Part shown: positions 1 through 64,000 of the stretch, one piece after another
Layout of the letters: each line of letters starts with the position of its first letter
Position numbering within the stretch: the stretch's first letter is position 1
From: Acidobacteriota bacterium
GTDB taxonomy: Bacteria > Acidobacteriota > Terriglobia > Terriglobales > Acidobacteriaceae
Direction: 5' to 3'
Assembly (NCBI GenBank): GCA_003225055.1
Contig: QIAU01000129.1
Coordinates: forward strand, 1 to 64,000
DNA length: 64,000 nucleotides
The notes under the pieces: generated by a model
Seen by the model: only the letters and a program-made list of their open reading frames with translations
What the model was told of the DNA's origin: nothing
Database searches by the model: none
Program-made: the position numbers and the translations under genes

Positions 1-1288
1 TTGCGGTGTTGGTGATGTGAGAGTGATTCCGTCTCAGTTCATTGAGAATCACTTCGCGCTCAAAGTTCTCGACGCGATCAGAAAGTAGCCCCGACCCGCC
101 GCTTATAGGAATCTCCCGCGTCGTTCCTGGCAGAGCGAGCTGCACCGTGGCCATATCCACCTGTCCCTCTGTCGCCAGCAACATCATTCTTTCGACCACA
201 TTTCTAAGCTCGCGCACGTTTCCGGGCCAGGCATGAGCCTCGAGGGATTGGATCGCCTCGGGCGTAAAGGGAACCGGCTTCCAGCCGTTTTGCGCGCATA
301 CCTGTTTAGCGACGTGTTCCACGAGGTTGGGAATGTCCTCACGGCGTTCTCGAAGCGGCGGCAGGAACAACGGAAAGACATACACGCGATGAAACAGGTC
401 CTGGCGAAATTTGCCTTCTTTGGCGAGCGCGCCGAGGTCGCGGTGAGTCGCAACCAGAACGCGCACATCGACAGGGATGGGTTTATCGCCTCCGATTCTC
501 TCGATTTCGTTTTCTTCGAGCACGCGAAGCAGCTTGGCTTGCATGGGGAGCGGCATATCGCCAATTTCGTCGAGAAGAATAGTTCCGTGCTCGGCCTGTT
601 CGAATTTGCCGATGTGTCTGGCAGCGGCCCCCGTGAAGGAGCCTTTCTCGTGACCGAAAAGCTCAGACTCGATGAGTTCTGCGGGAACGGCCGCGCAGTT
701 CAGGGTAATAAACGGGCCTGAGGCGCGCGGGCTGCGCTCGTGCAGCGTGCGTGCCGCTAGTTCTTTGCCGGTTCCGGTCTCTCCCAAGATACAAACGCGA
801 GTTTCACTCGCGGCAACTCGCTCGATCTGGGCCATGACCTTGCGCATGGCCTCGCCGGACCAAATGATTTCGTGTTTCCCCAGACGCTGGCGAAGTTGTT
901 GATTCTCGGATTCCAGTCTTTGCAGCCTGAGAACATTTTCGACGGTCAGCAGAAGCTTTTCGGTCGAGATGGGTTTCTCGAGAAAATCCAGGGCACCCAG
1001 CCGGGTGGCTCGGACAGCCATCTCGATGTGTGCTTGCCCGGACATCATCACGATCGGAGTCGTCACGCCCTGCGTTTTCAATTCTTCCAACAGCGAGAGA
1101 CCGTCTCTACCGGGCATGACGACATCGGAGAGCACCAGGTCAAAGGACTGGGACTTTGCAAGTTCTAAAGCTTTGGCGGCATTATCGCAAACGGTCGCTT
1201 CATGGCCGGCGAGCCGGAACGCCCGCGAGAGCGAGGCCAGCGTGTTGGCTTCGTCATCGACAATCAGCAAGTGCACTTTTTGCGGCAC
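1..1288 (-). CDS. NtrC-family sigma-54 response regulator (3' end outside window)
   Basis: Cytoplasmic transcription activator of a two-component system. About 429 codons are present and the frame is open through the left edge, so the C-terminal Fis-like helix-turn-helix is only begun. The receiver has the acid pair (VDDE), phospho-Asp (SDVVMP) and the conserved Lys (LEKP). The AAA+ domain has Walker A GETGTGKE, a GSFTGA loop (the GAFTGA element that contacts sigma-54) and Walker B ILLDEIGD. The start is GTG at 1288 with AAGGAG eight bases upstream; no ATG fits. It lies 11 bases after the histidine kinase stop codon, so the pair is an operon and the kinase is the likely partner. It appears fully functional, unlike the second activator at 21114. 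Confidence 0.93.
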   Translation of the reverse strand, partial: MPQKVHLLIVDDEANTLASLSRAFRLAGHEATVCDNAAKALELAKSQSFDLVLSDVVMPGRDGLSLLEELKTQGVTTPIVMMSGQAHIEMAVRATRLGALDFLEKPISTEKLLLTVENVLRLQRLESENQQLRQRLGKHEIIWSGEAMRKVMAQIERVAASETRVCILGETGTGKELAARTLHERSPRASGPFITLNCAAVPAELIESELFGHEKGSFTGAAARHIGKFEQAEHGTILLDEIGDMPLPMQAKLLRVLEENEIERIGGDKPIPVDVRVLVATHRDLGALAKEGKFRQDLFHRVYVFPLFLPPLRERREDIPNLVEHVAKQVCAQNGWKPVPFTPEAIQSLEAHAWPGNVRELRNVVERMMLLATEGQVDMATVQLALPGTTREIPISGGSGLLSDRVENFEREVILNELRRNHSHITNTA

Positions 1289-1299
1289 GGATGTCTCCT

Positions 1300-3132
1300 T
1301 CAAATCAATGACGCCGGTTTCGCTGCATGTGCGTGACTCTGCGTCGCGGAGAGCTTGTCCATGTTCAGGGGCAGCTCGATGCGAAAGGTGCTACCCCGGC
1401 CGGGTGCACTTTCCAGACTGATTTTTCCGCCGTGATCGCTTACCACGGATTGAACTATGGCCAGCCCCAACCCGGTCCCATGCTGTTTGCTGGTGTAATA
1501 AGGGGTAAACAGGCGTTCGCACTCCTCCGGCGCCAATCCTGTACCGGTGTCGCAAATTTCCAGACGAACGCGTTCACCATCGTGACCTGTGCGAAGGGTG
1601 AGCGTACCACCTTCCGGCATCGCGTCCATGGCATTCAGCACCAGGTTGGAAATTGCGCGGTGGAGCAGGTCGGGGTCGGCGGCGATCATCGGCATGCGAT
1701 CATCTAGATCGAGAGTACAGGTGATGCCGGCCCGCTGCGATCGCAGTTGGGCCTCAAACAGACGCGCCACGCCCTGCATAATCTCGTTTGCGTTTGCCTG
1801 CTGCAGCTGGGGCTGAGGCATCCTGGAGAATTCACTAAAACGTCCGATGATGGATTTCAGATTAGCAATTTCGGCCAGCAGGGTCGCCGTGCTTTCCTGG
1901 AACATTTCTTCGAAGACTTCGGGACTTTGCTGGCGCGCCCGCAGAAGGTTTTCAACCGTGAGCTGAAGAGGGAAGAGCGGATTCTTCAGTTCGTGGGCCA
2001 GGCGCCGGGCCAGCTCGCGCCAGGCGGCCACCCGCTCGCTCTGAATCAATCGTTCCCGCTGCTCCAGCAACTCCCGCGTCATCTGATTAAACGATTCCGC
2101 CAGTTCGCCGAGTTCGTCCTTGGATCGAAGATCGACCCGGGTGTTCCAGTTCCCATTCGCGACTTGGCGTGCTGCCTGGGCAAGCTGCTCCACGGGCCGC
2201 GTCACCCGGCCAGCGGTCCATCCGCTGAGCAACCCCGCCAGCAAAATTCCGGCTCCGCCCACCAGTAAGGCAACCAGAGTAATCTGATGTTCCAGTTCGA
2301 CATAGGAACGCTGAGACTGGCCCACCAGCAGGACACCTACAAGTTGCTGGTCACGGCCTCTCAGGGGAAGGGCGTGCATGCTCTCGTTATTGGCGGGATC
2401 AGAAGACCAGTGAATGATCTCGGTCGGCTCCCCGGGCTTCTGCTGCGCTGCCTGAATCAGAGGCGCGAGCTTGTCCGCCTGCTCGACGGTGCCTGACGGA
2501 TCGATTAGAAGCTGCGCTGAAAACGCTGGCCCAAAATTCTGATAAAGCAAGACACGCATGCCGGACGGAAGTTCGAGCGAAGCCAGAAAATCTTTATCCA
2601 GGCGGCGGCCCCCGATTACGTAGAGAGACCTGTCGCCAATCGCAATAGCACGGGTTGCGAACAGTCCTAAAACGACTCCGTCAGGAACGTTTTCCTGTTT
2701 CAAGTATGCGTCCTTGGAAATCGGCTGGGTAAGGCTCAGGTCGGATTCTTTATAGCCGAATCTTGCCGGGGCGTGAGCGGAGGAGATAATCGTTCCCTGG
2801 CCGTCTACGAATTCCAGGAAGTCCAACCGCTGACTGTCCGCAATCGATTTTGCTTCGGAGAGGTAAGCGCCGTAATCAGGCGCCCCTCGGGTTACGGCGA
2901 CAGCCATGTGTGCGGCGGGCTCGGAAGCAGCAATCGCCTCAACTCGATGGACCACGTCGTCGCCCCGACGGGCAAATTCACGCTGGAACTGCTTGACCAG
3001 GGCCAGCGTGCGGTCGTCGCTGGTGCGCTCGAAGGCCCGACGGCTAAGAACAGAAACAATCCAACCCACAGCCGCCACGGAGATAAAAACAGTGAGCGCG
3101 AAGACCAGCAGGAGTTTGCGGCGGAAACTCAT
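1300..3132 (-). CDS. NtrY-like sensor histidine kinase
   Basis: Membrane sensor kinase of 610 residues expected to phosphorylate the adjoining NtrC-like regulator. Order: transmembrane helix near residues 8-29, periplasmic sensor region of about 250 residues, second helix near 282-306, HAMP domain, then the HisKA domain with the phospho-acceptor His near residue 380 (RRLAHELKNPLFPLQ, the NtrY-type H box), N box (NLVLNAMDAMPEGG), G1 (DTGTGL) and G2 (GTGLGLAIV). The start ATG at 3132 overlaps the stop of the solute-binding protein gene as ATGA, so translation is probably coupled; a longer reading begins upstream at 3195 but runs inside the previous gene. The sensed signal is unknown. The coupling suggests that the binding protein may present the ligand. 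Confidence 0.93.
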   Translation of the reverse strand: MSFRRKLLLVFALTVFISVAAVGWIVSVLSRRAFERTSDDRTLALVKQFQREFARRGDDVVHRVEAIAASEPAAHMAVAVTRGAPDYGAYLSEAKSIADSQRLDFLEFVDGQGTIISSAHAPARFGYKESDLSLTQPISKDAYLKQENVPDGVVLGLFATRAIAIGDRSLYVIGGRRLDKDFLASLELPSGMRVLLYQNFGPAFSAQLLIDPSGTVEQADKLAPLIQAAQQKPGEPTEIIHWSSDPANNESMHALPLRGRDQQLVGVLLVGQSQRSYVELEHQITLVALLVGGAGILLAGLLSGWTAGRVTRPVEQLAQAARQVANGNWNTRVDLRSKDELGELAESFNQMTRELLEQRERLIQSERVAAWRELARRLAHELKNPLFPLQLTVENLLRARQQSPEVFEEMFQESTATLLAEIANLKSIIGRFSEFSRMPQPQLQQANANEIMQGVARLFEAQLRSQRAGITCTLDLDDRMPMIAADPDLLHRAISNLVLNAMDAMPEGGTLTLRTGHDGERVRLEICDTGTGLAPEECERLFTPYYTSKQHGTGLGLAIVQSVVSDHGGKISLESAPGRGSTFRIELPLNMDKLSATQSHAHAAKPASLI

Positions 3133-4496
3133 GGTTTCTCCGTACCCAGCCAAACCTCGCCAAGATCCCAGGCTCCGGTGCGCTTCTCTCCCCAATTCTT
3201 CACGGCTGGGCTCAGCCCGTAGTTTACCGGCAAATGAAAAAGAGGAATGATGCGGTGCGACTCGAGAAGAGCGCTTTCCGATTTGTACAGTTCCTCGAGG
3301 TTATCTCCGCTCAACCCGGGCGGCGGCAATCCCAGCGCGGCGGTCACTTGGGTGAGGGCGACTCTCGGGTTGACCGACACTAGGGAGGTGCGCACCAAAC
3401 GAAGGTCGCCGATGCCTGTGCTAATCGGACGTATGGTCATGCCCGCGTCTTTCGCCTTCAGCGCGAGACGCTCTGCGATGAGCCGGCTCAGCGAGTCAGC
3501 CGGATCGCAGCTTAGCGTCCAAGCAGGCGCGTAGGGGACTTCCGCGCGCCGTTGTTGCGCCGCCACCATGTTGAACTCGGTTGAGAACAGGAATTCGTAA
3601 CCGGTTATCCAGTTGGGCAAAATTCCGCCTGCGGGATCGCCTCCCCCTTGTAAGAGTACGTTCTTGATGGAGGCGCGATCGACACTGAGTGCCAAAGCGT
3701 CAAGCAGTTTCTGATCCTCAGGCGATGGCTGCTGATGGGTGAAAACAAGCGCTACGAGTTCGAGAGCGGCCGATTCGGAAACACGACGTCCTTCCATGGC
3801 CGTCCGTCGGGCCTGTTCGGGCGCTATCTCGATGAGGTCGGCCTTGCCGAGTTCACGCAACATCATCTGATCCCGGGCACTAGTTCCCAAGGTTATCTCG
3901 ACAGAATTAACAAACGGACGGCCTCCCCAATAGTCTTCGCTAGCGGCGACTACCAGTTTCTTCGCTGGCTGCCAATCCGAAACCCGGAAGGGACCTGTGC
4001 CACTCACCTTGCCGGGCAGGCGTTTGACGATCGAGTTCTTCGGCAACGTAAGTTCGGCGGCAAGGGAGGGGTCGGGGGAATTCAGCTCGATGGCGATCGA
4101 ATCGTCAAGCGCATAGATAGTCCAATTCGGATTGCCTGCCCGGAGCGAGGCGGCGACAGCGCCCGGAGTCAGAAGGGAACCGTCATCGAAAGCAACACCC
4201 GGCCGCAGCCGAAACTGCCAGCGCTGGTTACCAGGATGGGCCTGCCAGTTCAGAGCTAGAGCCGGCCGAATCCTGCCGAAGTCGTCCATCGTGACTAGCG
4301 TATCGAAGAGGAGGCTGGAGAGATTACGACACGTCACCGCATCCAGTTGACCCAGGGCGGCAGGATCGAGCGAACTTGGAGTGCTTGCGATGGCCACATG
4401 CAAGGTGCCGCCGTATTGCGGCCGCCGCGCTGCGTGCGCCAGCCCAACCAGCACCAAGCTACTGGCCGCAAGCAATCGTAAGTCGAAATGCCTCAT
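3129..4496 (-). CDS. Family 5 extracellular solute-binding protein (orphan)
   Basis: Exported binding protein of 455 residues related to SBP_bac_5 (peptide/nickel-type ABC receptors). It starts with a signal peptide (residues 1-23, ending GLAHAA), followed by the typical opening YGGTLHVAIASTPSSLDPA and the family pattern around FDTLV and the ALALNW segment. It is shorter than the usual 500-540 residues. ATG at 4496 is preceded by a purine run (ACGGGGA) and is favoured over a start at 4529, because it puts the signal peptide at the N-terminus; it still overlaps the upstream gene by 38 bases. No permease or ATPase gene is nearby. With the kinase start fused to its stop codon, a role as ligand-sensing partner of the kinase is possible, but this is inference. 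Confidence 0.85.
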   Translation of the reverse strand: MRHFDLRLLAASSLVLVGLAHAARRPQYGGTLHVAIASTPSSLDPAALGQLDAVTCRNLSSLLFDTLVTMDDFGRIRPALALNWQAHPGNQRWQFRLRPGVAFDDGSLLTPGAVAASLRAGNPNWTIYALDDSIAIELNSPDPSLAAELTLPKNSIVKRLPGKVSGTGPFRVSDWQPAKKLVVAASEDYWGGRPFVNSVEITLGTSARDQMMLRELGKADLIEIAPEQARRTAMEGRRVSESAALELVALVFTHQQPSPEDQKLLDALALSVDRASIKNVLLQGGGDPAGGILPNWITGYEFLFSTEFNMVAAQQRRAEVPYAPAWTLSCDPADSLSRLIAERLALKAKDAGMTIRPISTGIGDLRLVRTSLVSVNPRVALTQVTAALGLPPPGLSGDNLEELYKSESALLESHRIIPLFHLPVNYGLSPAVKNWGEKRTGAWDLGEVWLGTEKP

Positions 4497-5685
4497 ATTT
4501 CCCCGTTTCCCAATTTCGCGAGACCACAACTGCAGTGCTGCCGCTACTCTCCGTCCAAAGCGAAGTAATCCTTCCCCCCAACTCCACAGGCTGGCTCACC
4601 GGCACCGGCTCGCGGTCCGGGAATTCGTACGCACGCACCGTGTCAGGTGTAGCCCCGTCACTGTTACTCGATACCAGAACCTGCGACCCGGAGCCACAAC
4701 TGGTCTTGGTGCTGGCCATGTCGCTGCCCCAGCCGGGGCGGGAGAGCGTTTGCACATTGACGCCATCGACTTCCCGAACCTGTCCATCAATCCCGGTAAG
4801 CACCCAGAGGACATACTTCTCCCTGGGTATCGGCGCGGCGGAGTAAAAGGGGGGAACCGTTCGCTCTTGTCCAATGCCGGGCGCGAGGGCGCCGGTGAAG
4901 AAGTTTCGGGTGGGCGAGAAGAAACCGTTCAAGGTGACCTGCTCCGAGGCGAGCGGCCAAGGATCATCGCTTTCGCGGCAGGACAGATTCAGGGCCGCCC
5001 CCGGCGCGCTCGAACAGAAAATACCTGGCAGGTAGGCGTCCACCAGGTGGTCCTTGCGTAAGACAAGTCTCCCACGCAGATCGCGCGGCCAGGGGCGACT
5101 GTGGGGAACTTGGAAGGCCTGCTCCAGTTGCCACTGGCCGTCCTCGAGCGCGTGCATCGCAATTTTGTTGGGGTCGAGGACAATGACGTGCGGCGGGCTA
5201 CTGTCAATGACCGCGACGTCGAGTATCGGGTCTTCTTGAGACCAAAGCTGTATCTTGCGGATCAGCAAAACGGCGGGTTCCCGGAGCGGCGTTCCTGGTT
5301 CGACGCGCGGCACGGAGACGATCTCGATGGCGGGTTGATTGGTGCCCTGTTGTATGCGGGCGACCCAGACATAGCTCTGAAGATTCTCCGATAGCGAGAC
5401 CTGAACTGTGGCGGCGGCTTGGTCGGGGTTCACCAATGTCAGGCCGGCGGCGCTCAACTGATTGCGCAGGGTGCTGCGAATTCCATCGATGTCGGCCTGG
5501 CTTAGGGAAGACCGGTTTACCAGGTCCAGAGAGACGGCTCCGGGACCGGTAATTGCGGTGATCTTCTGAGCCAGTTGCTGTTCTGGGTCACTCCAATCGG
5601 AAGCCCGGGCGGCGGGGCCGAGTAAGAATGAGAGAAGCAGTAAGGACAGCACGAAGCGAGAAAACCGACCGAGCAGGTTGAACAT
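4459..5685 (-). CDS. Exported protein of unknown function
   Basis: A 408-residue protein not recognised as a named family. It has a clear signal peptide (hydrophobic residues 8-24, cleavage after ARA-S), then a region of about 100 residues rich in short beta-type segments, and a C-terminal half whose spaced segments (VIVLDPNKIAMHAL, KYVLWVLTG, VLVSSNSDG) resemble a beta-propeller or FG-GAP-like repeat, although no clean repeat is visible. It is first in the operon with the solute-binding protein, kinase and regulator and overlaps the next gene. The start is ATG at 5685 with AGGAG nine bases upstream. It probably acts in the periplasm or outer membrane. Confidence 0.8.
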   Translation of the reverse strand: MFNLLGRFSRFVLSLLLLSFLLGPAARASDWSDPEQQLAQKITAITGPGAVSLDLVNRSSLSQADIDGIRSTLRNQLSAAGLTLVNPDQAAATVQVSLSENLQSYVWVARIQQGTNQPAIEIVSVPRVEPGTPLREPAVLLIRKIQLWSQEDPILDVAVIDSSPPHVIVLDPNKIAMHALEDGQWQLEQAFQVPHSRPWPRDLRGRLVLRKDHLVDAYLPGIFCSSAPGAALNLSCRESDDPWPLASEQVTLNGFFSPTRNFFTGALAPGIGQERTVPPFYSAAPIPREKYVLWVLTGIDGQVREVDGVNVQTLSRPGWGSDMASTKTSCGSGSQVLVSSNSDGATPDTVRAYEFPDREPVPVSQPVELGGRITSLWTESSGSTAVVVSRNWETGKYEAFRLTIACGQ

Positions 5686-5701
5686 TTGGGAGACTCCTGA
5701 A

Positions 5702-5707
5702 ATTATA
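5702..5707 (-). promoter_or_regulatory. Possible -10 element of the sensor operon
   Basis: A perfect TATAAT lies on the minus strand just upstream of the 408-residue protein gene. No convincing -35 hexamer is seen at 16-18 bases, and the resulting leader would be only about ten bases, so this is a weak call. Confidence 0.3.
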
Positions 5708-5796
5708 ACCGCATTGGGCCCTGGGCAGTTTGAGAGCCTCTAGTCACGTGCATCGCCGTGTAAGTCTCAAGCTTTCAAAGTGTCAGAGTTTCAAAA

Positions 5797-5913
5797 ATGT
5801 CCTCATCTGGAGCGAGCTGCCAGCCGCGAAGGATCTCGCCTGTGCCCCCGAGAATCTTGGCACTGCACGCGAGATGGTTCCCCAAGCTCAGGCGTGGCTG
5901 AGGATGAGGACAT
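5797..5913. repeat. Spacer inverted repeat with TTTCAA-type motifs
   Basis: The 258-base spacer between the band 7 gene and the sensor operon has no gene. It holds an 11-base perfect inverted repeat (ATGTCCTCATC at 5797-5807, GATGAGGACAT at 5903-5913) flanked by TTTCAAAG/CTTGAAACC-type motifs. Similar TTTCAG/GAAACC motifs recur at about 26127-26180, suggesting a dispersed intergenic repeat. Confidence 0.5.
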
Positions 5914-5943
5914 GCGTGGGACCTTGAAACCTTGAAACCTCTC

Positions 5944-7281
5944 CTACCTCTGGGGTGCGTCCTGCGGCGGACCATCCGGCTCCGCCTGGCTGACGTGGTT
6001 CGCGGTATTCATGCTGCGCAACACGTCATTCGCGAAAAAGAACTTGCCATCCGCCGGCACCATCATGATCTGCAGTTTGTCGGACAAACGCTCGGCCACA
6101 ATTTTGTTGATCAAGAGCGGATTCGATTTCAGAATTGCCGCTTCGCTCTTCATGCGCTCGGCATCGGCGGCAGCGGTGATGCGAATGCGGTTGGCCTCGG
6201 CATCGGCCAGCAGGTTGCGCCGCTCCATCTCTGCCTTGCTGTCGATGACCTTGGCCTGCGCCATAGCTTCCGCATTTTTCACCGTCGCTTCCTTGCGGGC
6301 TTCAGCCTCAAGACGAGACTGTTCAATCTGCTTCTGTTTCAGAGGCAGCGTGTACTGCATAGCGTCCGCCTCGGCTTTTGCCTGCAAAACCCTTACTTGG
6401 GCTTGGCCTTCGGCCTGCTTTACTTGCTGTGCCTTCTGTGCCTCTGCCTCCAATTCAGAAATCCTCACCTGCTTTTGGCGAATGTCGGTCTCCACCCCCA
6501 TGCGGTCGCTTTCCTGCTCTTTGAGCAACAGGTCTTCCAGGCCTTTGGCGTATTCCGGGGGGAGTTGGATATCGCGCAGCATTACTTCCTTGACCATGAT
6601 TCCGTCAGCCTCCAGCTTCCGCGCGATCGCATCCGCAGCACGTTTGCGAACTTCTTCCCGTTTTGCGGCGAACACTTCGCGCACCGTGAAACTCGGCACC
6701 AAGTCGCGCCAGACGCTGGTTACTACGGCCGGCACGATCTCCTTCTCTACCGGTTGCGGCAAATGGGCCTGGATGAAGTCCAGCCGCCTGGGATCGAGCC
6801 GGTAACGAACCGTAATCGCCAACCCTACCGTCAATCCCTCTTTGGCTTGAACATTGAGTGGCTGCAGCTTCGACGCGGGCTGGCCTTGTTTGTTGTTCGC
6901 GTCCTCAGCCGCACCCGTCGTGAACAACTGGTCGCGCGTATCGAACAACGAGATGTTTTCCGCAAACGGAATCACCAAATGAACTCCTGGATAGAGTGTG
7001 CCGGGGAGTGTGCCTTGAGTCTGGCTGACGCGCACCCCAGCCATTCCGCTAGGGACCACAACCAAACTCAAGGCCAGCAGCATGGGTGCCCAAGCCAGCA
7101 GAGCCAAGGCTAGCCCGGTTCGCCACCGGAGCTGCGGCGGTGCCGGCAGCGGGGCGCCTCCTCGCGTAGCCCCGGCGCGCCGATATTCGATTTGCAGATA
7201 GAGGTCGTAACCGAGGATTCCAGCCGCCACCAGAATCATCCCGATTCCAGCCGACATTAAGAGGTACTTGACGAATAACAT
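5944..7281 (-). CDS. SPFH/band 7 (flotillin/prohibitin-like) membrane protein
   Basis: A 445-residue protein with two N-terminal membrane segments (about residues 5-27 and 50-75), a band 7 domain starting at VVVPSGMAGVRVSQTQG and continuing through TVRYRLDPRRLDFIQ and AAKREEVRKRAADAIARKL, then a long Ala/Glu/Lys/Gln-rich coiled coil (about residues 265-385) and a flexible Pro/Gln-rich tail. This is the flotillin/prohibitin layout; such proteins oligomerise in the inner membrane and organise microdomains or protease complexes. The start ATG at 7281 has a purine-rich site AAGGAGAAGG upstream. It follows a 52-residue membrane peptide on the same strand. The exact role is unknown. Confidence 0.88.
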   Translation of the reverse strand: MLFVKYLLMSAGIGMILVAAGILGYDLYLQIEYRRAGATRGGAPLPAPPQLRWRTGLALALLAWAPMLLALSLVVVPSGMAGVRVSQTQGTLPGTLYPGVHLVIPFAENISLFDTRDQLFTTGAAEDANNKQGQPASKLQPLNVQAKEGLTVGLAITVRYRLDPRRLDFIQAHLPQPVEKEIVPAVVTSVWRDLVPSFTVREVFAAKREEVRKRAADAIARKLEADGIMVKEVMLRDIQLPPEYAKGLEDLLLKEQESDRMGVETDIRQKQVRISELEAEAQKAQQVKQAEGQAQVRVLQAKAEADAMQYTLPLKQKQIEQSRLEAEARKEATVKNAEAMAQAKVIDSKAEMERRNLLADAEANRIRITAAADAERMKSEAAILKSNPLLINKIVAERLSDKLQIMMVPADGKFFFANDVLRSMNTANHVSQAEPDGPPQDAPQR

Positions 7282-7329
7282 GTTCCTTCTCCTTCCTGCG
7301 CCCAGGGAACGCCAGCATCTCGGTGCGGG

Positions 7330-7369
7330 GCGGGCGCGACGCCCGCACGACAGCCGCCGGGACGGCGGC
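7330..7369. repeat. Two tandem GC-rich hairpins
   Basis: Two perfect short palindromes follow each other: GCGGGCG/CGCCCGC (7330-7346, loop CGA) and GCCGCCG/CGGCGGC (7353-7369, loop GGA). They fill the 99-base spacer between the 52-residue ORF and the band 7 gene. There is no T-run, so this looks like a REP-type element or a processing/attenuation structure and not a simple terminator. Confidence 0.6.
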
Positions 7370-7380
7370 GCTGCTTCATC

Positions 7381-7539
7381 TCACTTGTTTCTGCCCGGTC
7401 CTGATCCGCGCTCTACCGCCTGTGGGGCAAAGAACAGACGGAAGACTTCTCCGAAAATGAGCTCTTCGACCAGGAGGGCTACTGCGATTGAAAAAACCAG
7501 CCCCGCCACGACCGCCACTGCTGTGATTGCGAATTGCAT
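7381..7539 (-). CDS. Small single-span membrane protein (52 aa)
   Basis: A short ORF with a strong ribosome-binding site (AGGAGG four bases before the ATG). It has one hydrophobic stretch (about residues 4-24, AITAVAVVAGLVFSIAVALL) followed by acidic residues (VEELIFGEVF) and a short charged tail. The family is not recognised. It sits between the L,D-transpeptidase and the band 7 gene on the same strand (17 bases after the transpeptidase stop), so all three are probably cotranscribed. Small one-helix partners of SPFH proteins are known elsewhere, but that link is only suggestive here. Confidence 0.7.
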   Translation of the reverse strand: MQFAITAVAVVAGLVFSIAVALLVEELIFGEVFRLFFAPQAVERGSGPGRNK

Positions 7540-7556
7540 AAGTCCTCCTGGAATCG

Positions 7557-8147
7557 CTACTGCCCGCGTTCCGGTCGACTGCTGACGAATTCGGATGTGG
7601 CGAGGGTCGTGTTCTCTTGATCCGTGCCGCCGAATATTTGCGCTGTCCGCGGATCCTGATCGCCTCGAATCTCAACCCTGTCGCCTGCTCTCAGCATCGT
7701 GAACAGCTGTTCCATATCGCGGTTGCGGAGTCGAATGCAGCCATGCGACGCCGCTTGGCCGATGGATCGGGGCGCGTTCGTGCCGTGGATCCCATACCCT
7801 TTTTTGCTGAGGCCGACCCAGCGAGTGCCGATCGGGCTGTCTTTGCCGGGCGGTATTACTTGGCCAGCATGGTAGTAGGTTGGTTTACTGACGCGGTTGA
7901 CGATCTCAAACTCGCCGGCTGGGCTCGGGCTGCTGACGGCTCCCACGGCAATCGGGAAAATTCCTAGGACATTGCCGTCGTCTAGGACGGCCAATTTACG
8001 ATCAGGGAGGCTGATTACGACCTGACGCGGGGGGCGGGAACGGCTCTTGGTGGTGCTCTGTGCCAATCCCTCCGCGCCTCCGAGGAGGGCCAGGGCCAGC
8101 AGGAATACTTTCCAGCGGGCTTTCTGCTTGCCGTTTCCTGGTTTCAT
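7557..8147 (-). CDS. L,D-transpeptidase (YkuD domain)
   Basis: A periplasmic enzyme of 196 residues expected to form 3-3 peptidoglycan cross-links or attach proteins to peptidoglycan. A signal peptide (residues 1-30, LALALLGGAEGLAQS) precedes the YkuD domain, which begins at VVISLPDRKLAVLDDG. The catalytic motif is complete: IHGTNAPRSIGQAASHGC then IRLRN, giving the His, the SHGC nucleophile Cys and the Arg. The start at ATG 8147 is chosen because it places the signal peptide at the N-terminus; a TTG at 8198 would add 17 residues without a binding site. There is no LysM or peptidoglycan-binding domain. Confidence 0.92.
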   Translation of the reverse strand: MKPGNGKQKARWKVFLLALALLGGAEGLAQSTTKSRSRPPRQVVISLPDRKLAVLDDGNVLGIFPIAVGAVSSPSPAGEFEIVNRVSKPTYYHAGQVIPPGKDSPIGTRWVGLSKKGYGIHGTNAPRSIGQAASHGCIRLRNRDMEQLFTMLRAGDRVEIRGDQDPRTAQIFGGTDQENTTLATSEFVSSRPERGQ

Positions 8148-8362
8148 CGCCGCCCCCGATTCTGGCTTGCGCCAGTGGAATTGCAGGGTGGTGTCCAAAA
8201 ATTAATCCCATGAAAACAAGCTATTTAACTAAAGAAAGGGGGCCGAGCGACGTGTGCCGTTAAAGACAACGTGTCAGAGGTGACGCGTTCCAGAAGGGAA
8301 TTGCTCGGGGAATTGAAGCTTTAACGCCCCTCGGCTTCCTTAATTGTAGGAGTACGAGCAAT

Positions 8363-10204
8363 TTAGGAGTACGAGCCGGGGCGCACCAAGGTTCGAGTCG
8401 CAGCCGGGGGCGGCGTCTGGAAGAGCTGTTCGGATTCGCTGTCGATCAGGATGAAAACAAGATCATTTGGGATCTCAGCGGGTCGTCCGGCGACAGTCAC
8501 CAGCACTGAGTCGTTAGTGATCGCGGCCACCGTGGCGTTCCGGAGGATGCGGACCTTCTTCTCGTGCTCCAGCCGGTCAACCAGTTGGCGGTTATGCGTG
8601 GGCCCGCGCTGAAAGTGGTCGCCACGATAAGTCAAGGTGACCCGATTGCGCCCGGAATAACCCAGGGCAAGAGCTGCTCGAATGGCAGAGTCCCCGCCGC
8701 CGATTATCAGGATGTCTTTGTCCTCATATCGTTGGGCATCATCAAGGCGATAAGCCACTTTGGGAAGGTCTTCTCCAGCTATTCCGAGCTTCGCCTCCGC
8801 AAAGGCTTCGACCACCGGGGCCTCGGGCGTTTTGACCACTTCTTTTTCTTTCTTGGCGGCCTTCTGTTCTCTCGCCTCTTTGCTGGCCTCCACAGTCAGA
8901 TCATGGGATCCAAGCTGGACCCCGATCTTCTTGAGGAAATCATAGGGAGGGGTGCCTCCGGCGAAGATCCAGACAAAATCGTTTGGTATCTCCATCCGCT
9001 CGCCTTTGACCTCCAGAACGACTGCATGCTCTCTGAACTCCAGGGGCGTTGAGTTGAATAGCACCTTCAGTTTTCCGCTGCGGACGCATTCTTCCACTCG
9101 CGTCGAGTTTCGCTCTTTAATGCGGCTAAAACGATCTTGCCGGTACGAGAGAGTGACCTCATTGCCAGCCTGGTGTGCCAGTCCCATGGCCGCTTCAACC
9201 GCGCTGTCGCCACCGCCGATCACCAAAATCTTCTTATTGATGTAGTGGTCAGCTTCGATCAGCCGGTACATCACCTTGGGCATTTCCTCTCCCTTAACAC
9301 CCAGTTTTCGCGGAGTACCGGTTTTACCGAGCGCCAGGATGACCGCCCGCGTGCGGTACTGCGATTTGGATGTGGTCACAGTAAAGATGCCATCCGAACC
9401 CTTTTTGATGTCGTCCACTTTTTCGCCGGCGCGGACCTGGAAGTCGGCTCGGTGCAGAACCTTGTCCCAGAACGCCAGCAGGTTCTCCTTGGAGAGTTCC
9501 GTCTTCTTGAATTTCCCGTACATGGGGAATTCCACGGGGCTGGTCATGACCAGTTTCTGACGGGGATATTTGGCCACCGTGCCACCGACCTCGTCCTGCT
9601 CCACGGTAACGTATTTCAGATTCTTCTCGATGGCCCGTAGCGAGGCGGTAATTCCCGCGGGGCCGGCACCGACGATCAGGACATCATAGACGTCTGCAGC
9701 TGGCCGGGAACCCATCGAGTTCAGCCGCTGGTCGATGGTGTCGATACATTCCCGGCCCTGGTTCACGGCATTCTTGATTAAAGCCAAGCCTCCCAGTTCG
9801 CCAACGATGAACAAATTTTGAACGTTGGTTTCGTACTCGGGAGTCAGTTGAGGCATGTCGGCGCTCATGCTGGGGCTGGCCATCACCATGGTAATGGCGC
9901 CTACCGGGCAGGCCTCCGCGCACAAGCTGTGGCCAATACACTTGTAGCCATTGACGATGACCGCCTTGCCTCCCAACATGGCGAGGACATCACCTTCCGG
10001 GCACACCATTGTGCAGCTTTGGCAACCAATGCAAAACGTCGTGTCAATGTGAGGATGCTGCGATCGAGGTCCCTCAGAGTAGAGCTTGCCCTTTTCCGCC
10101 GCGGCGCGCGCCCTCTCCTCGGTCTTTTTCAGGCCCCTGAGATAGCGGTGCAGAAAGAAAAAGGCTATGACGACGGCAACGCCTAAGGCGAGAAGCGTAT
10201 CCAT
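8363..10204 (-). CDS. Membrane-anchored ferredoxin/FAD NAD(P)H oxidoreductase with a duplicated nucleotide-binding domain
   Basis: A 613-residue redox protein. Order: one N-terminal membrane anchor (about residues 3-20); a two-cluster ferredoxin segment (CIGCQSCTMVCP near residue 58; CIGHSLCAEACP near 88, where His replaces the second Cys); an FAD-binding Rossmann fold (VLIVGAGPAG near 175); an NAD(P)-binding fold (KILVIGGGDSAVEAA near 325); a charged Lys/Glu linker; and a second NAD(P)-like fold (DILIIGGGDSAIRAA near 500). It should pass electrons between NAD(P)H and Fe-S clusters at the inner membrane. It resembles thioredoxin-reductase/YpdA-type flavoproteins but lacks an obvious redox CxxC in the flavin part. 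It is last in the cytochrome locus, 27 bases after the cytochrome b gene, so the cytochrome b is its likely partner. Confidence 0.88.
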   Translation of the reverse strand: MDTLLALGVAVVIAFFFLHRYLRGLKKTEERARAAAEKGKLYSEGPRSQHPHIDTTFCIGCQSCTMVCPEGDVLAMLGGKAVIVNGYKCIGHSLCAEACPVGAITMVMASPSMSADMPQLTPEYETNVQNLFIVGELGGLALIKNAVNQGRECIDTIDQRLNSMGSRPAADVYDVLIVGAGPAGITASLRAIEKNLKYVTVEQDEVGGTVAKYPRQKLVMTSPVEFPMYGKFKKTELSKENLLAFWDKVLHRADFQVRAGEKVDDIKKGSDGIFTVTTSKSQYRTRAVILALGKTGTPRKLGVKGEEMPKVMYRLIEADHYINKKILVIGGGDSAVEAAMGLAHQAGNEVTLSYRQDRFSRIKERNSTRVEECVRSGKLKVLFNSTPLEFREHAVVLEVKGERMEIPNDFVWIFAGGTPPYDFLKKIGVQLGSHDLTVEASKEAREQKAAKKEKEVVKTPEAPVVEAFAEAKLGIAGEDLPKVAYRLDDAQRYEDKDILIIGGGDSAIRAALALGYSGRNRVTLTYRGDHFQRGPTHNRQLVDRLEHEKKVRILRNATVAAITNDSVLVTVAGRPAEIPNDLVFILIDSESEQLFQTPPPAATRTLVRPGSYS

Positions 10205-10231
10205 GGGACCCTGTTATGCTCTAATTCTGGT

Positions 10232-11197
10232 TTAAAAGAGGCCGTAACCCATCGCCATTACCGTCGCGATGTGAATGAGCGCCAGGAACGCGAAGGTGTA
10301 GCTGAACGGTTTATGAATGACATGCCAAGCGTGGAAGACTGGCTGGGAGCGGGAGAGGAACAGGATGCGCTTGGACAGGGAAGCTTCCTCGCGCGCCACC
10401 TCGATCGCCCTTTCCAGTTCACGGTGGCCGGTGGAAAATAGCCCACCTAGTGTGGTGATGTGTTCCATTCCCCGTAGGGCGTGGCGCCGCAACCGGGCCA
10501 CGCGGAAGACACGACTCACGTCGAGCAGCATCATATAGGGAATGGCGACGAGAAATGAGAGACTCTCGACTTTTTCGGGAGCTGGCAGACTCAGCATTTC
10601 GCGCAAATTCGCTGGCGGAAGCAGCCGCTGCTCCGCCAGCTGCTGCGACAATTGCGCCTGCAATTCCTGGGTTTCTTTCCGCGACAACTCTGCAGCGTTC
10701 AGGCTGCGCGGAATCTGCGCATAAAGATATCGTCCTACCACCCCGCTGACGGAAACGGCAGCCATAATCCAGAAGGCTATGCCGGCGAACCCGCGGAATT
10801 TAAAGGAAGCATGAAAGGCAATAATAAAGGGAGCCGCTAGCCCGAACAGTATATGGATATCGAGCCAGTGCCGGGTATTACCTTGCTTCATCAACCATGC
10901 CCAACGCTTGCGGATCGGATACAGGAAGATGGCGAAGAAAATGAACATTCCCACGAAGCCAAGCTTGAGTCCGATGGCGCCGCTGGGTTTCAGAAGTGCG
11001 TGTTTAGCCGAGAACGGACGTTGCGTGGCGTCCAGCGTATAGTAGTCCCACCCGTAGATGGTCAAAGCTAGCAACAGCGAAATGGCAAGCAGGTATCCGC
11101 CCACGAGGCGGACGCGGTGCCCTCGGTTGTTAGGTTTGGCCACTGGGACCGCCCGAGCCGGGGCGACTGCAACATTAGGAGTCAAAATACTATTCAT
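10232..11197 (-). CDS. Cytochrome b-like integral membrane protein
   Basis: A 321-residue inner-membrane protein with about five to six hydrophobic helices (near residues 30-50, 78-97, 112-130, 137-157, 210-228 and 295-318) and a charged middle loop rich in Gln/Glu/Leu (170-205). Conserved-looking histidines sit in or beside helices: HWLDIHILFG, FHASFKFRG, FHAWHVIHKPF and HIATVMAMG, the pattern expected of a di-heme b-type quinone or ferric-reductase-like protein. Its ATG overlaps the stop of the upstream gene (ATGA), and the Fe-S/FAD oxidoreductase follows at once. It is inferred to link that enzyme or the quinone pool to the periplasmic multiheme cytochromes. The exact family is not certain. 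Confidence 0.78.
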   Translation of the reverse strand: MNSILTPNVAVAPARAVPVAKPNNRGHRVRLVGGYLLAISLLLALTIYGWDYYTLDATQRPFSAKHALLKPSGAIGLKLGFVGMFIFFAIFLYPIRKRWAWLMKQGNTRHWLDIHILFGLAAPFIIAFHASFKFRGFAGIAFWIMAAVSVSGVVGRYLYAQIPRSLNAAELSRKETQELQAQLSQQLAEQRLLPPANLREMLSLPAPEKVESLSFLVAIPYMMLLDVSRVFRVARLRRHALRGMEHITTLGGLFSTGHRELERAIEVAREEASLSKRILFLSRSQPVFHAWHVIHKPFSYTFAFLALIHIATVMAMGYGLF

Positions 11198-12036
11198 TGT
11201 TGTTTTGCTACCTGCTCCTCCGTACTCACCGAGAATCTCTTGTAGTCAGAAAACCGGTGGAGATTGCGCCAGTGCTGGCGCGGCGTCTCCACCTCCACCG
11301 TGGCGGTCGCGGGGAACCAATAGGCTTGTTCGGTTGCTCCAAAGCGCACCGGGGTAAATTCCACCTCAGAGCGCAATGATTTCATTCCGACATCGTCCAT
11401 TGTACCGTTTTCGATCCCGGCAGTAATCTTGGCAATCACTCCGCTATCCGGGTCGATCCAGGCCATGCCGGCGAGTTCCAACGGATACTCGCGGCCGCGC
11501 ACCGCCAAAGCAGTAACGGAGCGCGTGTTGCGAATATGCTGAAAGTGGACCCTGCTGAATTTCTTGCCATTGATGACCTCATCTCCGGCCGCGCTGAATT
11601 GAAAACTCCCGGCGTAGTAGGGATGGAAAATCAGAAAGAGAGTGGCAAACCCATTGCTGACCAGCAGCGGTGTGGTTTGATCCTTCTCTTTTTCCTTCTT
11701 TTCGTGCTTCTTGCTCTGTTTCGGGTCCTGCACGGCAAGCCGCGACTCATCCAAGGTGAGTTCCCCGCTGGCATTGCTCAGAATCACGAGATAATCGTAG
11801 GTGGATTCTGCCTTGCGCAGGACCTTCTCGTTCTCACCGAGCTTTTCCTGGGTGACGTGCTCCGTACATTTCACTTCGGAAAACTGGTCAACAAAATTCG
11901 ATACATGCTTACTGGTGCGCGCCAGCAGTTGATCCACCGTGGTCTCTGTCGCCGACACAAGCGACGAGAGACACGCGATAGTTACTACCAGTTTCCCAAC
12001 TCTCAACCACGATAAAAACCTGTTTGAATACATCAT
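11194..12036 (-). CDS. Exported protein of unknown function in the cytochrome locus
   Basis: A 280-residue protein with an N-terminal signal (VGKLVVTIACLSSLVSA) and a mixed beta-rich body (AWIDPDSGVIAKITAGIEN, FTPVRFGATEQAYWFPATATVEVET) of the kind seen in LolA/outer-membrane-lipoprotein-sorting-like folds; a Lys/Glu cluster lies near residues 105-118. There is no heme motif. Its start ATG overlaps the stop of the beta-barrel gene (ATGA) and its stop overlaps the cytochrome b start (ATGA), so it is cotranslated with both. It may help assemble or bridge the membrane components. Function is unknown. Confidence 0.75.
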   Translation of the reverse strand: MMYSNRFLSWLRVGKLVVTIACLSSLVSATETTVDQLLARTSKHVSNFVDQFSEVKCTEHVTQEKLGENEKVLRKAESTYDYLVILSNASGELTLDESRLAVQDPKQSKKHEKKEKEKDQTTPLLVSNGFATLFLIFHPYYAGSFQFSAAGDEVINGKKFSRVHFQHIRNTRSVTALAVRGREYPLELAGMAWIDPDSGVIAKITAGIENGTMDDVGMKSLRSEVEFTPVRFGATEQAYWFPATATVEVETPRQHWRNLHRFSDYKRFSVSTEEQVAKQQ

Positions 12037-15000
12037 TGTCCCTTGAACTTTGAATCAAACCGGTATCCCAGACTCAAATACCACTGGTCGTAGTTCAGCA
12101 CTCCGCCACGGTTCCAGGTGAACCCACCCATGAAAAAGTAATGCCTGCCTACGTTCGTATCCAGGTTGGCGGTTACGAACTTAGATGTGTTGCTGGCCGC
12201 CAGGGTTGACACAAATGACTGACGTCCCGCAAGCAATTCGCCGTGGAAAGAATCGCGGATGTTGCGTGAGAGCGAAATCGCCTCGTAAAAGCCCCTGCCA
12301 AAGGAGCTGTTAAATTTCGAATAGTGCAGGTCAGCCCGAACCCCGGTCCACGGCACGCGACCAAACGTCACCCCGTACAATTGGTTCAGAGAGGCTGCAG
12401 GGTCGCCGGAACGGCTACTCTTACCCAGGGTAGTATACAGCCAGACCTGCCGGATTACCTCAACCCGTGTCCCTGCGCTATAGCCCTGGAACAGGTACTT
12501 GTCGAGCAAGGTGGTTCCAACCAGGGTCAGGTCGAAGGTCGGAATGTCGCGAAAATAGTTGTGGTTCAGGTCGAATTCGATGCGTTCATGGGGCTGTAGC
12601 CGGACCGTCAGGAAACTGCGGCCGACGCCAGCGCCAGGAGCTTGCACGACAGCATTTCCTTTCGGGTTATCGGCCTGGAATGCGTGATAGATCCCCAAGA
12701 ACCGCTTGTAATAAAGCCCGTTCTCGGCAAAGACGAACGGTCGGTTCGGGGCCCACTTCAACATGCTGAGTCCGACACCGGAGGTGCTGCTATACCGGAA
12801 GCTGTCAAAGCTGCCGCCCGAAATATTAACGAACGACCCGGCAATGCGCTGGTTCGGGTTGTAACTGTACGAACTGGGATCCGGCGTCGAGCCCGCGAAG
12901 ACGCCGAGGATCGTCCTTCCGATACGACCGCCCACATACCCGCCGTCGATGGTATCGAGGCTGGTGGCCCAGGGAAGATAGAGGCGACCGAAGCCAGCGA
13001 CAAACGGAGACCGCGGATTGTCATAGGTTAGACCCAAGTGATAGGTACGATTGATCAGGTCCTGCAAACTGGTCTGGCTCGAATTGGTGGAAGTCAGACG
13101 GCCACGCCAAAATCCGCTCAGGTTCCAGTAGGTGCCGTAGATTCGCGTGATATCAGTGCGCACCACTAAACCGAAATTCGAACTCGTCATCGGAGTTGCG
13201 CCGTGACTCATCATGCCGGAGTAGTCAAACCCGAGACGTCCGCGGGCCCGATTGACTTCGGGCAGCGGCGGGCGCGGAACCTCGGCGCGCGCCTCTTCAT
13301 CCAAGGTGTCGCTCTGGGTGAAGCTAACGACGGACGGGTATTTCCGCGTGGCGCTCAAAGAGCGCTGCGCGACCATGGCTTCGGTCTCATCCGAAGAGAG
13401 GAACGCCAGATCGCCAGACTTGAGGTCGCGCTTTGGAGTGTGAATGTCAGCTACCGACGAAGAATCGGCGACCGCCGTCACCTGTAATTCGGCGACAATG
13501 CTCTTTGACGGTACGGCGGCCGCAGTGGGCTGCGCTAGAAAAGGATCCTTGTCGAGGACGATCAGCTTCGTGCCCTCGGCGAGACCCGAGGCCCGCCCAC
13601 CGTCAAGATAAGCCACGCCTTCTGCCACGTACTTCACCTTATAACTGACACGAATGTCGCTATTGCTCGGCCGCGTCAATAGCACGGGAACTTGGGTCTC
13701 GAGGTCGGGCTTAGCGGGCCCAGGTGCAGGGGCGGCGCTGGCAACCAAGGTCGGTTTGGCCGATTGGGGCGGAGCCGGTGTCTTTTTTGACGCTTCTGCG
13801 GAGCCAATTGACGCTGTCGGCGGCGTACCGGTTATAACGCCAGCCCGAACCTGCGGCAGATTGTTGCTCAGGCTGGGCTGCGCTGCGGCTGGAGCTTGCC
13901 CTGCCTGCGTTGCCGGAGGGGCCGCTGATGCCGCGGTCGCCTTAGCGGTTGCGGTCACAGCCGTGGTGGGCTGAGCCGCGACTTTTGTCTGGGGCGCAGT
14001 CGCGGGATTGGCCGATGTCGCCGAGGAGCTTACGACGGTGCTGGTTGACGCCCCTGGAAATGCCGGCTGCTCCCACAAAGGAACTTGTTTCGAGGCAACT
14101 GGGGTCGCGGTTGTTCCAGGCCTAGTGGCGCTGGCGGTCGTGGGAACTCTCGCGGCCTGCGCCGAGGGCGCCTCTTGTTTAGAGGCAACCGCTGCCGTGG
14201 TGTTGCCGGATGTGGCGGCTGTTGGAAACGCGGGCTGCTCCCATAAAGGAACTTGTTTGACTGGGGCGGTGGCGGTTCCAGGCTTGGTGGCGCTGGCGGT
14301 CACAGGAACCCTCGCGGGCGCCGGGGGCGGTTGTGGATTGGGGGCAACGGGCGTCGTGGCCGCTCCAGACGCGCTGGCGGCCGCGGTCGTCTGACCTGTT
14401 TCTGGCCGTGCCCAGAGGGGAACTTGTTTCGAGGCGACTGGGGCGGTGGCGGTTCCAGGCCTGGTGGCGCTGGCGGTCACAGGAACTCTCGCGGGCGGCG
14501 CCGATGGAGCTTCTTGTTTAGAGGCAACCACAGTCGTGGTACTGGCGGACGTGGCACTCCCGGTCGGGGGAAACGCGGGTTGCTCCCAGAGCGGAACTTG
14601 TTTCGAGGCGACCGGCGCCGTAGTTGCTTGAGGCGTGGTAGCACTCGTGACGGTGGCCCCCGAACTCGGTGCAACAGCTGGTGGCTTCTGCGACTGGGGT
14701 GCCGGCCCAGATTTCATTTGTGCCGGTGTCGCTGGAACACTGCTCTTCGCCGTCAAAGAGCCAGCTGGTGTCGCTTGCAAAGGCTGGGTTGCCGGGGCGC
14801 CGGCCTTGCTTTGCGCCGTCGAGGTGCTGCTGGCAATCACCGGAGCAGTCTTGTTTGCGGCTGACTGCACTGGTTGCACTGTCTTGGCACCAGCAGATGA
14901 CGGTGCCGGGGTTGTTGCTGGTTGCGCCGCTTTCGGTTGGGGCTTGGGCGTGGAGGCCTGCTTCTGATCCACGGGCGTCATTCGGTCCCCATGTACGACG

Positions 15001-15752
15001 GCAACTTCGGGGAAACCCGCCTCCGGCTTGGTAAGGGCCAAGCCCGTATTGGCGCTTGAACTATTTCGACCGGGAACAACTCCTTGTCCTGGTGTGCCGG
15101 TGTTAGGCGACACGGTGCCTTGTTGCAGGCTGCCAAAATTCGGATTGGCGGCGCTGGGACGAGATGTACTCGCCGTCGTCGTGCCCGAGGGAGGATTCGA
15201 TTGTGCTGCTGGAGTTTTGATCGGGGGCAGGGATGGCGGCGGTGTTACAGGCGCCGGAGCCCTCGCAGTCGTGGGAAGATTCTCAGGCGCTTCGTGATGC
15301 AGCTTTCCCAGGAGCGTTCCGGTAGCCGCGGGAACGGGCGCACCCTTCCGCTGCCGTGCGGTCTCGGGAGCCAGCAGCGTCAGCGTGACTTTCTTGCCGT
15401 CCGTGGCTAACTCATATAGACGCGGTTCGACCAAGTCCAGCACCACGCGCGTCACCGGCGGATTGGTGCTGTTCAGCCCGATCCGCACCATCTTCACTCC
15501 GCCTTGATTTACGGTGGCCCGCTGCTGCTTCGCGCTGGATGAAGTATTGGGGAGCTCCAGAACCAGCCGGTCAGGGTTAGTGGCAACGATGACGGTCGGA
15601 ACCACAGGCTGGGTGAGGGTAACCTCAATTTTGACCTGCTCACCGACGGGGGCCACGTCCACGTTGCGGATTTCAACCGGCCTGTCGGCGGGATCTTGCC
15701 CAACGGCAAACGACACCAAGACGAGGAGGAGGATTATATTTATTAACTTCAT
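12033..15752 (-). CDS. AMIN-domain / Pro-Ala-Thr linker / outer-membrane beta-barrel fusion protein
   Basis: A 1239-residue outer-membrane protein. After a signal peptide (residues 1-18) comes an AMIN domain (about 25-130; peptidoglycan or secretin-associated in other proteins), then a very long Ala/Pro/Thr/Ser linker (about 140-700) with four copies of a KQVPLW(E/A)(Q/R)P motif, a small beta domain (about 710-820, SGLAEGTKLIVLDKDP) and a C-terminal region of about 400 residues made of alternating aromatic beta strands ending LSLGYRFDSKFKGQ, typical of a porin-type barrel. It lies directly after the 31-heme cytochrome gene and before the cytochrome b gene, so it is a good candidate for the porin of an electron conduit, tethered to the cell wall by AMIN and linker. 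SD: AGGA upstream of ATG. Confidence 0.82.
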   Translation of the reverse strand: MKLINIILLLVLVSFAVGQDPADRPVEIRNVDVAPVGEQVKIEVTLTQPVVPTVIVATNPDRLVLELPNTSSSAKQQRATVNQGGVKMVRIGLNSTNPPVTRVVLDLVEPRLYELATDGKKVTLTLLAPETARQRKGAPVPAATGTLLGKLHHEAPENLPTTARAPAPVTPPPSLPPIKTPAAQSNPPSGTTTASTSRPSAANPNFGSLQQGTVSPNTGTPGQGVVPGRNSSSANTGLALTKPEAGFPEVAVVHGDRMTPVDQKQASTPKPQPKAAQPATTPAPSSAGAKTVQPVQSAANKTAPVIASSTSTAQSKAGAPATQPLQATPAGSLTAKSSVPATPAQMKSGPAPQSQKPPAVAPSSGATVTSATTPQATTAPVASKQVPLWEQPAFPPTGSATSASTTTVVASKQEAPSAPPARVPVTASATRPGTATAPVASKQVPLWARPETGQTTAAASASGAATTPVAPNPQPPPAPARVPVTASATKPGTATAPVKQVPLWEQPAFPTAATSGNTTAAVASKQEAPSAQAARVPTTASATRPGTTATPVASKQVPLWEQPAFPGASTSTVVSSSATSANPATAPQTKVAAQPTTAVTATAKATAASAAPPATQAGQAPAAAQPSLSNNLPQVRAGVITGTPPTASIGSAEASKKTPAPPQSAKPTLVASAAPAPGPAKPDLETQVPVLLTRPSNSDIRVSYKVKYVAEGVAYLDGGRASGLAEGTKLIVLDKDPFLAQPTAAAVPSKSIVAELQVTAVADSSSVADIHTPKRDLKSGDLAFLSSDETEAMVAQRSLSATRKYPSVVSFTQSDTLDEEARAEVPRPPLPEVNRARGRLGFDYSGMMSHGATPMTSSNFGLVVRTDITRIYGTYWNLSGFWRGRLTSTNSSQTSLQDLINRTYHLGLTYDNPRSPFVAGFGRLYLPWATSLDTIDGGYVGGRIGRTILGVFAGSTPDPSSYSYNPNQRIAGSFVNISGGSFDSFRYSSTSGVGLSMLKWAPNRPFVFAENGLYYKRFLGIYHAFQADNPKGNAVVQAPGAGVGRSFLTVRLQPHERIEFDLNHNYFRDIPTFDLTLVGTTLLDKYLFQGYSAGTRVEVIRQVWLYTTLGKSSRSGDPAASLNQLYGVTFGRVPWTGVRADLHYSKFNSSFGRGFYEAISLSRNIRDSFHGELLAGRQSFVSTLAASNTSKFVTANLDTNVGRHYFFMGGFTWNRGGVLNYDQWYLSLGYRFDSKFKGQ
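14040..14640. repeat. Degenerate tandem repeats coding for KQVPLW linker units
   Basis: Within the linker of the barrel protein, four imperfect DNA units spaced about 165-175 bases carry a core reading (plus strand) GGAACTTGTTT, coding on the minus strand for KQVPLW. The intervening parts are Ala/Thr/Pro codons. The repeat explains several long Gly/Arg or Ala/Val ORFs on the opposite strand. Confidence 0.75.
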
Positions 15753-15855
15753 TTCGTCCTGCTTAACTATCTTTAAATATTGGCTTCCGCCAGCCCTAGA
15801 TACCCCCAGTCCGGGGTGACAGCTTACACTTCCAAAACTCTGCCGACACGCTGCG

Positions 15856-18237
15856 CTAGCCGCCTTTGTGACACGCGTAGCAATTCACGCTGTTATACAC
15901 ATACCCGCCAACATTCGGGTGACGGAAACCGGCCGCGTTATTGTTCCCGTGGCATCCCGTGCACTGGAATACGGCATAGTCGCTCGAGTTAGTGTGGCAG
16001 GTGGCACAGACGCCGTTGGCGCCGCCGTGGTTCAGCGGGAAGTACGTGTGATTGAATGTCGCTCCCGTCCACGCCGTTGTGGTGTGGCACGTCGCGCAGG
16101 TTGTCGGAAACCCGGCAGCCTGGTGGTTCGGACTCGTGGTGGCGGTATATAGCGCCTTGTGACACGAGTAGCAATCGGTCGGAACCGTCGTGTAGTTGTT
16201 GTTGACGTGGCAATTGGCGCAGGCAACGGTCGTGTGCGCACCCGTCAGCGGGAACGGCGTGTTGTTGTGGTTGAACGTGGACGGGATCCACGCCGTCGTG
16301 TTGTGGCAGACATCGCACTGCTGCGGGAAGCCTGACGTGACGTGGTTCGGATTGGTCGTGCTTTGGAAATTTGTCAAATGGCACGTGACGCATGCCCCGC
16401 TGCTCAGGCTGAAATTATTATTTCCGTGACACTGATTGCACTGCAGGGTGGTATGCGCTCCGGTAAGCGCAAAGCCGGTAGTCGCATGATTAAAGGTAGC
16501 TCCGGCCCAAGATGCCGTGCTGTGGCATAGCGAGCAATCGGTCGGGAAGCCGGCAGCCGCGTGGCCTGGGTTGTTTGTGTTCTGGTAGTCGGTCATGTGG
16601 CACGAAGCACAAGCCGTGTTCGCGGAGGTCAAATTGTAGTTTCCACCTGCGTGGCATTGTGCGCAGGCCACCGTCGCATGGAAGCCGGTCAAGGCCCAGC
16701 CGGTGCTGGCGTGATCGAATGTCCCGTTACCCCAGGTGGTCGTGTTATGGCACTGCTGACAGGTCTGCGGGAACCCCGCCTGCACGTGGCTCGGGTTGTT
16801 CGTGCCCTGATAGTCGGTGAGATGGCACGATACGCACAAGGTATTTGCACTGGTCAGGGTGTAGTTCCCGTTAATGTGGCACTGACTGCACTGCAGAGTG
16901 TTATGCGCACCCGTCAGGGCGAATCCCGTGGTCGAGTGATCGAAGATGGCACCCATCCAACTTGTGGTGTTGTGGCATTGCTGACAGGTCTGCGGGAAAT
17001 TGGCTTGAACGTGACTGGGGTTATTCGTGTTCTGGAAGTCCGTGAGGTGGCAGGTTACGCAAGCTGCGCTGGTCAGATTGTAGTTTCCGTTGACGTGGCA
17101 TTGGGCGCACTGCACAGCCGCATGCGCGCCAGTCAAGGGGAATCCGGACTTGGAGTGATCGAACTGTGCCGGTTGCCATGCCCCAGTGTTGTGGCACTGC
17201 TCGCAGGTCTGCGCGAATCCTTGCTGCACGTGGTTCGGATTGGTCGCGCCCTGGAAGTCCTTGAGGTGACAGGACACGCACGTCGTTGTCGTCAAATTGT
17301 AGTTCCCGTTAATGTGACACTGGCTGCACTGCACAGTAGCGTGCGCACCAGTTAACGGGAAGCCCGTGGTGGAGTGGTCAAAGCTCGCTCCGGCCCACGA
17401 CACTGTGTTGTGGCACTGCTGGCACATCTGCGAAAAGCCGCCACTGACGTGATTCGGGTTAGTCGTCCCCTGGAAATCCTTCAAATGGCAAGAGGCGCAG
17501 GCCGTGTTCGCGCTGGTCAGGTTGTAATTGTTATTCACGTGACACTGCTCGCAAGCTACAGTCGCGTGAGCGCCAGTCAACGGGAAGCCGCTGGTCGCGT
17601 GATCGAACTTGGCATTCAGCCACGTATCCATTCCGTGGCACTGCTCGCAAGTGGTCGAGAACTTGGAGGCGACGTGATTCGGATTCGAGGTTTTCTGGTA
17701 GCTCTGGGCGTGGCACGAATAGCACTGAGTCGACAGCCCCTGGAACTGACCAACCGCGGCGCCCTTATGGCAGGCATCACACTCCAGGGCGGCGTGCGCT
17801 CCGATCAGCGGAAAACGATTCTGGTGGTTTTGGATGGACTGGATCGAGACGTTCCAACCTTTCACGCTGTGGCACTGCTCGCAATTGACGCCCATCTGCC
17901 GTTTGTGAATATCGGCGTGGCAATCGGCGCACCTGCTACCCACATTAGAGAAGACCGGCTTGGTGTGACACTGGGTGCAGGCCACATTCTCGTGCATGCC
18001 CCGCAAAGGATATTTGGTCTTATTGTGATCGAATTCGGGGACGGCCCGGATAGGCTTCCACCCAATCGCGGTGTGACAGTTTTGGCAGGGAATGTTCAAG
18101 TCACCGTGCGGACTCCGCGTCTGGGCAAGGTTCTGGCTCTGTCCGCTGACAGGGTTATCCGCCGGCATAAAGGACAACAGCAGACCAATCAGAAGGGTCG
18201 GGATCAAGGTGCCACCCCCGATTAAACTTGTATACAC
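15856..18237 (-). CDS. 31-heme c-type cytochrome with triple-heme repeats
   Basis: A 793-residue exported multiheme cytochrome. I count 31 CXXCH motifs. After a signal segment (about residues 8-32) and six leading motifs, the protein is a run of about eight units of near 62 residues, each with three motifs: (T)C.QCHNT.W, FDH.TTGFPLTGAH..VQC.QCH, and C.(S/T)CHL.DFQ.T.NP.HV. The FDH and GAH histidines are candidate sixth ligands. Low charge and high Asn/Thr content suggest an extended solenoid, like a molecular wire. The start is GTG at 18237; TTG at 18207, with GGGGGTGG before it, is an alternative. It lies 103 bases upstream of the barrel gene and is preceded by a sigma-54-like element. Confidence 0.92.
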   Translation of the reverse strand: MYTSLIGGGTLIPTLLIGLLLSFMPADNPVSGQSQNLAQTRSPHGDLNIPCQNCHTAIGWKPIRAVPEFDHNKTKYPLRGMHENVACTQCHTKPVFSNVGSRCADCHADIHKRQMGVNCEQCHSVKGWNVSIQSIQNHQNRFPLIGAHAALECDACHKGAAVGQFQGLSTQCYSCHAQSYQKTSNPNHVASKFSTTCEQCHGMDTWLNAKFDHATSGFPLTGAHATVACEQCHVNNNYNLTSANTACASCHLKDFQGTTNPNHVSGGFSQMCQQCHNTVSWAGASFDHSTTGFPLTGAHATVQCSQCHINGNYNLTTTTCVSCHLKDFQGATNPNHVQQGFAQTCEQCHNTGAWQPAQFDHSKSGFPLTGAHAAVQCAQCHVNGNYNLTSAACVTCHLTDFQNTNNPSHVQANFPQTCQQCHNTTSWMGAIFDHSTTGFALTGAHNTLQCSQCHINGNYTLTSANTLCVSCHLTDYQGTNNPSHVQAGFPQTCQQCHNTTTWGNGTFDHASTGWALTGFHATVACAQCHAGGNYNLTSANTACASCHMTDYQNTNNPGHAAAGFPTDCSLCHSTASWAGATFNHATTGFALTGAHTTLQCNQCHGNNNFSLSSGACVTCHLTNFQSTTNPNHVTSGFPQQCDVCHNTTAWIPSTFNHNNTPFPLTGAHTTVACANCHVNNNYTTVPTDCYSCHKALYTATTSPNHQAAGFPTTCATCHTTTAWTGATFNHTYFPLNHGGANGVCATCHTNSSDYAVFQCTGCHGNNNAAGFRHPNVGGYVYNSVNCYACHKGG
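15990..17700. repeat. Internal tandem repeat region of the 31-heme gene
   Basis: About eight imperfect units of 180-190 bases code for the three-heme repeat of the cytochrome. The middle units are the most alike at DNA level (recurring TGGCACTGCTGACAGGTCTGCGGGAA-type segments), indicating recent duplication; edge units are more diverged. Confidence 0.75.
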
Positions 18238-18621
18238 ACCTGACTATTAAACAGACAGAACTGACTTAAGAAACGTAGAAGAATCTAACAGACATCCAGC
18301 TAGACGAAGTGATCAGTGTTGAATTCTAATGCAATTCGACACCCAGACAGAGTATGGTCCTATTGTACCAGTGGAAAAGCTACGCAAGGCAATATTCGTC
18401 AGACCAATGGGGGCATGTCCTATTGCCTAAGCCTGGGCTCCCCATCGTGTGGCCCGCCTTAAGACCTGTAAGTTCTGCCTGCCTGAACGCAGAATTTACT
18501 TTTCAGAACCCCGTTCAAAATTCGGATCGGTAGGGGGAAGCACTTAGGGTTCAAGAACTTATACAGGACCGCGCTGGGGCAGTCTGAATCATGCTGGGGC
18601 ATTTTTCGACCCAGACCGCCC
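18238..18621. other. Spacer between the two multiheme cytochrome genes
   Basis: 384 bases without a convincing gene. A 64-codon minus-strand reading at 18459-18653 runs into the upstream cytochrome gene and has no family features. The spacer holds the sigma-54-like element given separately and a pair of direct repeats GTCCTATTG (near 18357 and 18417). Confidence 0.5.
18330..18345 (-). promoter_or_regulatory. Sigma-54-like -24/-12 element before the 31-heme gene
   Basis: On the minus strand TGGGTGTCGAATTGCA gives GG-N10-GC spacing with a good -12 half (TTGCA) but a poor -24 half (TGGGTG instead of TGGCAC). Transcription would start near 18320, about 83 bases before the GTG. It shares GAATTGCA with the sites at 20969 and 22779. 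Confidence 0.4.
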
Positions 18622-20568
18622 TTAGGACTTACCGGCCGCTTTGCCCGGACCATGGCAAGCGGAGCATTCCTTCGGGCAAGGCTTGTAAAACAGGACCGAC
18701 TTGTCCATTACCATCCGCAGTTCTTTGTGGCAGGCTTCGCAGCGAACCCTCTCATGGGCACCTTTCAGCGAGAAACTGGTGCGCCGCTCATGATCAAACA
18801 GAGACGGCTTCCACCGGGTGGCGTTGTGGCAATCAGCACAGGGCGTAATCCGATTTGCTTTGGCGAACTGGGCACCGTGAACGTCTTCATGGCAGTCCTC
18901 GCACTTGCTGGGCGCCGCCTTGAAGTCCGCATCGATCAGCTTGGTCCCCATATTGGGCGGCTTGTGGCAATCCATGCAGGCGGTAGCTCGATGCGCGCCC
19001 AGCAGAGGGAAGGACGTCTTGGCATGATCAAATCGCTGCAGATCTTTCCATGAATCCGTCGAATGACACGCCTGACAACCCGCCGGCTTGCGGTCCATCC
19101 GGACTTGTTTCATGGTCTCGTCGAACTGGCCTTTATGCGGGTCCTTATGGCAGACGGTGCAGGAGCTGTCGTCGAAGCGGTAGATCACCGCGTACTTGGC
19201 CTCGGGAGTGGAACGTTGCTTGTGGCAATCACCGCAGGGAGTTGCGATATGGCCGCCGGTGAGCGGGAAGCGCGTTTGCTTGTGCTTCGCCAACGTGAAG
19301 GTCGAGGGATGGTAACCCTTGAGGTCGTGGCACTGTTCGCAGCGATTCAGGTAAGGCGTTCCGGCGAACTGACGCTGGTGCTCGTCTTTGTGACAGTCCA
19401 TGCATTTGCCGAACTTGACCTTGAAGAGCGTGTCCTTCCCCTTGGGTATATGGCACCCTTCGCACTTCACTTGGGCGTGCTTGCCTTCCAGCGGGTAAGC
19501 GCTTTTGGCGTGTTCTTTCACTCCATAAGTCGAAGGCTTGAAGCCGTCCAAGGTGTGACAGCCGGCGCATTCGATTCCCCCCGCTCGTTTCACGAATTGG
19601 CCGTTGTGCACGTCCTTGTGGCAGTCGATGCATTTCTGGAAAGCCAGAGGCTTCTTGAAGTCAGCCTTGAGGTGGCATTGCGAACATTCAACCGTCTGGT
19701 GTTTGCCGAGCAAGGGATATTTCGTTTTGGAATGGTCGAATTTTTCGTTGACGGTTTGCAGCGAGCTGCGTTTCCAGCCGCTCGTATTGTGGCAGGCCTG
19801 GCAAGCTTGCTGCTTGAAGCTGCCCTTGTGCGGATCAGCGTGGCAATCGTCGCACTTGCCGAAGGCCAAACCGGTCCAACGCGGCTTATTATCCGCTCCG
19901 GGAGTGTGGCACTTCTGGCAAGTCACCTGCGCGTGCAGTCCCGTTAGCGGGTATTTGGTTTTCGAGTGATCGAATTGAGTAAGGTTCTTCCAGTCTTCAA
20001 AATTGTGGCAGCGCTCACATTTTTGTCCCAGGCGACCGTTGTGTGCGTCCTGGTGGCAGGTGATGCAAGCTTGAGGCACGGCGAGAAAAGTCTTGTTCAG
20101 GTCTCTGACCTGAATGTTGAGTTTCTCGCTGGGAGCTACGTGTTCGGCGTTGTGGCATTTGTTGCAGGCCACGCCGGCGTGTTTTCCGACCAGGTTGTAG
20201 CCAGTCTTACTGTGGTCAAAGCCGGCTGGCGTGGGAGTCCATTTGACCAGGGGAAAATCCACGCCGTTATGGTCGGAGTGGCATTTGGCACACCCCTGGC
20301 TAGAGCCAGGTTGCAGTCCGTAAGTGGCATGCAATCCGCGATGTGCATTCACGCGGGCGCCGATTTCGGTATGACACTCCACGCACTTGAGGGCGGCCTG
20401 CCCGCCGAACTGGTGGCAGGAGACGCAATGGCTCGCGCCCTCCAGTGTCCGGTGGGCGCGGGCCAGCGGCCCTGGAGAAATCTGAGCCCTAGCTGATCCC
20501 GCACTGCACCCGAGAATGATCGCGAGAAAAGCAACCAACCACGCTGTGGCCGAATGGTCTGACGCCAA
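18622..20568 (-). CDS. 23-heme c-type cytochrome
   Basis: An exported multiheme cytochrome of about 648 residues. I count 23 CXXCH motifs. The repeat theme is C..CH..DGF or W, FDH(S/A)KT.(Y/F)PL.G.H..V.C..CH, C.DCH.D.H.GQF, again with FDH and G-H histidines as likely distal ligands. Unlike the 31-heme protein it is Lys-rich. The reading frame extends to an ATG at 20793, but residues there look non-coding; the signal sequence (LVAFLAIILGCSAGSARAQ) starts after a TTG at 20568, which I take as start with low certainty. ILGC could be a lipobox, making it a lipoprotein; otherwise cleavage follows ARA. It is first gene of the electron-transfer locus and divergent from the sigma-54 activator. Confidence 0.88.
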   Translation of the reverse strand: MASDHSATAWLVAFLAIILGCSAGSARAQISPGPLARAHRTLEGASHCVSCHQFGGQAALKCVECHTEIGARVNAHRGLHATYGLQPGSSQGCAKCHSDHNGVDFPLVKWTPTPAGFDHSKTGYNLVGKHAGVACNKCHNAEHVAPSEKLNIQVRDLNKTFLAVPQACITCHQDAHNGRLGQKCERCHNFEDWKNLTQFDHSKTKYPLTGLHAQVTCQKCHTPGADNKPRWTGLAFGKCDDCHADPHKGSFKQQACQACHNTSGWKRSSLQTVNEKFDHSKTKYPLLGKHQTVECSQCHLKADFKKPLAFQKCIDCHKDVHNGQFVKRAGGIECAGCHTLDGFKPSTYGVKEHAKSAYPLEGKHAQVKCEGCHIPKGKDTLFKVKFGKCMDCHKDEHQRQFAGTPYLNRCEQCHDLKGYHPSTFTLAKHKQTRFPLTGGHIATPCGDCHKQRSTPEAKYAVIYRFDDSSCTVCHKDPHKGQFDETMKQVRMDRKPAGCQACHSTDSWKDLQRFDHAKTSFPLLGAHRATACMDCHKPPNMGTKLIDADFKAAPSKCEDCHEDVHGAQFAKANRITPCADCHNATRWKPSLFDHERRTSFSLKGAHERVRCEACHKELRMVMDKSVLFYKPCPKECSACHGPGKAAGKS

Positions 20569-20775
20569 CTGTCCCCAAGAAGCCTTCAGGAGAAATGCGC
20601 CCTGCGAGTCTCGAACTCTGGATCGGCTTACCTTCGATCGATGCAACAGCGCGAGCCCCTTGCCGAAAGTTGAGAAGTACTTGTGTTGCCAAGTGCTACA
20701 GTAAAGCTGGCAGTCTAACACGTTCCGCTTGGCAGGAAGTTGCCTAGGACGCCGATCATAGCTGGACACAAGCAG

Positions 20776-20793
20776 CTGCAACCAGTTCACCAA
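20776..20793 (-). promoter_or_regulatory. Sigma-54-like element before the 23-heme gene
   Basis: The minus strand reads TTGGTGAACTGGTTGCAG with GG-N10-GC spacing, good TTGG and TTGCA ends and a non-consensus middle. The predicted start near 20766 would leave a leader of about 200 bases before the TTG start. Confidence 0.4.
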
Positions 20794-20967
20794 AGCTCTT
20801 TGGCTTTGTTCTTCGACACGCTACCTCACGCCCTCTTGTTGCGGGCCGGACGCAAGCAAAAGGTTCCCCTCACACTGAAGGCGAAGATCACGCGCAAGCC
20901 ATTGCTGCCGCGGCTTCTTCGCGAATCTTCGAGACCCTTTTTCACAACCAAGCCTCGGGCACCTGAG

Positions 20968-20984
20968 TTGGCCTTGGAATTGCA
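20968..20984 (+). promoter_or_regulatory. Sigma-54 promoter of the activator gene
   Basis: TTGGCCTTGGAATTGCA matches the -24/-12 consensus (TGGCAC-N5-TTGCA) with exact GG-N10-GC spacing and one change in the -24 part. Predicted start near 20995, about 119 bases before the ATG at 21114. Fifteen of 16 core bases equal the site at 22779-22794 on the other strand. Confidence 0.6.
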
Positions 20985-21113
20985 CGTCAAGATTGCAACT
21001 AGCGACTGGAGCCATTATTGATCCTTGCCGCCACGAACCAGGGCGGGCGGGGGTGGGGTGTGCCTGCCAGAGGCGCACTGGCCGGCAACGACAGCAATAA
21101 AAAAAAGGGAAAG

Positions 21114-22526
21114 ATGGGTCGGATCCTGATTGTCGATGATGAACCCAATATGCGGCAGACCGTGGCCTCCAATCTGCGCCAGGATGGGCATGAAATTTCC
21201 GAAGCGGTCAGCGTAGACGAGGCCCGCAGCAATCTGCTTGCAAACGATTTTGACGCAGTTCTCACCCGGCAGCCAATGCCGGACGGCGAAGGACTCACCG
21301 TTCTCGATGCCGCCCGGGAAAACGATCCCTCCCTTTCCGTCGTCCTCTTGACTGCGGTTGCTTCCCTTGAGTTGGCTGTGGAAGGCCTGGGGCAAGGCGC
21401 TTTCGATTTCCTGACGATGCCTTTCCAACTGGAAGTCCTGCGTGCCACGGCGCGCCGCGCCTGTGAGCACACAGCGCTGCGGCGGAAAAACTTGCTGCTT
21501 ACGGAAACTGTGGCTCGCCTGGAGGGCGGGGCAGAGCTCTACGGTGAAGGTCCTGCCGTGCGGGAGGTGCGAGAGAAAATCGCGCGGATTGCTCCCACCA
21601 ACGCTCCTGTCTTGATCACGGGGGAAACCGGAACCGGCAAGGAGCTTGTGGCTCGCGCGATCCATCGCAACAGCCCGCGTGCAAGCAGACCCTTCCTAGC
21701 CCTCAATTGCGCCGCTTCTGCGGAGACGCTGTTGGAAAACGAATTATTCGCCCACCAGAAAGGCGCTTTCGCCGGCGCGGGTCGCGCACGCCAGGGACTC
21801 GTCGAAGCTGCCAATGAAGGTACGCTCTTCCTGGACGAAGCCGGAGAGATTTCGCCAGCCACACAGGCCAAGTTGCTTTGCATAATAGCCGAGGGCCGGC
21901 TGCCTCGCGTCGGATCCGCCAAACCCCGAGTTGTGAACGTTCGGGTGCTCGTCGCCACACGCCGAGACCTGCCGCAGCGCGTTCGAGATGGGCTGTTCCG
22001 GGAGGATCTGTATTACCGCTTGGCGGCTGAGCCGATTCATGTCCCCCCCTTGCGGGAGAGGCTCGAGGATATTCCTGGACTCTGCGACTGGTTGTCCCGG
22101 CAAGTCGCCACCGAGCTTAGACTGCCAGTGCGCGCCATCAGCGGAGAGGCGGTGGATAATCTCAAACGCTATCACTTTCCGGGAAATGTCCGTGAGCTCA
22201 AGAACCTGATTGAGCGTGCCTACATCCTTTCCCGCAATCAGGAGATCGGCCCGGAGGACTTCCCGCTCGCACAAGGAGTGGCTCTGGGAGCAAATCCGGG
22301 AGTTAATTCCGGACGTGCAGTGGATGTGGTGAGGATGGAAAAGCTCCCCCAACCATTCGACCTCAGCGCATTCCTGGACCAGACAGAGAAAGACTTGATT
22401 GTGCGCACCCTGGCGTCCACTGGGGGCGCGCAGGCAGAGGCGGCGCGCCGCCTCGGGCTCTCCCGCAGCGCACTCGCTTACAAGCTCACCAAGTATGGCA
22501 TCCGCGGAAGCAGCAGCGTCAACTAG
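21114..22526 (+). CDS. Atypical sigma-54 activator with degenerate receiver
   Basis: A 470-residue NtrC-type protein: receiver (about 1-118), AAA+ domain (about 140-375) and Fis-type helix-turn-helix at the end (QAEAARRLGLSRSALAYKLTKYGI). The receiver keeps the acid pair (VDDE) and the Thr (LLTA) but the phospho-Asp is Arg (VLTRQPMP) and the conserved Lys is Met (FLTMPF), so it should not be phosphorylated in the normal way. In the AAA+ domain Walker A GETGTGKE and FLDEAGE are present but the GAFTGA loop reads GAFAGA, losing the Thr that contacts sigma-54. ATG 21114 with GGGAAAG upstream is chosen over 21018 because the receiver begins there. It is divergent from the cytochrome locus, its likely target. 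Confidence 0.9.
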   Translation: MGRILIVDDEPNMRQTVASNLRQDGHEISEAVSVDEARSNLLANDFDAVLTRQPMPDGEGLTVLDAARENDPSLSVVLLTAVASLELAVEGLGQGAFDFLTMPFQLEVLRATARRACEHTALRRKNLLLTETVARLEGGAELYGEGPAVREVREKIARIAPTNAPVLITGETGTGKELVARAIHRNSPRASRPFLALNCAASAETLLENELFAHQKGAFAGAGRARQGLVEAANEGTLFLDEAGEISPATQAKLLCIIAEGRLPRVGSAKPRVVNVRVLVATRRDLPQRVRDGLFREDLYYRLAAEPIHVPPLRERLEDIPGLCDWLSRQVATELRLPVRAISGEAVDNLKRYHFPGNVRELKNLIERAYILSRNQEIGPEDFPLAQGVALGANPGVNSGRAVDVVRMEKLPQPFDLSAFLDQTEKDLIVRTLASTGGAQAEAARRLGLSRSALAYKLTKYGIRGSSSVN

Positions 22527-22639
22527 GGTTCGACGCGCGGGCATGCCTGACAGCATGACGCACCAGGGAATCCAGTTTCGTCCCCGTGGGCGAGGTTGGC
22601 CGCGACTTGGGAGATCCAATCACCGGGCAGGCAGTGCAC

Positions 22640-22769
22640 GAAAAATTGAGCCGTCCCGTTGCGGAACGGCTCAGAGGGCGCTGGAGAGAGTGAGGTTGGA
22701 TTCTGTGAAGCAAGACCGGTTGTCCAGCAGCCATCTGAACGAACCAGCCTCGTTTCCAGTGCGCCCCAG
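22640..22769 (-). ncRNA. Putative sigma-54-dependent small RNA
   Basis: On the minus strand a strong sigma-54-like promoter at 22779-22794 is followed, about 100 bases on, by an intrinsic terminator (hairpin 22647-22673 and a run of five T). The predicted transcript is about 130 nt, contains no convincing ORF and ends behind the activator gene in antisense direction without overlapping its coding part. Inference only; no known RNA family is recognised. Confidence 0.4.
22647..22673 (-). terminator. Rho-independent terminator
   Basis: Stem TGAGCCGT/ACGGCTCA extended by CCG/CGG around loop TTG, followed on the minus strand by AATTTTT. On the plus strand no T-run follows, so it is directional, although the hairpin may also mark the end of the activator transcript. 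Confidence 0.75.
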
Positions 22770-22778
22770 CTATTCTGA

Positions 22779-22794
22779 TGCAATTCCAATGCCA
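22779..22794 (-). promoter_or_regulatory. Sigma-54 promoter of the putative small RNA
   Basis: TGGCATTGGAATTGCA on the minus strand: TGGCA, exact GG-N10-GC spacing and TTGCA. Nearly identical to the activator's own promoter at 20969-20984. Predicted start near 22769. Confidence 0.55.
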
Positions 22795-23035
22795 GCGTTT
22801 GCAGGGTCAATGCTTTTTTTAGACCGAATTTGTGGTGGTTGCCGGGCTTAGAACGCGGCGGCCTGGTGGACTTGTTGGACCCGGCTTGGAGGTTCTTGGA
22901 ATCGGCGAGAAAAACCGTCCAGGTCCTCACCCGCGCAGCTGACTGTTGTCACAGAGATTACACCTGACATCACTGCCAAAACCCAGCCCTCTCTCCCGTG
23001 CACTTAGGTGGAGCTCCGGCCGCGACCTTCCCTGA

Positions 23036-24313
23036 TCAGGCGGTTCCGAAGGGATTCTCCAGAGACAGGCTCTGAGGCGTAAACAACTCCGCGCCGTTCT
23101 CGGTGATGTGCATGTCATCCTCCAGTCGCACACCGAACTCGCCGCGAATGTAGATGCCGGGTTCATCGCTGAAAGTCATGTCGGTCGCGAGCGGAACGGT
23201 GTTACCTCGAACCAGGTAGGGCCATTCATGTCCGTCCATTCCCATGCCGTGGCCGACGCGGTGCGTGAAAAATTTGTAGTCGGGGCCGTAGCCGGCGTCC
23301 GTAATGATTTGGCGGGCGGCTGCATCCACCGCTCCGCACTGCAACCCCGGCCGCGCCGTCGCCAGCGCAGTGCTCTGCGCCTTGCGGACGCTATCAAAGA
23401 CGTGCTTCATCTTGTCGGCTGGCTTCCCCAGCACGAAGGTGCGGCTGATATCGGAGGCGTAGCCCTCAACCGTGCAGCCGCCATCGATCAGCAAGATGGC
23501 GCCGTCATGAATGACTTGCGGCGTGATCGAGCCATGGGGGAGCGCTGAGTACTCCCCGACTTGCACCTCGGCCCCTCCGGAAAATCCGAGCTGAGAATGG
23601 GCCGCTTGTACCAGATCAGCAAGTTCATGCTGGGTTACCCCCTCGTGCAGGGCGCGATAAGCCGCTTCATACGCGGTTAGCGTGACCTTGGCAGCGAGCC
23701 GCATTAGTTCGATCTCGTGTGCGCTCTTCACCATGCGGCAGCCTGCCGTCACGGGAGTCGCGCTCGTAATTTTTGCCTGGGGCGCGGCCTTGGTTACTCC
23801 ATCGCTGAATACAAAACGAACGGTTTCTTCCATCCCTAAGGTGCCGGCTGAAATTCCGCGATCCTTCAGACCCTGCGCAACACGCTGGTAGGGGTTCTCA
23901 TCTTCTTGCCAGATGCGCACGTCTTCATCATTACCACCCGGAGCCTTCGCGAGTTGCTCGCGTGCTCGGCCTTCCTCAAATCCAGGACACACGTAGAACG
24001 CCTTGCCTTTCGCGGGCAGAACCATGGCAAACATGCGCTCTCCTCCCCACCAGCGCATGCCGGTGAAATAGGTCAGAGAAGTTCCTTCCATGAGGAGGAT
24101 GGCGTCGAGCCGGTTGGCCTGCATCAGGCGGCGTGCTTTTTCCTGCCGGTCACGCCGCTCTTCTTGAGAAATTGGTCTCGCCTGATCTTTCATCGACTTC
24201 AGGCCGGCAACGGAAGGCGGCAGCGACGCAGGTTTTTCTCCGGAATTTTGTCCGGCCAGAGTGGCACTAGCCGCTGCCGTGCCAAGGTGCAGAAAGCGAC
24301 GTCGAGAGACCAT
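23036..24313 (-). CDS. Tat-exported M24 metallopeptidase (Xaa-Pro aminopeptidase type)
   Basis: A 425-residue peptidase predicted to remove N-terminal residues before proline outside the cytoplasm. The N-terminus has a twin-arginine signal (VSRRRFLHLGTAAASATLAG). An N-terminal creatinase-like domain (about 55-190) leads into the pita-bread domain with the metal ligands: Asp in LIDGG, Asp in SDISRTF, His in RVGHGMGMDGHEWP, Glu in SDEPGIY and Glu in VRLEDDMHIT. ATG at 24313 follows GGAGG and starts the Tat signal, so it is preferred over 24409. It is monocistronic. Substrate specificity cannot be read from sequence. Confidence 0.92.
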   Translation of the reverse strand: MVSRRRFLHLGTAAASATLAGQNSGEKPASLPPSVAGLKSMKDQARPISQEERRDRQEKARRLMQANRLDAILLMEGTSLTYFTGMRWWGGERMFAMVLPAKGKAFYVCPGFEEGRAREQLAKAPGGNDEDVRIWQEDENPYQRVAQGLKDRGISAGTLGMEETVRFVFSDGVTKAAPQAKITSATPVTAGCRMVKSAHEIELMRLAAKVTLTAYEAAYRALHEGVTQHELADLVQAAHSQLGFSGGAEVQVGEYSALPHGSITPQVIHDGAILLIDGGCTVEGYASDISRTFVLGKPADKMKHVFDSVRKAQSTALATARPGLQCGAVDAAARQIITDAGYGPDYKFFTHRVGHGMGMDGHEWPYLVRGNTVPLATDMTFSDEPGIYIRGEFGVRLEDDMHITENGAELFTPQSLSLENPFGTA

Positions 24314-24428
24314 GAGACCTCCGGCTGAAATAGAATTTGACATTATAGAGGTGCACAAGATTTCCGATTGCCGATTCAATTGTCCGGTGAATTCGGCAAC
24401 CAGCGGCAATCGCGATCGAAAATAAGGT

Positions 24429-24608
24429 ATGGACTCTGGCTTCCAATGCGCCGCATGCGGGGAGTGGAATGAGACTGCAGTCGATGCCTCCGCCGGTCTC
24501 CATCAAGTGTATGTGGAAGATTGCCAGGTCTGCTGCAAGCCCAATGTGCTGCACGTTACCTATGATCCCGAGGCGGAGGATCTCGTAATCGCGGCAGAAC
24601 TGGAATAG
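24429..24608 (+). CDS. CPXCG-type cysteine-rich small protein
   Basis: A 59-residue ORF with two Cys pairs, FQCAACGE near the start and DCQVCCKPN in the middle, plus the conserved SAGLHQVYVEDCQ segment and an acidic tail. This matches the small CPXCG-motif proteins (about 60 residues), presumed zinc-binding, although the first knuckle reads CAAC, not CPXC. Their function is unknown. Preceded by AAGG. It lies 55 bases before the ybjQ-like gene on the same strand. Confidence 0.78.
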   Translation: MDSGFQCAACGEWNETAVDASAGLHQVYVEDCQVCCKPNVLHVTYDPEAEDLVIAAELE

Positions 24609-24663
24609 GTTTTTCGTGCGGAACACGCGATATAGTTGACTTTCACAAAGAAGGATGAACCCG

Positions 24664-25026
24664 ATGGCGACATATACAGGCGCAGGCCGCATGGTCGCGC
24701 ACAACATGGTGACCACGCAGTTCGAGCTCGATGGCTATCGCGTGGTGCGTACCTTGGGCGTGGTTCGCGGCATCACGGTTCGGTCGCGTTCGATTTTCGG
24801 AACCATTGGAGCGGGCTTGCAGACGTTGATCGGCGGCAACATCACATTGCTGACCAACCTATGCGAAAAGACGCGCGCCGAAGCCTTCGACCTGATGTTG
24901 CAACACGCGGGCGAACTTGGCGCCAACGCCGTGGTCGGCGCTCGCTATGACGCAACCGAAGTCATGCAAGGGGTCACCGAGGTGCTGGCCTACGGAACGG
25001 CCGTGGTCGTAGAGCCAGCGCGATAG
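24664..25026 (+). CDS. YbjQ/UPF0145 family protein
   Basis: A 120-residue protein of the YbjQ family: [20 protein letters not shown], then [35 protein letters not shown] and a C-terminal [11 protein letters not shown]. Members form small beta-rich oligomers resembling heavy-metal-binding-like domains; the function is not established. ATG at 24664 is chosen because AGAAGG lies nine bases upstream; the ATG at 24655 directly abuts this site. Confidence 0.85.
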
Positions 25027-25040
25027 AGCTGCTCGGTAGA

Positions 25041-25058
25041 GACGCGGCTCGCCGCGTC
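25041..25058. terminator. Hairpin between convergent genes
   Basis: Perfect stem GACGCGG/CCGCGTC with loop CTCG, 14 bases after the ybjQ-like stop and before the end of the membrane-protein relic. No T-run; it could be a bidirectional transcription barrier or a dispersed repeat. Confidence 0.4.
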
Positions 25059-25063
25059 GCCCG

Positions 25064-25460
25064 TCACTCCTTGTACAGGAAGCCCGCGACTAGCGTGGCC
25101 AGAATTGCTCCGACCCACATTTCCAGCATCCACCCCAGGGGAAAGACAGGGGGAATCGGCGACCAGGTCGCCTGTGCGAAATTACCGGGAAAGCCAATGG
25201 CAAACCCCACCACAAATCCCAAGCTTGACGGCGGCAACCGGACCTGGCCCGAGGGTTGCTCGTGACCATGCATAAAGATGAGACATGATGATTGCCAGCA
25301 GGAACAACAGCACGATCCATTGCCCCAGGAAAAATTGATAGCGAGGCTGTTTCAGAAACAAGCCGGAATTTTGAATGTCCATGTAGCGCGGGCCGAGAAA
25401 CATCATGTTCAGGACCCAGCTCCAGACGATCCAAACCACACCCCCCAAAAAACCACCCAC
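25064..25460 (-). pseudogene. Frameshifted small membrane protein gene
   Basis: Two readings join into one membrane protein of about 132 residues: the first (from GTG 25460) has helices WIVWSWVLNMMFLG and FFLGQWIVLLFLLAIIMSHLYAW, the second continues with FVVGFAIGFPGNFAQATWSP and LGWMLEMWVGAILATLVAGFLYKE. Removing one G from the GGG run at about 25218-25220 restores KLGFVVGF and a single frame. It is either a recent pseudogene or a sequencing/assembly indel. Family not recognised; N-terminal start also uncertain. Confidence 0.65.
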
Positions 25461-25819
25461 CAGATGCGACCGCGGTTAAGCCCCCTACTGCACCTCCGCC
25501 GCGAAGTAATGGATAGGCCAATTGCGCCGGAGTGTATCACGCTATAGTTCAGCTACCGTCATGCTGGGGTGGCATGCTGGCGTGTTCGTGGTGTTCGTAG
25601 CTGGCACAGACATAAGATTGTCCTGTTCGTCCTGTTCGTAGCTGGCGTGTTCGTAGCTGGCGTTGACTTACTCATTACCCCCGGCTAAAGCACAGAACAC
25701 ATACGATTCTTATCTTTCCTTTGGAGATGTTCATAGTCAGCCTAGCAGTGGATGGTCCGTTGTTGGCGATCAATCGGCCACTGCATTCATTGAGGTGTCG
25801 GGACTTTGCTGAGTCGCTG
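25461..25819. other. Gene-free stretch with short direct repeats
   Basis: Nothing coding is seen. Three close copies of GTTCGTAGCTGGC (with TTCGTGG variants) lie at about 25585-25665, mixed with CTGTTCGTCCTGTTCG. Composition is less GC-rich than the neighbours, consistent with decaying sequence. Confidence 0.45.
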
Positions 25820-26096
25820 CGATCGGCACGAGGGACCCGGCCGCCAAGTACCCGGGAAAGTTCGCGGCGCTTGCCGTGATCTGCGGTGGCATCGGCGGGC
25901 GGCCGCGTTTTCCGGACCTACGCGTGAGCCTCGTGGACGACCCTAAGGTCACAGACCCGTATGCGGAAACGGCGCGCAAGGTCGTAAAACGCCCGAATGG
26001 GTTTTTCACGAGTATCCCGGAGTAGGGCACAATTGCTGGGACAGAGCCTACGGCGAACCTGAGTTCGTACCGTGGCTGCTCCAGCAGCATAGGTGA
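25820..26096 (+). pseudogene. Relic of an alpha/beta-hydrolase (predicted phospholipase/peptidase)
   Basis: Two fragments of one family are recognisable: AAKYPGKFAALAVICGG through DPYAETARKV in one frame (to a TAG near 26025), and EWVFHEYPGVGHNCWDRAY to PWLLQQHR-stop (26094-26096) in the next frame. In intact relatives the WVFHG strand and the YPGVGHN.WD catalytic-His segment are separated by about 35-40 residues, so an internal deletion and a frameshift are present. The N-terminal half with the Ser nucleophile is absent. Confidence 0.55.
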
Positions 26097-26346
26097 CCAC
26101 GGGCGCAACGGCCATGAGCAATCACGTTTCAGGGTTTCAGAGTCTCAGGCGCGGCTCACCATTGGAACTATGAAACCTTAGCTTGCGCAGAAATCTTGGG
26201 CGGACCTGCCCCCAAATCTCCAGCTTGAAGCGCCCGGAATCTAAGCTGTAAACTCAACCTATTGTGGTCATCAACTCCGTTAGCCACAAGATCTCGCGCT
26301 TTCCCGCATCGCTCTCTCCACCCCGCCCCAACCTGCAACTTCCCTC

Positions 26347-26374
26347 TTGACAATAAAACACTTAGGCGTAAGAT
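26347..26374 (+). promoter_or_regulatory. Sigma-70-type promoter of the dcw cluster
   Basis: A perfect -35 TTGACA (26347-26352), 16-base spacer and -10 TAAGAT (26369-26374). It is followed directly by the MraZ-type repeats, leaving a leader of about 200 bases before mraZ. Confidence 0.7.
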
Positions 26375-26420
26375 GTGGTCAAAAGTGGTACATAGTGGTC
26401 CTGACAATATAGATCGTGGT
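26375..26420 (+). promoter_or_regulatory. mraZ operator: MraZ operator (GTGGT repeats, 10-base period)
   Basis: GTGGT occurs at 26375, 26385 and 26395 with an exact 10-base period and again at 26416, 21 bases on. MraZ proteins are known to bind direct repeats of TGGGN-like pentamers spaced by five bases in their own promoters; the position here, next to the -10 and over the start region, fits autorepression of the dcw operon. Confidence 0.7.
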
Positions 26421-26582
26421 AGCGAGTGAACCAACGAGAGGCGCCAGTGGGACTAGAAGCTGACACCCCCGGAACAGGCCCTAACCAACCCGATCTGACC
26501 GACTTTGTGCTCGCTTTGACCTCCCTCGTGCCGGTAGTGGCCGCCCTGAGCAGGCTGTTGAGCACAGTAAGGGGCAGTGCGT

Positions 26583-27023
26583 ATGTTTCGCGGCAATCAC
26601 CCAACTCGCGTCGACGAGAAAGGACGCCTCAAGGTGCCCGCGGAATTCAAGCGTGTAATCGAGGAGAAATACGGCACGCAATTCTACATCACAAGTTTGG
26701 ATGGAAAGGTTGCTCAGATATATCCCTTCGAGGAATGGGAGCGGATCGAGCAGAAGCTGGCCGGGCTCTCCACTTTCAACCCCACGAAGAAGAAGTTCCT
26801 GGATCGGGTCAACTACTGGGGCCAGCAGGTGGAAATGGACGGACAGGGTCGGTTGCTGATGCCGCAGCTAATCCGCGACTCGGCACGGATCAAGGGCGAG
26901 GTGGCAGTGCTCGGAAACCTGACCTACTTGATCGTGCGCAACCTGGAAGCGTTCCGCATGGAGATCGAGGAGCAGCCGTTCACGTCCGAGGATGAGAAGA
27001 CGCTCGACGATCTGGGCATTTAG
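26583..27023 (+). CDS. mraZ: Transcriptional regulator MraZ
   Basis: A 146-residue DNA-binding protein with two AbrB-like SpoVT swapped-hairpin domains: MFRGNHPTRVDEKGRLKVPAEF at the start and VEMDGQGRLLMPQLIRD in the second half. It opens the dcw cluster and autoregulates it in other bacteria. ATG at 26583 is preferred (AAGGGG about ten bases upstream) over GTG 26577. The stop codon TAG overlaps the GTG start of rsmH by one base. Confidence 0.96.
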   Translation: MFRGNHPTRVDEKGRLKVPAEFKRVIEEKYGTQFYITSLDGKVAQIYPFEEWERIEQKLAGLSTFNPTKKKFLDRVNYWGQQVEMDGQGRLLMPQLIRDSARIKGEVAVLGNLTYLIVRNLEAFRMEIEEQPFTSEDEKTLDDLGI

Positions 27024-28000
27024 TGGGCGAGGGTTTAACAGACACCCCCGAGCGGGGTGGGCATGGAGAAGTTGGCCATGTTCCGGTTCTTTTAAAACAA
27101 GCGATCGACTTTTTATCCGTCCGGCGTGGCGGGACTTATATCGACGCCACGGTGGGCCTTGGCGGGCACAGCTACGAAATCGCAAAACGCCTCGGCGCAC
27201 CGGGACATTTGATTGGGCTCGATAAAGACCCGGCAGCGCTGGAAATCGCGGGGGAAAGGCTGGTTGTTGGTCCTTCGTCGTCGGTCGTTGGCGAAGATAA
27301 AAGCCAAAGACCAACCAGCAACGACCGACGGCGCGATTGGCCGAGGGTGGAGTTGGTGCACGGATCGTTTGCAGAGATAGCCAAGGGCCAACGACCCCAG
27401 ACCATCGACGGAATTCTTGCTGATCTCGGCGTGAGCAGCCTGCAGCTAGGAAACGCCGCGCGAGGCTTTAGCTTTCAGGCGGAAGGACCGCTCGACATGC
27501 GGATGAACCCGCAGTCCGAGCTGACCGCCGATCAAGTGGTAAATCACATGGACGAGCGCGAGCTTGCCGATGTGATTTACGAATTCGGTGAGGAAAGGAG
27601 GTCGCGGAGAATCGCCAGAGCCATTGTCCGGTCGCGGCCGATACGAAGTACCGAACAGCTTGCGGACCTCATATCAGCCGCGACCCGGCCAATGAAATCT
27701 GAGCGCATTCATCCGGCGACACGCACTTTTCAGGCTCTCCGAATCTTCGTAAACCGCGAACTGGACGATCTGCGGGCGCTGCTGAACGCGGCCCCGCCGC
27801 TGCTGAAACCGGGCGGGCGGCTGGTGATTATCAGCTTCCACTCGCTGGAGGACCGCATCGTAAAAGATGCCCTCCGCGATGAAGTGAAGCAAGGTCACTA
27901 CAAGTTGCTAACGAAGAAGCCGGTGACGGCGACCGAAGAAGAGGTCGATCGCAATCCGCGGTCGCGCAGCGCGAAACTGCGCGCCGCCGAAAAAGTCTAG
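27023..28000 (+). CDS. rsmH: 16S rRNA (cytosine-N4) methyltransferase RsmH (MraW)
   Basis: A 325-residue SAM-dependent enzyme methylating C1402 of 16S rRNA. Seen: GHVPVLLKQAIDFL, SAM motif YIDATVGLGGHSYEI, DKDPAAL, ILADLGVSSLQL, RGFSFQAEGPLDMRM, FGEERRSRRIARAIV, TRTFQALRIFVNREL and ISFHSLEDRIVK. Between GERL and RVELVHGSF there is an unusual insertion of about 25 residues coded by a DNA inverted repeat (27279-27330). GTG start at 27023 overlaps the mraZ stop. Confidence 0.95.
   Translation: MGEGLTDTPERGGHGEVGHVPVLLKQAIDFLSVRRGGTYIDATVGLGGHSYEIAKRLGAPGHLIGLDKDPAALEIAGERLVVGPSSSVVGEDKSQRPTSNDRRRDWPRVELVHGSFAEIAKGQRPQTIDGILADLGVSSLQLGNAARGFSFQAEGPLDMRMNPQSELTADQVVNHMDERELADVIYEFGEERRSRRIARAIVRSRPIRSTEQLADLISAATRPMKSERIHPATRTFQALRIFVNRELDDLRALLNAAPPLLKPGGRLVIISFHSLEDRIVKDALRDEVKQGHYKLLTKKPVTATEEEVDRNPRSRSAKLRAAEKV
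27259..27330. repeat. Inverted repeat inserted inside rsmH
   Basis: CGTCGGTCGTTG at 27279-27290 and CAACGACCGACG at 27319-27330 are perfect complements, with inner TTGGC/GCCAA and outer CTGGTTG..TTGGTC/GACCAACCAG. The reading frame is kept, giving a hydrophilic insertion in the enzyme. Confidence 0.7.
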
Positions 28001-28080
28001 TTAGCTAAACAAGTTTCGATACGACATCCCTCCCAGGGTGCCGTGGCGAAGAAGGGCCAGGTAGGGGCAGGAGAGGCAAA

Positions 28081-28236
28081 ATGTACACCGGGAACATGAT
28101 TGACGAGCTGATTGCCGCGGTCGAGCGGGCGGAAGCACGCGCTCGTGTGGAGCAGGAGACGTCGGAACTGGAACGCCTGTATCTGGCGAATCCGAGCGAG
28201 CTGATTTTTGAAGAAAAACTAGTTGGGGTGGCGTGA
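28081..28236 (+). CDS. Small acidic protein between rsmH and ftsL
   Basis: A 51-residue ORF with a strong ribosome-binding site (AGGAGAGG). It is mostly helical and charged (IDELIAAVERAEARARVEQETSELE region), without membrane segment. Its TGA overlaps the ATG of ftsL (TGATG-type overlap), implying coupled translation. Not recognised; the position in the dcw operon suggests a division-related role or a purely translational one. Confidence 0.65.
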   Translation: MYTGNMIDELIAAVERAEARARVEQETSELERLYLANPSELIFEEKLVGVA

Positions 28237-28703
28237 TGGCAGCGGGGGCGATCGCAGCACAGGGTGCCATTTCCTCAATCCGGCGTCAGCTATGCTGGAC
28301 GGGAACGCCGGAGGTCTACTTCGCCAAGCACATCGACAACTCGCGCTTGGTCAAGATGGACGATCCGCAGCGGGCGCGCGAAATGCGGACTTTCAGCATT
28401 GCACTCGCCTGCCTGTGCCTGCTCGTTCTCTCCTATGCCTGGCAGCATTTCAAGGCGGTGGAATACGGGTACAAAATTTCCGAGCTGCAATCCGAGCGCG
28501 ACAGCCTGGTCGAGATGAGCCGGGCTCTGCGACTGGAGGAAGCGACGCTGCGCAGCCCGGACCGGATCGACGTCCTGGCCAAGCGAATGGGCCTGAATCC
28601 GCCCGAACCCGGCCAGGTTGTACGACTGGACGCGGCGGTTCCGGACAACAGTGGGCCGGTAATGGCCAGCGCTGCCCCCGTTTCAGTGGTGTCGGTACCC
28701 TAG
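28236..28703 (+). CDS. ftsL: Cell division protein FtsL-like
   Basis: A 155-residue bitopic membrane protein: cytoplasmic N-terminus of about 50 residues, one membrane helix (FSIALACLCLLVLSYAW), then a coiled coil (YKISELQSERDSLVEMSRALRLEEATL) and the GLNPPEPGQVV segment seen in FtsL/LEXG-type proteins. It is expected to work with FtsB/FtsQ and FtsW-FtsI at the septum. The long N-terminal part is unusual against E. coli. ATG at 28236 is used; GTG 28233 lies in frame just before. The TAG stop lies inside an inverted repeat. Confidence 0.82.
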   Translation: MAAGAIAAQGAISSIRRQLCWTGTPEVYFAKHIDNSRLVKMDDPQRAREMRTFSIALACLCLLVLSYAWQHFKAVEYGYKISELQSERDSLVEMSRALRLEEATLRSPDRIDVLAKRMGLNPPEPGQVVRLDAAVPDNSGPVMASAAPVSVVSVP

Positions 28704-28794
28704 AGGCGCATCCAGAAACCGGGGTTTCGGCCATAAGTCGTTAGGTTTCCGTCGCACGAATTTCACAAATGGGCCTTTCTGGATGGGCCTCTAG
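28700..28794. repeat. 95-base inverted-repeat element at the ftsL stop codon
   Basis: Arms CTAGAGGCGCATCCAGAAA (28700-28718) and TTTCTGGATGGGCCTCTAG (28776-28794) are complementary at 18 of 19 bases. The left arm supplies the ftsL stop. Size and terminal repeats resemble a MITE-like or palindromic intergenic element. It is followed by a second short hairpin GGGCGAG/CTCGCCC at 28815-28832. Confidence 0.75.
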
Positions 28795-28914
28795 TTAGGT
28801 ATATGAAAGTAAGAGGGCGAGTGTCCTCGCCCGTCCAGTTGACGCAAACAGGCTACCAAATCGGGCGGCGCTCGAACTGCGGGCCGCCATGTTCGTCTAA
28901 TAAGGGTCGGAATA

Positions 28915-31086
28915 GTGGCGGCGAGTTCTTCCCGCGGCAGTGCGCAACTCAGGCTCTACCTCCTGGGCGCTATTTTGCTGTTGTGGTTTTTTGCCATCTG
29001 CCTGCGCCTGGTCTACCTGCAAATCTTCCAGTACGGCGAGTTCGAACAGCGCGCCCAGCACCAGCAGCAGCGCACCATTGAAATTTCGCCCAAGCGCGGC
29101 ATCATCTACGACCGGGCGGGCCGCGAACTCGCGATGTCCATCAATGTGGACTCGGGATTCGCCGTTCCCACAGAAATTCCTGACCTGGCACAAACGATTT
29201 CCCTCATCACTCGCATAACGAAAGAAGATCCTCGCGAAGTCCTGGCCAAGTGCAAGGCTTCGCGCTCGTTTTGCTGGGTCGCACGCAAGGCCGATGCGGA
29301 AATTGCGGAGCGTATCAAGGGGCTTAATCTCAAGGGCATCTACTTCCAGAAAGAGTCGAAGCGTTTCTACCCCAAGCGCGAACTCGCCGCCCAGGTGCTG
29401 GGCTACGTCGGGATGGACGACGAAGGCCTCAGTGGCGTCGAGCGTGAATACGACGAACAGTTGCGCGGCAAGTCCGGACGCATGTTGATCCAGGTGGATG
29501 CCCGCCGGAAGAACTTCAATCGGGTCGAGAGGCAGCCCGATCCCGGCGAAAACGTTGTCCTCACCATTGACGAGAAGATCCAATATATCGCCGAGCGGGA
29601 ACTGGAAACGGCGATGGAGGAAACCCATGCGCTGTCCGGCACAGCCATCGTGGCCAATCCGCACAGCGGCGAAATCCTGGCGCTGGCCAACCGGCCGACG
29701 TTCAATCCCAACTCATCACGCAAGATTACGCCTGTAGTCCTGAAAAACCATGCGGTCAGCGATGTGTACGAGCCGGGCTCAACCTTCAAGCTGGTGACTA
29801 TTTCGGCGGCCCTGGAAGAGCGAGTCACCAATCCCAACGAAGTCTTCGACTGTCAGATGGGTTCGATTGTGGTCAACGGCATGAGAATCCGCGACCACAA
29901 ACCATTCGGGCTGTTGCCGGTTTCCGACATTCTGGCCAAGTCCAGCGACGTGGGCGCGATCAAAATAGCCCTTCGCCTGGGAGAAGAACGTTTCTACAAA
30001 TACATTCGCAGTTTTGGGTTCGGGCAGCAAACCGGCATTGAGCTGCCGGGAGAAACGCGGGGTCTGGCAAAGCCGCTGAACCGCTGGTCGAAGGTGTCAA
30101 TCGGCGCGATTTCCATGGGCCAGGAGATTGGAATTACGCCGGTCCAACTGGTGGCAATGGGTTCCACTTTTGCCAATGACGGCGTCTGGATGGCGCCTCG
30201 CATTGTGGCGGCTACGACTGAGCCGCAGGGCACGCCCCAGACGGTTCTATTTCAGCCAGGGGCGCAGCATCGCGTCTTGTCACCCTTGGTGGCGGCAAAA
30301 ATGAGACAGATGATGCAAGGTGTGGTTCTCCGTGGGACGGCGCGCAAAGCGATCCTGGAAGGCTACAGTTCGGCGGGTAAGACGGGAACCGCTCAGAAGG
30401 TGGATCCTGGAACCCACTCCTACTCCCGCACGAACTATGTTGCGTCCTTCGTGGGATTCGCCCCCGTGAACAATCCTGCCGTGACCGTGGCCGTGATTCT
30501 TGATTCGCCACGGGGATTGCATCAGGGCGGGCAGGTTTCCGCACCCGTCTTTCAGCGCATTGCGCAGCAGGTACTCGCATACCTGAATGTTCCGCATGAC
30601 GTGGAGCTTCCTGCCAATCGCCAACTATTGCTGGCTTCACGCAAGGTGAAAGCCGAGGACCTCGAGGAAAGCTCTCCCGATCATCTGGGATCGGCGCTCG
30701 AGGTTGCGGACAGCAATCCGCCTCAGCCTCAGGTCCCGGCTGGCTCGATAAAACCATCTCCGGCAAGTGCAGAAGATCGAGTTGAGCCGGCGGCCTTGCG
30801 AGAGCCGGTCGAGGCGCCTGTGCTGCCCGACGTTCCTCCCCCGCCGGTAGCGGCGGAGCCATCTGCTCAGCTGCCGTCCGCTGGTACTGTGGTGCTGGAC
30901 GTTGAACCAGGCGGCATCGTGGTCCCATCGTTTATCGGCAAAAGCATCCGGACTGCGATTGAGACGGCTCAGGCGAGTGGCTTGGAATTGGATGCGGTGG
31001 GCAGCGGCATCGCCCACGATCAGTCGCCCCCGGCAGGATCACACGTAAGCGCGGGAACGAAGGTTGTGGTGCGATTCGAGCGTTAA
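28915..31086 (+). CDS. ftsI: Peptidoglycan D,D-transpeptidase FtsI (PBP3) with C-terminal PASTA domain
   Basis: A 723-residue class B penicillin-binding protein for septal cross-linking. One N-terminal membrane helix (LYLLGAILLLWFFAICLRLV), dimerisation domain (SPKRGIIYDRAGRELA), then the transpeptidase with EPGSTFKLVT (Ser nucleophile), AKSSDVG and GKTGTAQ. A Pro/Ala-rich linker (about 590-650) leads to one PASTA domain (VVPSFIGKSIRTAIETAQASGLELD-type, about 660-723). A C-terminal PASTA is more usual in Gram-positive PBPs and SpoVD. GTG start; 211-base spacer upstream holds palindromic repeats. Confidence 0.95.
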   Translation: MAASSSRGSAQLRLYLLGAILLLWFFAICLRLVYLQIFQYGEFEQRAQHQQQRTIEISPKRGIIYDRAGRELAMSINVDSGFAVPTEIPDLAQTISLITRITKEDPREVLAKCKASRSFCWVARKADAEIAERIKGLNLKGIYFQKESKRFYPKRELAAQVLGYVGMDDEGLSGVEREYDEQLRGKSGRMLIQVDARRKNFNRVERQPDPGENVVLTIDEKIQYIAERELETAMEETHALSGTAIVANPHSGEILALANRPTFNPNSSRKITPVVLKNHAVSDVYEPGSTFKLVTISAALEERVTNPNEVFDCQMGSIVVNGMRIRDHKPFGLLPVSDILAKSSDVGAIKIALRLGEERFYKYIRSFGFGQQTGIELPGETRGLAKPLNRWSKVSIGAISMGQEIGITPVQLVAMGSTFANDGVWMAPRIVAATTEPQGTPQTVLFQPGAQHRVLSPLVAAKMRQMMQGVVLRGTARKAILEGYSSAGKTGTAQKVDPGTHSYSRTNYVASFVGFAPVNNPAVTVAVILDSPRGLHQGGQVSAPVFQRIAQQVLAYLNVPHDVELPANRQLLLASRKVKAEDLEESSPDHLGSALEVADSNPPQPQVPAGSIKPSPASAEDRVEPAALREPVEAPVLPDVPPPPVAAEPSAQLPSAGTVVLDVEPGGIVVPSFIGKSIRTAIETAQASGLELDAVGSGIAHDQSPPAGSHVSAGTKVVVRFER

Positions 31087-31216
31087 TAGAAGAAGAGCGC
31101 CAGGGATAAGCGCGGTTCGCAGGGTTATCCGTGAGAATCCCTATGGGTCGTTTGGCCGGTTAGGGGCTGAGGTGGGTGCGATCTCGGCTGCGGGCTGTGC
31201 CCTATAATTAAAATCA

Positions 31217-32734
31217 ATGACTTTCCAGCAGATTCTGGACGGGGCAGAAGTCCTGTTTCAGAGAGGCAACCCAGGGGTTACCGGGTTGGAATATGATTCC
31301 CGGCGCGTGAAGCGGGGGGATGTGTTTCTCGCCATGCGCGGCGAGACCACTGACGGCAACCAGTACATCGATAAGGCGATTGCGGCAGGCGCGTTTGCAA
31401 TCGTGTCGGACTCGGAAAGCGAAGCGCCGCGCGAAGGGGTAGCCTGGGCGCAGGTGCCGCACGGACGTCGAGCCTTGGCGCGTCTGAGCGCCAACTATTT
31501 CAGGCGTCCGGCCGAGAAGCTTGCCATTACCGGTGTTACGGGCACCAATGGCAAGAGCACGACCACCTTCTTGGCGGAATCGATCCTAACGGCGGCGGGT
31601 CGTAAGAGCGCTCTGATCGGCACTATCGAATACCACGTTGCCGGCCAGATCCTTTCCGCTCCGCATACCACTCCGGAAGCACTTGAGTTGAACCGGATGC
31701 TGCGCGACGCGCTCGGGCACGGTGCAACCGAGGCCGTGATGGAAGTGTCGTCGCATGCGCTCGCCCAGCAGCGGGTGTTCGGAGTGCCTTTCGACGTGGC
31801 TGTCTTTACCAACCTAACGCGCGACCATCTCGATTATCACCCGACCATGGAAGCGTATCTCGCTGCCAAGCAGATCTTATTCACGGGTTGCGGAACCGAG
31901 CCCCCGCGCGCTGCGGTGCTCAATCTGGACGACGCGAGCGGCCAGAGTCTGGTGAAGGTCAGCAAGTCGCGCGGTTCGACCGTGCTCACGTACGGGTGGA
32001 CCGGTGGCGATTTCCATGCCGAAAAGGTCGAGATCACCTCCCGCGGCAGCCGCTTCGATCTTGTAACGCCGGACGAGACGATTCCCATCTGGTCGCCGCT
32101 GGCGGGAAAGGTGAACGTGTATAACATCCTGGCAGCCTCGAGCGCAGCCTACGCTCGCGGCTGTGGGCATCAGGCGATCGAAAACGGCGTCGCAGCGTTA
32201 ACTCGCGTGCCGGGACGCTTCGAACGTGTCGACTGCGGCCAGCCCTTTTCCGTGGTTGTGGATTACGCCCATACTGACGACGCGCTGCGCAACCTGACTT
32301 CGCTGGCTCGAGAATTTGTGTCCCACGCCGGGCGCTCATGCCGCGTGATCACGGTTTTTGGCTGTGGCGGCGATCGGGATCGCGCCAAGCGTCCGCTCAT
32401 GGGAGAAGCGGCGGGACGAGGCAGCGACTTTGTCGTTCTCACCTCCGATAACCCGCGAAGCGAGGACCCGCGCGCCATTATCAACGATGCCCTTGTGGGT
32501 TTGCAGCGTAGCGGAACTAAGTACAGCATTGAGCCCGAGCGCAAGGCCGCGATTCGACTGGCCGTCCGCGAAGCAGCGGCGGGGGATATCGTGCTCATTG
32601 CCGGCAAAGGCCACGAAAAAGTCCAGGTCAGCCGCCAGGGGTCGATCCCGTTCGATGATGTAGAAGTCGCACGCGAGGTTCTGCGCGCAGCAGGCTACGA
32701 ATGCACCGCCTTTGCGGTGGGGAAGTCGACGTGA
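31217..32734 (+). CDS. murE: UDP-MurNAc-tripeptide synthetase MurE
   Basis: A 505-residue Mur ligase adding the third amino acid to UDP-MurNAc-L-Ala-D-Glu. Seen: ATP motif GVTGTNGKSTTT, EVSSHALAQ, TNLTRDHLDYH, VDYAHTDDAL and SDNPRSEDP. The DNPR motif indicates meso-diaminopimelate as substrate. ATG at 31217; a TATAAT at 31203-31208 lies just upstream without a clear -35. The stop TGA overlaps the GTG of murF. Confidence 0.96.
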   Translation: MTFQQILDGAEVLFQRGNPGVTGLEYDSRRVKRGDVFLAMRGETTDGNQYIDKAIAAGAFAIVSDSESEAPREGVAWAQVPHGRRALARLSANYFRRPAEKLAITGVTGTNGKSTTTFLAESILTAAGRKSALIGTIEYHVAGQILSAPHTTPEALELNRMLRDALGHGATEAVMEVSSHALAQQRVFGVPFDVAVFTNLTRDHLDYHPTMEAYLAAKQILFTGCGTEPPRAAVLNLDDASGQSLVKVSKSRGSTVLTYGWTGGDFHAEKVEITSRGSRFDLVTPDETIPIWSPLAGKVNVYNILAASSAAYARGCGHQAIENGVAALTRVPGRFERVDCGQPFSVVVDYAHTDDALRNLTSLAREFVSHAGRSCRVITVFGCGGDRDRAKRPLMGEAAGRGSDFVVLTSDNPRSEDPRAIINDALVGLQRSGTKYSIEPERKAAIRLAVREAAAGDIVLIAGKGHEKVQVSRQGSIPFDDVEVAREVLRAAGYECTAFAVGKST

Positions 32735-34119
32735 AACTTTCTCTGACGAAAGTCGCCGAGTTTGCCGGCGGCACCGGCGACTACGATTCCCAAGCCGTGG
32801 CCCAGGGATACTCCATCGACTCGCGGACAATTCGTTCGGGCGAGCTTTTCTTCGCGGTCAAGGGCGAACGGCTGGACGGGCACGACTTTGTCGAGCAGGC
32901 GCTTAGGCACGATGCGGTCGCGGCGGTGGTGCGCCGAGATCAGCTTGCGCGCTACCCTGCCGGGACCCGCCTTTTGGCAGTAGAGGATCCGTTAGTTGCC
33001 TTGCAGAAGCTAGCGACTTCGGTTCGCCGGTTGTGGGGCAAGCCGCTCATCGGCGTGACCGGGTCGGCAGGTAAGACGACCACGAAGGAAGCCATCGCGC
33101 ACATTCTCTCTACTGGCTACCGCGTGTTGAAGTCCGAAGGCAACTTCAACAACCACTTTGGCCTGCCGCTTATGCTCCTGAAGCTTGAGCCGGAGCACGA
33201 CATGGCGGTCATCGAGATGGGGATGTCGCACCTGGGCGAAATTAAGGCGCTGGCCAAGATCGCTCAGCCCGATACCGGAGTGGTGACCTGCGTGGCGCCG
33301 GTGCACATTGAGTTCTTCGATTCGCTGGCCAGCATTGCTCGCGCTAAGTACGAGCTCATCGAGTCGCTTCCTTCCGGAGGAACCGCCGTGCTCAACGCGG
33401 ACGATGAGTACGTCTCGCAGTTCGGGCGCGACTTCCGAGGTAGGGTTGTGACCTTTGGACTCCAGCCCACAGCCGACGTACGGGCCGAGAGAATTGACCC
33501 GCAAGGCGCTCGGGGCTCGAAGTTCCTGGTCGCGGTTGGCAGTTGCCGCGAGCCAGCCTTTTTGCCGCTTGTAGGCAAGCACAACATCTATAACGCTCTC
33601 GCGGCGGTTGCCGTTGCTCTACAACATGGGTTCTCGCCTTCTGAAGCCGTGGCCGCCCTGGCATCTGTGGCGGCTTCCGATAAACGGGGACAGGTTATCC
33701 AGGTGGGCGACACTACGGTCATCAACGATTGTTACAATTCCAATCCAAAAGCCCTCGATGCGATGGTTGATGCGCTCGCCACCATGCCTGCGAGTCGGCG
33801 GATCGTGGTCGCCGGCGAGATGCTGGAACTCGGATTGGCCGGAGACGAGTTGCATCGGCGCTGCGGGCAACACATGGCCGAGCGCGGCATTGATATTGTG
33901 GTGGGAGTTCGTGGTAAGGCGCAGTGCCTGGTCGAAGCAGCACGCAAACCTGGGACGCGGGCGGAGTTTGTCAGCACGCCCGAAGAGGCTGGCGAATGGC
34001 TGGCCCGGGAGACCCGCAAGGGTGACGTAGTGCTGCTGAAGGCTTCGCGTGGTGTGAAGCTGGAGAGCGCGCTGGAAGCATGGAAAGCATACGGGGCTGC
34101 GGCAGCTCCGAAAGTTTAG
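32731..34119 (+). CDS. murF: UDP-MurNAc-pentapeptide synthetase MurF
   Basis: A 462-residue ligase adding D-Ala-D-Ala. Seen: [22 protein letters not shown] motif [51 protein letters not shown] and the [15 protein letters not shown] motif. GTG at 32731 (GTGA overlap with murE stop, GGGGAAG before it) is preferred over ATG 32701, which lies inside murE. Confidence 0.95.
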
Positions 34120-34139
34120 GATTCGGAACCGGAGGCGGA

Positions 34140-35273
34140 TTGCTCTATTGGCTCTTGTATCTGAAGCTATTCCGTTATTTCCCGCCGTTCCGCATTTTCC
34201 GTTATCTCACCTTTCGCACCGCATTCGCCAGTTTGACCGCGCTATTTACCGGACTCATCATCGGCCCTCTCGTCATTGACCGGCTGCGCGAATTCCAGAT
34301 TGGCCAGTACATCCGAGAGGAAGGGCCAAAAGCCCATCAGAAGAAAGCCGGAACGCCCACGATGGGAGGCTTGCTGATTGCCATTGCTATCGTTGTGCCT
34401 ACGTTGTTATGGGCAGACCTCGGCAATCGTTTTGTCTGGATCGCGGTGCTTTCTACGTGCGCTTTTGCGGCCATTGGATTTGCCGATGATTACCTGAAGA
34501 CGGTTCACCGCCGCAACCTGGGGCTTACGGGAAGGAGCAAGCTGACCCTGCAGATCCTGGCCAGCATCCTGGTCGCCATACTCCTGATTGCGATGCAGGC
34601 CAGGGGACTGTATTCCACCAAGCTGATCGTGCCCTTCTTCAAGCAGTTCCGTCCTGACCTGGTGGTCGCATCCTGGCTCGGCTCGCCGCACGTGTGGCCG
34701 CTGGCTTTTGTGCCTTTCATCGTGTTTGTCGTGCTGGTCATTGTGGGTTCAAGCAACGCGGTCAATCTCACCGACGGGCTGGACGGGTTAGCGATTGGCT
34801 GCACCGTGATTGCCGCGGGCGCGCTGTCGGTGCTGACTTACGTCAGCGGACACGCGGTATTCGCCGGATATCTCGAGCTGCAGCGCATGCCGCAGGTTGG
34901 CGAGCTGACTATTTTCTGTGGAGCGATGGTCGGATCGGCCATCGGGTTTCTCTGGTACAACGCACACCCGGCGGAAGTGTTCATGGGCGACGTGGGCTCG
35001 CTCGCCTTGGGAGGCGCGATTGGCACGGTGGCCGTGATGATCAAGCAGGAGTTGCTTCTGCCTTTCATTGGCGGGATCTTTGTGATGGAGGCGCTGTCGG
35101 TTATTCTGCAGGTGGGGTCGTACAAGCTGCGCAAAAAGCGCATCTTCAAGATGGCGCCGCTACATCATCATTTCGAGCTGTTAGGCTGGTCGGAATCAAA
35201 GATCATCGTGCGGTTCTGGATTGCGTCGCTGGTATTTGCATTGTTCGCGCTGACGACGTTGAAGCTGAGATAG
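34140..35273 (+). CDS. mraY: Phospho-MurNAc-pentapeptide translocase MraY
   Basis: A 377-residue, ten-helix enzyme making lipid I. Seen: [46 protein letters not shown] and [11 protein letters not shown], all MraY signatures with the catalytic Asp residues and His cluster. The reading extends back to ATG 34080 inside murF, but TTG at 34140 follows GGAGG at the right distance and starts the first helix, so it is taken as start, 20 bases after murF. Confidence 0.94.
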
Positions 35274-35274
35274 A

Positions 35275-35345
35275 AAATCCACCACGGAGGGGCAGAGGCA
35301 CGGAGCCAATAAGTTGTTGATTTCTGATAGCTGATTTCTGATGGT
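35275..35345. repeat. Spacer repeats after mraY
   Basis: The mraY-murD spacer holds a CCACGGAGGGGCAGAGGCACGGAG-like stretch and a tandem TGATTTCTGATAG/CTGATTTCTGATGG pair. Such low-complexity repeats resemble dispersed intergenic elements; they begin within three bases of the mraY stop. Confidence 0.5.
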
Positions 35346-35367
35346 TTGAGCGCGCTGTTACGCATAT

Positions 35368-36756
35368 ATGGACGTAAACGGCAAACGCGTGCTGGTGGTC
35401 GGCCTCGGCAAGTCAGGCGTGGCCTCGGCTCTGTTCCTCAAAGAACGGGGCGCGCGGGTCAGTGTCTCGGATGCCAAGACTGAAGACGAGCTTCGCGACG
35501 AAATCCCCGTCCTGCTTGACCACGGCATTTCGGTCGAAACCGGAGGACATGGCGAGCGTACTTTCCGAGGGCAGGACCTGATCGTGGTCAGTCCGGGGGT
35601 GCCGGTCGATGCGGCTCCCCTGTTGCAGGCGCGCACTCTGGGGGAAGCGGTCATCGGCGAAATTGAGCTCGCCGCACAGTACCTGCTCGGACCCATCGTT
35701 GCCATCACCGGATCCAACGGCAAAACGACTACGACGACTCTTGCCGGCGAGATCATTGCTGCCGGCGGCAATCCCGCAGTGGTGGGCGGAAATATCGGAA
35801 CTCCGGCCATATCTCTGGTGCCCAGGGCCAAGCCTGAGACGGTCGTAGTTCTTGAAGTCTCCAGCTTTCAGCTTGAAACCATTCACACCTTTCACGCCAA
35901 GGTGGCGGTCGTGCTCAACGTCACGCCCGATCACCTCGACCGGCACCGCACTTTCGAAGTCTACGTGGCGGCCAAGGCGCGTATCTTCGAGAACCAGACG
36001 GGGGATGATTTCGCGGTGCTCAACGCCGACGATCCTACTTGCGTGGCGATGGCGAAGCGGACCCAGGCGCAGGTTTTCTGGTTCAGCCGCAAGAGAGAGG
36101 TAGAGCAGGGCGCATTCACGCGTGATGTCCGCATTTTCTTCCGCAACCGCTATGGCGAACGGGAAATCATGCCGGTCTCCGAGATCCCACTCAAGGGTTC
36201 TCATAACGTGGAGAACGTGCTTGCCGGAATCTCGATCGGCATGCTCATGGGCTCGAAGCCGGAGCAAACCCGTAAGGCGATACGCGAATTCAAGGCCGTG
36301 GAGCACCGGCTGGAGTATGTCGCCAGCATTCGCGGCGTCGACTACTACAACGACTCGAAGGCCACCAATGTGGATGCAACCATCAAGGCTCTGGAATCTT
36401 TTCCCGCCAACATCCATATCATTCTCGGCGGCAAGGATAAGGGCAGCGACTACACCGTCCTCAACCACCTTCTCCGGACTCGCGTCAAACGGGTGTACAC
36501 AATCGGTGCTGCGGCGGCCAAGATCGAATCCGAGATCCAGGGCGCGGCTGAAATCGTTCATGCCGAAACCCTCGATGCCGCGGTGAAGCGCGCTTCGGCC
36601 TTGGCTTCGCCCGGCGAGGTGGTGCTTTTGGCTCCCGCTTGCGCCAGCTTTGACCAGTTCCAGAACTATGAGCATCGCGGGCGGGTGTTCAAGGAAGTGG
36701 TGCACGCGCTGGCAGAGCAGGCTAAGGAACAAGAAACGGTAAAAGGCGACGTGTAG
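35368..36756 (+). CDS. murD: UDP-MurNAc-L-alanine:D-glutamate ligase MurD
   Basis: A 462-residue Mur ligase. Seen: N-terminal Rossmann GLGKSGVASALFL, SPGVP, ATP motif ITGSNGKTTTTT, GGNIGTP, LEVSSFQLETI, NVTPDHLDRH, GSHNVENVLA, HRLEYV, YNDSKATN and LLAPACASFDQF. It catalyses D-Glu addition in the cytoplasm. The TAG stop is followed at once by a 20-base perfect palindrome. Confidence 0.96.
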   Translation: MDVNGKRVLVVGLGKSGVASALFLKERGARVSVSDAKTEDELRDEIPVLLDHGISVETGGHGERTFRGQDLIVVSPGVPVDAAPLLQARTLGEAVIGEIELAAQYLLGPIVAITGSNGKTTTTTLAGEIIAAGGNPAVVGGNIGTPAISLVPRAKPETVVVLEVSSFQLETIHTFHAKVAVVLNVTPDHLDRHRTFEVYVAAKARIFENQTGDDFAVLNADDPTCVAMAKRTQAQVFWFSRKREVEQGAFTRDVRIFFRNRYGEREIMPVSEIPLKGSHNVENVLAGISIGMLMGSKPEQTRKAIREFKAVEHRLEYVASIRGVDYYNDSKATNVDATIKALESFPANIHIILGGKDKGSDYTVLNHLLRTRVKRVYTIGAAAAKIESEIQGAAEIVHAETLDAAVKRASALASPGEVVLLAPACASFDQFQNYEHRGRVFKEVVHALAEQAKEQETVKGDV

Positions 36757-36776
36757 CAATTGCCAATTGGCAATTG
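36757..36776. repeat. 20-base perfect palindrome after murD
   Basis: CAATTGCCAATTGGCAATTG starts on the first base after the murD stop codon and is its own complement. Related AATTGGCAAGTGG sequence follows near 36807-36820. Confidence 0.7.
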
Positions 36777-36874
36777 GAAAAACGCACCAGGAACCAAAGC
36801 TGCAAATTGGCAAGTGGCGCTGGACCATTGAAAATCTCTTCTGGCTCGGTTTCCCCCCGACTATCCCTGCATGC

Positions 36875-37966
36875 ATGGCTAAGCGCGTCAGTGTCGATCG
36901 CTGGCTGTTTGTGGTCACGCTCCTCCTGGTATTCGGCGGACTGGTCATGGTTTTCAGCGCCTCGGCGGTCATGGCCAAGGAGCGCTACGGATCGCCGTAC
37001 ACGTTCTTGATCAAGCAGGCGGCTTGGGCTGCGGCGGGAATCTTATGCATGCTGTTGGGCATGCGGATCGATTACCGGCGCCTGAAACATCCCGCGATTG
37101 TGTTCTCCCTGCTCGGGGGCACGATGTTGATGCTGATCTCGGTCTTCTTTCTGGACCGTGCGCACGGCACCCATCGCTGGATCCACTTTGGATCGTTCTC
37201 GTTCCAGCCGTCCGAAGTGGCCAAGCCCGCGCTCATCCTTTTCCTTGCTTATTTCTTAGAGAGCCGAACTAAAACTATGGATGACTGGCGCAACACGCTG
37301 TTGCCGGCAGTTGCGCCCACGCTGCTGTTCCTCGGCCTGATCGTCTTTCAGCCCGATCTCGGGACAGCCATTGCCTGCGCTGCTATTACAGTATCGATAC
37401 TCTTTATTGCGGGGATGCGCATGCGTTACTTCGGATACGCGTTCCTCGCAGCTATTCCGGCTTTGTACATCCTCATTTTTCACGTGAGCTACCGGCGAGA
37501 TCGCATTCTCGCTTTTCTCAATCCGTATGCTGACCCGCAAGGACGCGGGTTCCACATTATTCAGTCGCTGATCGCGGTGAGCACGGGCGGCGTTACCGGA
37601 CTGGGGCTGATGGAAGGAAAGCAGAAATTGTTCTACCTTCCGGAGCCCCATACCGACTTCATCTACGCAGTGACCGCCGAGGAATTCGGGCTGGTGGGGG
37701 CGATCTTCATGGCTGCGCTATTTGCCGTGTTCCTGTGGCGCGGGCTGCGAACTGCGGCCAGGACCGACGACGTGTTCGGACGTTACCTGGCGGTGGGAAT
37801 AAGCAGCATGATTGTCTTGCAGGCGTTCATCAACATCAGCGTCGTGCTTGGACTGATGCCAACCAAGGGCATCCCTCTGCCCTTTGTCTCCTATGGTGGG
37901 TCTTCGATATTTGTGACGTTGGCGTGCGTCGGGGTTTTGTTGAACATCACCCGGCAGACGGAATAA
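36875..37966 (+). CDS. ftsW: Septal peptidoglycan polymerase FtsW
   Basis: A 363-residue SEDS-family glycosyltransferase with about ten membrane helices; partner of FtsI. Seen: MVFSASAVMAKERYGSPYTF, GTHRWIHFGSFSFQPSEVAK, FQPDLGTA (catalytic Asp), LPEPHTDFIYAVTAEEFGLVG and GIPLPFVSYGGSS. The frame is open to 36767, but ATG at 36875 gives the normal N-terminus; the upstream part is spacer repeat sequence. No strong ribosome-binding site is visible. Confidence 0.94.
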   Translation: MAKRVSVDRWLFVVTLLLVFGGLVMVFSASAVMAKERYGSPYTFLIKQAAWAAAGILCMLLGMRIDYRRLKHPAIVFSLLGGTMLMLISVFFLDRAHGTHRWIHFGSFSFQPSEVAKPALILFLAYFLESRTKTMDDWRNTLLPAVAPTLLFLGLIVFQPDLGTAIACAAITVSILFIAGMRMRYFGYAFLAAIPALYILIFHVSYRRDRILAFLNPYADPQGRGFHIIQSLIAVSTGGVTGLGLMEGKQKLFYLPEPHTDFIYAVTAEEFGLVGAIFMAALFAVFLWRGLRTAARTDDVFGRYLAVGISSMIVLQAFINISVVLGLMPTKGIPLPFVSYGGSSIFVTLACVGVLLNITRQTE

Positions 37967-38051
37967 AGAGAAGAGGTACCGTCCTTACGGGATTCGAGCG
38001 GAATTTTCTGAGTCTTGCCGAACCCTCCGAACTTAACTTAACTTACAACCT

Positions 38052-38792
38052 TCAGTGGACTTCGACGACGCGAGCCAGCGCCGTTTTTAGCTCCTGCGCC
38101 TGGAAACCGAACGGGCCGGGCTTACTCTTGTAGGCGACTCGGCCGGTGGCGTCGATCAGGTAAAGGCGGTCGGGCCAGGCGGTGTACTGACGCTCGGTTG
38201 AGTTGCCGAACTCATCCAGCACGGCAGGAAATTGTATTCCCAGCTTCCGCACGCAGGCGCCAGCAACCAAGGCGCGTTCTTCCTCGCTCTTCGGACTGGC
38301 GAACACTACCTTATCTTTTATGTTGCTCTGCATCTGCCAGACGTCACTGGGATGTGCTTCCGTGATGTAAACAACCAGGAAGGCGACTTGCTTGCCGTAC
38401 TGTTCGTAAAGCCTGTTGAGGGCGGGAACCTCCCGCCGGAACGGCGGTCAGGTATAGCTTCCAAAGACCAGCACGACCGGCTTTCGTTGGCGGGAAAACT
38501 CGGACAACTGTACCTGCGCGCTCTTGTCCAGCTGTACTAAAGAAAAATCAGGAGCCATGTCGCCAACCTGCAGCCTTCCGGCGCGAGCGCGTGTCCACAA
38601 GCTTTCAAATGGGAGCACGAGAAACGCCACCGGACCAGGCAGGCGGGCCATGACTCGGGCAAAAGTTTCGGAACCTTGACGCATGACTCCGAACAGGGCG
38701 CCGCAGGCCAGTACCCATGCGATGAGGAGTGCGACGAATACTTTGATCAGCACTCGCGCCGCAGGCTTCAGCCTGAAAGTGTGGTTCGTCAC
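38052..38792 (-). CDS. Deiodinase-like thioredoxin-fold selenoprotein (in-frame UGA)
   Basis: A single frame of 246 codons is interrupted only by one UGA (38450-38448, codon 115), which falls in FGSYT-UGA-PPFRREV. This is the redox site of the iodothyronine-deiodinase family, where Sec or Cys stands. The family pattern continues unbroken after it: ALNRLYEQYGKQVAFLVVYI then TEAHPSDVWQ, PDRLYLIDATGRVAYKSKPG then PFGF. A membrane helix (VLIKVFVALLIAWVLACGALF) anchors the protein; APDFSLVQL begins the thioredoxin fold. A SECIS-like hairpin follows the UGA. GTG 38792 (GGAAAAG upstream) is favoured over TTG 38816. It lies antisense between ftsW and murG. Its role is likely redox or peroxide chemistry; iodothyronines are improbable substrates. 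Confidence 0.85.
38421..38437 (-). promoter_or_regulatory. Bacterial SECIS-like hairpin
   Basis: On the minus strand, ten bases after the UGA, GGCGGGA-GGT-TCCCGCC forms a perfect 7-bp stem with a GGT loop. The loop begins 17 bases after the UGA and has G in its first positions, fitting the known bacterial SECIS rules (apical loop about 16-37 nt downstream, G early in the loop). An alternative stem CCGCCG/CGGCGG lies right after the UGA. Confidence 0.7.
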
Positions 38793-38981
38793 AAGGTCTT
38801 TTCCAAATATCGACAACAGATAATATGCGCCCCCACAGCAAGGTGACGCGATTATAGGTGGCCGGAAAGGAGGATCAATAATGCGAAAGTATTAGGCGTA
38901 ATTTCCCGGATGATTTCGCCGGTAAAATGGCCGATCGACTCGTTCTAGTCATTTTCGGTCGTTTCCTTTTATAGTCACTGC

Positions 38982-40061
38982 ATGCGAGCCATTCTGGCGG
39001 GGGGTGGGACGGGCGGGCACGTCATTCCGGCGCTGGCAATCGGGCACTGCCTCAAACAGCTGTACGGAACCCAGGTGTTGTTCGTCGGCACGGCGCGGGG
39101 TATCGAAACCCGTCTGGTGCCGAATGCCGGGTTCGCTCTGCGACTGGTGCAGGTTGGAGCTTTGAAGAACGTGAGTCTGGCCATCCGTTTGAAAACCGCT
39201 CTCGACCTTCCGCGAGCAATTTTTGAATCCTCACGCATCATTTCCGAATTCCGGCCGGATGTCATGATCGGGGTGGGTGGTTACGCCTCGGGACCGGCGA
39301 TGCTGGCGGCCGCGTTACATAGCGTGCCGACGGTAGCTTTTGAGCCGAACGTGGTGCCGGGATTCGCCAACCGGCTGGTGGCCCCCATGGTGGCGGCAGC
39401 GGCGGTCCACTTTGAAGAGACCGGTCGATACTTCCGACGATTCCAGGTAACCGGAGTTCCGGTGCGGCGCGCATTTTTTGGTATTGCCGGGAAGAGGACG
39501 GGTGCGCCGCGTCCCACTCTGCTGGTTTTTGGCGGAAGCCAGGGGGCACACGCGATCAATCAGGTCGCGATCGAGTCTCTGGCGGCGCTGCGGGCGCGAG
39601 TCCCGGAACTCTATATCATCCATCAGACCGGCGAGCGCGACTATAATGACGTTCAAGCGGCTTATCTGGCGGCGGGCGGGTGTGCGGAAATCTATCCCTT
39701 CATCGACGACATGCCGGGGATGTTTGCGCGCAGTGACCTGCTGCTGTGCCGGTCCGGAGCGAGCACCGTGGCGGAAGTGATGGCGGCGGGTAAGCCAGCC
39801 CTTTTCGTCCCCTTTCCGCGAGCCGCCGACGATCACCAGAAACGCAACGCGGAATTGCTGGAGCGCGCGGGAGCAGCCGTGATGTTGGAAGAGGCAAGTA
39901 TGAACCGCGAGCGGCTGGTCGAAAGCGTGGGGGCGCTGCTGGGAGATCGGGTACGCTTGGAGAAGATGTCAGTGGCGGCACGGTCGCTAGCCCATCCCGA
40001 TGCGGCCAGGGAGATCGCGGAGATGACGGCGAGATTGGCGGGGGTAGCGCGGAGTTCGTAG
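38982..40061 (+). CDS. murG: UDP-GlcNAc transferase MurG (lipid II synthase)
   Basis: A 359-residue GT28-family enzyme on the inner face of the membrane. Seen: the Gly-rich loop [87 protein letters not shown] and [13 protein letters not shown] at 38982. It is separated from ftsW by the antisense deiodinase-like gene, so it likely has its own promoter (TATAGT near 38971). Confidence 0.96.
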
Positions 40062-40062
40062 T

Positions 40063-40099
40063 CAGGAGTCAGTCATCCGAAAGCCGCTGCTGACTCCTG
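40063..40099. repeat. Inverted repeat in the murG-murC spacer
   Basis: CAGGAGTCAG (40063-40072) and CTGACTCCTG (40090-40099) are perfect complements, with a further ACTCCTGG copy just after. It fills the 52-base spacer. Confidence 0.65.
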
Positions 40100-40113
40100 A
40101 CTCCTGGATTTCA

Positions 40114-41511
40114 ATGTTTGCAAAGATTCAACGCGTCCACTTTGTGGGCATCGGCGGCATCGGCATGAGTGGCATCGCCGAGGTGCTGCTCAACCTGGGC
40201 TACCAAGTATCGGGTTCTGAGTTGAAAACTTCGCCGGTAACGCAACGGCTGGTCGGCCTCGGGGCGGTTGTCGTTGAGGGGCATAAAGCCGAGAACGTCA
40301 CAGGTTCTGAAGTAGTGGTAACCAGTTCGGCCATTGCTCCGGACAATCCTGAAGTTCTGGAGGCCCGCCGTCTGCATATTCCTGTAATCCCGCGGGCCGA
40401 GATGCTGAGCGAGTTGATGCGCTTGAAGTACGGCGTCGCTATTGCCGGCATGCATGGTAAGACGACGACCACCTCCATGGTGGCTGCGGTTTTGGCTGCG
40501 GGCGGATTGGATCCCACGGTGGTGGTCGGCGGACGCGTAGATGCCATGGGTTCCAACGCACGGCTGGGCAAGTCCCAGTACCTGGTGGCAGAAGCCGATG
40601 AGAGTGACCGGTCATTCCTGAAGCTCTCGCCCATCTTGGCGGTTGTAACCAACATCGACCGCGAACACATGGACTGCTATCGCAACATGCGCGACGTCAA
40701 GCGCACCTTTCTCGATTTCATGGACCGTGTGCCGTTTTACGGAATGGTGGTGGCCTGCAATGACGACCCGATTCTGCGGCGCGTGCTACTCCAGTTGCAG
40801 CGGCGAACCACTACCTATGGCACTCGCCGAGGGTCCGATTTCCGGGTCGCCTTGGGAAAAATTGAGGGGCCCGCGATTGATCACCGCCCGGTAAGCCGGT
40901 TCCACGTTCACTTTCATGAAAAGGACTTGGGCGAATTCAATCTGCACGTACCGGGAGCGCACAATGTTTTGAACGCAACGGCGGCAATCGCGGTCGGGAT
41001 TGGTTTAGATATTTCGGTTGAGCACATTCGTGGCGCGCTGGACAGCTTCCGCGGCGTGGACCGGCGATTCCAATTGCGCGGACAGGCAGCCGGGATAACG
41101 GTCATCGACGATTACGGACATCATCCCACCGAGATCAAGGCGACTCTCGCCGCTGCACGACAGTGTGAGTATCGGAAGATCCATGTCATCTTTCAGCCGC
41201 ACCGCTACACCCGCACGCGATGGTTGATGGAGGAGTTCGCCAGCGCCTTCGCGGACGCCGATTCTGTGGTTGTGCTCGACATCTACGCGGCCAGCGAACA
41301 GCCGATTGCCGGCATTACTGGAGAAGTATTGGCCGGGCGGATTCCGAGGGCAAGGTATGTGCCTTCCTTCGCGGATGCGGCCGACACGCTGGCTGCTCTG
41401 GCGCAAAGTGGAGACATGGTCCTGACGTTGGGGGCCGGCAGCGTGTTTCAGCTGGGACCGATGATCCTGGAAAAGCTCAAGGCCAGACAGACCGCTGCGG
41501 CGCCGTCCTGA
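40114..41511 (+). CDS. murC: UDP-N-acetylmuramate:L-alanine ligase MurC
   Basis: A 465-residue Mur ligase for the first peptide residue. Seen: VHFVGIGGIGMSGIAEVLLNLGY, SGSELKTS, SSAIAPDNPEV, ATP motif GMHGKTTTTSM, EADESDRSFLKLSP, TNIDREHMDCY, GAHNVLNATAA, DDYGHHPTEIKATL and FQPHRYTRT. The spacer behind it holds a strong hairpin. In many relatives murB or ddl comes next; here neither is found. Confidence 0.96.
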   Translation: MFAKIQRVHFVGIGGIGMSGIAEVLLNLGYQVSGSELKTSPVTQRLVGLGAVVVEGHKAENVTGSEVVVTSSAIAPDNPEVLEARRLHIPVIPRAEMLSELMRLKYGVAIAGMHGKTTTTSMVAAVLAAGGLDPTVVVGGRVDAMGSNARLGKSQYLVAEADESDRSFLKLSPILAVVTNIDREHMDCYRNMRDVKRTFLDFMDRVPFYGMVVACNDDPILRRVLLQLQRRTTTYGTRRGSDFRVALGKIEGPAIDHRPVSRFHVHFHEKDLGEFNLHVPGAHNVLNATAAIAVGIGLDISVEHIRGALDSFRGVDRRFQLRGQAAGITVIDDYGHHPTEIKATLAAARQCEYRKIHVIFQPHRYTRTRWLMEEFASAFADADSVVVLDIYAASEQPIAGITGEVLAGRIPRARYVPSFADAADTLAALAQSGDMVLTLGAGSVFQLGPMILEKLKARQTAAAPS

Positions 41512-41522
41512 CGGCCTAGCCG

Positions 41523-41544
41523 GGCTGCGCTCGGCCGCGCAGCC
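41523..41544. repeat. Hairpin after murC
   Basis: GGCTGCGC/GCGCAGCC (8 bp, loop TCGGCC), enclosed by CCTAGC/CCTAGG-type ends. No T-run, so probably a palindromic repeat or RNA-processing site. Confidence 0.5.
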
Positions 41545-41662
41545 GAGGCGGCTGCGCCTAGGTAAATTCTCGAAACCAACCGCTTCTTCCTTCCGTATTA
41601 AACCCATGGTTGACCAAAGGCGACCCTGGCCGTCTAAGAGGGCAGAGGGCGAGCAAAAGGCT

Positions 41663-42136
41663 ATGGCATCCACTAAGACTCTATATTGGATAGCGTTAGG
41701 CGTTCTAGCTGTTTCATTGGGGTCATCGAATATGGGCCGGAACCTGGCCTGCAAGGCTTCGGCGGTCGTAGATCATCTGACGGCTCGGGCCGTGCCCTAT
41801 GTTGCTGCGGTCGAGATGGCGCTGGGGCGGACCCAGGCGGGGTATGCACATTTGCAGGCGCATGCGGCGCGTGTCCAGGCTGAGCAGGCGCGGATAGAGG
41901 CTGCTCAGGCTCGGCTGCAAGCCGAAATGGCTCGCGAGCAGTTCCAGGACGTTTGGATGTCGAATCGCGAACGGTTCGAGGTTTTGGACCGCAAGGTAAT
42001 AGTGCCGAACGTGGTGGTTGACGGGCCGGATGTCAGGGTTACTGGTCCTGAGCACCTGATTGTTTGTCCCCGCACCAAGGTGCGACTCGCGATGCCAGCC
42101 GCCCCCCAAGTGAACATCATGCAGGACCCGATTTAA
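41663..42136 (+). CDS. Membrane-anchored coiled-coil protein of unknown function
   Basis: A 157-residue protein between murC and ftsQ. It has one N-terminal hydrophobic segment (LYWIALGVLAVSLGSSNM), an Ala/Gln/Glu-rich helix likely to form a coiled coil (about residues 60-100, repeating QAxxAR), and a C-terminal beta-like part (NVVVDGPDVRVTGPEHLIVCPRTKVRL). ATG 41663 gives the anchor near the N-terminus; 41606 is an alternative. Family not recognised; the position suggests a cell-envelope or division role. It takes the place where ddl stands in E. coli but is not a ligase. Confidence 0.6.
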   Translation: MASTKTLYWIALGVLAVSLGSSNMGRNLACKASAVVDHLTARAVPYVAAVEMALGRTQAGYAHLQAHAARVQAEQARIEAAQARLQAEMAREQFQDVWMSNRERFEVLDRKVIVPNVVVDGPDVRVTGPEHLIVCPRTKVRLAMPAAPQVNIMQDPI

Positions 42137-42358
42137 ACCGGCTTTGATTGTACCTCCCGACGGCTGCGTCAGCGTGCAGCCGTTATCTTGTTTCATCTTG
42201 TTTCCGGATGTCATTTGCGCGGGCGAAGACCGTGCCTCCCTCATTCTTGTCGGCACTAAAGCGGTGCAAAAGAACCAAATTTTCTCTATTCTCCACAAGG
42301 CAAAAGCAGTTATAGTGTCTAGCACTGGCGATTCACTGGCGACAATTGTCCTGAGTTG

Positions 42359-43651
42359 ATGGCGCGGAAAGGAAGTCCGACCATCTCGCGGGAAGACCTT
42401 TACCCATCCGCAGACGGGCGGGGATGTTCCGATCGGGATGACGCACGCCTGCTCGACTTGGATGCGGATGAGGAGTCGCCTTTTCTGCGCGGGCAAAAAC
42501 GCGTCTCGGTTCGGCGCGGTCCCCTCCCCAAAAAAGCGGTCAATGGGCTGAAGTGGGCTGTCCTGGCGCTTGTCTTTTTGGGCTCGGCTGGGATGGCCGC
42601 TGCGGCGCTCTACCGCTACGGCGAGCGTTCCTGGCGCTTTCGCATTCAGTCCAGCGACGACATCGAGATTACCGGCACGAACAACGTCACTCGTGCGCAG
42701 GTGATGGAAGTTCTGGGCGGCGACATCGGCCGCAACATCTTTTTCATCCCTCTGGGCGAGCGCAAGGCGCAACTCGAGCAGATTGCCTGGGTGGAGTCGG
42801 CCAGCGTCATGCGATTCATTCCCCACCGCCTCAAAGTTGAAATCCACGAGCGCACACCGATGGCATTCGCGCGCGTTGGCTCCCACATTGCCCTGGTCGA
42901 TGCCGGGGGGACTTTGATGGAACTGCCGGCCGGCACAAAGACGAAATATTCATTTCCCGTACTCATTGGAACCAACAGCGGGGAGCCTCGTTCCACACGC
43001 GCTGCGCGTATGAGAATTTACAACGAACTGGTGCGCCAACTGGACGCCGGCGGCGGACACTACGCACAGGACTTGAGCGAAGTCGATCTGTCCGATCCCG
43101 ACGACGTCAAGATTGTGGCCAACGATCCGCAGGGCGCGGTGCTGGTACACCTGGGGTTCTCGAATTTTCTCGAGCGCTACAAGGTTTATGTCAGCCATGT
43201 GCGGGAATGGCGGCAGCAGTTCGAGAAGCTAGATTCGGTGGACCTGCGCTACGACCGGCAGATCATCGTCAATCCTGATCTGCGAAGCGCGTCCAGGCAA
43301 GCGCCGCTCTCGACGGCCGCGGTGCGAATAGCGGCATCGGCAGGAGTACAACCGGCCGCGCTAACTGCCCACGAGACGGCGCCGCTCAAGGCAAAGACGG
43401 CTCCGCCTCCGAAACCGCTGGTGAAGCCCGCCGTGAAGAAAAGAGCGATCAGAGCGCACCGATCGCGTCATGCCAGCAGGAGGGCGCCGGTCAGGAATGC
43501 GGCGGAGACGGTAGTGCTCTCGCCGAAGGTCAAGACGGGGGCGTCGCAGCCTGCAGCACAAACGCCGACGAGCACACTGAACTCAACTCTGGACGGCACA
43601 AAAGCAAAGAAACCGAGCCCGGCAATCCCTAAGGAGCAGGAAGACCAATAG
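42359..43651 (+). CDS. ftsQ: Cell division protein FtsQ
   Basis: A 430-residue bitopic protein: cytoplasmic N-terminus, membrane helix (WAVLALVFLGSAGMAAAALY), POTRA domain (IQSSDDIEITGTNNVTRAQVMEVL then LGGDIGRNIFF), FtsQ domain (WVESASVMRFIPHRLKVEIHERTPMAFA, LVDAGGTLM). A long Ala/Pro/Lys/Arg-rich periplasmic tail of about 110 residues follows, absent from E. coli FtsQ. ATG 42359 is preferred over TTG 42356. The stop lies two bases before ftsA. Confidence 0.92.
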   Translation: MARKGSPTISREDLYPSADGRGCSDRDDARLLDLDADEESPFLRGQKRVSVRRGPLPKKAVNGLKWAVLALVFLGSAGMAAAALYRYGERSWRFRIQSSDDIEITGTNNVTRAQVMEVLGGDIGRNIFFIPLGERKAQLEQIAWVESASVMRFIPHRLKVEIHERTPMAFARVGSHIALVDAGGTLMELPAGTKTKYSFPVLIGTNSGEPRSTRAARMRIYNELVRQLDAGGGHYAQDLSEVDLSDPDDVKIVANDPQGAVLVHLGFSNFLERYKVYVSHVREWRQQFEKLDSVDLRYDRQIIVNPDLRSASRQAPLSTAAVRIAASAGVQPAALTAHETAPLKAKTAPPPKPLVKPAVKKRAIRAHRSRHASRRAPVRNAAETVVLSPKVKTGASQPAAQTPTSTLNSTLDGTKAKKPSPAIPKEQEDQ

Positions 43652-43653
43652 GC

Positions 43654-44874
43654 ATGGCGAATCCGTACGAGCATGTGTTGACGGCGGTTGATGTGGGCAG
43701 CGCCAAAACGGCGGCGCTGGTAGTGGAGGTGACCGATGGCGGCTTGCGCTATCGCGGGCATGGGGTCGCCGAATCACGAGGCTCCCGCAAAGGAGTTATC
43801 GTCGAGTTGGATAAAGCGGTGGCTGCGATTCAGCAGGCTGTCGAACAAGCCGAGGATGTCGCTGGAACGCCAGTCGAGCACGCGACGGTTGGCATCGCGG
43901 GTGGCCATGTGCGCGGACTCAACAGCCAGGGTGGCATCAGTTTCGGACGAGGAGCGCGGGAGATTACGCGAGACGAAATTCGCCAGGCCGTGGATAAGGC
44001 GCGGGCAGTCCCTCTTCCGGCTGACCGCGAGATCCTGCACCTTCTGCCGCAGGAGTTCATTCTGGACGATCAAAGCGGCATCCGAGATCCGCTCGGGATG
44101 ATGGGGACGCGGCTGGAAGTGCGCGTGCACATTGTGACGGCCGCTTCCAGCGCCACGCAGAATGTGGTGACTGCGGTGAACCGTGCGGGAGTGCACGTCG
44201 ACGACACAGTGTTCGAGCCGCTCGCCTGTGCGGATTCGGTGCTGCGGTCGGATGAGCGCGAACTCGGGGTCTGCCTCGCGGAAATCGGGGCTGGCTCAAC
44301 GGATGTGGTTGTTTTTCAGGACGGAGCGGTGGCGCATACCGCTGTCATTCCGGTGGGAGGCGATCATTTCACCAGCGATCTTTCGGTTGGCTTGTGTACG
44401 CCCGTCGCGGAGGCAGAAAAGATCAAACGCGTGTACGGCAACACGGTGGTGACGCTCATTCCCGAGAACAATGAAGTGGAAGTGCCTTCGGTGGGGGATC
44501 GGCCATCGCGAATGATACGGCAGCGCATGGTGGGAGAAATTCTCGAGCCGCGGGCGCGGGAGTTGTTCGAGCTGATGCGCGACAACCTGCGCCATGCTGG
44601 CATGCTCGACGTCTGCGTCGGTGGCGTCGTGCTGAGCGGTGGCGCTTCGCGCCTGGCCGGCATTCTCGATGTCGCTGAATCCCTGTTGCGGCATCCGGTG
44701 CGGCTGGCGTGGCCTTTGCCCATCCCCAAGATGCCGGCGGTCCTGGCCGAGCCGGAATATGCGACTGTGCTGGGAATGGCTTTCTACGCTCATCGGGCGC
44801 GCATCGCGCGCGGAATACAGGACGAACGGTGGAGTGCGCGGTTGAAGTCGATGTTTGCGCTGAAAGGGGCGTAG
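43654..44874 (+). CDS. ftsA: Cell division protein FtsA
   Basis: A 406-residue actin-like protein that links FtsZ to the membrane. Seen: TAVDVGSAKTAALVVE (phosphate 1), the 1C domain with GIAGGHVRGLNSQG, PQEFILDDQSGIRDPLGMMG then TRLEV, AEIGAGSTDVVVF (phosphate 2) and VVLSGGASRLAGI (adenosine). The C-terminal amphipathic membrane anchor is short (WSARLKSMFALKG). Two bases separate it from ftsQ. Confidence 0.95.
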   Translation: MANPYEHVLTAVDVGSAKTAALVVEVTDGGLRYRGHGVAESRGSRKGVIVELDKAVAAIQQAVEQAEDVAGTPVEHATVGIAGGHVRGLNSQGGISFGRGAREITRDEIRQAVDKARAVPLPADREILHLLPQEFILDDQSGIRDPLGMMGTRLEVRVHIVTAASSATQNVVTAVNRAGVHVDDTVFEPLACADSVLRSDERELGVCLAEIGAGSTDVVVFQDGAVAHTAVIPVGGDHFTSDLSVGLCTPVAEAEKIKRVYGNTVVTLIPENNEVEVPSVGDRPSRMIRQRMVGEILEPRARELFELMRDNLRHAGMLDVCVGGVVLSGGASRLAGILDVAESLLRHPVRLAWPLPIPKMPAVLAEPEYATVLGMAFYAHRARIARGIQDERWSARLKSMFALKGA

Positions 44875-44937
44875 AGCCAGTATCAGGTTTCGCGTCTCGA
44901 GTGGGTGGGGGAGGCTGAGGAACGGGAGACAAGATCC

Positions 44938-44964
44938 AGATTCCTCGCTTCGCTCGGAATGACA
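44938..44964. repeat. Dispersed-type spacer repeat between ftsA and ftsZ
   Basis: The stretch beginning AGATTCCTCGCTTCGCTCGG and ending AATGACA has the look of a common short intergenic repeat with a GCTTCGC-centred mini-hairpin. Only one copy is seen in this window. Confidence 0.4.
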
Positions 44965-45007
44965 AGAGTAAGGGTGATAGAGCAGGGCAGGGAACTAAAT
45001 TCAGTGA

Positions 45008-46240
45008 ATGGCGGTGGACATGAACAAGGATAAGGAGAGCGGCATTCGCATCAGCTTTAACGACGAGGCCCGCAATGATGCCAAGATCAAGGTTATCGGC
45101 GTGGGTGGAGGCGGTGGCAACGCGGTGAACCGCATGATTGATGCCGGCATGAAAGACATCGAATTTGTGGTCGCCAATACCGACTTGCAGGCGCTCCGGA
45201 TGTCGCGGGCTCCGCAGAAGATCCAGTTGGGCACCAAACTCACCAGCGGCCTGGGTGCGGGCGCCAATCCCGAAGTCGGCCGCAAGGCCGCGCTCGAGGA
45301 TTCCGAGAAGATCATTGAAGCTTTGGAAGGCGCCGACATGGTGTTCGTTACGGCCGGACTCGGCGGCGGAACGGGCACGGGCGCGGCTCCCATTATTGCC
45401 TCACTGGCCAGCGAGATGGGTACGCTCACGGTCGCAGTCGTAACCAAGCCATTCAACTTCGAAGGCAAGCGGCGCATGCAACAGGCGGAACGCGGGTTGT
45501 CCGATCTCATTGACTCGGTAGATACGACCATCGTGATTCCCAACGAGAAATTACTCGCAGTAGCTCAAGATGCCGGGTTCTTCGAATCGTTCCGCGTGGC
45601 CGATGACATCCTGCGGCAGGGGGTGCAGGGGATTTCCGACATCATCACCATCCCCGGCATCATCAATCGCGACTTCGCCGATGTGAAGGCGATTATGCAA
45701 GGGATGGGCTACGCCGTCATGGGCACGGCCACGGCCAGCGGATCACGACGGGCGATCGAGGCCGCGCAGCGGGCGATTGCTTCTCCATTGCTCGAAGCCG
45801 GGGCGATTGACGGCGCGCGCGGCATTCTCATCAATATCACGGGTTCGGCTTCGCTCAAGCTGACCGAGGTAAATGAGGCGTCCACCATCATTCAGAGTGC
45901 CGCCCACGAGGATGCCAACATCATCTTCGGCGCGGTGCTGGACGAGAAGATGAAGGACTCGGTAAAGATCACCGTGATCGCCACCGGGTTCAAGGATGCC
46001 GACATTATGCGGCGGCGGCAGGAGCATGGAAGGTCTTCCTCGTTCCTCCCGCGCGACCGGATGGAATTTGATGAGCCGGAGACGCAGGCTACGCCGGAAC
46101 CGCCAATGGTCATGGAGCCTGCGGCGCCGGCTGCCCAGGTCTCGACGGTGGAACCGGCGACGGCCATGGTGCCTCCGGCGTTCCCGCAGGAGGACCTGGA
46201 TGTCCCGGCGTTCCTGCGCAAGCGAAATGACGTGATGTAA
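45008..46240 (+). CDS. ftsZ: Cell division GTPase FtsZ
   Basis: A 410-residue tubulin-like protein forming the Z ring. Seen: [21 protein letters not shown], tubulin signature [13 protein letters not shown]7-loop region with [11 protein letters not shown], a variable linker rich in Pro/Glu/Val, and the C-terminal conserved peptide DVPAFLRKR that binds FtsA. ATG at 45008; ATG at 45020, preceded by GGCGGTGG, is an alternative start. Confidence 0.97.
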
Positions 46241-46251
46241 GGAAAAAGTTC

Positions 46252-46300
46252 ACCGCCGAGAGCGCCGAGAAGACGTGTAAGTTCTCGGGGTCTCGGCGGT
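46252..46300. terminator. Bidirectional hairpin after ftsZ
   Basis: ACCGCCGAGA..CGCCGAGAA pairs with TTCTCGG..TCTCGGCGGT around a ten-base loop. It lies between the convergent ftsZ and the coiled-coil protein gene. No long T-run; the sequence also looks like a dispersed repeat. Confidence 0.5.
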
Positions 46301-46307
46301 AGATATT

Positions 46308-46661
46308 CTACTTGGGTTTGTTTCCCCCCCTGGTCCGTGCCATCTCTTGTACATGCCTTTCCATTTGAGCGATCAAGACGCGCCACATTTCGATCGCCAA
46401 TTCGAATTCATGATTAAGGGGAGTCGTCGTGCTCCCCACAAATGCCAAGTTGGTTTGCATTTGGGTGAGGAGCGAACGCATTCTTTCGAGATCCGCCTTC
46501 ATCGCTTCGAGTTCCTGTTGATTTGCAGCCGGCTCTGAAGCTTCTGTGGCAGCCTTGAACGACGCATGTCCTGGCGAAGTTTTTTGCGCGTGAACCTTAG
46601 GCGTGAGGCTGAAAGTCGCGAACAGAAAAAGCGCGAGAAGCCATTGCAAACTGGCTGGCAT
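46308..46661 (-). CDS. Exported coiled-coil protein of unknown function
   Basis: A 117-residue protein with a signal peptide (LQWLLALFLFATFSLTPKVHAQ) and a helical body (QQELEAMKADLERMRSLLTQ and ELAIEMWRVLIAQMERHVQE) likely to be a coiled coil in the periplasm. ATG at 46661 follows GGAGGG. It is convergent with ftsZ. Family not recognised. Confidence 0.72.
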   Translation of the reverse strand: MPASLQWLLALFLFATFSLTPKVHAQKTSPGHASFKAATEASEPAANQQELEAMKADLERMRSLLTQMQTNLAFVGSTTTPLNHEFELAIEMWRVLIAQMERHVQEMARTRGGNKPK

Positions 46662-46875
46662 AAGACCCTCCGGACCGAATTCTAGGCCTAGGCCTAAGTC
46701 AACCACATAATCCAAGTGCAAAGACAGAATCCCCCTGTCTTGTTGTCCATCGTTTGTAGCCTCATACTCTGATTGAACATTTTCGCGGTCTCACACGTCT
46801 ATCTTTCGGTTCCCAGATTGCGCACCGTCGAGGTGCAGCTTGATTTAAGGCAGCTACTTTTCGGGAGGGCTAGTC

Positions 46876-47445
46876 ATGAGGAGGATTCTGGCAGTGGTGG
46901 TCCTGATTTCGATTTGCGGGGTGGCGGCGGCGCCCGACTCACTTTCGGACATGCCCCGGTACGCCAGCGATAACTCTCTACTGAGACCTGACGGATATCG
47001 CGAGTGGATCTATCTTTCTTCTGGATTGGGCATGAACTACAGTGCGAACCCCGGCGACCATGAAATGTTCACCAATGTCTTCGTGCCCCGCTGGGCTTAT
47101 AAAGAATTCCTCGAATCCGGCAAGTGGCCGGACAAAACCATGTTTGTCGTGGAAGAGCGCGGTTCGGAAAGCCGGGGCTCGATCAACAAACGCGGCAAGT
47201 ATCAAACCGACTCGATGGGAATCGGAGTTGAAGTGAAGGACGAAAAACGATTTCCAGAGAGGTGGGCCTATTTCGGTTTTAGCGAGGAGAGGAAATCTGC
47301 CCAAGCACATCCCAAGGAAGGATGTTGGGAGTGCCATGAGAACCACGCGGCCGTGGAGCACACATTTGTTCAATTCTATCCTACGCTAAAGCCGGTAGCG
47401 CAGAAATTCGGAACCTACCGGCAGGAGAGAGCGAAAGTGCAGTAG
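46876..47445 (+). CDS. Cytochrome P460 family protein
   Basis: A 189-residue exported c-type heme protein. Signal peptide at residues 1-19; then the P460-type body (YREWIYLSSGLGMNY, MFTNVFVPRWAYKEFLESGKWP, DKTMFVVEERGSESRGSINK) and a heme-binding CWECH near residue 155 followed by HAAVEHTFVQFYPTL. P460 cytochromes oxidise hydroxylamine or detoxify NO-type species; family members without the Lys-heme cross-link exist, and this cannot be judged here. GGGAGG precedes the ATG. Monocistronic. Confidence 0.85.
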   Translation: MRRILAVVVLISICGVAAAPDSLSDMPRYASDNSLLRPDGYREWIYLSSGLGMNYSANPGDHEMFTNVFVPRWAYKEFLESGKWPDKTMFVVEERGSESRGSINKRGKYQTDSMGIGVEVKDEKRFPERWAYFGFSEERKSAQAHPKEGCWECHENHAAVEHTFVQFYPTLKPVAQKFGTYRQERAKVQ

Positions 47446-47510
47446 AACGGGCCGGGTCGAGGCGGCTTGGTGACCCTCCCCCGCCGGTCAAACCCCTGGA
47501 CAACCGGCTT

Positions 47511-49208
47511 CAACGACGGATGAGATAACTCAGCTTCACGAAGAACTGCCGCCCATCACCTCTACGGACCGGAATTCCAGGTTCGCAATCGCTGGGACCA
47601 CAATAGTGTCCCCGTTCAGCAGGTCTACAACTTCGATTGGGCTTGGGATTTTCGGCCGAACGTCGTCATTGCTGTCATCGTCGGATCAGGTGCTTGCCTT
47701 TCGGGCGCCAATAGAAATGATAGTACTGGCTCACACTGCGGATGTCGGTCCGCGGGACAAAGCCGGCTTCAGTGCGGAAGTTCGGCGTGATGTCCTGTAA
47801 CACCATTTCGTAGTAGAAGCGACGCCCTTTGCCATCGAGGGCGGCTTCGTGGTTCTGACCGAATAGATAACCGAGACTCGGGTCAGAAGTAGAACTCACC
47901 ACCCCTCTGTACCAGGAAGTCCAATTCTTGCTCAACCGGAAGCTGGCATCGAAGCCGCCGACCCGATTAAAGGAGCCATCGAATTCCCGGTCGGTACAAA
48001 TCGTCCCAATACTGTTCTGCTGGCCAAAATCGTGGCTGAGGCGGCCGACGGCGAAATAAGCTCGCTTGCCGCCGAGCGGACTGAAATCGGGGACGGTCAG
48101 GCCGGGAGACAGAATCCGAGGTTCCAGGGGCCTTGCTTTCCGGTGAGGCGGCTTCCAAAGGTGGGCGCTGCAATACGGCGCGTGAACAGCAGCCGCGAGC
48201 GGTCGAAAACTCCGCTATTGGTGTCGCCGAAAAAATTGGAATTTTCCAGGAAGAACGGACGCTTCTCAGGGAAAAAGACCTCGAAGCGCTGGTTAACCGT
48301 GTTCTGCGGCTCATCGGACTCTACTTGCGCGAAATCGGGATTGATGGTGGTGTCGAGCACCAGGCTGTCGTGGAAAACAATCTTGGCATCCAGGCCGGCC
48401 TTGCCCTGGGCGTTGATCCGGTTAAAGCGCGGCTGACGAGGATCACGATCATCCACCGCACGGAAGTTGCGGAACGAGGCATAGGGAATGAATTGCAGGT
48501 TGCGGCCCGGTGAGACATTCTCAAACCCGCTGACAGTTCCTTCCTGATTGAGGCGGCCGGAAATACGACTGGAGACGTGCGGCCAGTAATCGCCCTCATC
48601 GTTGCCTGCGATGTAGCGCATGAGGGTTACGCCCCAGACTGGATCGGGTGTTGGGTGAAATCGAAGGCTGCGGAAGGCAATAGACATCCAGATCAGAAAA
48701 CCTTGCTCTTTCACCTCGGAGCGAGAGTCCAACACCGTATCGAAGGAGTAGTCGGCGCCGCCGTCTTCTGTCCAGAGGGCATCCGCCTGCATGCCGCGTG
48801 GATTCACGTCGAAGAGAAAGCCGTGGCGCTGGTCATGAAAGGTGTCAAGGGTGAGCTCGACCTAGTCGTCGTCGGGCGGTGTAACGGCTTTGCGCCGGGT
48901 CATGTGTCCACGGACCGCGTGCGGATTCGAATCCCAGCAGACCCAGACCAAGTAGAGGCTTGCCGAATCGTAGCCCAGATAGACGTCGGTTCGCTCGGTG
49001 CCGGGCTGGCGGTCGGAAGGATACTCCTGGATGAAGCCGCTGACCCTGGCCATTTCCTTTGCGCTGCCTTGCGCCAACATGCTCTCGAAATCGGCGAGCC
49101 GGGGGGAGTCGAGATTCGGGGAATCCGGATACGGCCAGCGGCATGAGCGACGACGGTACTCAGCAAAATGAGGGCGACAAGGGGACCGGTCTTCCGAGGG
49201 ACTGGCAT
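47511..49208 (-). pseudogene. Ruined DUF5916 (CBM9-like plus beta-barrel) outer-membrane protein gene
   Basis: Pieces of one DUF5916-type protein lie in order on the minus strand in changing frames: signal peptide (from ATG 49208, LVALILLSTVVAHA); a frame break in the C-run near 49100; FIQEYPSDRQPGTERTDVYL; an in-frame TAG at 48862-48864 after TPPDDD; VELTLDTFHDQRHGFLFDVN through FENVSPGRNLQFIPYASFR and FFPEKRPFFLENSNFFG; a break near 48095; VPDFSPLGGKRAYFAVGRLS; and the barrel end VKLSYLIRR with stop at 47511. The total is shorter than intact members, so internal deletions are also likely. It had a carbohydrate-binding-like N-domain and a barrel. Confidence 0.75.
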
Positions 49209-49640
49209 GGGGATCTTACGGATAGATTTACGCACGCCGCCTTCATCAGGTTCACCACGACAGGCCAGTTGCACAAGCAGTTGGACCCGTGGCGAGGCAA
49301 TAGGTGAGTTAGACATCCCAAGTTGAGTCAACATTTCCAAAAAGCGGCAGGGTGGCGGCCGGCGGAAAAGATTTGCACAGCAGAGGTGTCTTTGGAGTAA
49401 CCCCTAGAACAATTACGAAAGGGCCATCCCCTCCGGTAATGCAGGCGTAAGTGTCTGCATCCAATGGGGCTTAGGTGCGTAGCGGCTTATTCCCCCCAGA
49501 GCTTAAAGAGCCTTGCGAAAAAAACAGGAACTCTCTTATTATCGTGGAGTTGCCAGTACTCTGGTTGTGGCGACTTCCAGAGTGGAAGCTGGCTTGCAGC
49601 ATTTTATCAAGTGAACTCCGGGGATGGGTACAAGGGAGTA
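49209..49640. other. Spacer before the PBP gene
   Basis: No gene seen. A possible promoter for the PBP gene, TTGCGA (49513-49518), 18 bases, TATTAT (49537-49542), lies about 100 bases before its ATG. Confidence 0.4.
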
Positions 49641-50858
49641 ATGAAAAAGTTCTGGTTGGTCTATTTGGCAGCCGTTCTGGGTGCGATCTGGTTGCTGACG
49701 GCTAGTGGTCGGGCGGCGACGGTAAACACTCGGACGCTGACCAGCAAGTCGAAGGAAAAGTCCCTCAACGAAAATCAGCGCGCAAGAAAAAGGATGAAGC
49801 GGCTGGCCCGGAGCCGCGCCCCCGGCACTCGCTACGCCAGCCGGAGGCATCGTCGTCGCTACTACGAGCGCTTCAATACCAGCTCCTTCGCCGAGGAGAT
49901 TACTGACGGCGACGAGACCGCTGGCGAAGATTCCATGGTGCGAGCGGCCGCCGCCGATGCCCTGGGAAACATGAACGGCACCGTGGTCGCGATTGAGCCA
50001 ACCAGCGGACGCATCCTGGCCATGGTCAATCAAAAGCTGGCGCTTGCCAGTGGCGCGCAGCCGTGCTCAACCATCAAGCTGTCGGTAGCGCTGGCGGCGC
50101 TCAGCGAAAACCTGATCACCAAAGATACGGAAATGCGACTAGGACGCCACAGCCGGATCAATCTGACCGGTGCGTTGGCGCATTCCAACAATGCTTATTT
50201 CGAGGCGTTGGGACGCAGGCTGGGATTTGAGAAGGTCAGTTACTACGCGCACCAATATGGTCTGGGCGAGTTGGCAGGTTACAACATTCCCGGCGAACAC
50301 CTGGGCATTTATCCGGATGAAGAGATTCCCTCAAAGCTGGGCGGGGTAGGCAAGATGTGTTCCTTCGGTGAAGGCATCTCGATGACGCCTTTGCAACTGG
50401 GGGCGCTGGTTTCAGCCATTGCGAACGGCGGAACTCTTTATTACATGCAGCATCCGAACTCGCCGGATGAGGTTGCCAACTTCCAGCCGCGCGTGAAGCG
50501 GCACCTCGATATCGGTCCACTTATTGCCGACCTTTCTGACGGCATGGCCGGGGCGGTCGAGTACGGCACAGCGCGCAGCGTGCGCTACAGCTTCAACGAA
50601 GAATCGATTCTCGGCAAGACGGGAACTTGCTCTCGCGCAGGCACGCGTTATGGCTGGTTTGCCTCGTACGCAAACACCAACGTGGGCAGGATCGTGACGG
50701 TGGTCTTCCTGCAAGGCGGACGACCGACCTACGGTCCGAAAGCCGCCGAGATCGCCGGACGCATGTACCGGAATCTCTATGATCACAGCTTCTTCGCCGG
50801 CCGTCCCCTGCTGCCGACCAACGCCGCCGGGACTCCGGCCGTGGGCGTAACCCAATAG
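49641..50858 (+). CDS. Small penicillin-binding transpeptidase
   Basis: A 405-residue serine transpeptidase of the penicillin-binding type. Motifs: CSTIKLS (SxxK nucleophile), HSNNAY (SxN) and GKTGTCS (KTG). The N-terminus has a signal or anchor (FWLVYLAAVLGAIWLLTASGRA) followed by a very basic stretch (about residues 40-80, repeated Arg/Lys, RRHRRRYYERF). There is no PBP dimerisation domain, so it is a stripped-down class B-type enzyme. ATG 49641 has AAGGGAG upstream; the longer frame from 49464 adds unlikely residues. The basic segment may bind acidic polymers or nucleic acid. Confidence 0.85.
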   Translation: MKKFWLVYLAAVLGAIWLLTASGRAATVNTRTLTSKSKEKSLNENQRARKRMKRLARSRAPGTRYASRRHRRRYYERFNTSSFAEEITDGDETAGEDSMVRAAAADALGNMNGTVVAIEPTSGRILAMVNQKLALASGAQPCSTIKLSVALAALSENLITKDTEMRLGRHSRINLTGALAHSNNAYFEALGRRLGFEKVSYYAHQYGLGELAGYNIPGEHLGIYPDEEIPSKLGGVGKMCSFGEGISMTPLQLGALVSAIANGGTLYYMQHPNSPDEVANFQPRVKRHLDIGPLIADLSDGMAGAVEYGTARSVRYSFNEESILGKTGTCSRAGTRYGWFASYANTNVGRIVTVVFLQGGRPTYGPKAAEIAGRMYRNLYDHSFFAGRPLLPTNAAGTPAVGVTQ

Positions 50859-50892
50859 AGCGATCCACTCTCAGAAAGCCGCTCCAAGTGTT

Positions 50893-50973
50893 TCATAGCT
50901 GAGTGTCCAAGTAGGTCAGGGCGCTCTCGATCCCCAGCAAAGCTCTTTTCGCGAACTTCGGGGGTACATACAT
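50893..50973 (-). CDS. Candidate 26-residue small ORF
   Basis: ATG with AAAGGA seven bases upstream, coding for MYVPPKFAKRALLGIESALT and TYLDTQL at the end, then TGA. It lies downstream of the acyl-CoA synthetase gene on the same strand. No homologue is recognised, so the call rests on the binding site and on protein-like composition. Confidence 0.25.
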   Translation of the reverse strand: MYVPPKFAKRALLGIESALTYLDTQL

Positions 50974-51094
50974 AATCGTGTCCTTTGTGTTCTTTCTCCG
51001 GCACTGCCGGATAAACATCACGGATATCGAAGCGATGAGCAACCCGTATGCCCTTCTCACGTCGTTGCCAGGGGGGAAATTGGCGAGGACGGGG

Positions 51095-52813
51095 TCACTT
51101 CAGTTCCGGGAAATCGTCTTCCCAATATTCCTTCTCCCGGCGGCTGCCCAGGCGGCGCGGTTCTTTTTCCACAGCGCGTAATTGTACGCGGCGGATTTTT
51201 CCGGAAATGGTTTTGGGCAGGTCGGAGAATTCCAGGCGGCGGATTCGTTTGTAGCTACCCAGCCGGCCGCGGCAAAAATTGAAAATGTCCTTGGCCAGCT
51301 CGCGCGATGGGACGACACCAGGCTTTAATGTGATGAACGCCTTGGGCACATTCCAGCGGATTTCATCCGGGCTGGGCACCACGGCAGCTTCCGCTACGGC
51401 TACGTGTTCCAGCAGCGCGCTCTCCAGTTCAAATGGACTGAGACGGTAGTCTGAGCTCTTAAACACATCGTCGGCGCGGCCTACATAGGTGAAATATCCA
51501 TCCCCATCACGATGCGCCACGTCGCCGGTGCGGTAGTAACCGCCTTCCATCGCGCGCTCGGTTCGCTCGGCATCGTCCACGTAACCGTCAAACAGGCTGA
51601 GGGGGCGGGGGGCTAGCTTCACCGAGATTTCCCCGTCCTCGCATAAATTGCCCTCCGCATCGAGCAGCGCAATTTCATGTCCGGGGGATGGCTTGCCCAC
51701 CGCTCCGGGCTTCACCGTTTGACCGGGGAAGTTTCCTAACAGGCAGACATTTTCGGTTTGTCCGAATCCGTCGCGGATGATGATACCCCAGGCAGCCCGG
51801 ACCTTCTCGATGATTTCCGGATTGAGCGGTTCGCCGGCGCTGGCCAAGTCGCGCAACTTAACCGCAAACGATTTCAAATCTTCCAGTACGAATAGTCGCC
51901 ACACCGTGGGTGGAGCGCAGAGGGTCGTGACACCACAGCGCGCGACTTCGCTCAACGTCTTGTTGGCCTCGAACCGAGCATAGTTGTGCACAAAAATGGT
52001 CGCGCCCGCATTCCAGGGAGCAAAGAAACAACTCCAGGCATGCTTGGCCCATCCCGGCGAACTGATGTTGAGATGCAAGTCAGCGGGGCGGATCCCGATC
52101 CAGTACATGGTGGCGAGATGACCTACCGGATAGCTCTGGTGAGTGTGCAGCACCAGCTTGGGCAGAGCCGTGGTGCCCGAGGTGAAATACAGGAGAAAAG
52201 GGTCAGAGGCCCGGGTGACTGCGTCCGGCAAGAATTCGGGAGATTCATGGTAAGCGTCGCCGTAGGAAATCCAATCCCGGGTTGACTCCCCAACCACAAT
52301 TCGGGTGTATTCACCCGGGAGCGTGGAAAACCTCTCGACGTTCGCCGAGGTGGCGATTACGTGCCTGGCTTTGCCGCGCTCCAGACGATCGCTGAGGTCG
52401 GCACGGGTAAGAAGTGTGGCGGCGGGCACCACGATTGCTCCCAGTTTCATTGCGGCCAGCATTACTTCCCAGATCGCGACCACGTTGGGCAGCATGACAA
52501 TCATGCGGTCGCCACGCTTCACGCCCTGGCGCCGCAGGAAATTCGCGACTTGGTTGGAGCGGCGCGACAGCTCCGCGAAGCTCAACTTCAATTCGGTGCC
52601 ATCGTCATTGACGATCCAAAGCCCCGGTTTTGAACTGTCACGTGCGTAATTGTCGAAATAATCAAGCGCCCAGTTGAACTCGTTCAGGTTGGGCCAGCGG
52701 AATTCACGGCGCGCGGTGTCGTAGTCGTCACGATGTTTTAGAAGAAAGTCGCGGGCCGCAAGAAAGGCTTTGAGCCCAGATGTCTGTGCCGGGCCGCTCT
52801 GCCGGGATGTCAT
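51095..52813 (-). CDS. AMP-forming acyl-CoA synthetase
   Basis: A 572-residue ANL-superfamily ligase that activates a carboxylic acid via its adenylate. Seen: FTSGTTALPKLVLHTH (P-loop-like A3; the usual PK-G is TALPK here), GFGQTE (A5), YRTGDVAHRDGDGYFTYVGR (A7/A8) then ADDVFKSSDYRLSPFELE and the C-terminal Lys motif KTISGKIRR (A10). This resembles medium-chain/benzoate-type acyl-CoA synthetases; the substrate is undetermined. ATG 52813 (AGGAT upstream) is preferred over 52852. Confidence 0.92.
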   Translation of the reverse strand: MTSRQSGPAQTSGLKAFLAARDFLLKHRDDYDTARREFRWPNLNEFNWALDYFDNYARDSSKPGLWIVNDDGTELKLSFAELSRRSNQVANFLRRQGVKRGDRMIVMLPNVVAIWEVMLAAMKLGAIVVPAATLLTRADLSDRLERGKARHVIATSANVERFSTLPGEYTRIVVGESTRDWISYGDAYHESPEFLPDAVTRASDPFLLYFTSGTTALPKLVLHTHQSYPVGHLATMYWIGIRPADLHLNISSPGWAKHAWSCFFAPWNAGATIFVHNYARFEANKTLSEVARCGVTTLCAPPTVWRLFVLEDLKSFAVKLRDLASAGEPLNPEIIEKVRAAWGIIIRDGFGQTENVCLLGNFPGQTVKPGAVGKPSPGHEIALLDAEGNLCEDGEISVKLAPRPLSLFDGYVDDAERTERAMEGGYYRTGDVAHRDGDGYFTYVGRADDVFKSSDYRLSPFELESALLEHVAVAEAAVVPSPDEIRWNVPKAFITLKPGVVPSRELAKDIFNFCRGRLGSYKRIRRLEFSDLPKTISGKIRRVQLRAVEKEPRRLGSRREKEYWEDDFPELK

Positions 52814-52953
52814 GGCACGATCCTGGGGTGCAATTGGGGCGCATATTAACACACAAGCGTTGCCGCCAAGAGGACAGTGGGGTTGGCGTCGAGGAAGGGG
52901 GCACCGGGCTCGAGCGCACCGGGGCGGAGGCTTGCTGAAGCCAGAAAAGCAGA

Positions 52954-52982
52954 TTCCGCAACAGCTTGAAGCTGCTGCGGAA
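52954..52982 (-). terminator. Terminator after the ABC ATPase gene
   Basis: On the minus strand TTCCGCAGCAGC and GCTGTTGCGGAA form a 12-bp stem with one G-T pair and loop TTCAA, followed by TCTGCTTTTC. It lies 11 bases behind the ATPase stop. Confidence 0.65.
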
Positions 52983-52993
52983 TGCAGGAATGT

Positions 52994-53740
52994 CTACTTT
53001 TTCTTTTTCCGCTCGTCGCCGGCGATTACGCCGTCCTTGATGTGAATAACGCGGTGGGCGTACTCGGCAATATCGTGCTCGTGCGTGACTAGAACGATAG
53101 TATTTCCCTGCCCGTGCAGCCGATCCAACAACGCCATGATTTCGTTGCCGGTCTGCGAGTCCAGGTTACCGGTGGGCTCGTCAGCCAGGATGATCGAGGG
53201 TGTGCAAACCAGCGCTCGGGCGATGGCGACGCGTTGTCTCTGGCCGCCGGAGAGCTCGTTAGGCTTATGCATCATGCGGGATTCCATGCCAACCGATGTC
53301 AGAGCTTGCTTGGCGCGTTCCAGCCGGTCTTCGGCCGGGACACCCGCATAGATGAGAGGCAGCTCGACATTATGCAGAGCGGTGGCGCGAGCCAACAGGT
53401 TGAAGGTCTGGAAGACGAAACCGATTTCCCTGTTGCGGATGCGGGCCAGCTCGTCGTCGTCGAGTTCGCTCACCAGTTGCGCGTTCAGCCAATAGCGGCC
53501 TTTGCTGGGAGTATCGAGGCAGCCGATCAGGTTCATCAAGGTTGATTTACCTGAGCCGGACGGGCCCATGATGGCCACGTACTCATTGCGCTCGATTCGC
53601 AGGTTGACCCCACGCAAGGCGTGCACCTGCTGTTCCGAACCCATATCGTAGGTCTTCCACAGTTCTTCGGTGCAGATCATGCACGATTCGGGGGGCGCGG
53701 ACACTTCCGGCTGCGAGATACTGATTACTTGCGCGGTGGC
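52994..53740 (-). CDS. ABC transporter ATPase (MacB/LolD type)
   Basis: A 248-residue nucleotide-binding protein. Seen: Walker [11 protein letters not shown]-loop FQTFNLL, signature [15 protein letters not shown], Walker [15 protein letters not shown] and H-loop VTHEHDIA. The family drives MacB- or LolCE-type export or lipoprotein release. ATG 53740 follows AAGGAGAAGAGG. It lies 83 bases behind the adaptor gene on the same strand; no FtsX-like permease follows, and a terminator closes the unit. Confidence 0.93.
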
Positions 53741-53823
53741 CATCCTCTTCTCCTTGTCCTCAAGGGACACTACCTGCTCCGATCCTCCAGGCTCTTCGGT
53801 TAGACGAGCCTGCCTTGTTTCGG

Positions 53824-55215
53824 TTATGAGGTTTCTTCCTTCTTAGGAGCCGTATTATCTATTTTGACGCTGGCTCCCGGCTTGAGTGTGCGCAAAACTT
53901 TGTAACTACCGGTAACCACCTCGTCACCGGTTTGCAGCCCTGTTGTGACCTCAATGTCCGTACTTCCAGCGATCCCCGTCTCTATCGGGACGAATTCAGC
54001 CTTGCCTTTCTTGATGACAAAGACACCCTGGATTTCTTCTTTGCCCTTATCTTCCTTCGATGCGTCGCGCTGTGGAGCTGCCGCCTGAACGGTGCTCTTA
54101 TCTTTTGGCTTCGCATTTTCCAGCTCGGCGCGACTCCGGATGGTGAGCGCCTGAATGGGAATGCTTATTACATTGCTACGCGTGGCGGTCGTAATCTTCG
54201 CCGTCGAGGAAAGACCTGGCCGCAAGTTTTGCGGCGGATCCTGAAGCGTAACTACCACCTTGAAATCTTTCGCCTCCTGGCTGGCGGAAGTCTGCTGCGA
54301 GGTGGCCAGTCCGGTGGAGCGCACAATGGCATTGTCGCCGATTTCTGTGACCACGCCCTTGAATGCTTTTCTGGGAATGGCATCGATGCTTACTTCGGCC
54401 GGCTGGCCAAGCTTCACGTTCACAATGTCGGTCTCATCCACCTTGACTTCAGCCGTGATGACCGACATATCGGCGATAGTCATCAGTGTACTTCCCGGCG
54501 AGTTCTGAATGCCGATGACTACCGTCTCGCCTTCGCGCACGGGAAGATTCGTGATCACGCCATCAAAGGGCGCTGCATAGGTCGTCTTCTGCAAAACGTC
54601 CGCCACCCGGGTAAGATTGGCGCGGGTTTGGGTAACCCGGCGCTCCGCGGAATCCACCTGGGCTTTTGATTGAGCGACCCGGGCGTTGGCTTGCGCCAGG
54701 CCGGCATCCGCTCCCAACCAGGCATTCTGACGGCTGTCAAACTCTGCCTTGGCGATTAGAGCTTCCTGGTATAAACCCTGGGCCCTCTGCCAATCGAGCT
54801 TGGTGCGTTCCGCATCGGCTTTGGCGCGGTTCAAATCGGCCAGCGCGGTCTTATATCCCGCCTCTGCGGCGATGGCATCGGTTTGGGCTGCTTCGAGGGA
54901 GGCACGCGTAGCCGCGACATCGGCAGACGACTGAACATTCTCCAGTTGCGCCAGCAGTTGCCCTTTTTTCACCCGGTCGCCCTCCTTCACATACAAGTGG
55001 GTGATCTTCCCAAAAGCATTAGCCCCGACATTGACGTAAGTCTTGGGCATGATTTCCCCGGAAGCTGTCACGAGGGCAGCCAAATCCTGGTTCTGTGCTT
55101 TTCCTGTTTGCACGGTGACGACATTTCGGCCGCTGAAATAGATCGTCCCGAGAACCATTCCTAGCACCAAAAACAGCGCCGCGGCACCGATTAAGACTTT
55201 TGCCCAAGTTTTCAT
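53824..55215 (-). CDS. MacA/HlyD-type periplasmic adaptor protein
   Basis: A 463-residue membrane-fusion protein: N-terminal membrane helix ([21 protein letters not shown]), biotinyl-lipoyl half ([36 protein letters not shown]), long coiled-coil hairpin (about 90-200), second lipoyl half ([19 protein letters not shown]), beta-barrel domain ([13 protein letters not shown]) and membrane-proximal domain with a Lys/Glu insert. It would connect an inner-membrane exporter to an outer-membrane channel. It is upstream of the MacB/LolD-like ATPase; the permease is not in the window. Confidence 0.92.
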
Positions 55216-55591
55216 TCAGTTCCTGTCACACTCCGGAGGCGATGCTCAATTAAGGGTTCCACAGGTTCTCGGCTGTCGGCAGTGCGGTGGGTCACAAGCG
55301 CAGAGCCGCACCACGATTCCCCGCCTTCCGGGATGACCGGATGCACCTCAGCAGATACGTCGCCGGATCCGGGGAAGTTCCCAAAAGCTCCGACTGCAAA
55401 GCAGGTGGTTACACCGGACCGGAAAGCGAGCGGGAGGATCAATTATATCGTGCAGGTACATCGTGCAGGGGGGGGCGGGGTCTGGCGGCGCACCCGAAGA
55501 GCGCGTTTTTGCCTGGTGTAAAAATGTGTAAGCATCTGGCATTGAGAGACTTACGTGCCGGACGCGTAGTAGCGAGTTGGCTACCTGAGCC
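55216..55591. other. Divergent intergenic region
   Basis: No gene is seen between the adaptor and GWxTD genes. The stretch has a G8 run near 55470 and a repeated ATCGTGCAGG; the plus-strand promoter follows. Confidence 0.45.
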
Positions 55592-55620
55592 TTGCCTTGC
55601 TGCATCCGACGACTTACAAT
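55592..55620 (+). promoter_or_regulatory. Sigma-70-type promoter of the GWxTD gene
   Basis: TTGCCT (55592-55597), 17-base spacer and TACAAT (55615-55620), with a predicted leader of about 33 bases to the ATG at 55660. Confidence 0.5.
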
Positions 55621-55659
55621 AAGGAGCAACTACGCGTGCCGGATAGGAGTACCTCCTCT

Positions 55660-57378
55660 ATGTCCCGGGTGGCTTTGCACAAGCGTGCTGTTGTCGCCTT
55701 CTTACTTGCTTCGCTTTGCTGTTTCTCGGTCTTCGCTCAGGAACGAAAATCGAACTCCAGCGAGCAGGCCACATCCTCCGAACAACAGGAAGCAGACCCA
55801 CTGAAGCGTCCGCTCAGTGAAAAACAGAAGAAGGCCAACGCCAAGGCGCTGCGTCAGGAATTGGGCAAGACCTACAAGAAGTGGTTGGACGAGGACGTTC
55901 GCTGGATCATCACGGACGAGGAGCGCCAGGCATTCAAGCAGCTCTCCAACGACGAAGAGCGCGATCAGTTCATCGAGGCATTCTGGGCGCGGCGCGACCC
56001 CACTCCAGACACGCCCGAGAACGAATACAAGGAAGAGCACTACCGTCGCATCGCGTACGCCAACGAGCATTTTGCGGCGGGCATCCCCGGCTGGAAGACG
56101 GACCGCGGGCGCATGTACATCATGTATGGCCCGCCGGATGAGATTGAATCGCATCCCTCCGGTGGCACCTATGATCGTCCGATGGAAGAGGGCGGCGGCA
56201 CTACCTCCACGTACCCCTTCGAGAACTGGCGTTATCGCTATCTCGAGGGTGTGGGCCAGGAAGTCATTATCGAGTTCGTGGACACCTGCATGTGCGGCGA
56301 CTACCACATGACCATCGACCGCTCCGAAAAAGATGCCCTGCTGTATACCCCCAATGCCGGGCTCACGCTTTACGAGCAGATGGGGATGGCCAGCAAGGCG
56401 AACCGCTTCAACGGCGGTTTGGAAAGACTCGGATCAGGGCCTTTCAACCAGGATAATGCCTCCAAACAATTCGATCGCCTCGAACAATTCGCAAAGCTGA
56501 ACAAGCCCCCGGCCATCAAGTTCAAGGACCTGGAAGAAGTCGTTACTCACAAGATCAGCGTTAACCTGATGCCGTTCGACGTTGTCACCGATTTCGTAAA
56601 GGTGACTAGCGACACCGTGCTGGTGCCGATTACCGTTCAGATCAAGAACAAGGACATCACGTTCGTAAATAAGGACGGTGTGTCGCGCGGCACGGTGAAC
56701 ATTTTCGGCCGCATTACGACGATCGCAGGACGCGTGGCGCAGACCTTCGAAGACACGGTGCAGGTCGATGTTCCTCCCGAATTGCTTCCCAAAACGACCG
56801 AGAACGCGTCGGTCTATTGGAAGTCCGTGCCGCTGCGGACACCTGGCCGGTACATGTTGGAATTGGTGGTGAAAGACGTGAACGGTGACCGCGTTGGTAC
56901 CTGGCGCAGGAGCGTGCCGGTTCCCGAATACAATGAGGATCGCTTGGCAACGTCTTCCCTGGTTCTGGCCGACGCCATGCATCCTGTCGCTACTCGAAAC
57001 GTGGGCACAGGCAATTTCGTCATCGGCGACACCTACGTGCGCCCGCGGGTGCCACCCGCGGATGGGAAGCCGGTGAGCTTCAAGCGCAGCCAAAATCTAA
57101 ATCTCTGGATGCAGGTCTATCACCTAAGCGTCGATGAGAAAACGCACAAGCCGTCGGCGACTGTCGAATACGACGTAGTGAACACCACAACCAACAAGCC
57201 GGTGATTCATACGATCGAATCGACGGATCAAATGGGTAACGTCGGAGATCAACTGACATTGAAGAAGACGCTATCAGCTGCTAACCTGCAGCCGGGCGTC
57301 TACAAACTGCAGATCAAGGTGAACGACAACATCTCCAAGCAAACGGTTGACCCTTCAGCGACATTTACTGTCGAGTGA
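55660..57378 (+). CDS. GWxTD-domain exported protein
   Basis: A 572-residue protein with a signal peptide (AVVAFLLASLCCFSVFAQ). Seen: YKKWLDEDVRWIITDEERQA, FIEAFWARRDPTPDTPENEY, and GIPGWKTDRGRMYIMYGPPD, the GWxTD signature. The C-terminal half is beta-rich with Ig-like strands (LELVVKDVNGDRVGTWRRSV, YKLQIKVNDNISKQTV). This family is frequent in Acidobacteriota and some Bacteroidota; its function is unknown. ATG 55660 has AGGAG upstream and starts the signal peptide. It probably forms an operon with the next gene (36-base gap). Confidence 0.88.
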   Translation: MSRVALHKRAVVAFLLASLCCFSVFAQERKSNSSEQATSSEQQEADPLKRPLSEKQKKANAKALRQELGKTYKKWLDEDVRWIITDEERQAFKQLSNDEERDQFIEAFWARRDPTPDTPENEYKEEHYRRIAYANEHFAAGIPGWKTDRGRMYIMYGPPDEIESHPSGGTYDRPMEEGGGTTSTYPFENWRYRYLEGVGQEVIIEFVDTCMCGDYHMTIDRSEKDALLYTPNAGLTLYEQMGMASKANRFNGGLERLGSGPFNQDNASKQFDRLEQFAKLNKPPAIKFKDLEEVVTHKISVNLMPFDVVTDFVKVTSDTVLVPITVQIKNKDITFVNKDGVSRGTVNIFGRITTIAGRVAQTFEDTVQVDVPPELLPKTTENASVYWKSVPLRTPGRYMLELVVKDVNGDRVGTWRRSVPVPEYNEDRLATSSLVLADAMHPVATRNVGTGNFVIGDTYVRPRVPPADGKPVSFKRSQNLNLWMQVYHLSVDEKTHKPSATVEYDVVNTTTNKPVIHTIESTDQMGNVGDQLTLKKTLSAANLQPGVYKLQIKVNDNISKQTVDPSATFTVE

Positions 57379-57414
57379 TACCGCAGGCTGGGTTCATCCC
57401 AAGGTGGTGGAGTA

Positions 57415-59094
57415 ATGCTCCAAAAGCTCGGGTGCGTGGTGCTGGTGTTGGGCCTCGTGCTTCCGGCAGCGGCGGCAGGGAAGCCGGGCACCATCTCAGG
57501 GTATGTGCGCGACATGGCCGGCGTTCCCCAAATGGGTGCGGTGGTCGAAGTCCTCGGATCGGCTTCGCACACGTTGCGGGTTTTTACGGACGAAAAAGGC
57601 TTCTACAGCACCGCAGGTCTGCTTCCCGGAATCTACAATCTCAAAGTTTCGGCGCCATCTTTTCTTCCTGCCCTGCGGGAGGGCGTTGGTCTGCGTCCCG
57701 GCGCCAGCACGGTGATCAACGTCACTCTGAATACCATCTTCGAAGCCTTTCAGTTATCGCCGAATCGCGGTCCTGCTGAGGAGGACGATTGGAAATGGAC
57801 CCTGCGCTCGGTCGCCAACCGGCCTGTGCTGCGGGTCGTTAATAACGCGCACAGAGTGGCCGCGAAAGGCGAGAAGAACGACGATGGTTCGCTCAAGGGC
57901 AAGCTGTCGTTTGTGGCAGGTTCTGGCTCGAAGGGGTTTGGCAGCTCCTCGGACGTAAGCACCGGGTTTTCGCTGGAACATTCTTTGTTCTCCGGCGGTA
58001 CCTTGGCGGTCGATGGAAACCTGGGGCATGGAGCGAGGGTGCCGTCGACGGTTTTGCGCACCTCTTATGCGCATGCGCTGCCCGACGGATCACGTCCGGA
58101 GATCGCGTTGACCGTGCGTCGCTTTGCCTCGCCGGAGGCGAATCTGCACGCCTTCGAGGCTTTGGCCTTGTCGATGTCGGACTCATTTACGCTGGGCAAT
58201 TTCCTGGAGCTGAACTTCGGCAGCGAGCTTCAAACCATCGAGTTCATGGGCCGCGTCAACGCCTTCCGGCCGTTCGGTTCTGCCGACCTGCACCTCTCTC
58301 CGCATACCTTATTGGAGTATCGCTATGCGACTTCGGTGCCCAACAGCCGCATGGCTATGGGATTCGATTCGGCGCCTGCCGATCTGAGTGAGACCAATCC
58401 GCGCATGAGTGTTGCCGGATTCGCGCCGAGTCTGGAGCGCGCACGGCACCACGAAGTTTCCGTATCGCGGCGAATCGGGAACACGAATGTGCAAGTAGCC
58501 GGCTTCTCCGACCGCGTTGTCAATCCGGCCCTGGTCGGCGTCGGTGACGTCACCTCCGACAGCGGCGAGGTGCTCCCCGATCCGTATTCAGGCACTTTTA
58601 CCTATCAGGGCAAGGCTCTTGAGACGCGCGGGATGCGGGCTGTGTTGCAGCGCAAGCTGAATTCCGATCTCACTGCGACCCTGGACTACAGTTACGGCGG
58701 GGTGCTTGATTTAGACCGCTCTGACAGGGATCTACAGGACGCGCGCGCGGGGCTACATACGGTGGCGCGCCACGCAGTGGCGGTAAAGTTCAGCGGAGCG
58801 GTACCGCATGCGAAGACGCACTGGATTACTTCCTATCGCTGGACCCATGGCGAGGCCCTCACGCCGGTGGATCTGTTCAACGTCTCCGCCGGCCAAGCTG
58901 ATCCCTATCTGAATGTCTTCATTCGCCAACCTATCCCGCGGGTCGGATTCCTGCCCGGCCGCATGCAAGCCCTGGTCGAAATCCGCAACCTTGTGGCGCA
59001 GGGATACGTGCCGGTGCTTGGCCTCGATGGACGCACGGTTTACCTGGTGCAATCCGCGAGGTCGGTGCGTGGCGGCGTAGCCTTTACCTTCTAA
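57415..59094 (+). CDS. Carboxypeptidase-regulatory-domain outer-membrane barrel protein
   Basis: A 559-residue protein with a signal peptide (VVLVLGLVLPAAAAG), one CarboxypepD_reg beta-sandwich (GTISGYVRDMAGVPQMGAVV to LLPGIYNLKVSAPSFLP) and a C-terminal region of amphipathic beta strands ending in RSVRGGVAFTF with terminal Phe, as in outer-membrane barrels. It lacks a recognisable TonB plug domain, so it is shorter than Oar-like receptors. GGTGGAG precedes the ATG. Function unknown; context with the GWxTD protein suggests an envelope role. Confidence 0.75.
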   Translation: MLQKLGCVVLVLGLVLPAAAAGKPGTISGYVRDMAGVPQMGAVVEVLGSASHTLRVFTDEKGFYSTAGLLPGIYNLKVSAPSFLPALREGVGLRPGASTVINVTLNTIFEAFQLSPNRGPAEEDDWKWTLRSVANRPVLRVVNNAHRVAAKGEKNDDGSLKGKLSFVAGSGSKGFGSSSDVSTGFSLEHSLFSGGTLAVDGNLGHGARVPSTVLRTSYAHALPDGSRPEIALTVRRFASPEANLHAFEALALSMSDSFTLGNFLELNFGSELQTIEFMGRVNAFRPFGSADLHLSPHTLLEYRYATSVPNSRMAMGFDSAPADLSETNPRMSVAGFAPSLERARHHEVSVSRRIGNTNVQVAGFSDRVVNPALVGVGDVTSDSGEVLPDPYSGTFTYQGKALETRGMRAVLQRKLNSDLTATLDYSYGGVLDLDRSDRDLQDARAGLHTVARHAVAVKFSGAVPHAKTHWITSYRWTHGEALTPVDLFNVSAGQADPYLNVFIRQPIPRVGFLPGRMQALVEIRNLVAQGYVPVLGLDGRTVYLVQSARSVRGGVAFTF

Positions 59095-59382
59095 GAGTCG
59101 GGGCAAGACCACGGAAATTATAAAGGGCTGCGCCTCCTGCCGAATTCTCGCTCAGGGAGCTTGATTGATGCGGTAAATGTATGGATTTTCATATCAGCCG
59201 TCACGACCTGACTTCCAAGTAACATATTTTAGTTGTTTTTGTACCTGTGGAAGTATTTATGAAGTAGTTGAAAAAAGGATGTTTTCCGGGTGAAATTCTT
59301 TTTGGAGTGCTACGTGCCAACACGGTACCGACCTGATACGTTCGTCCTTAAGCTGATCAGTCGAAGCTAGCGAGGTGAAGGT

Positions 59383-62300
59383 ATGCGACGTCTCCAGGGA
59401 GTCATTGTTGTACTAGTGTTGGCTATGGCTGCGGGTTATGGACAAACATTCCGCGGCGCGATTAACGGCACGGTCACAGACCCATCAGGGGCGGTGGTTC
59501 CCAGTGCCACGGTAAAAGCAACAAATCTTGGCACCGGTACCAGTTACAGTATGGCCACGACCACTGACGGCCAGTTCGCATTTCAGGATCTCCCGCTGGG
59601 TACTTACAAGGTTAGTGTGTCAGCTAAGGGTTTTCGAGATGTGGCAGTGGACAAGGTGGCTGTGACGGCGGGATCAGTTTATACCCTTCCCCTCAAGCTC
59701 GCTGTGGGCCAGGAAGCTACCACCGTTGAAGTGTCCGCGGCTGCACTGACGGTTGATACCACAACGATGACCCAGACAGATACCATCCCGGACACCGCTC
59801 TACAGAACGTACCGCTAAATGGGCGGGACTTCTCGCAGCTGATCGCTGTGGCTCCCGGTTACGGCGGCTATTCGCTGAATGGCTTTGGGTCTCTGAATGG
59901 GACGCGCGCGAACCAGATGAACTGGCAGATTGATGGGACGGACAACAACGACTTCTGGCACAACATTCCGGCCGTCAACCAGGGCGGAGTGTCCGGCATC
60001 GCCGGTGTGCTGTTACCGATTGACGCCATAGACGAATTTTCGGCCCAGACTCAATCCAATGCGGAGACCGGCCGCAACGCCGGCGGTACCATAAACTTGG
60101 TTCTCAAATCGGGTACCAACAGCCTGCACGGCTCGGCCTACTATTACAACCGGAATGAGTTCTATGCGGCCAGTTCGCCCTTTGCGCCAAGTGGTACGAA
60201 ACCCCCTGCCCTGCGCGACCAGAACTATGGAGGCACAGTTGGAGGCCCAATCGTCAAAGACAAGACGTTCTACTTCCTGGGTTTTGAGCGGCAGAACTAC
60301 ATCGTCGGCCTGTCAGGCGTAGCCACGGAACCCTCATTGCAATGGCAAGCTCTGGCGACCGATTTAATTAACAACCCCGGCAACAAATATGGAACTTACC
60401 CGACACCTGTGTCCCTTAGCCCAGTTTCGCAAAACTTAATATCGACGCTCTGGCCGGGCTATATCAACAATCTGTCAGCAACGATCAACAACTTCTTTAG
60501 TCCCGTCACTTCCACGGGCTACAGCAACAACTGGATTATCAAGCTTGATCACAACTTCAACACCAAGAACCACCTCTCGGCTCGCTGGTTCACCGGGCAG
60601 GGCAGCCAGACCCAACCCCTGGGCTCTAGTCCTGCGCTGGCAACGGCCAGCTCGAACCTCGGGTACTACTTTGAAACTGCGCCCATCCGCGTACAGAATT
60701 ACTCGCTCGTGCTGAACTCAGTCCTCACATCGAGAACCACCAACCAGGTGCTGTTTGGCGTCAACATCTTCCACCAGAATTTCCACGATGCGAAGAACGA
60801 TTTCAATACCAGGGCTCTAGGCTTGTTTCTAAGCCCCGACGCGACGATCAATGGCCAGCCCATTCTCGGGGCACCGAATATCGCCATTTCTGGGTTTGAG
60901 CAGGTCGGAATCACTCCTCCTGAAGGCCGCAATGACCCTACTGGTCATTTGACTGACATCGTCTCCCACACTGTCGGGAAACACCAGTTCCGCTTCGGGG
61001 GCGAGACTCGTCATGGGCGAGTGGAGGAATTCTATTACCGCCACTCGCTGGGTAGCTTCACATTCGACGGATCGCAGGGACCATGGAATGGCCCACAATC
61101 GTGCGGCTCTGTGGCTGCTCCGCCAGCGTGTGCCAGCTTGAATAAGAACATCGAAGCTCTGGCCGATTTTCTTTCCGGCAACGTGCAATCCTCTTCGATT
61201 GCTGTAGGCCATGCCGAGCGCCATGTCAGTGTGAACGCTTTCAACTTATTTTTGGAGGACGCCTGGCAGCTCACGCGCAAGCTGAACTTGAACCTTGGCC
61301 TGCGCTACGAATACTTTGGGCCACCCCACAACGATACCAAAGACCTCGTAGTCTTTATTCCTTCGAAGGGGGGCAACGTCATTCAGGGGGCTGGCATCGA
61401 TTCCATTTTCCCGCCTGACAAAAATAACCTGGCGCCTCGTTTTGGCTTTGCCTACCAGCCGAAAGAGAATGGCAACACTGTCGTGCGCGGCGGATTTGGC
61501 GTCTTCTTCGACCAGATAAATATGAACCCATTCTTCGACTTCCGCCCGCCGGCCGGCGCAGCCGACGGCCTAGAGGACAACCCAGCAGGGCCTTCTCCTG
61601 TGGATAAGTACAACACGAACAGGCTAGGCAAGGGTTCTTATCTCTGGGAGGACGTGCTGGCAGGCGGGAACCCTATTTTCGCGGGGGCTACCACGTGCGT
61701 CACTGGAAATGCGGCAACCGACCCGAACTGCGGGACTCACACTTACAACGTCTATTCCGTCAACCAGAATTTCCGTACCTCTTATTTCTACAACTACAAC
61801 CTGCAAGTCGAGCGCAGCTTCGGCAATGCGGCCGTGCTGCAGGTGGGTTATGTCGGGAGTGCGGGCCGCAAGCTGCAGTTGACGCAGGACCTTAACCAAA
61901 ACAACGCTTACGGCCCTTGCATCAGTTCTCCAACCACTTGCCAGTTCCCCAACATAGGCTCCATCTTGCAGCTCACCACGGAAGGGACATCCAATTACAA
62001 TGCCTTGCAGAGTGTCTTCAAGGTAAGATCCTGGTATGGCCTTACTTCACAATTCGCCTACACGTGGTCGCATGCTCTGGATCAGGTGAGCGAGTACCGC
62101 GGCGTGAAAGCTCCCCTCAATCTTGATGACTTCTACGGAAACGGCGACTATGACACTCGCCACAACTTCACGACCTATGTGACCTACGATATACCGGGTT
62201 CCTCGCACGGTCCCAAGATCCTGACGCATGGCTGGCAGCTGAATAGCTTGTTGTCTTTCCACAGCGGGCAACCCTTCGACGAGGTGCGGCCGGGCTCGAA

Positions 62301-62688
62301 TCTTATTGGTGATCCTTTCGCGGGAATTTCTCATAGGTTCAATAAGGCAGGCGTGACATGGATCAACACGGCTGCGTTCTGTACTCCTTCACTCACGTGC
62401 CTGCCCAACAACCCGATCGGTGACGTTCGCCGCAACCAGTACTACGGTCCAGGCTTCGCGGACGTGGACCTCTCTGTATTCAAGAACATTCCCATTACCG
62501 AACGCTTAAAAATGCAGCTCCGTGCCGAGATGTATAATCTCTTCAATCGGATCAATCTCGTTTCCGGACCCGGGTCAGTAGGCAGCAATGGTCTCGTGAG
62601 TGATACGATCGGTGATGCCAACGGTGCGCCGGGCATCGGTCCAGGAGAACCGTTCAACATGCAGCTTGCGATCAAGATCATCTTCTAA
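59383..62688 (+). CDS. Oar-like TonB-dependent receptor
   Basis: A 1101-residue outer-membrane protein of the type expanded in Acidobacteriota. Signal peptide (VIVVLVLAMAAGYGQ), N-terminal CarboxypepD_reg domain (GAINGTVTDPSGAVVPSATV to LPLGTYKVSVSAKGF), plug domain (VPLNGRDFSQLIAVAPG, QIDGTDNNDFW, EFSAQTQSNAETGRNAGGTI) and a large beta barrel ending LAIKIIF with terminal Phe. Such proteins import or bind large polymers or are adhesion-related. A 288-base AT-richer leader precedes it, with GAGGTGAAGG before the ATG. Confidence 0.92.
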   Translation: MRRLQGVIVVLVLAMAAGYGQTFRGAINGTVTDPSGAVVPSATVKATNLGTGTSYSMATTTDGQFAFQDLPLGTYKVSVSAKGFRDVAVDKVAVTAGSVYTLPLKLAVGQEATTVEVSAAALTVDTTTMTQTDTIPDTALQNVPLNGRDFSQLIAVAPGYGGYSLNGFGSLNGTRANQMNWQIDGTDNNDFWHNIPAVNQGGVSGIAGVLLPIDAIDEFSAQTQSNAETGRNAGGTINLVLKSGTNSLHGSAYYYNRNEFYAASSPFAPSGTKPPALRDQNYGGTVGGPIVKDKTFYFLGFERQNYIVGLSGVATEPSLQWQALATDLINNPGNKYGTYPTPVSLSPVSQNLISTLWPGYINNLSATINNFFSPVTSTGYSNNWIIKLDHNFNTKNHLSARWFTGQGSQTQPLGSSPALATASSNLGYYFETAPIRVQNYSLVLNSVLTSRTTNQVLFGVNIFHQNFHDAKNDFNTRALGLFLSPDATINGQPILGAPNIAISGFEQVGITPPEGRNDPTGHLTDIVSHTVGKHQFRFGGETRHGRVEEFYYRHSLGSFTFDGSQGPWNGPQSCGSVAAPPACASLNKNIEALADFLSGNVQSSSIAVGHAERHVSVNAFNLFLEDAWQLTRKLNLNLGLRYEYFGPPHNDTKDLVVFIPSKGGNVIQGAGIDSIFPPDKNNLAPRFGFAYQPKENGNTVVRGGFGVFFDQINMNPFFDFRPPAGAADGLEDNPAGPSPVDKYNTNRLGKGSYLWEDVLAGGNPIFAGATTCVTGNAATDPNCGTHTYNVYSVNQNFRTSYFYNYNLQVERSFGNAAVLQVGYVGSAGRKLQLTQDLNQNNAYGPCISSPTTCQFPNIGSILQLTTEGTSNYNALQSVFKVRSWYGLTSQFAYTWSHALDQVSEYRGVKAPLNLDDFYGNGDYDTRHNFTTYVTYDIPGSSHGPKILTHGWQLNSLLSFHSGQPFDEVRPGSNLIGDPFAGISHRFNKAGVTWINTAAFCTPSLTCLPNNPIGDVRRNQYYGPGFADVDLSVFKNIPITERLKMQLRAEMYNLFNRINLVSGPGSVGSNGLVSDTIGDANGAPGIGPGEPFNMQLAIKIIF

Positions 62689-62749
62689 CGAGTACATTGT
62701 TCGGCTGCTCGGCGGATGGACAGAGGTCGCATTCGCCTTTTCTTTTTGC

Positions 62750-64000
62750 TCATTTGTCGCGATCGGAAGCGTACACGAGTCTGCCGCCAACAAACGTCTT
62801 GAGAACCCGCAAGGAGAGAATCTGTTTCGGCGAGAGCTTGGTAATGTCCTCTGAGATTACCGTGAAGTCGGCCAGTTTGCCGGCTTCGATAGAACCTTTA
62901 TTATTCTCTTCAAATTCCGCATAGGCAGCCTCGACAGTGTAGCCTCGCAGCGCCTCTTCGAGTGTCAGCCGTTGTTCGGGATGCCACCCGCCGGGCGGAT
63001 TACCTTCCGGATCCTGCCGAGTGACTGCGGCATAAATTCCATAGAACGGATTCAAGGTCTCGCCCGGGAAATCTGAACTGAGCGGCAGATGCGCTCCCGT
63101 CTTCAGCACCGAGCGCCAGGCGTAGGCGCCTTTCACGCGCTCGGGTCCAAGCCGCTTTTCTGCCCATCCCATATCGGATGTGCAATGGGTCGGTTGCATC
63201 GAGGCAATCACGCCTAGTTTCGTGAATCGTGGAATATCTTCGGGCGCCAGTACCTGCGCATGCTCGATGCGCAATCTCGGGTCGCGCGTTTCGGGCACTT
63301 CTCGTTCGGCTCGTTCATACGCATCCAGCACCATGTGATTGGCGGCATCGCCGATGGCGTGAGTGCAAACCTGGAAACCTTTTTTCAGCGAGCGGCGAGT
63401 CAAATCGTAGACTTCGGCCTGGGGAGTCGTGATCAGGCCCTTGGTTTGGACGTCGTCATCGTAAGGCTCCAGCAGGGCCGCACCTCGCGACCCCAGCGCT
63501 CCGTCCGCGAACAGCTTAAAGGCACGGACGGTCAGTCGGTGATGCTGGTCGATCTCAGATCCGTGCTCTAGCCACTGTTTTACGAGCATTGGGTCGGCTC
63601 CGTCCAGCATTACGTAGACCCGAAGTGGCAGCCGGTTCTCTCGGATTAACTCGCGAAAGGCCTCGATCATGAGGGAAGAGACCTTGGCTTCGTGGACCGA
63701 AGTCAGACCGTTACGGACACATTCACGGGTGGCAAGCTCGATCGCTGTCTTCACCTGATCTAGCGTTATTGGCGGAAGGTGCTTTTCCACCAACTCTTGA
63801 GCCTGATTCAGTAACACACCCGTGGCCTCCCCAGTTACCTCGTCACGGACGATTTTTCCGTTCGCAGGATCCTCTGTGCTTTTGTTGATGCCCGCCAAGA
63901 GGAGGGCCTTTTTGTTAGTCCAAGCGGCAAAACCGTGTAGGCCAACCAAGTAAACGGGATTATTAGGTGACACCCGGCTTAAGGCGTCATTCGTCGGGTA
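62750..64000 (-). CDS. Amidohydrolase family 3 protein (5' end outside window)
   Basis: The frame is open to the right edge, about 416 codons seen. Features of YtcJ-like amidohydrolases: SPNNPVYLVGLHGFAAWTNK, NGLTSVHEAKV, FKLFADGALGSRGAALLEPY, CTHAIGDAANHMVLDAYE (metal-binding His), RIEHAQVLAPEDI, SMQPTHCTSDMGW, LSSDFPGETLNPFYGIYAAV and a C-terminal SIEAGKLADFTVI. It hydrolyses an unknown amide or ester-type substrate using bound metal. The N-terminus with the first HxH is missing. Confidence 0.9.
   Translation of the reverse strand, partial: YPTNDALSRVSPNNPVYLVGLHGFAAWTNKKALLLAGINKSTEDPANGKIVRDEVTGEATGVLLNQAQELVEKHLPPITLDQVKTAIELATRECVRNGLTSVHEAKVSSLMIEAFRELIRENRLPLRVYVMLDGADPMLVKQWLEHGSEIDQHHRLTVRAFKLFADGALGSRGAALLEPYDDDVQTKGLITTPQAEVYDLTRRSLKKGFQVCTHAIGDAANHMVLDAYERAEREVPETRDPRLRIEHAQVLAPEDIPRFTKLGVIASMQPTHCTSDMGWAEKRLGPERVKGAYAWRSVLKTGAHLPLSSDFPGETLNPFYGIYAAVTRQDPEGNPPGGWHPEQRLTLEEALRGYTVEAAYAEFEENNKGSIEAGKLADFTVISEDITKLSPKQILSLRVLKTFVGGRLVYASDRDK

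What the first reader, a model, noticed from the sequence alone, without database searches (positions are those of the whole stretch)
8363..20568. Candidate trans-envelope electron conduit: 54 heme motifs, porin-like barrel, cytochrome b and NAD(P)H/Fe-S module
Six same-strand genes combine two giant multiheme cytochromes (23 and 31 CXXCH), an AMIN-anchored beta-barrel, an exported helper, a cytochrome b and a membrane Fe-S/FAD oxidoreductase; three genes are linked by ATGA overlaps. Known extracellular electron-transfer conduits (MtrCAB, porin-cytochrome complexes) pair multihemes with a barrel, but I do not recognise this composition. It could export electrons to minerals or partners, or take them up.
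Basis: partly seen in the sequence, partly recalled or inferred. Interest (0 to 1): 0.9.

Follow-up and report, generated by a model that had tools for sequence, protein, structure and literature searches.

The report
PCC3-type trans-envelope electron conduit
A six-gene operon in an acidobacterium most likely encodes a protein wire that carries electrons across both cell membranes to the outside; it has the design of a conduit (PCC3) proposed earlier in iron-oxidising bacteria, and its five core parts recur together in at least six other bacterial phyla.

Summary
The composition is not unknown: it matches PCC3 (He et al. 2017, Proteobacteria, function unproven) in gene content, heme numbers, residues per heme and the exact inner-membrane-protein motifs. 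New here: a FAD/NAD(P)/[4Fe-4S] protein with an invariant histidine in the second cluster motif; a trunk cytochrome of fixed size (20 or 23 hemes) beside an outer cytochrome that grows in whole three-heme steps (7 to 73 hemes); two further outer-cytochrome/barrel pairs in the same genome without the core; a predicted 22-strand barrel. Electron export is favoured over uptake, but direction and activity are not shown, and common descent with the proteobacterial PCC3 proteins could not be tested. Verdict: new variant of a known, functionally untested kind.

The parts
18622..20568 (-). MHC-A: exported 23-heme cytochrome c, fixed-size trunk (predicted periplasmic)
   Evidence: 23 CXXCH; 23 or 20 hemes with conserved spacing in 65 of 72 genes counted, overlapping loci included; 37-67% identity to relatives; 27.0 residues per heme
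15856..18237 (-). MHC-B: exported 31-heme cytochrome c = 7-heme N-cap + 7 three-heme repeats + 3-heme C-cap (predicted outer/extracellular wire)
   Evidence: 31 CXXCH, spacing 36,16,16,34,19,25, then (32,16-18,25) repeated, then 30,15,27; heme counts in relatives 3n+1 in 46 of 50. Start codon uncertain
12033..15752 (-). outer-membrane barrel protein: signal peptide, AMIN domain (about 15381-15665), long Pro/Ala/Ser linker, small FlgT_C-like domain (about 13398-13646), 22-strand barrel (about 12054-13250)
   Evidence: Pfam AMIN; AlphaFold2; FlgT_C weak in 22 of 44 relatives; barrel family beside the cytochromes in nearly all complete loci
11194..12036 (-). exported helper of unknown fold, 280 aa, lineage-specific
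   Evidence: no Pfam family above cut-off and no PDB relative; only in Terriglobia-type loci
10232..11197 (-). transmembrane cytochrome b with two bis-His heme sites, PCC3-type inner-membrane protein
   Evidence: W111-x3-H115-x13-H129, S151GxxG155, W291-x3-H295-x13-H309, invariant or nearly so in 19 sequences; five conserved hydrophobic segments; weak Ferric_reduct/DUF4405
8363..10204 (-). membrane-anchored FAD/NAD(P) oxidoreductase with two [4Fe-4S] motifs, the second with an invariant His (CxxHxxCxxxCP); this copy has a partial duplication of the NAD(P) domain
   Evidence: Pfam/NCBIfam; H92 in 54 of 54 rows and N-terminal TM helix 4-22; duplication residues 301-414 vs 473-586, 44% identity

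Best explanation
The operon encodes a PCC3-type porin-cytochrome conduit. Proposed path: NAD(P)H in the cytoplasm reduces the FAD of the Fe-S protein; electrons pass its two [4Fe-4S] clusters (the second probably His-ligated) to the diheme cytochrome b, which carries them across the inner membrane and may exchange with quinone; the fixed 23-heme MHC-A bridges the periplasm; the 22-strand barrel seats the 7-heme N-cap of MHC-B in the outer membrane; the three-heme repeats of MHC-B form an arm of variable length outside the cell that contacts minerals, humics or partner cells. The AMIN domain probably anchors the barrel to the cell wall. Shown: gene content, heme numbers and modularity, synteny, cytochrome b motifs, barrel prediction. 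Inferred: locations, which cytochrome enters the barrel, the path, and the direction (export favoured).
For: 27 of 29 relatives with about 8 kb on both sides of cytochrome b hold all other core parts (layouts); a plasmid of Emticicia oligotrophica carries the set with a cytochrome c assembly gene, ccsA. MHC-A and MHC-B are fused into one chain in some Acidobacteriota (L038, 51 hemes; L042, 40 hemes), which argues that they touch. MHC-A size is nearly constant while MHC-B grows by whole triheme units. MHC-B plus barrel recur as stand-alone pairs in the same genome, one with only the 7-heme cap, which ties the cap to the barrel. The barrel has 22 strands and resembles TonB-dependent transporter barrels, OprD porins and pilus ushers; the first enclose a plug domain, so room for a slender cytochrome is plausible. 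PCC3 gene set, heme medians 21 and 34, 22-39 residues per heme and inner-membrane-protein motifs all match. Three heme-copper oxidases but no RuBisCO in the genome, so export by a heterotroph fits better than lithoautotrophic uptake.
Against: No experiment: no heme stain, location or current. The AlphaFold model of MHC-A is of middling quality (pLDDT 74, pTM 0.34) and had no Foldseek match, so its wire shape is inferred. No complex of barrel and cytochrome was modelled. Known PCC3 carriers include Fe(II) oxidisers, which suggests uptake. Sequence homology to proteobacterial PCC3 proteins could not be tested. Patchy: a same-genus genome lacks the barrel.
Confidence: 0.8

Rival explanations
1. 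Same conduit, opposite direction: electrons from Fe(II), Mn(II), electrodes or partner cells enter through MHC-B and MHC-A to cytochrome b, feeding quinone and oxidases, and the Fe-S/FAD protein uses part of them to make NAD(P)H.
For: PCC3 is best known in Fe(II)- and Mn(II)-oxidising bacteria; the genome has three heme-copper oxidases and an alternative complex III-like locus; the cluster occurs in isolates that are, from general knowledge, aerobes (Occallatibacter savannae, Emticicia oligotrophica).
Against: No RuBisCO; many carriers are lineages usually met in anoxic settings (Calditrichota, Zixibacteria, KSB1; background knowledge); uphill NAD(P)+ reduction would need an energy input that no gene of the cluster supplies. 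Conduits of this kind may run both ways.
Confidence: 0.25
2. The barrel is not a seat for a heme chain but an export channel (usher-like) for MHC-B, which then forms a free extracellular filament.
For: First Foldseek matches are pilus ushers; MHC-B is repetitive and pairs with the barrel.
Against: TM-scores to ushers are low (about 0.3-0.4) and VIA ranks TonB-type barrels and OprD porins as high or higher; MHC-A/MHC-B fusions keep the outer wire tied to the trunk.
Confidence: 0.12
3. Redox buffer: the many hemes store electrons in the periplasm and at the surface (a capacitor) during oxygen changes, with no true acceptor outside.
For: Very high heme load (54 in two proteins); suggested as a side role for PCC3 (PMC10734462); no terminal reductase in the cluster.
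Against: A store needs neither a barrel nor length-graded repeats; barrel and MHC-B stay together even where the core is absent.
Confidence: 0.08

Closest known systems
PCC3 (porin-cytochrome c complex 3; He et al. 2017 PMC5566968; Gallionellaceae, PMC10734462)
   Same: Barrel + large periplasmic MHC (median 21 hemes; 21/24/27 in Gallionellaceae) + larger variable extracellular MHC (median 34, repeats) + about 300 aa inner-membrane protein with five TM, SGXXG on TM4 and WX3HX13H on TM3 and TM5; 22-39 residues per heme
   Different: Reported from Proteobacteria; described as four genes, without the FAD/NAD(P)/Fe-S protein; barrel there predicted with up to 42 strands, here 22 and in Terriglobia fused to AMIN; MHC-A here has 20 or 23 hemes, not multiples of three
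MtrCAB / MtoAB / PioAB
   Same: Logic: multiheme cytochrome in or at an outer-membrane barrel
   Different: DmsE/MtrA-family score 50 bits against a cut-off of 192; no MtrB/PioB Pfam match; 22 strands against 26 in MtrB (background knowledge)
PCC4 (He et al. 2017)
   Same: Inner-membrane protein with the same motifs; subgroup II has an Fe-S protein
   Different: PCC4 has small cytochromes and no extracellular MHC
CbcL/MtoC inner-membrane quinol enzymes
   Same: Cytochrome b joined to multiheme electron transfer (PMC6295460)
   Different: CbcL is one fused chain; here cytochrome b is separate and nearer to ferric-reductase/DUF4405 families
Karst PCCs near a ferredoxin-NADP reductase (PMC13264449, group 1)
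   Same: Porin of about 20 strands with a reductase gene nearby
   Different: Centred on decaheme cytochromes; no 23/31-heme pair described

Membership tests
PCC3 | porin-like outer-membrane barrel encoded with the cytochromes | tested here: met
   22-strand barrel predicted, syntenic in 27 of 29 relatives
PCC3 | periplasmic MHC with about 21 hemes | tested here: met
   23 hemes, signal peptide-like N-terminus; periplasmic location itself not shown
PCC3 | larger extracellular MHC with repeats, 22-39 residues per heme | tested here: met
   31 hemes, triheme repeats, 24.5 residues per heme; extracellular location not testable here
PCC3 | about 300 aa inner-membrane protein, five TM, SGXXG on TM4, WX3HX13H on TM3 and TM5 | tested here: met
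   all motifs found in the right helices; a sixth weak hydrophobic stretch (210-228) is not conserved
PCC3 | sequence homology of the proteins to Sideroxydans/Leptothrix PCC3 | not testable with these tools
   no proteobacterial PCC3 record could be reached; plasmid searches gave only Emticicia
PCC3 | function in extracellular electron transfer | not testable with these tools
   unproven for PCC3 itself
MtrCAB/MtoAB | decaheme MtrA-family cytochrome | tested here: not met
   23 hemes; DmsE-family score 50 against cut-off 192
MtrCAB/MtoAB | MtrB/PioB-family barrel | tested here: not met
   no MtrB/PioB Pfam match in 44 members; fold comparison with MtrB inconclusive
OmbB-OmaB-OmcB | OmbB-family porin | not tested
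   no OmbB sequence at hand

The most novel reading that the evidence does not exclude
A plug-and-play conduit: one inner-membrane NAD(P)H/cytochrome b module and one fixed 23-heme trunk serve several exchangeable outer-membrane heads (barrel + MHC-B with 31, 16 or only 7 hemes in this genome), whose reach is set by the number of three-heme units, so that one cell can address acceptors at different distances.
Probability: 0.35. Interest if true: 0.78.

Novelty: new variant of a known kind. Interest (0 to 1): 0.62.

Why it matters
PCC3 was inferred from proteobacterial genomes, a few of them iron oxidisers, and never tested. The same design, with an added NAD(P)/Fe-S module, turns out to be widespread in Acidobacteriota, Calditrichota, Zixibacteria, Neomarinimicrobiota and others, including cultivated strains (Occallatibacter savannae; Emticicia oligotrophica, on a plasmid). 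If it works as proposed, extracellular electron transfer would be a trait of abundant soil and ocean lineages not usually counted as electroactive, and its function could be tested by gene deletion in isolates. The fixed trunk and length-quantised outer wire give a direct structural prediction.

Tried and rejected
DNA pattern for two spaced CXXCH in the own genome gave nothing (spacing too strict). The full 19-row cytochrome b alignment had no usable scan word; a 9-row subset worked. Foldseek found no PDB match for the MHC-A model: no conclusion on its fold. MtrB did not appear among the VIA rows shown: not evidence of a different fold. The helper has no Pfam or PDB relative; I leave its function open and do not count it as core. 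Attempts to centre a genome search on Pseudomonadota failed, so homology to proteobacterial PCC3 stays untested. The weak cytochrome b hits with E 1e-4 to 1e-15 belong to other, often longer fused proteins and were not counted as the cluster. The YkuD gene downstream (7557-8198) was considered and dropped: 164-base gap and not next to the cluster in relatives. Promoter and terminator scans were no better than shuffles.

Full report
WHAT IS THERE. All six genes are on the minus strand at the stated coordinates. In transcription order: MHC-A (18622-20568, 23 CXXCH), MHC-B (15856-18237, 31 CXXCH), barrel protein (12033-15752), helper (11194-12036), cytochrome b (10232-11197), Fe-S/FAD protein (8363-10204). 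The last four are tightly packed, with two 4-base overlaps. Shuffled versions of the two cytochromes give under one CXXCH on average. No Pfam family covers the barrel or the helper; the cytochrome b reaches only weak Ferric_reduct/DUF4405 scores.

CONSERVATION. Cytochrome b was used as the tag. In 199 Acidobacteriota genomes 37 have a match and 21 a strong one (E below 1e-30). In close relatives the order MHC-A, MHC-B, barrel, helper, cytochrome b, Fe-S is kept; in other classes the order changes but the parts stay. A scan of one genome per species found 212 loci, of which the best 80 were read: Acidobacteriota, Calditrichota, Zixibacteria, Neomarinimicrobiota, Krumholzibacteriota, Ignavibacteria, KSB1, Eisenbacteria, WOR-3 and Gemmatimonadota. 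Of 29 loci with at least 7.9 kb on both sides, 27 have the Fe-S protein, the barrel and two cytochromes of at least 16 hemes. The tree of cytochrome b follows phyla broadly, with some mixing. Emticicia oligotrophica (Bacteroidota) carries the set on plasmid pEMTOL02 with a ccsA gene, so the set can probably move.

HEME ARITHMETIC. MHC-A has 20 hemes (FCB-type lineages) or 23 (mostly Acidobacteriota) in 65 of 72 complete genes counted, with nearly identical spacing. MHC-B has a 7-heme N-cap with spacing 36,16,16,34,19,25, then n units of three hemes (about 32,16,25), then usually a 3-heme C-cap; 46 of 50 complete genes have a count of the form 3n+1, from 7 to 73. Some loci in these counts are the same genome reached by two routes, so the numbers are slightly inflated. 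In three Acidobacteriota the two cytochromes appear as one chain (L038, L041, L042).

SEPARABLE OUTER MODULE. The genome of the window has two more MHC-B + AMIN-barrel pairs without cytochrome b, MHC-A or Fe-S protein beside them: contig C73 (16 hemes) and C263 (7 hemes, the cap alone). Only one cytochrome b of this family was found in the genome. This suggests that MHC-B, not MHC-A, is the closest partner of the barrel, and that the 7-heme cap is the part that meets it. That is inference.

BARREL. AlphaFold2 on 44 aligned sequences gives a small N-terminal domain (weakly FlgT_C-like) and 22 beta strands (mean pLDDT 81, pTM 0.65). Foldseek and VIA-align match ushers, OprD-type porins and TonB-dependent transporters (VIA Z about 15-18). 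TonB-type barrels enclose a plug domain, so a lumen large enough for a slender cytochrome is plausible.

INNER MEMBRANE SIDE. Cytochrome b has H115/H129 and H295/H309, each pair 14 apart, in the third and last conserved helices, the pattern for two b hemes stacked across a membrane. The Fe-S protein has an N-terminal membrane helix followed by basic residues (soluble part probably cytoplasmic), two ferredoxin motifs of which the second reads C89-x2-H92-x2-C95-x3-C99 with His in 54 of 54 rows, and a Rossmann GGGDSA motif. By analogy with other His-ligated clusters this one may have a shifted potential and act as the exit; this is inference. The window copy has an extra, partial copy of the NAD(P) domain (residues 473-586) that relatives lack.

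COMPARISON WITH THE KNOWN. He et al. 2017 (PMC5566968) named PCC3: porin, extracellular MHC (median 34 hemes), periplasmic MHC (median 21), and an inner-membrane protein of about 300 residues with five helices, SGXXG on the fourth and WX3HX13H on the third and fifth; 22-39 residues per heme. Each of these sequence features is met here. PCC3 was reported in Alpha-, Beta- and Gammaproteobacteria; later work finds it in Gallionellaceae with 21/24/27 and 10-35 hemes and states that its function is untested (PMC10734462, PMC12442390). In the held library no paper listed for PCC3 also mentions Acidobacteria; the library is open-access only. A bioanode study found other PCC types in Holophaga and Ignavibacteria (PMC7399161), and a karst study lists PCCs in Acidobacteriota without this composition (PMC13264449). 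I therefore file this as PCC3-type by architecture; common descent with the proteobacterial proteins was not testable.

DIRECTION. The genome has three heme-copper oxidases and no RuBisCO. Together with the NAD(P)-type protein this favours disposal of electrons to the outside by a facultative heterotroph. Uptake remains possible (rival 1).

VERDICT. Real, conserved and interesting; a new variant of a known but functionally untested kind. The most useful new points are the Fe-S/FAD module, the fixed trunk against the quantised outer wire, the separable outer heads, and the wide distribution including isolates.

Noticed in passing
G000 contig C98, locus L151 5175-17552: A different candidate conduit in the same genome: 11-heme cytochrome, NHL-repeat protein, 611 aa barrel-like protein, SurA/PpiC-type isomerase and 4-heme cytochrome, the composition described for the Uet (undecaheme) complex, followed upstream by 16- and 8-heme cytochromes and a petB-type cytochrome b.
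   Followed up: partly
window 8447-8788 (Fe-S/FAD protein residues 473-586): Extra partial copy of the NAD(P)-binding domain, 44% identical to residues 301-414, absent from relatives; frame intact.
   Followed up: partly
L131 (Emticicia oligotrophica pEMTOL02, 3595-15393): Whole conduit set plus ccsA on a plasmid of a cultivated Bacteroidota.
   Followed up: yes
L154 4857-8514 and L155 2729-5714 (G000 C73, C263): Stand-alone MHC-B + AMIN-barrel pairs with 16 and 7 hemes.
   Followed up: partly
window 21018-22526 (+): NtrC-type sigma-54 response regulator divergent from the operon; a possible regulator, but not seen next to the cluster in relatives.
   Followed up: no
G000 contig C94, locus L152 7515-13879, and C94:81537-82865: Alternative complex III-like genes (5-heme cytochrome, 1018 aa, 459 aa, 178 aa, monoheme) with a heme-copper oxidase nearby.
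   Followed up: no
L069 and L070: MHC-B with 67 and 73 CXXCH motifs, among the largest counts (PMC5566968 reports up to 85).
   Followed up: no

Follow-up and report, generated by a model that had tools for sequence, protein, structure and literature searches.

The minus strand of the window (the whole stretch of 64,000 nucleotides that was analysed, from a soil bacterium of the phylum Acidobacteriota) very probably encodes a membrane-anchored selenoprotein of the deiodinase type, in which selenocysteine (Sec) would be inserted at residue 115 through SelB and an RNA hairpin. Its animal relatives strip thyroid hormones of iodine. Judged by sequence comparison and a predicted structure, the bacterial protein most likely functions as a selenol-based reductase or peroxidase that is tethered to the membrane and built on a deiodinase core. 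Gene callers cut the gene at the UGA codon, and thus a conserved selenoenzyme is easily overlooked.

Bacterial deiodinase-like selenoproteins as such are not new, as the earlier note had rightly stated. They have been known since 2005, when four sequences were reported from the Sargasso Sea and a redox role unrelated to hormones was already proposed (PMC1088965). In the open-licence literature, no paper was found that joins Acidobacteria, deiodinase, and selenocysteine. The new elements here appear to be an acidobacterial clade with a distinct UPPF motif, a resolving cysteine that may have changed its position, and an operon of the relatives that is informative.

The Locus and Its Reading Frame

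The gene forms a single frame on the minus strand from 38792 to 38052, and its sole break is the UGA at 38450-38448, embedded in FGSYT-U-PPFR exactly as the earlier note had described. When the UGA is read through, the coding part extends from 38792 to 38055 and yields a product of 246 residues. Translation probably starts at the GTG at 38792, and an upstream in-frame TTG at 38816 is a possible alternative start. The locus and its surroundings comprise the following features:

38052..38792, minus strand: very probable deiodinase-like selenoprotein gene; GTG start at 38792, UGA as Sec codon 115, TGA stop at 38054-38052, 246 residues
38851..38878, minus strand: sigma-70-like promoter match TTGATC-16-TATAAT upstream of the gene, a consensus match only
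36767-37966, plus strand: ftsW, neighbour of the gene
38982-40061, plus strand: murG, neighbour of the gene

The gene occupies the interval between ftsW and murG, on the strand opposite to both and overlapping neither. The description of the gene as antisense inside a dcw cluster holds for its strand and place, but it does not extend to the family. At every homologous locus examined, ftsW and murG were absent from beside the gene, and the dcw position is peculiar to the window genome or its lineage. A link to dcw as a clue to function was rejected, since no relative examined has this position in common. Within the same cluster of the window, murC and the dcw gene that follows it flank an open reading frame of 176 residues (41606-42136), whose product has recurring stretches that are rich in Ala, Gln, and Arg and look helical.

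Plain calling of open reading frames splits the gene into two pieces of 122 and 93 amino acids, as had been anticipated for standard annotation. Exactly these pieces would result if translation really ended at the UGA and the locus were either a pseudogene or a pair of independent short genes, a reading that is very improbable in view of the conservation described below. The UGA also interrupts the active-site motif of a fold that is predicted as continuous and with high confidence, which argues against a true stop.

Decoding of the In-Frame UGA

The UGA at codon 115 is almost certainly decoded as selenocysteine. Seven lines of evidence agree on this reading: the Sec machinery, the conservation of the UGA, the synonymous constraint on the hairpin codons, the divergent hairpins of distant members, the purifying selection, the co-occurrence with selB, and the TGC form of the gene in the genome G255. 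Two features of the sequence are central here:

38448..38450, minus strand: in-frame UGA, Sec codon, residue 115, aligned with Sec170 of mouse DIO3; all 66 distinct close homologues have TGA here
38421..38437, minus strand: bSECIS apical hairpin GGCGGGA-GGU-UCCCGCC, 7 bp; assigned by geometry and by synonymous constraint on the hairpin codons

A genome without the Sec machinery would have spoken against the selenoprotein, according to the earlier note. The search of the window genome (7.4 Mb, 98.7% complete) returned selA, selB, and selD, located on three different contigs, together with a tRNA-Sec with the anticodon UCA. The selD gene carries an in-frame TGA of its own (G000:C256:82082-83050, locus L155), and the selenophosphate synthetase is probably itself a selenoprotein here.

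The second observation named as adverse was TGC, TGT, or random lesions at this codon in related strains. The close homologues, defined as 66 distinct sequences of at least 50% identity, all have UGA at the Sec codon, as do most of the distant ones, and neither another stop (TAA or TAG) nor a frameshift occurs at this codon among the homologues compared. A pseudogene or a sequencing error was rejected, as the UGA is conserved across dozens of independent assemblies. Both halves of the gene are under purifying selection, because the median dN/dS equals 0.22 upstream and 0.11 downstream of the UGA, values that are rough as dS is near saturation. The uniform UGA and the selection on both of its sides are hard to reconcile with a true stop. 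The selenocysteine reading withstood both checks that the earlier note had named.

The sole close homologue with cysteine, encoded by TGC at the Sec codon, is found in G255 (locus L086), a genome in which selB was not detected. Other Cys-type members of the family also exist, and their cysteine occupies the UGA position. Across 298 sampled genomes of the same bacterial order, the UGA gene is present in 57, i.e., about a fifth, and selB accompanies it in 55 of these, versus 79 of the 241 genomes without the gene (Fisher p = 2.8e-20, a value that ignores shared ancestry). The two exceptions are G117 and G167, in which the UGA gene was found and selB was not detected; the gene of G167 is a fragment, and the missing selB probably reflects draft gaps in both cases.

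Reading of the UGA by a suppressor tRNA as another amino acid is extremely improbable. Nothing was found in its favour, and the homologues with Cys at the position, the presence of the Sec machinery with tRNA-Sec(UCA), and the conserved bSECIS all stand against it.

The Hairpin Downstream of the UGA

The published rule for bSECIS elements allows a spacing of 16-37 nt, a loop of 3-9 nt with G in its first two positions, and a stem of 4-16 bp (PMC13188914). In the window gene, the hairpin GGCGGGA(GGT)TCCCGCC begins 10 nt past the UGA, with a distance of 17 nt from the UGA to the apical loop, and its GGU loop and 7-bp stem agree with the rule. The stem, loop, and distance given in the earlier note were thus reproduced. 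The hairpin alone was rejected as proof: of all 1776 TGA trinucleotides in the window, 7 are followed by a hairpin that fits these limits and has a perfect stem of 7 bp or more, and the folding z-score of the hairpin against shuffled sequences is only -1.9. What raises the hairpin of the window gene above chance is the UGA in 66/66 homologues together with a synonymous constraint limited to codons 119-125. At these hairpin codons, the codon entropy is 0.29 of expectation versus 0.92 at 71 other conserved positions. The lowest-entropy windows of seven codons in the gene all cover or overlap the hairpin, and codons 119-125 are the lowest.

Distant members of the family keep the same hairpin geometry with other stem sequences and a spacing of 15-21 nt; examples are GAAGATC(GGT)GATCTTC and CCGGGCC(CGTGT)GGCCCGG. 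In L121, the top pair of the hairpin shows a compensatory change from A-U to C-G. No hairpin was found at the usual place in the TGC form of G255, nor, under the simple geometric rule, in L113 and three distant members from Chloroflexota (L177-L179).

According to the proposed mechanism, SelB would recognise the hairpin directly downstream of the UGA, bringing in Sec-tRNA(Sec), and the ribosome would then insert selenocysteine at residue 115, a step for which the comparative evidence is strong.

Family, Fold and Membrane Anchor

That the protein belongs to the family with the deiodinase fold is practically certain. The match to Pfam PF00837 (T4_deiodinase) reaches E = 1.7e-36 and 126.2 bits, above the curated cut-off of 27, and together with the Sec machinery and the invariant UGA it supports the deiodinase-like selenoprotein proposed in the earlier note. 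The Pfam families AhpC-TSA and Redoxin also match. The NCBIfam model NF038285 (deiodinase_rel, 347 positions) scores 193 bits over residues 75-240, under its cut-off of 250 bits, and the protein aligns to the second half of that model only. A search of plasmids returned just distant thioredoxin-like proteins and one deiodinase-like protein of Mycolicibacterium.

38058..38579, minus strand: thioredoxin-fold deiodinase domain, residues 72-245; Pfam, structure matches, and AlphaFold model
38682..38765, minus strand: N-terminal transmembrane helix, residues 10-37; helix in the predicted model

Among the solved structures, mouse DIO3 is the best match by sequence (8e-26), followed by DIO2 (1.6e-22). 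The AlphaFold model, built with 63 aligned homologues, has a mean pLDDT of 95.2, and its top structural matches are DIO2 and DIO3 (TM normalised to the target of 0.82 and 0.80). The likeness to the mouse enzymes (PDB 4tr3, 9h48) thus includes the best sequence and fold match, a single N-terminal membrane helix, and the core of Sec, Thr, Tyr, Glu, His, and Trp. The position of the SECIS is different, within the coding region in the window gene and in the 3′ UTR in the mouse deiodinase genes. The ResA/TlpA-type thiol-disulfide oxidoreductases are also membrane-anchored and of thioredoxin fold; however, the window protein does not have their CxxC, and its match to them is much weaker than to the deiodinases. 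In structural matching, ResA-type proteins and peroxiredoxins rank below DIO2 and DIO3.

The membrane anchor had been presented as a peculiarity of this protein. The helix itself is predicted, but an anchor is not unusual, since the animal deiodinases are anchored too (PMC9141512). In 58/66 homologues, the net charge before the membrane helix is greater than after it, and by the positive-inside rule such a flank suggests that the N-terminus lies inside and that the catalytic domain is extracytoplasmic.

Active Site and Proposed Chemistry

The active-site string FGSYTUPPFR places Sec at the redox position of the thioredoxin fold. In the alignment with mouse DIO3, the residues Ser167, Thr169, Sec170, Tyr197, Glu200, His202, Trp207, Arg225, and Arg260 are kept, and the catalytic core tested (S167/T169/U170/Y197/E200/H202) is identical throughout. 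The equivalents of six other residues are absent: Cys168 is replaced by Tyr, Asp211 by Ser, His219 by Pro, Cys239 by Phe, Tyr257 by Trp, and Arg275 by Pro. The roles of the DIO3 residues are described in the literature, and animal enzymes mutated at several core residues lose activity (PMC7506546, PMC9141512). The chemical core is therefore deiodinase-like, and the hormone-binding and resolving residues differ. Because the equivalents of D211, H219, Y257, and R275, proposed to act in hormone binding or proton relay, are absent, the protein was not classed among the iodothyronine deiodinases. Its natural substrate is probably something other than an iodothyronine, since the positions that grip the thyroid hormone in the animal enzymes have diverged.

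A true dehalogenase is conceivable but unlikely. Such a bacterial enzyme would reductively remove iodine or another halogen from aromatic substrates, through halogen bonding as proposed for the animal deiodinases. The retained core of Sec, Thr, Tyr, Glu, His, and Trp, several residues of which are needed for activity of the animal enzyme (PMC7506546, PMC9141512), and the nearest solved folds, DIO2 and DIO3, agree with such an activity. The replacement of the hormone clamp Arg275 and Tyr257, as well as of Asp211 and His219, disagrees with it, and the genome context points to redox and selenium metabolism rather than to halogen metabolism.

38253..38255, minus strand: Cys180, helix 170-184, candidate resolving Cys; invariant in 66/66 of the close clade; model

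Nearly as probable as not is a peroxiredoxin-like selenoperoxidase or reductase, in which Sec115 would reduce peroxides, Cys180 would resolve the oxidised enzyme, and an AhpD-like or thioredoxin-like protein would serve as the reductant. The Pfam matches to AhpC-TSA and Redoxin and the invariance of Cys180 in the close clade speak for it. Most distant Sec members do not have Cys180, which speaks against it, and the residue is also missing from the FGSCTU members with Cys beside Sec (L118, L122, and L125). In the close clade, Cys180 stands out by alignment as the candidate for resolving oxidised Sec115.

For a selenol-based reductase or peroxidase built on the deiodinase core, the following course may be envisaged. 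Sec would act within the Ser/Thr/Tyr/Glu/His/Trp network which, by alignment, is shared with animal deiodinases. Its selenolate would most likely attack a peroxide or a polarised halogen or heteroatom on a small substrate, and the oxidised Sec would then be reduced, with Cys180 in the following helix as the putative resolving residue.

Gene Neighbourhood in the Relatives

In 12 relatives (L142-L146, L148-L154), the gene lies downstream of selB and of a gene for an AhpD-like protein with a CPYU motif. Where the fetched stretch is long enough, the order is selD-selA-selB-CPYU-DIO, and L154 shows it from selB onwards only; in this operon, two likely selenoproteins stand beside the machinery for their own decoding. 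These cases come mostly from one clade and are not independent events. In G155, the gene is divergent from selD-selA-selB. The CPYU-DIO pair also occurs without selB in the fetched stretch (L041/L106, L160), and in G255 the Cys-form deiodinase adjoins an AhpD-like protein with CYYC. The AhpD-like protein matches TIGR01926 and the CMD family and is likely itself a selenoprotein.

The CPYU-DIO pairing suggests a redox chemistry, of peroxides or thiols, shared by the two selenoproteins. The repeated adjacency, including its Cys/Cys version in G255, is a further point for the selenoperoxidase, and the AhpD-like partner is a concrete lead to function. Against this, the catalytic domain is predicted to be extracytoplasmic and the AhpD-like protein has no obvious signal, so that an AhpD-like protein in the cytosol would be poorly placed to reduce the domain directly. 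An acidobacterial relay of two selenoproteins, the AhpD-like CPYU protein and a membrane-anchored enzyme with a deiodinase core and a relocated resolving Cys180, is a speculative and rather improbable proposal; if true, such a selenium-dependent relay could typify the bacterial enzyme ancestral to the animal deiodinases.

In the window genome, the AhpD-like and sel genes are located away from the deiodinase-like gene. An AhpD-like gene was observed there at G000:C94:28531-28962 (locus L162 1300-1941), with an in-frame TGA, a CFYU motif, and a match to TIGR01926; its product is likely a second selenoprotein of this genome.

Relation to Known Deiodinases

The window protein shares with the bacterial deiodinase-like selenoproteins the Pfam family (PF00837), a bacterial SECIS, and Sec at the redox position. 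Two reviews tabulate the motif of this bacterial family as UxxC, whereas the window protein has UPPF as in animals, with its invariant Cys in a later helix; this contrast is drawn from the reviews' tables only. Bacterial proteins that share the UPPF site of the animal enzymes, some of them with the full FGSCTUPPF, lend themselves to assays that distinguish dehalogenase from peroxidase activity, and they bear on the role of the deiodinase fold outside thyroid-hormone metabolism.

In the trees, which sampled three bacterial phyla, the mouse enzymes lie closer to other acidobacterial and proteobacterial groups than to the window clade. The AU tests gave p values of 0.14-0.48, and the grouping of mouse with the window clade gave p = 0.0555. 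It is not claimed that animal deiodinases are nested in one bacterial subgroup, as the AU tests leave the alternatives standing (p 0.14-0.48).

Two further observations concern individual members of the family. The acidobacterial selenoproteins L118, L122, and L125 carry FGSCTUPPF, an active-site string identical to that of mouse DIO3, including the Cys beside Sec. The deiodinase-family protein L182 from Chloroflexota has AGT (Ser) at the Sec position and is possibly a redox-inactive member.
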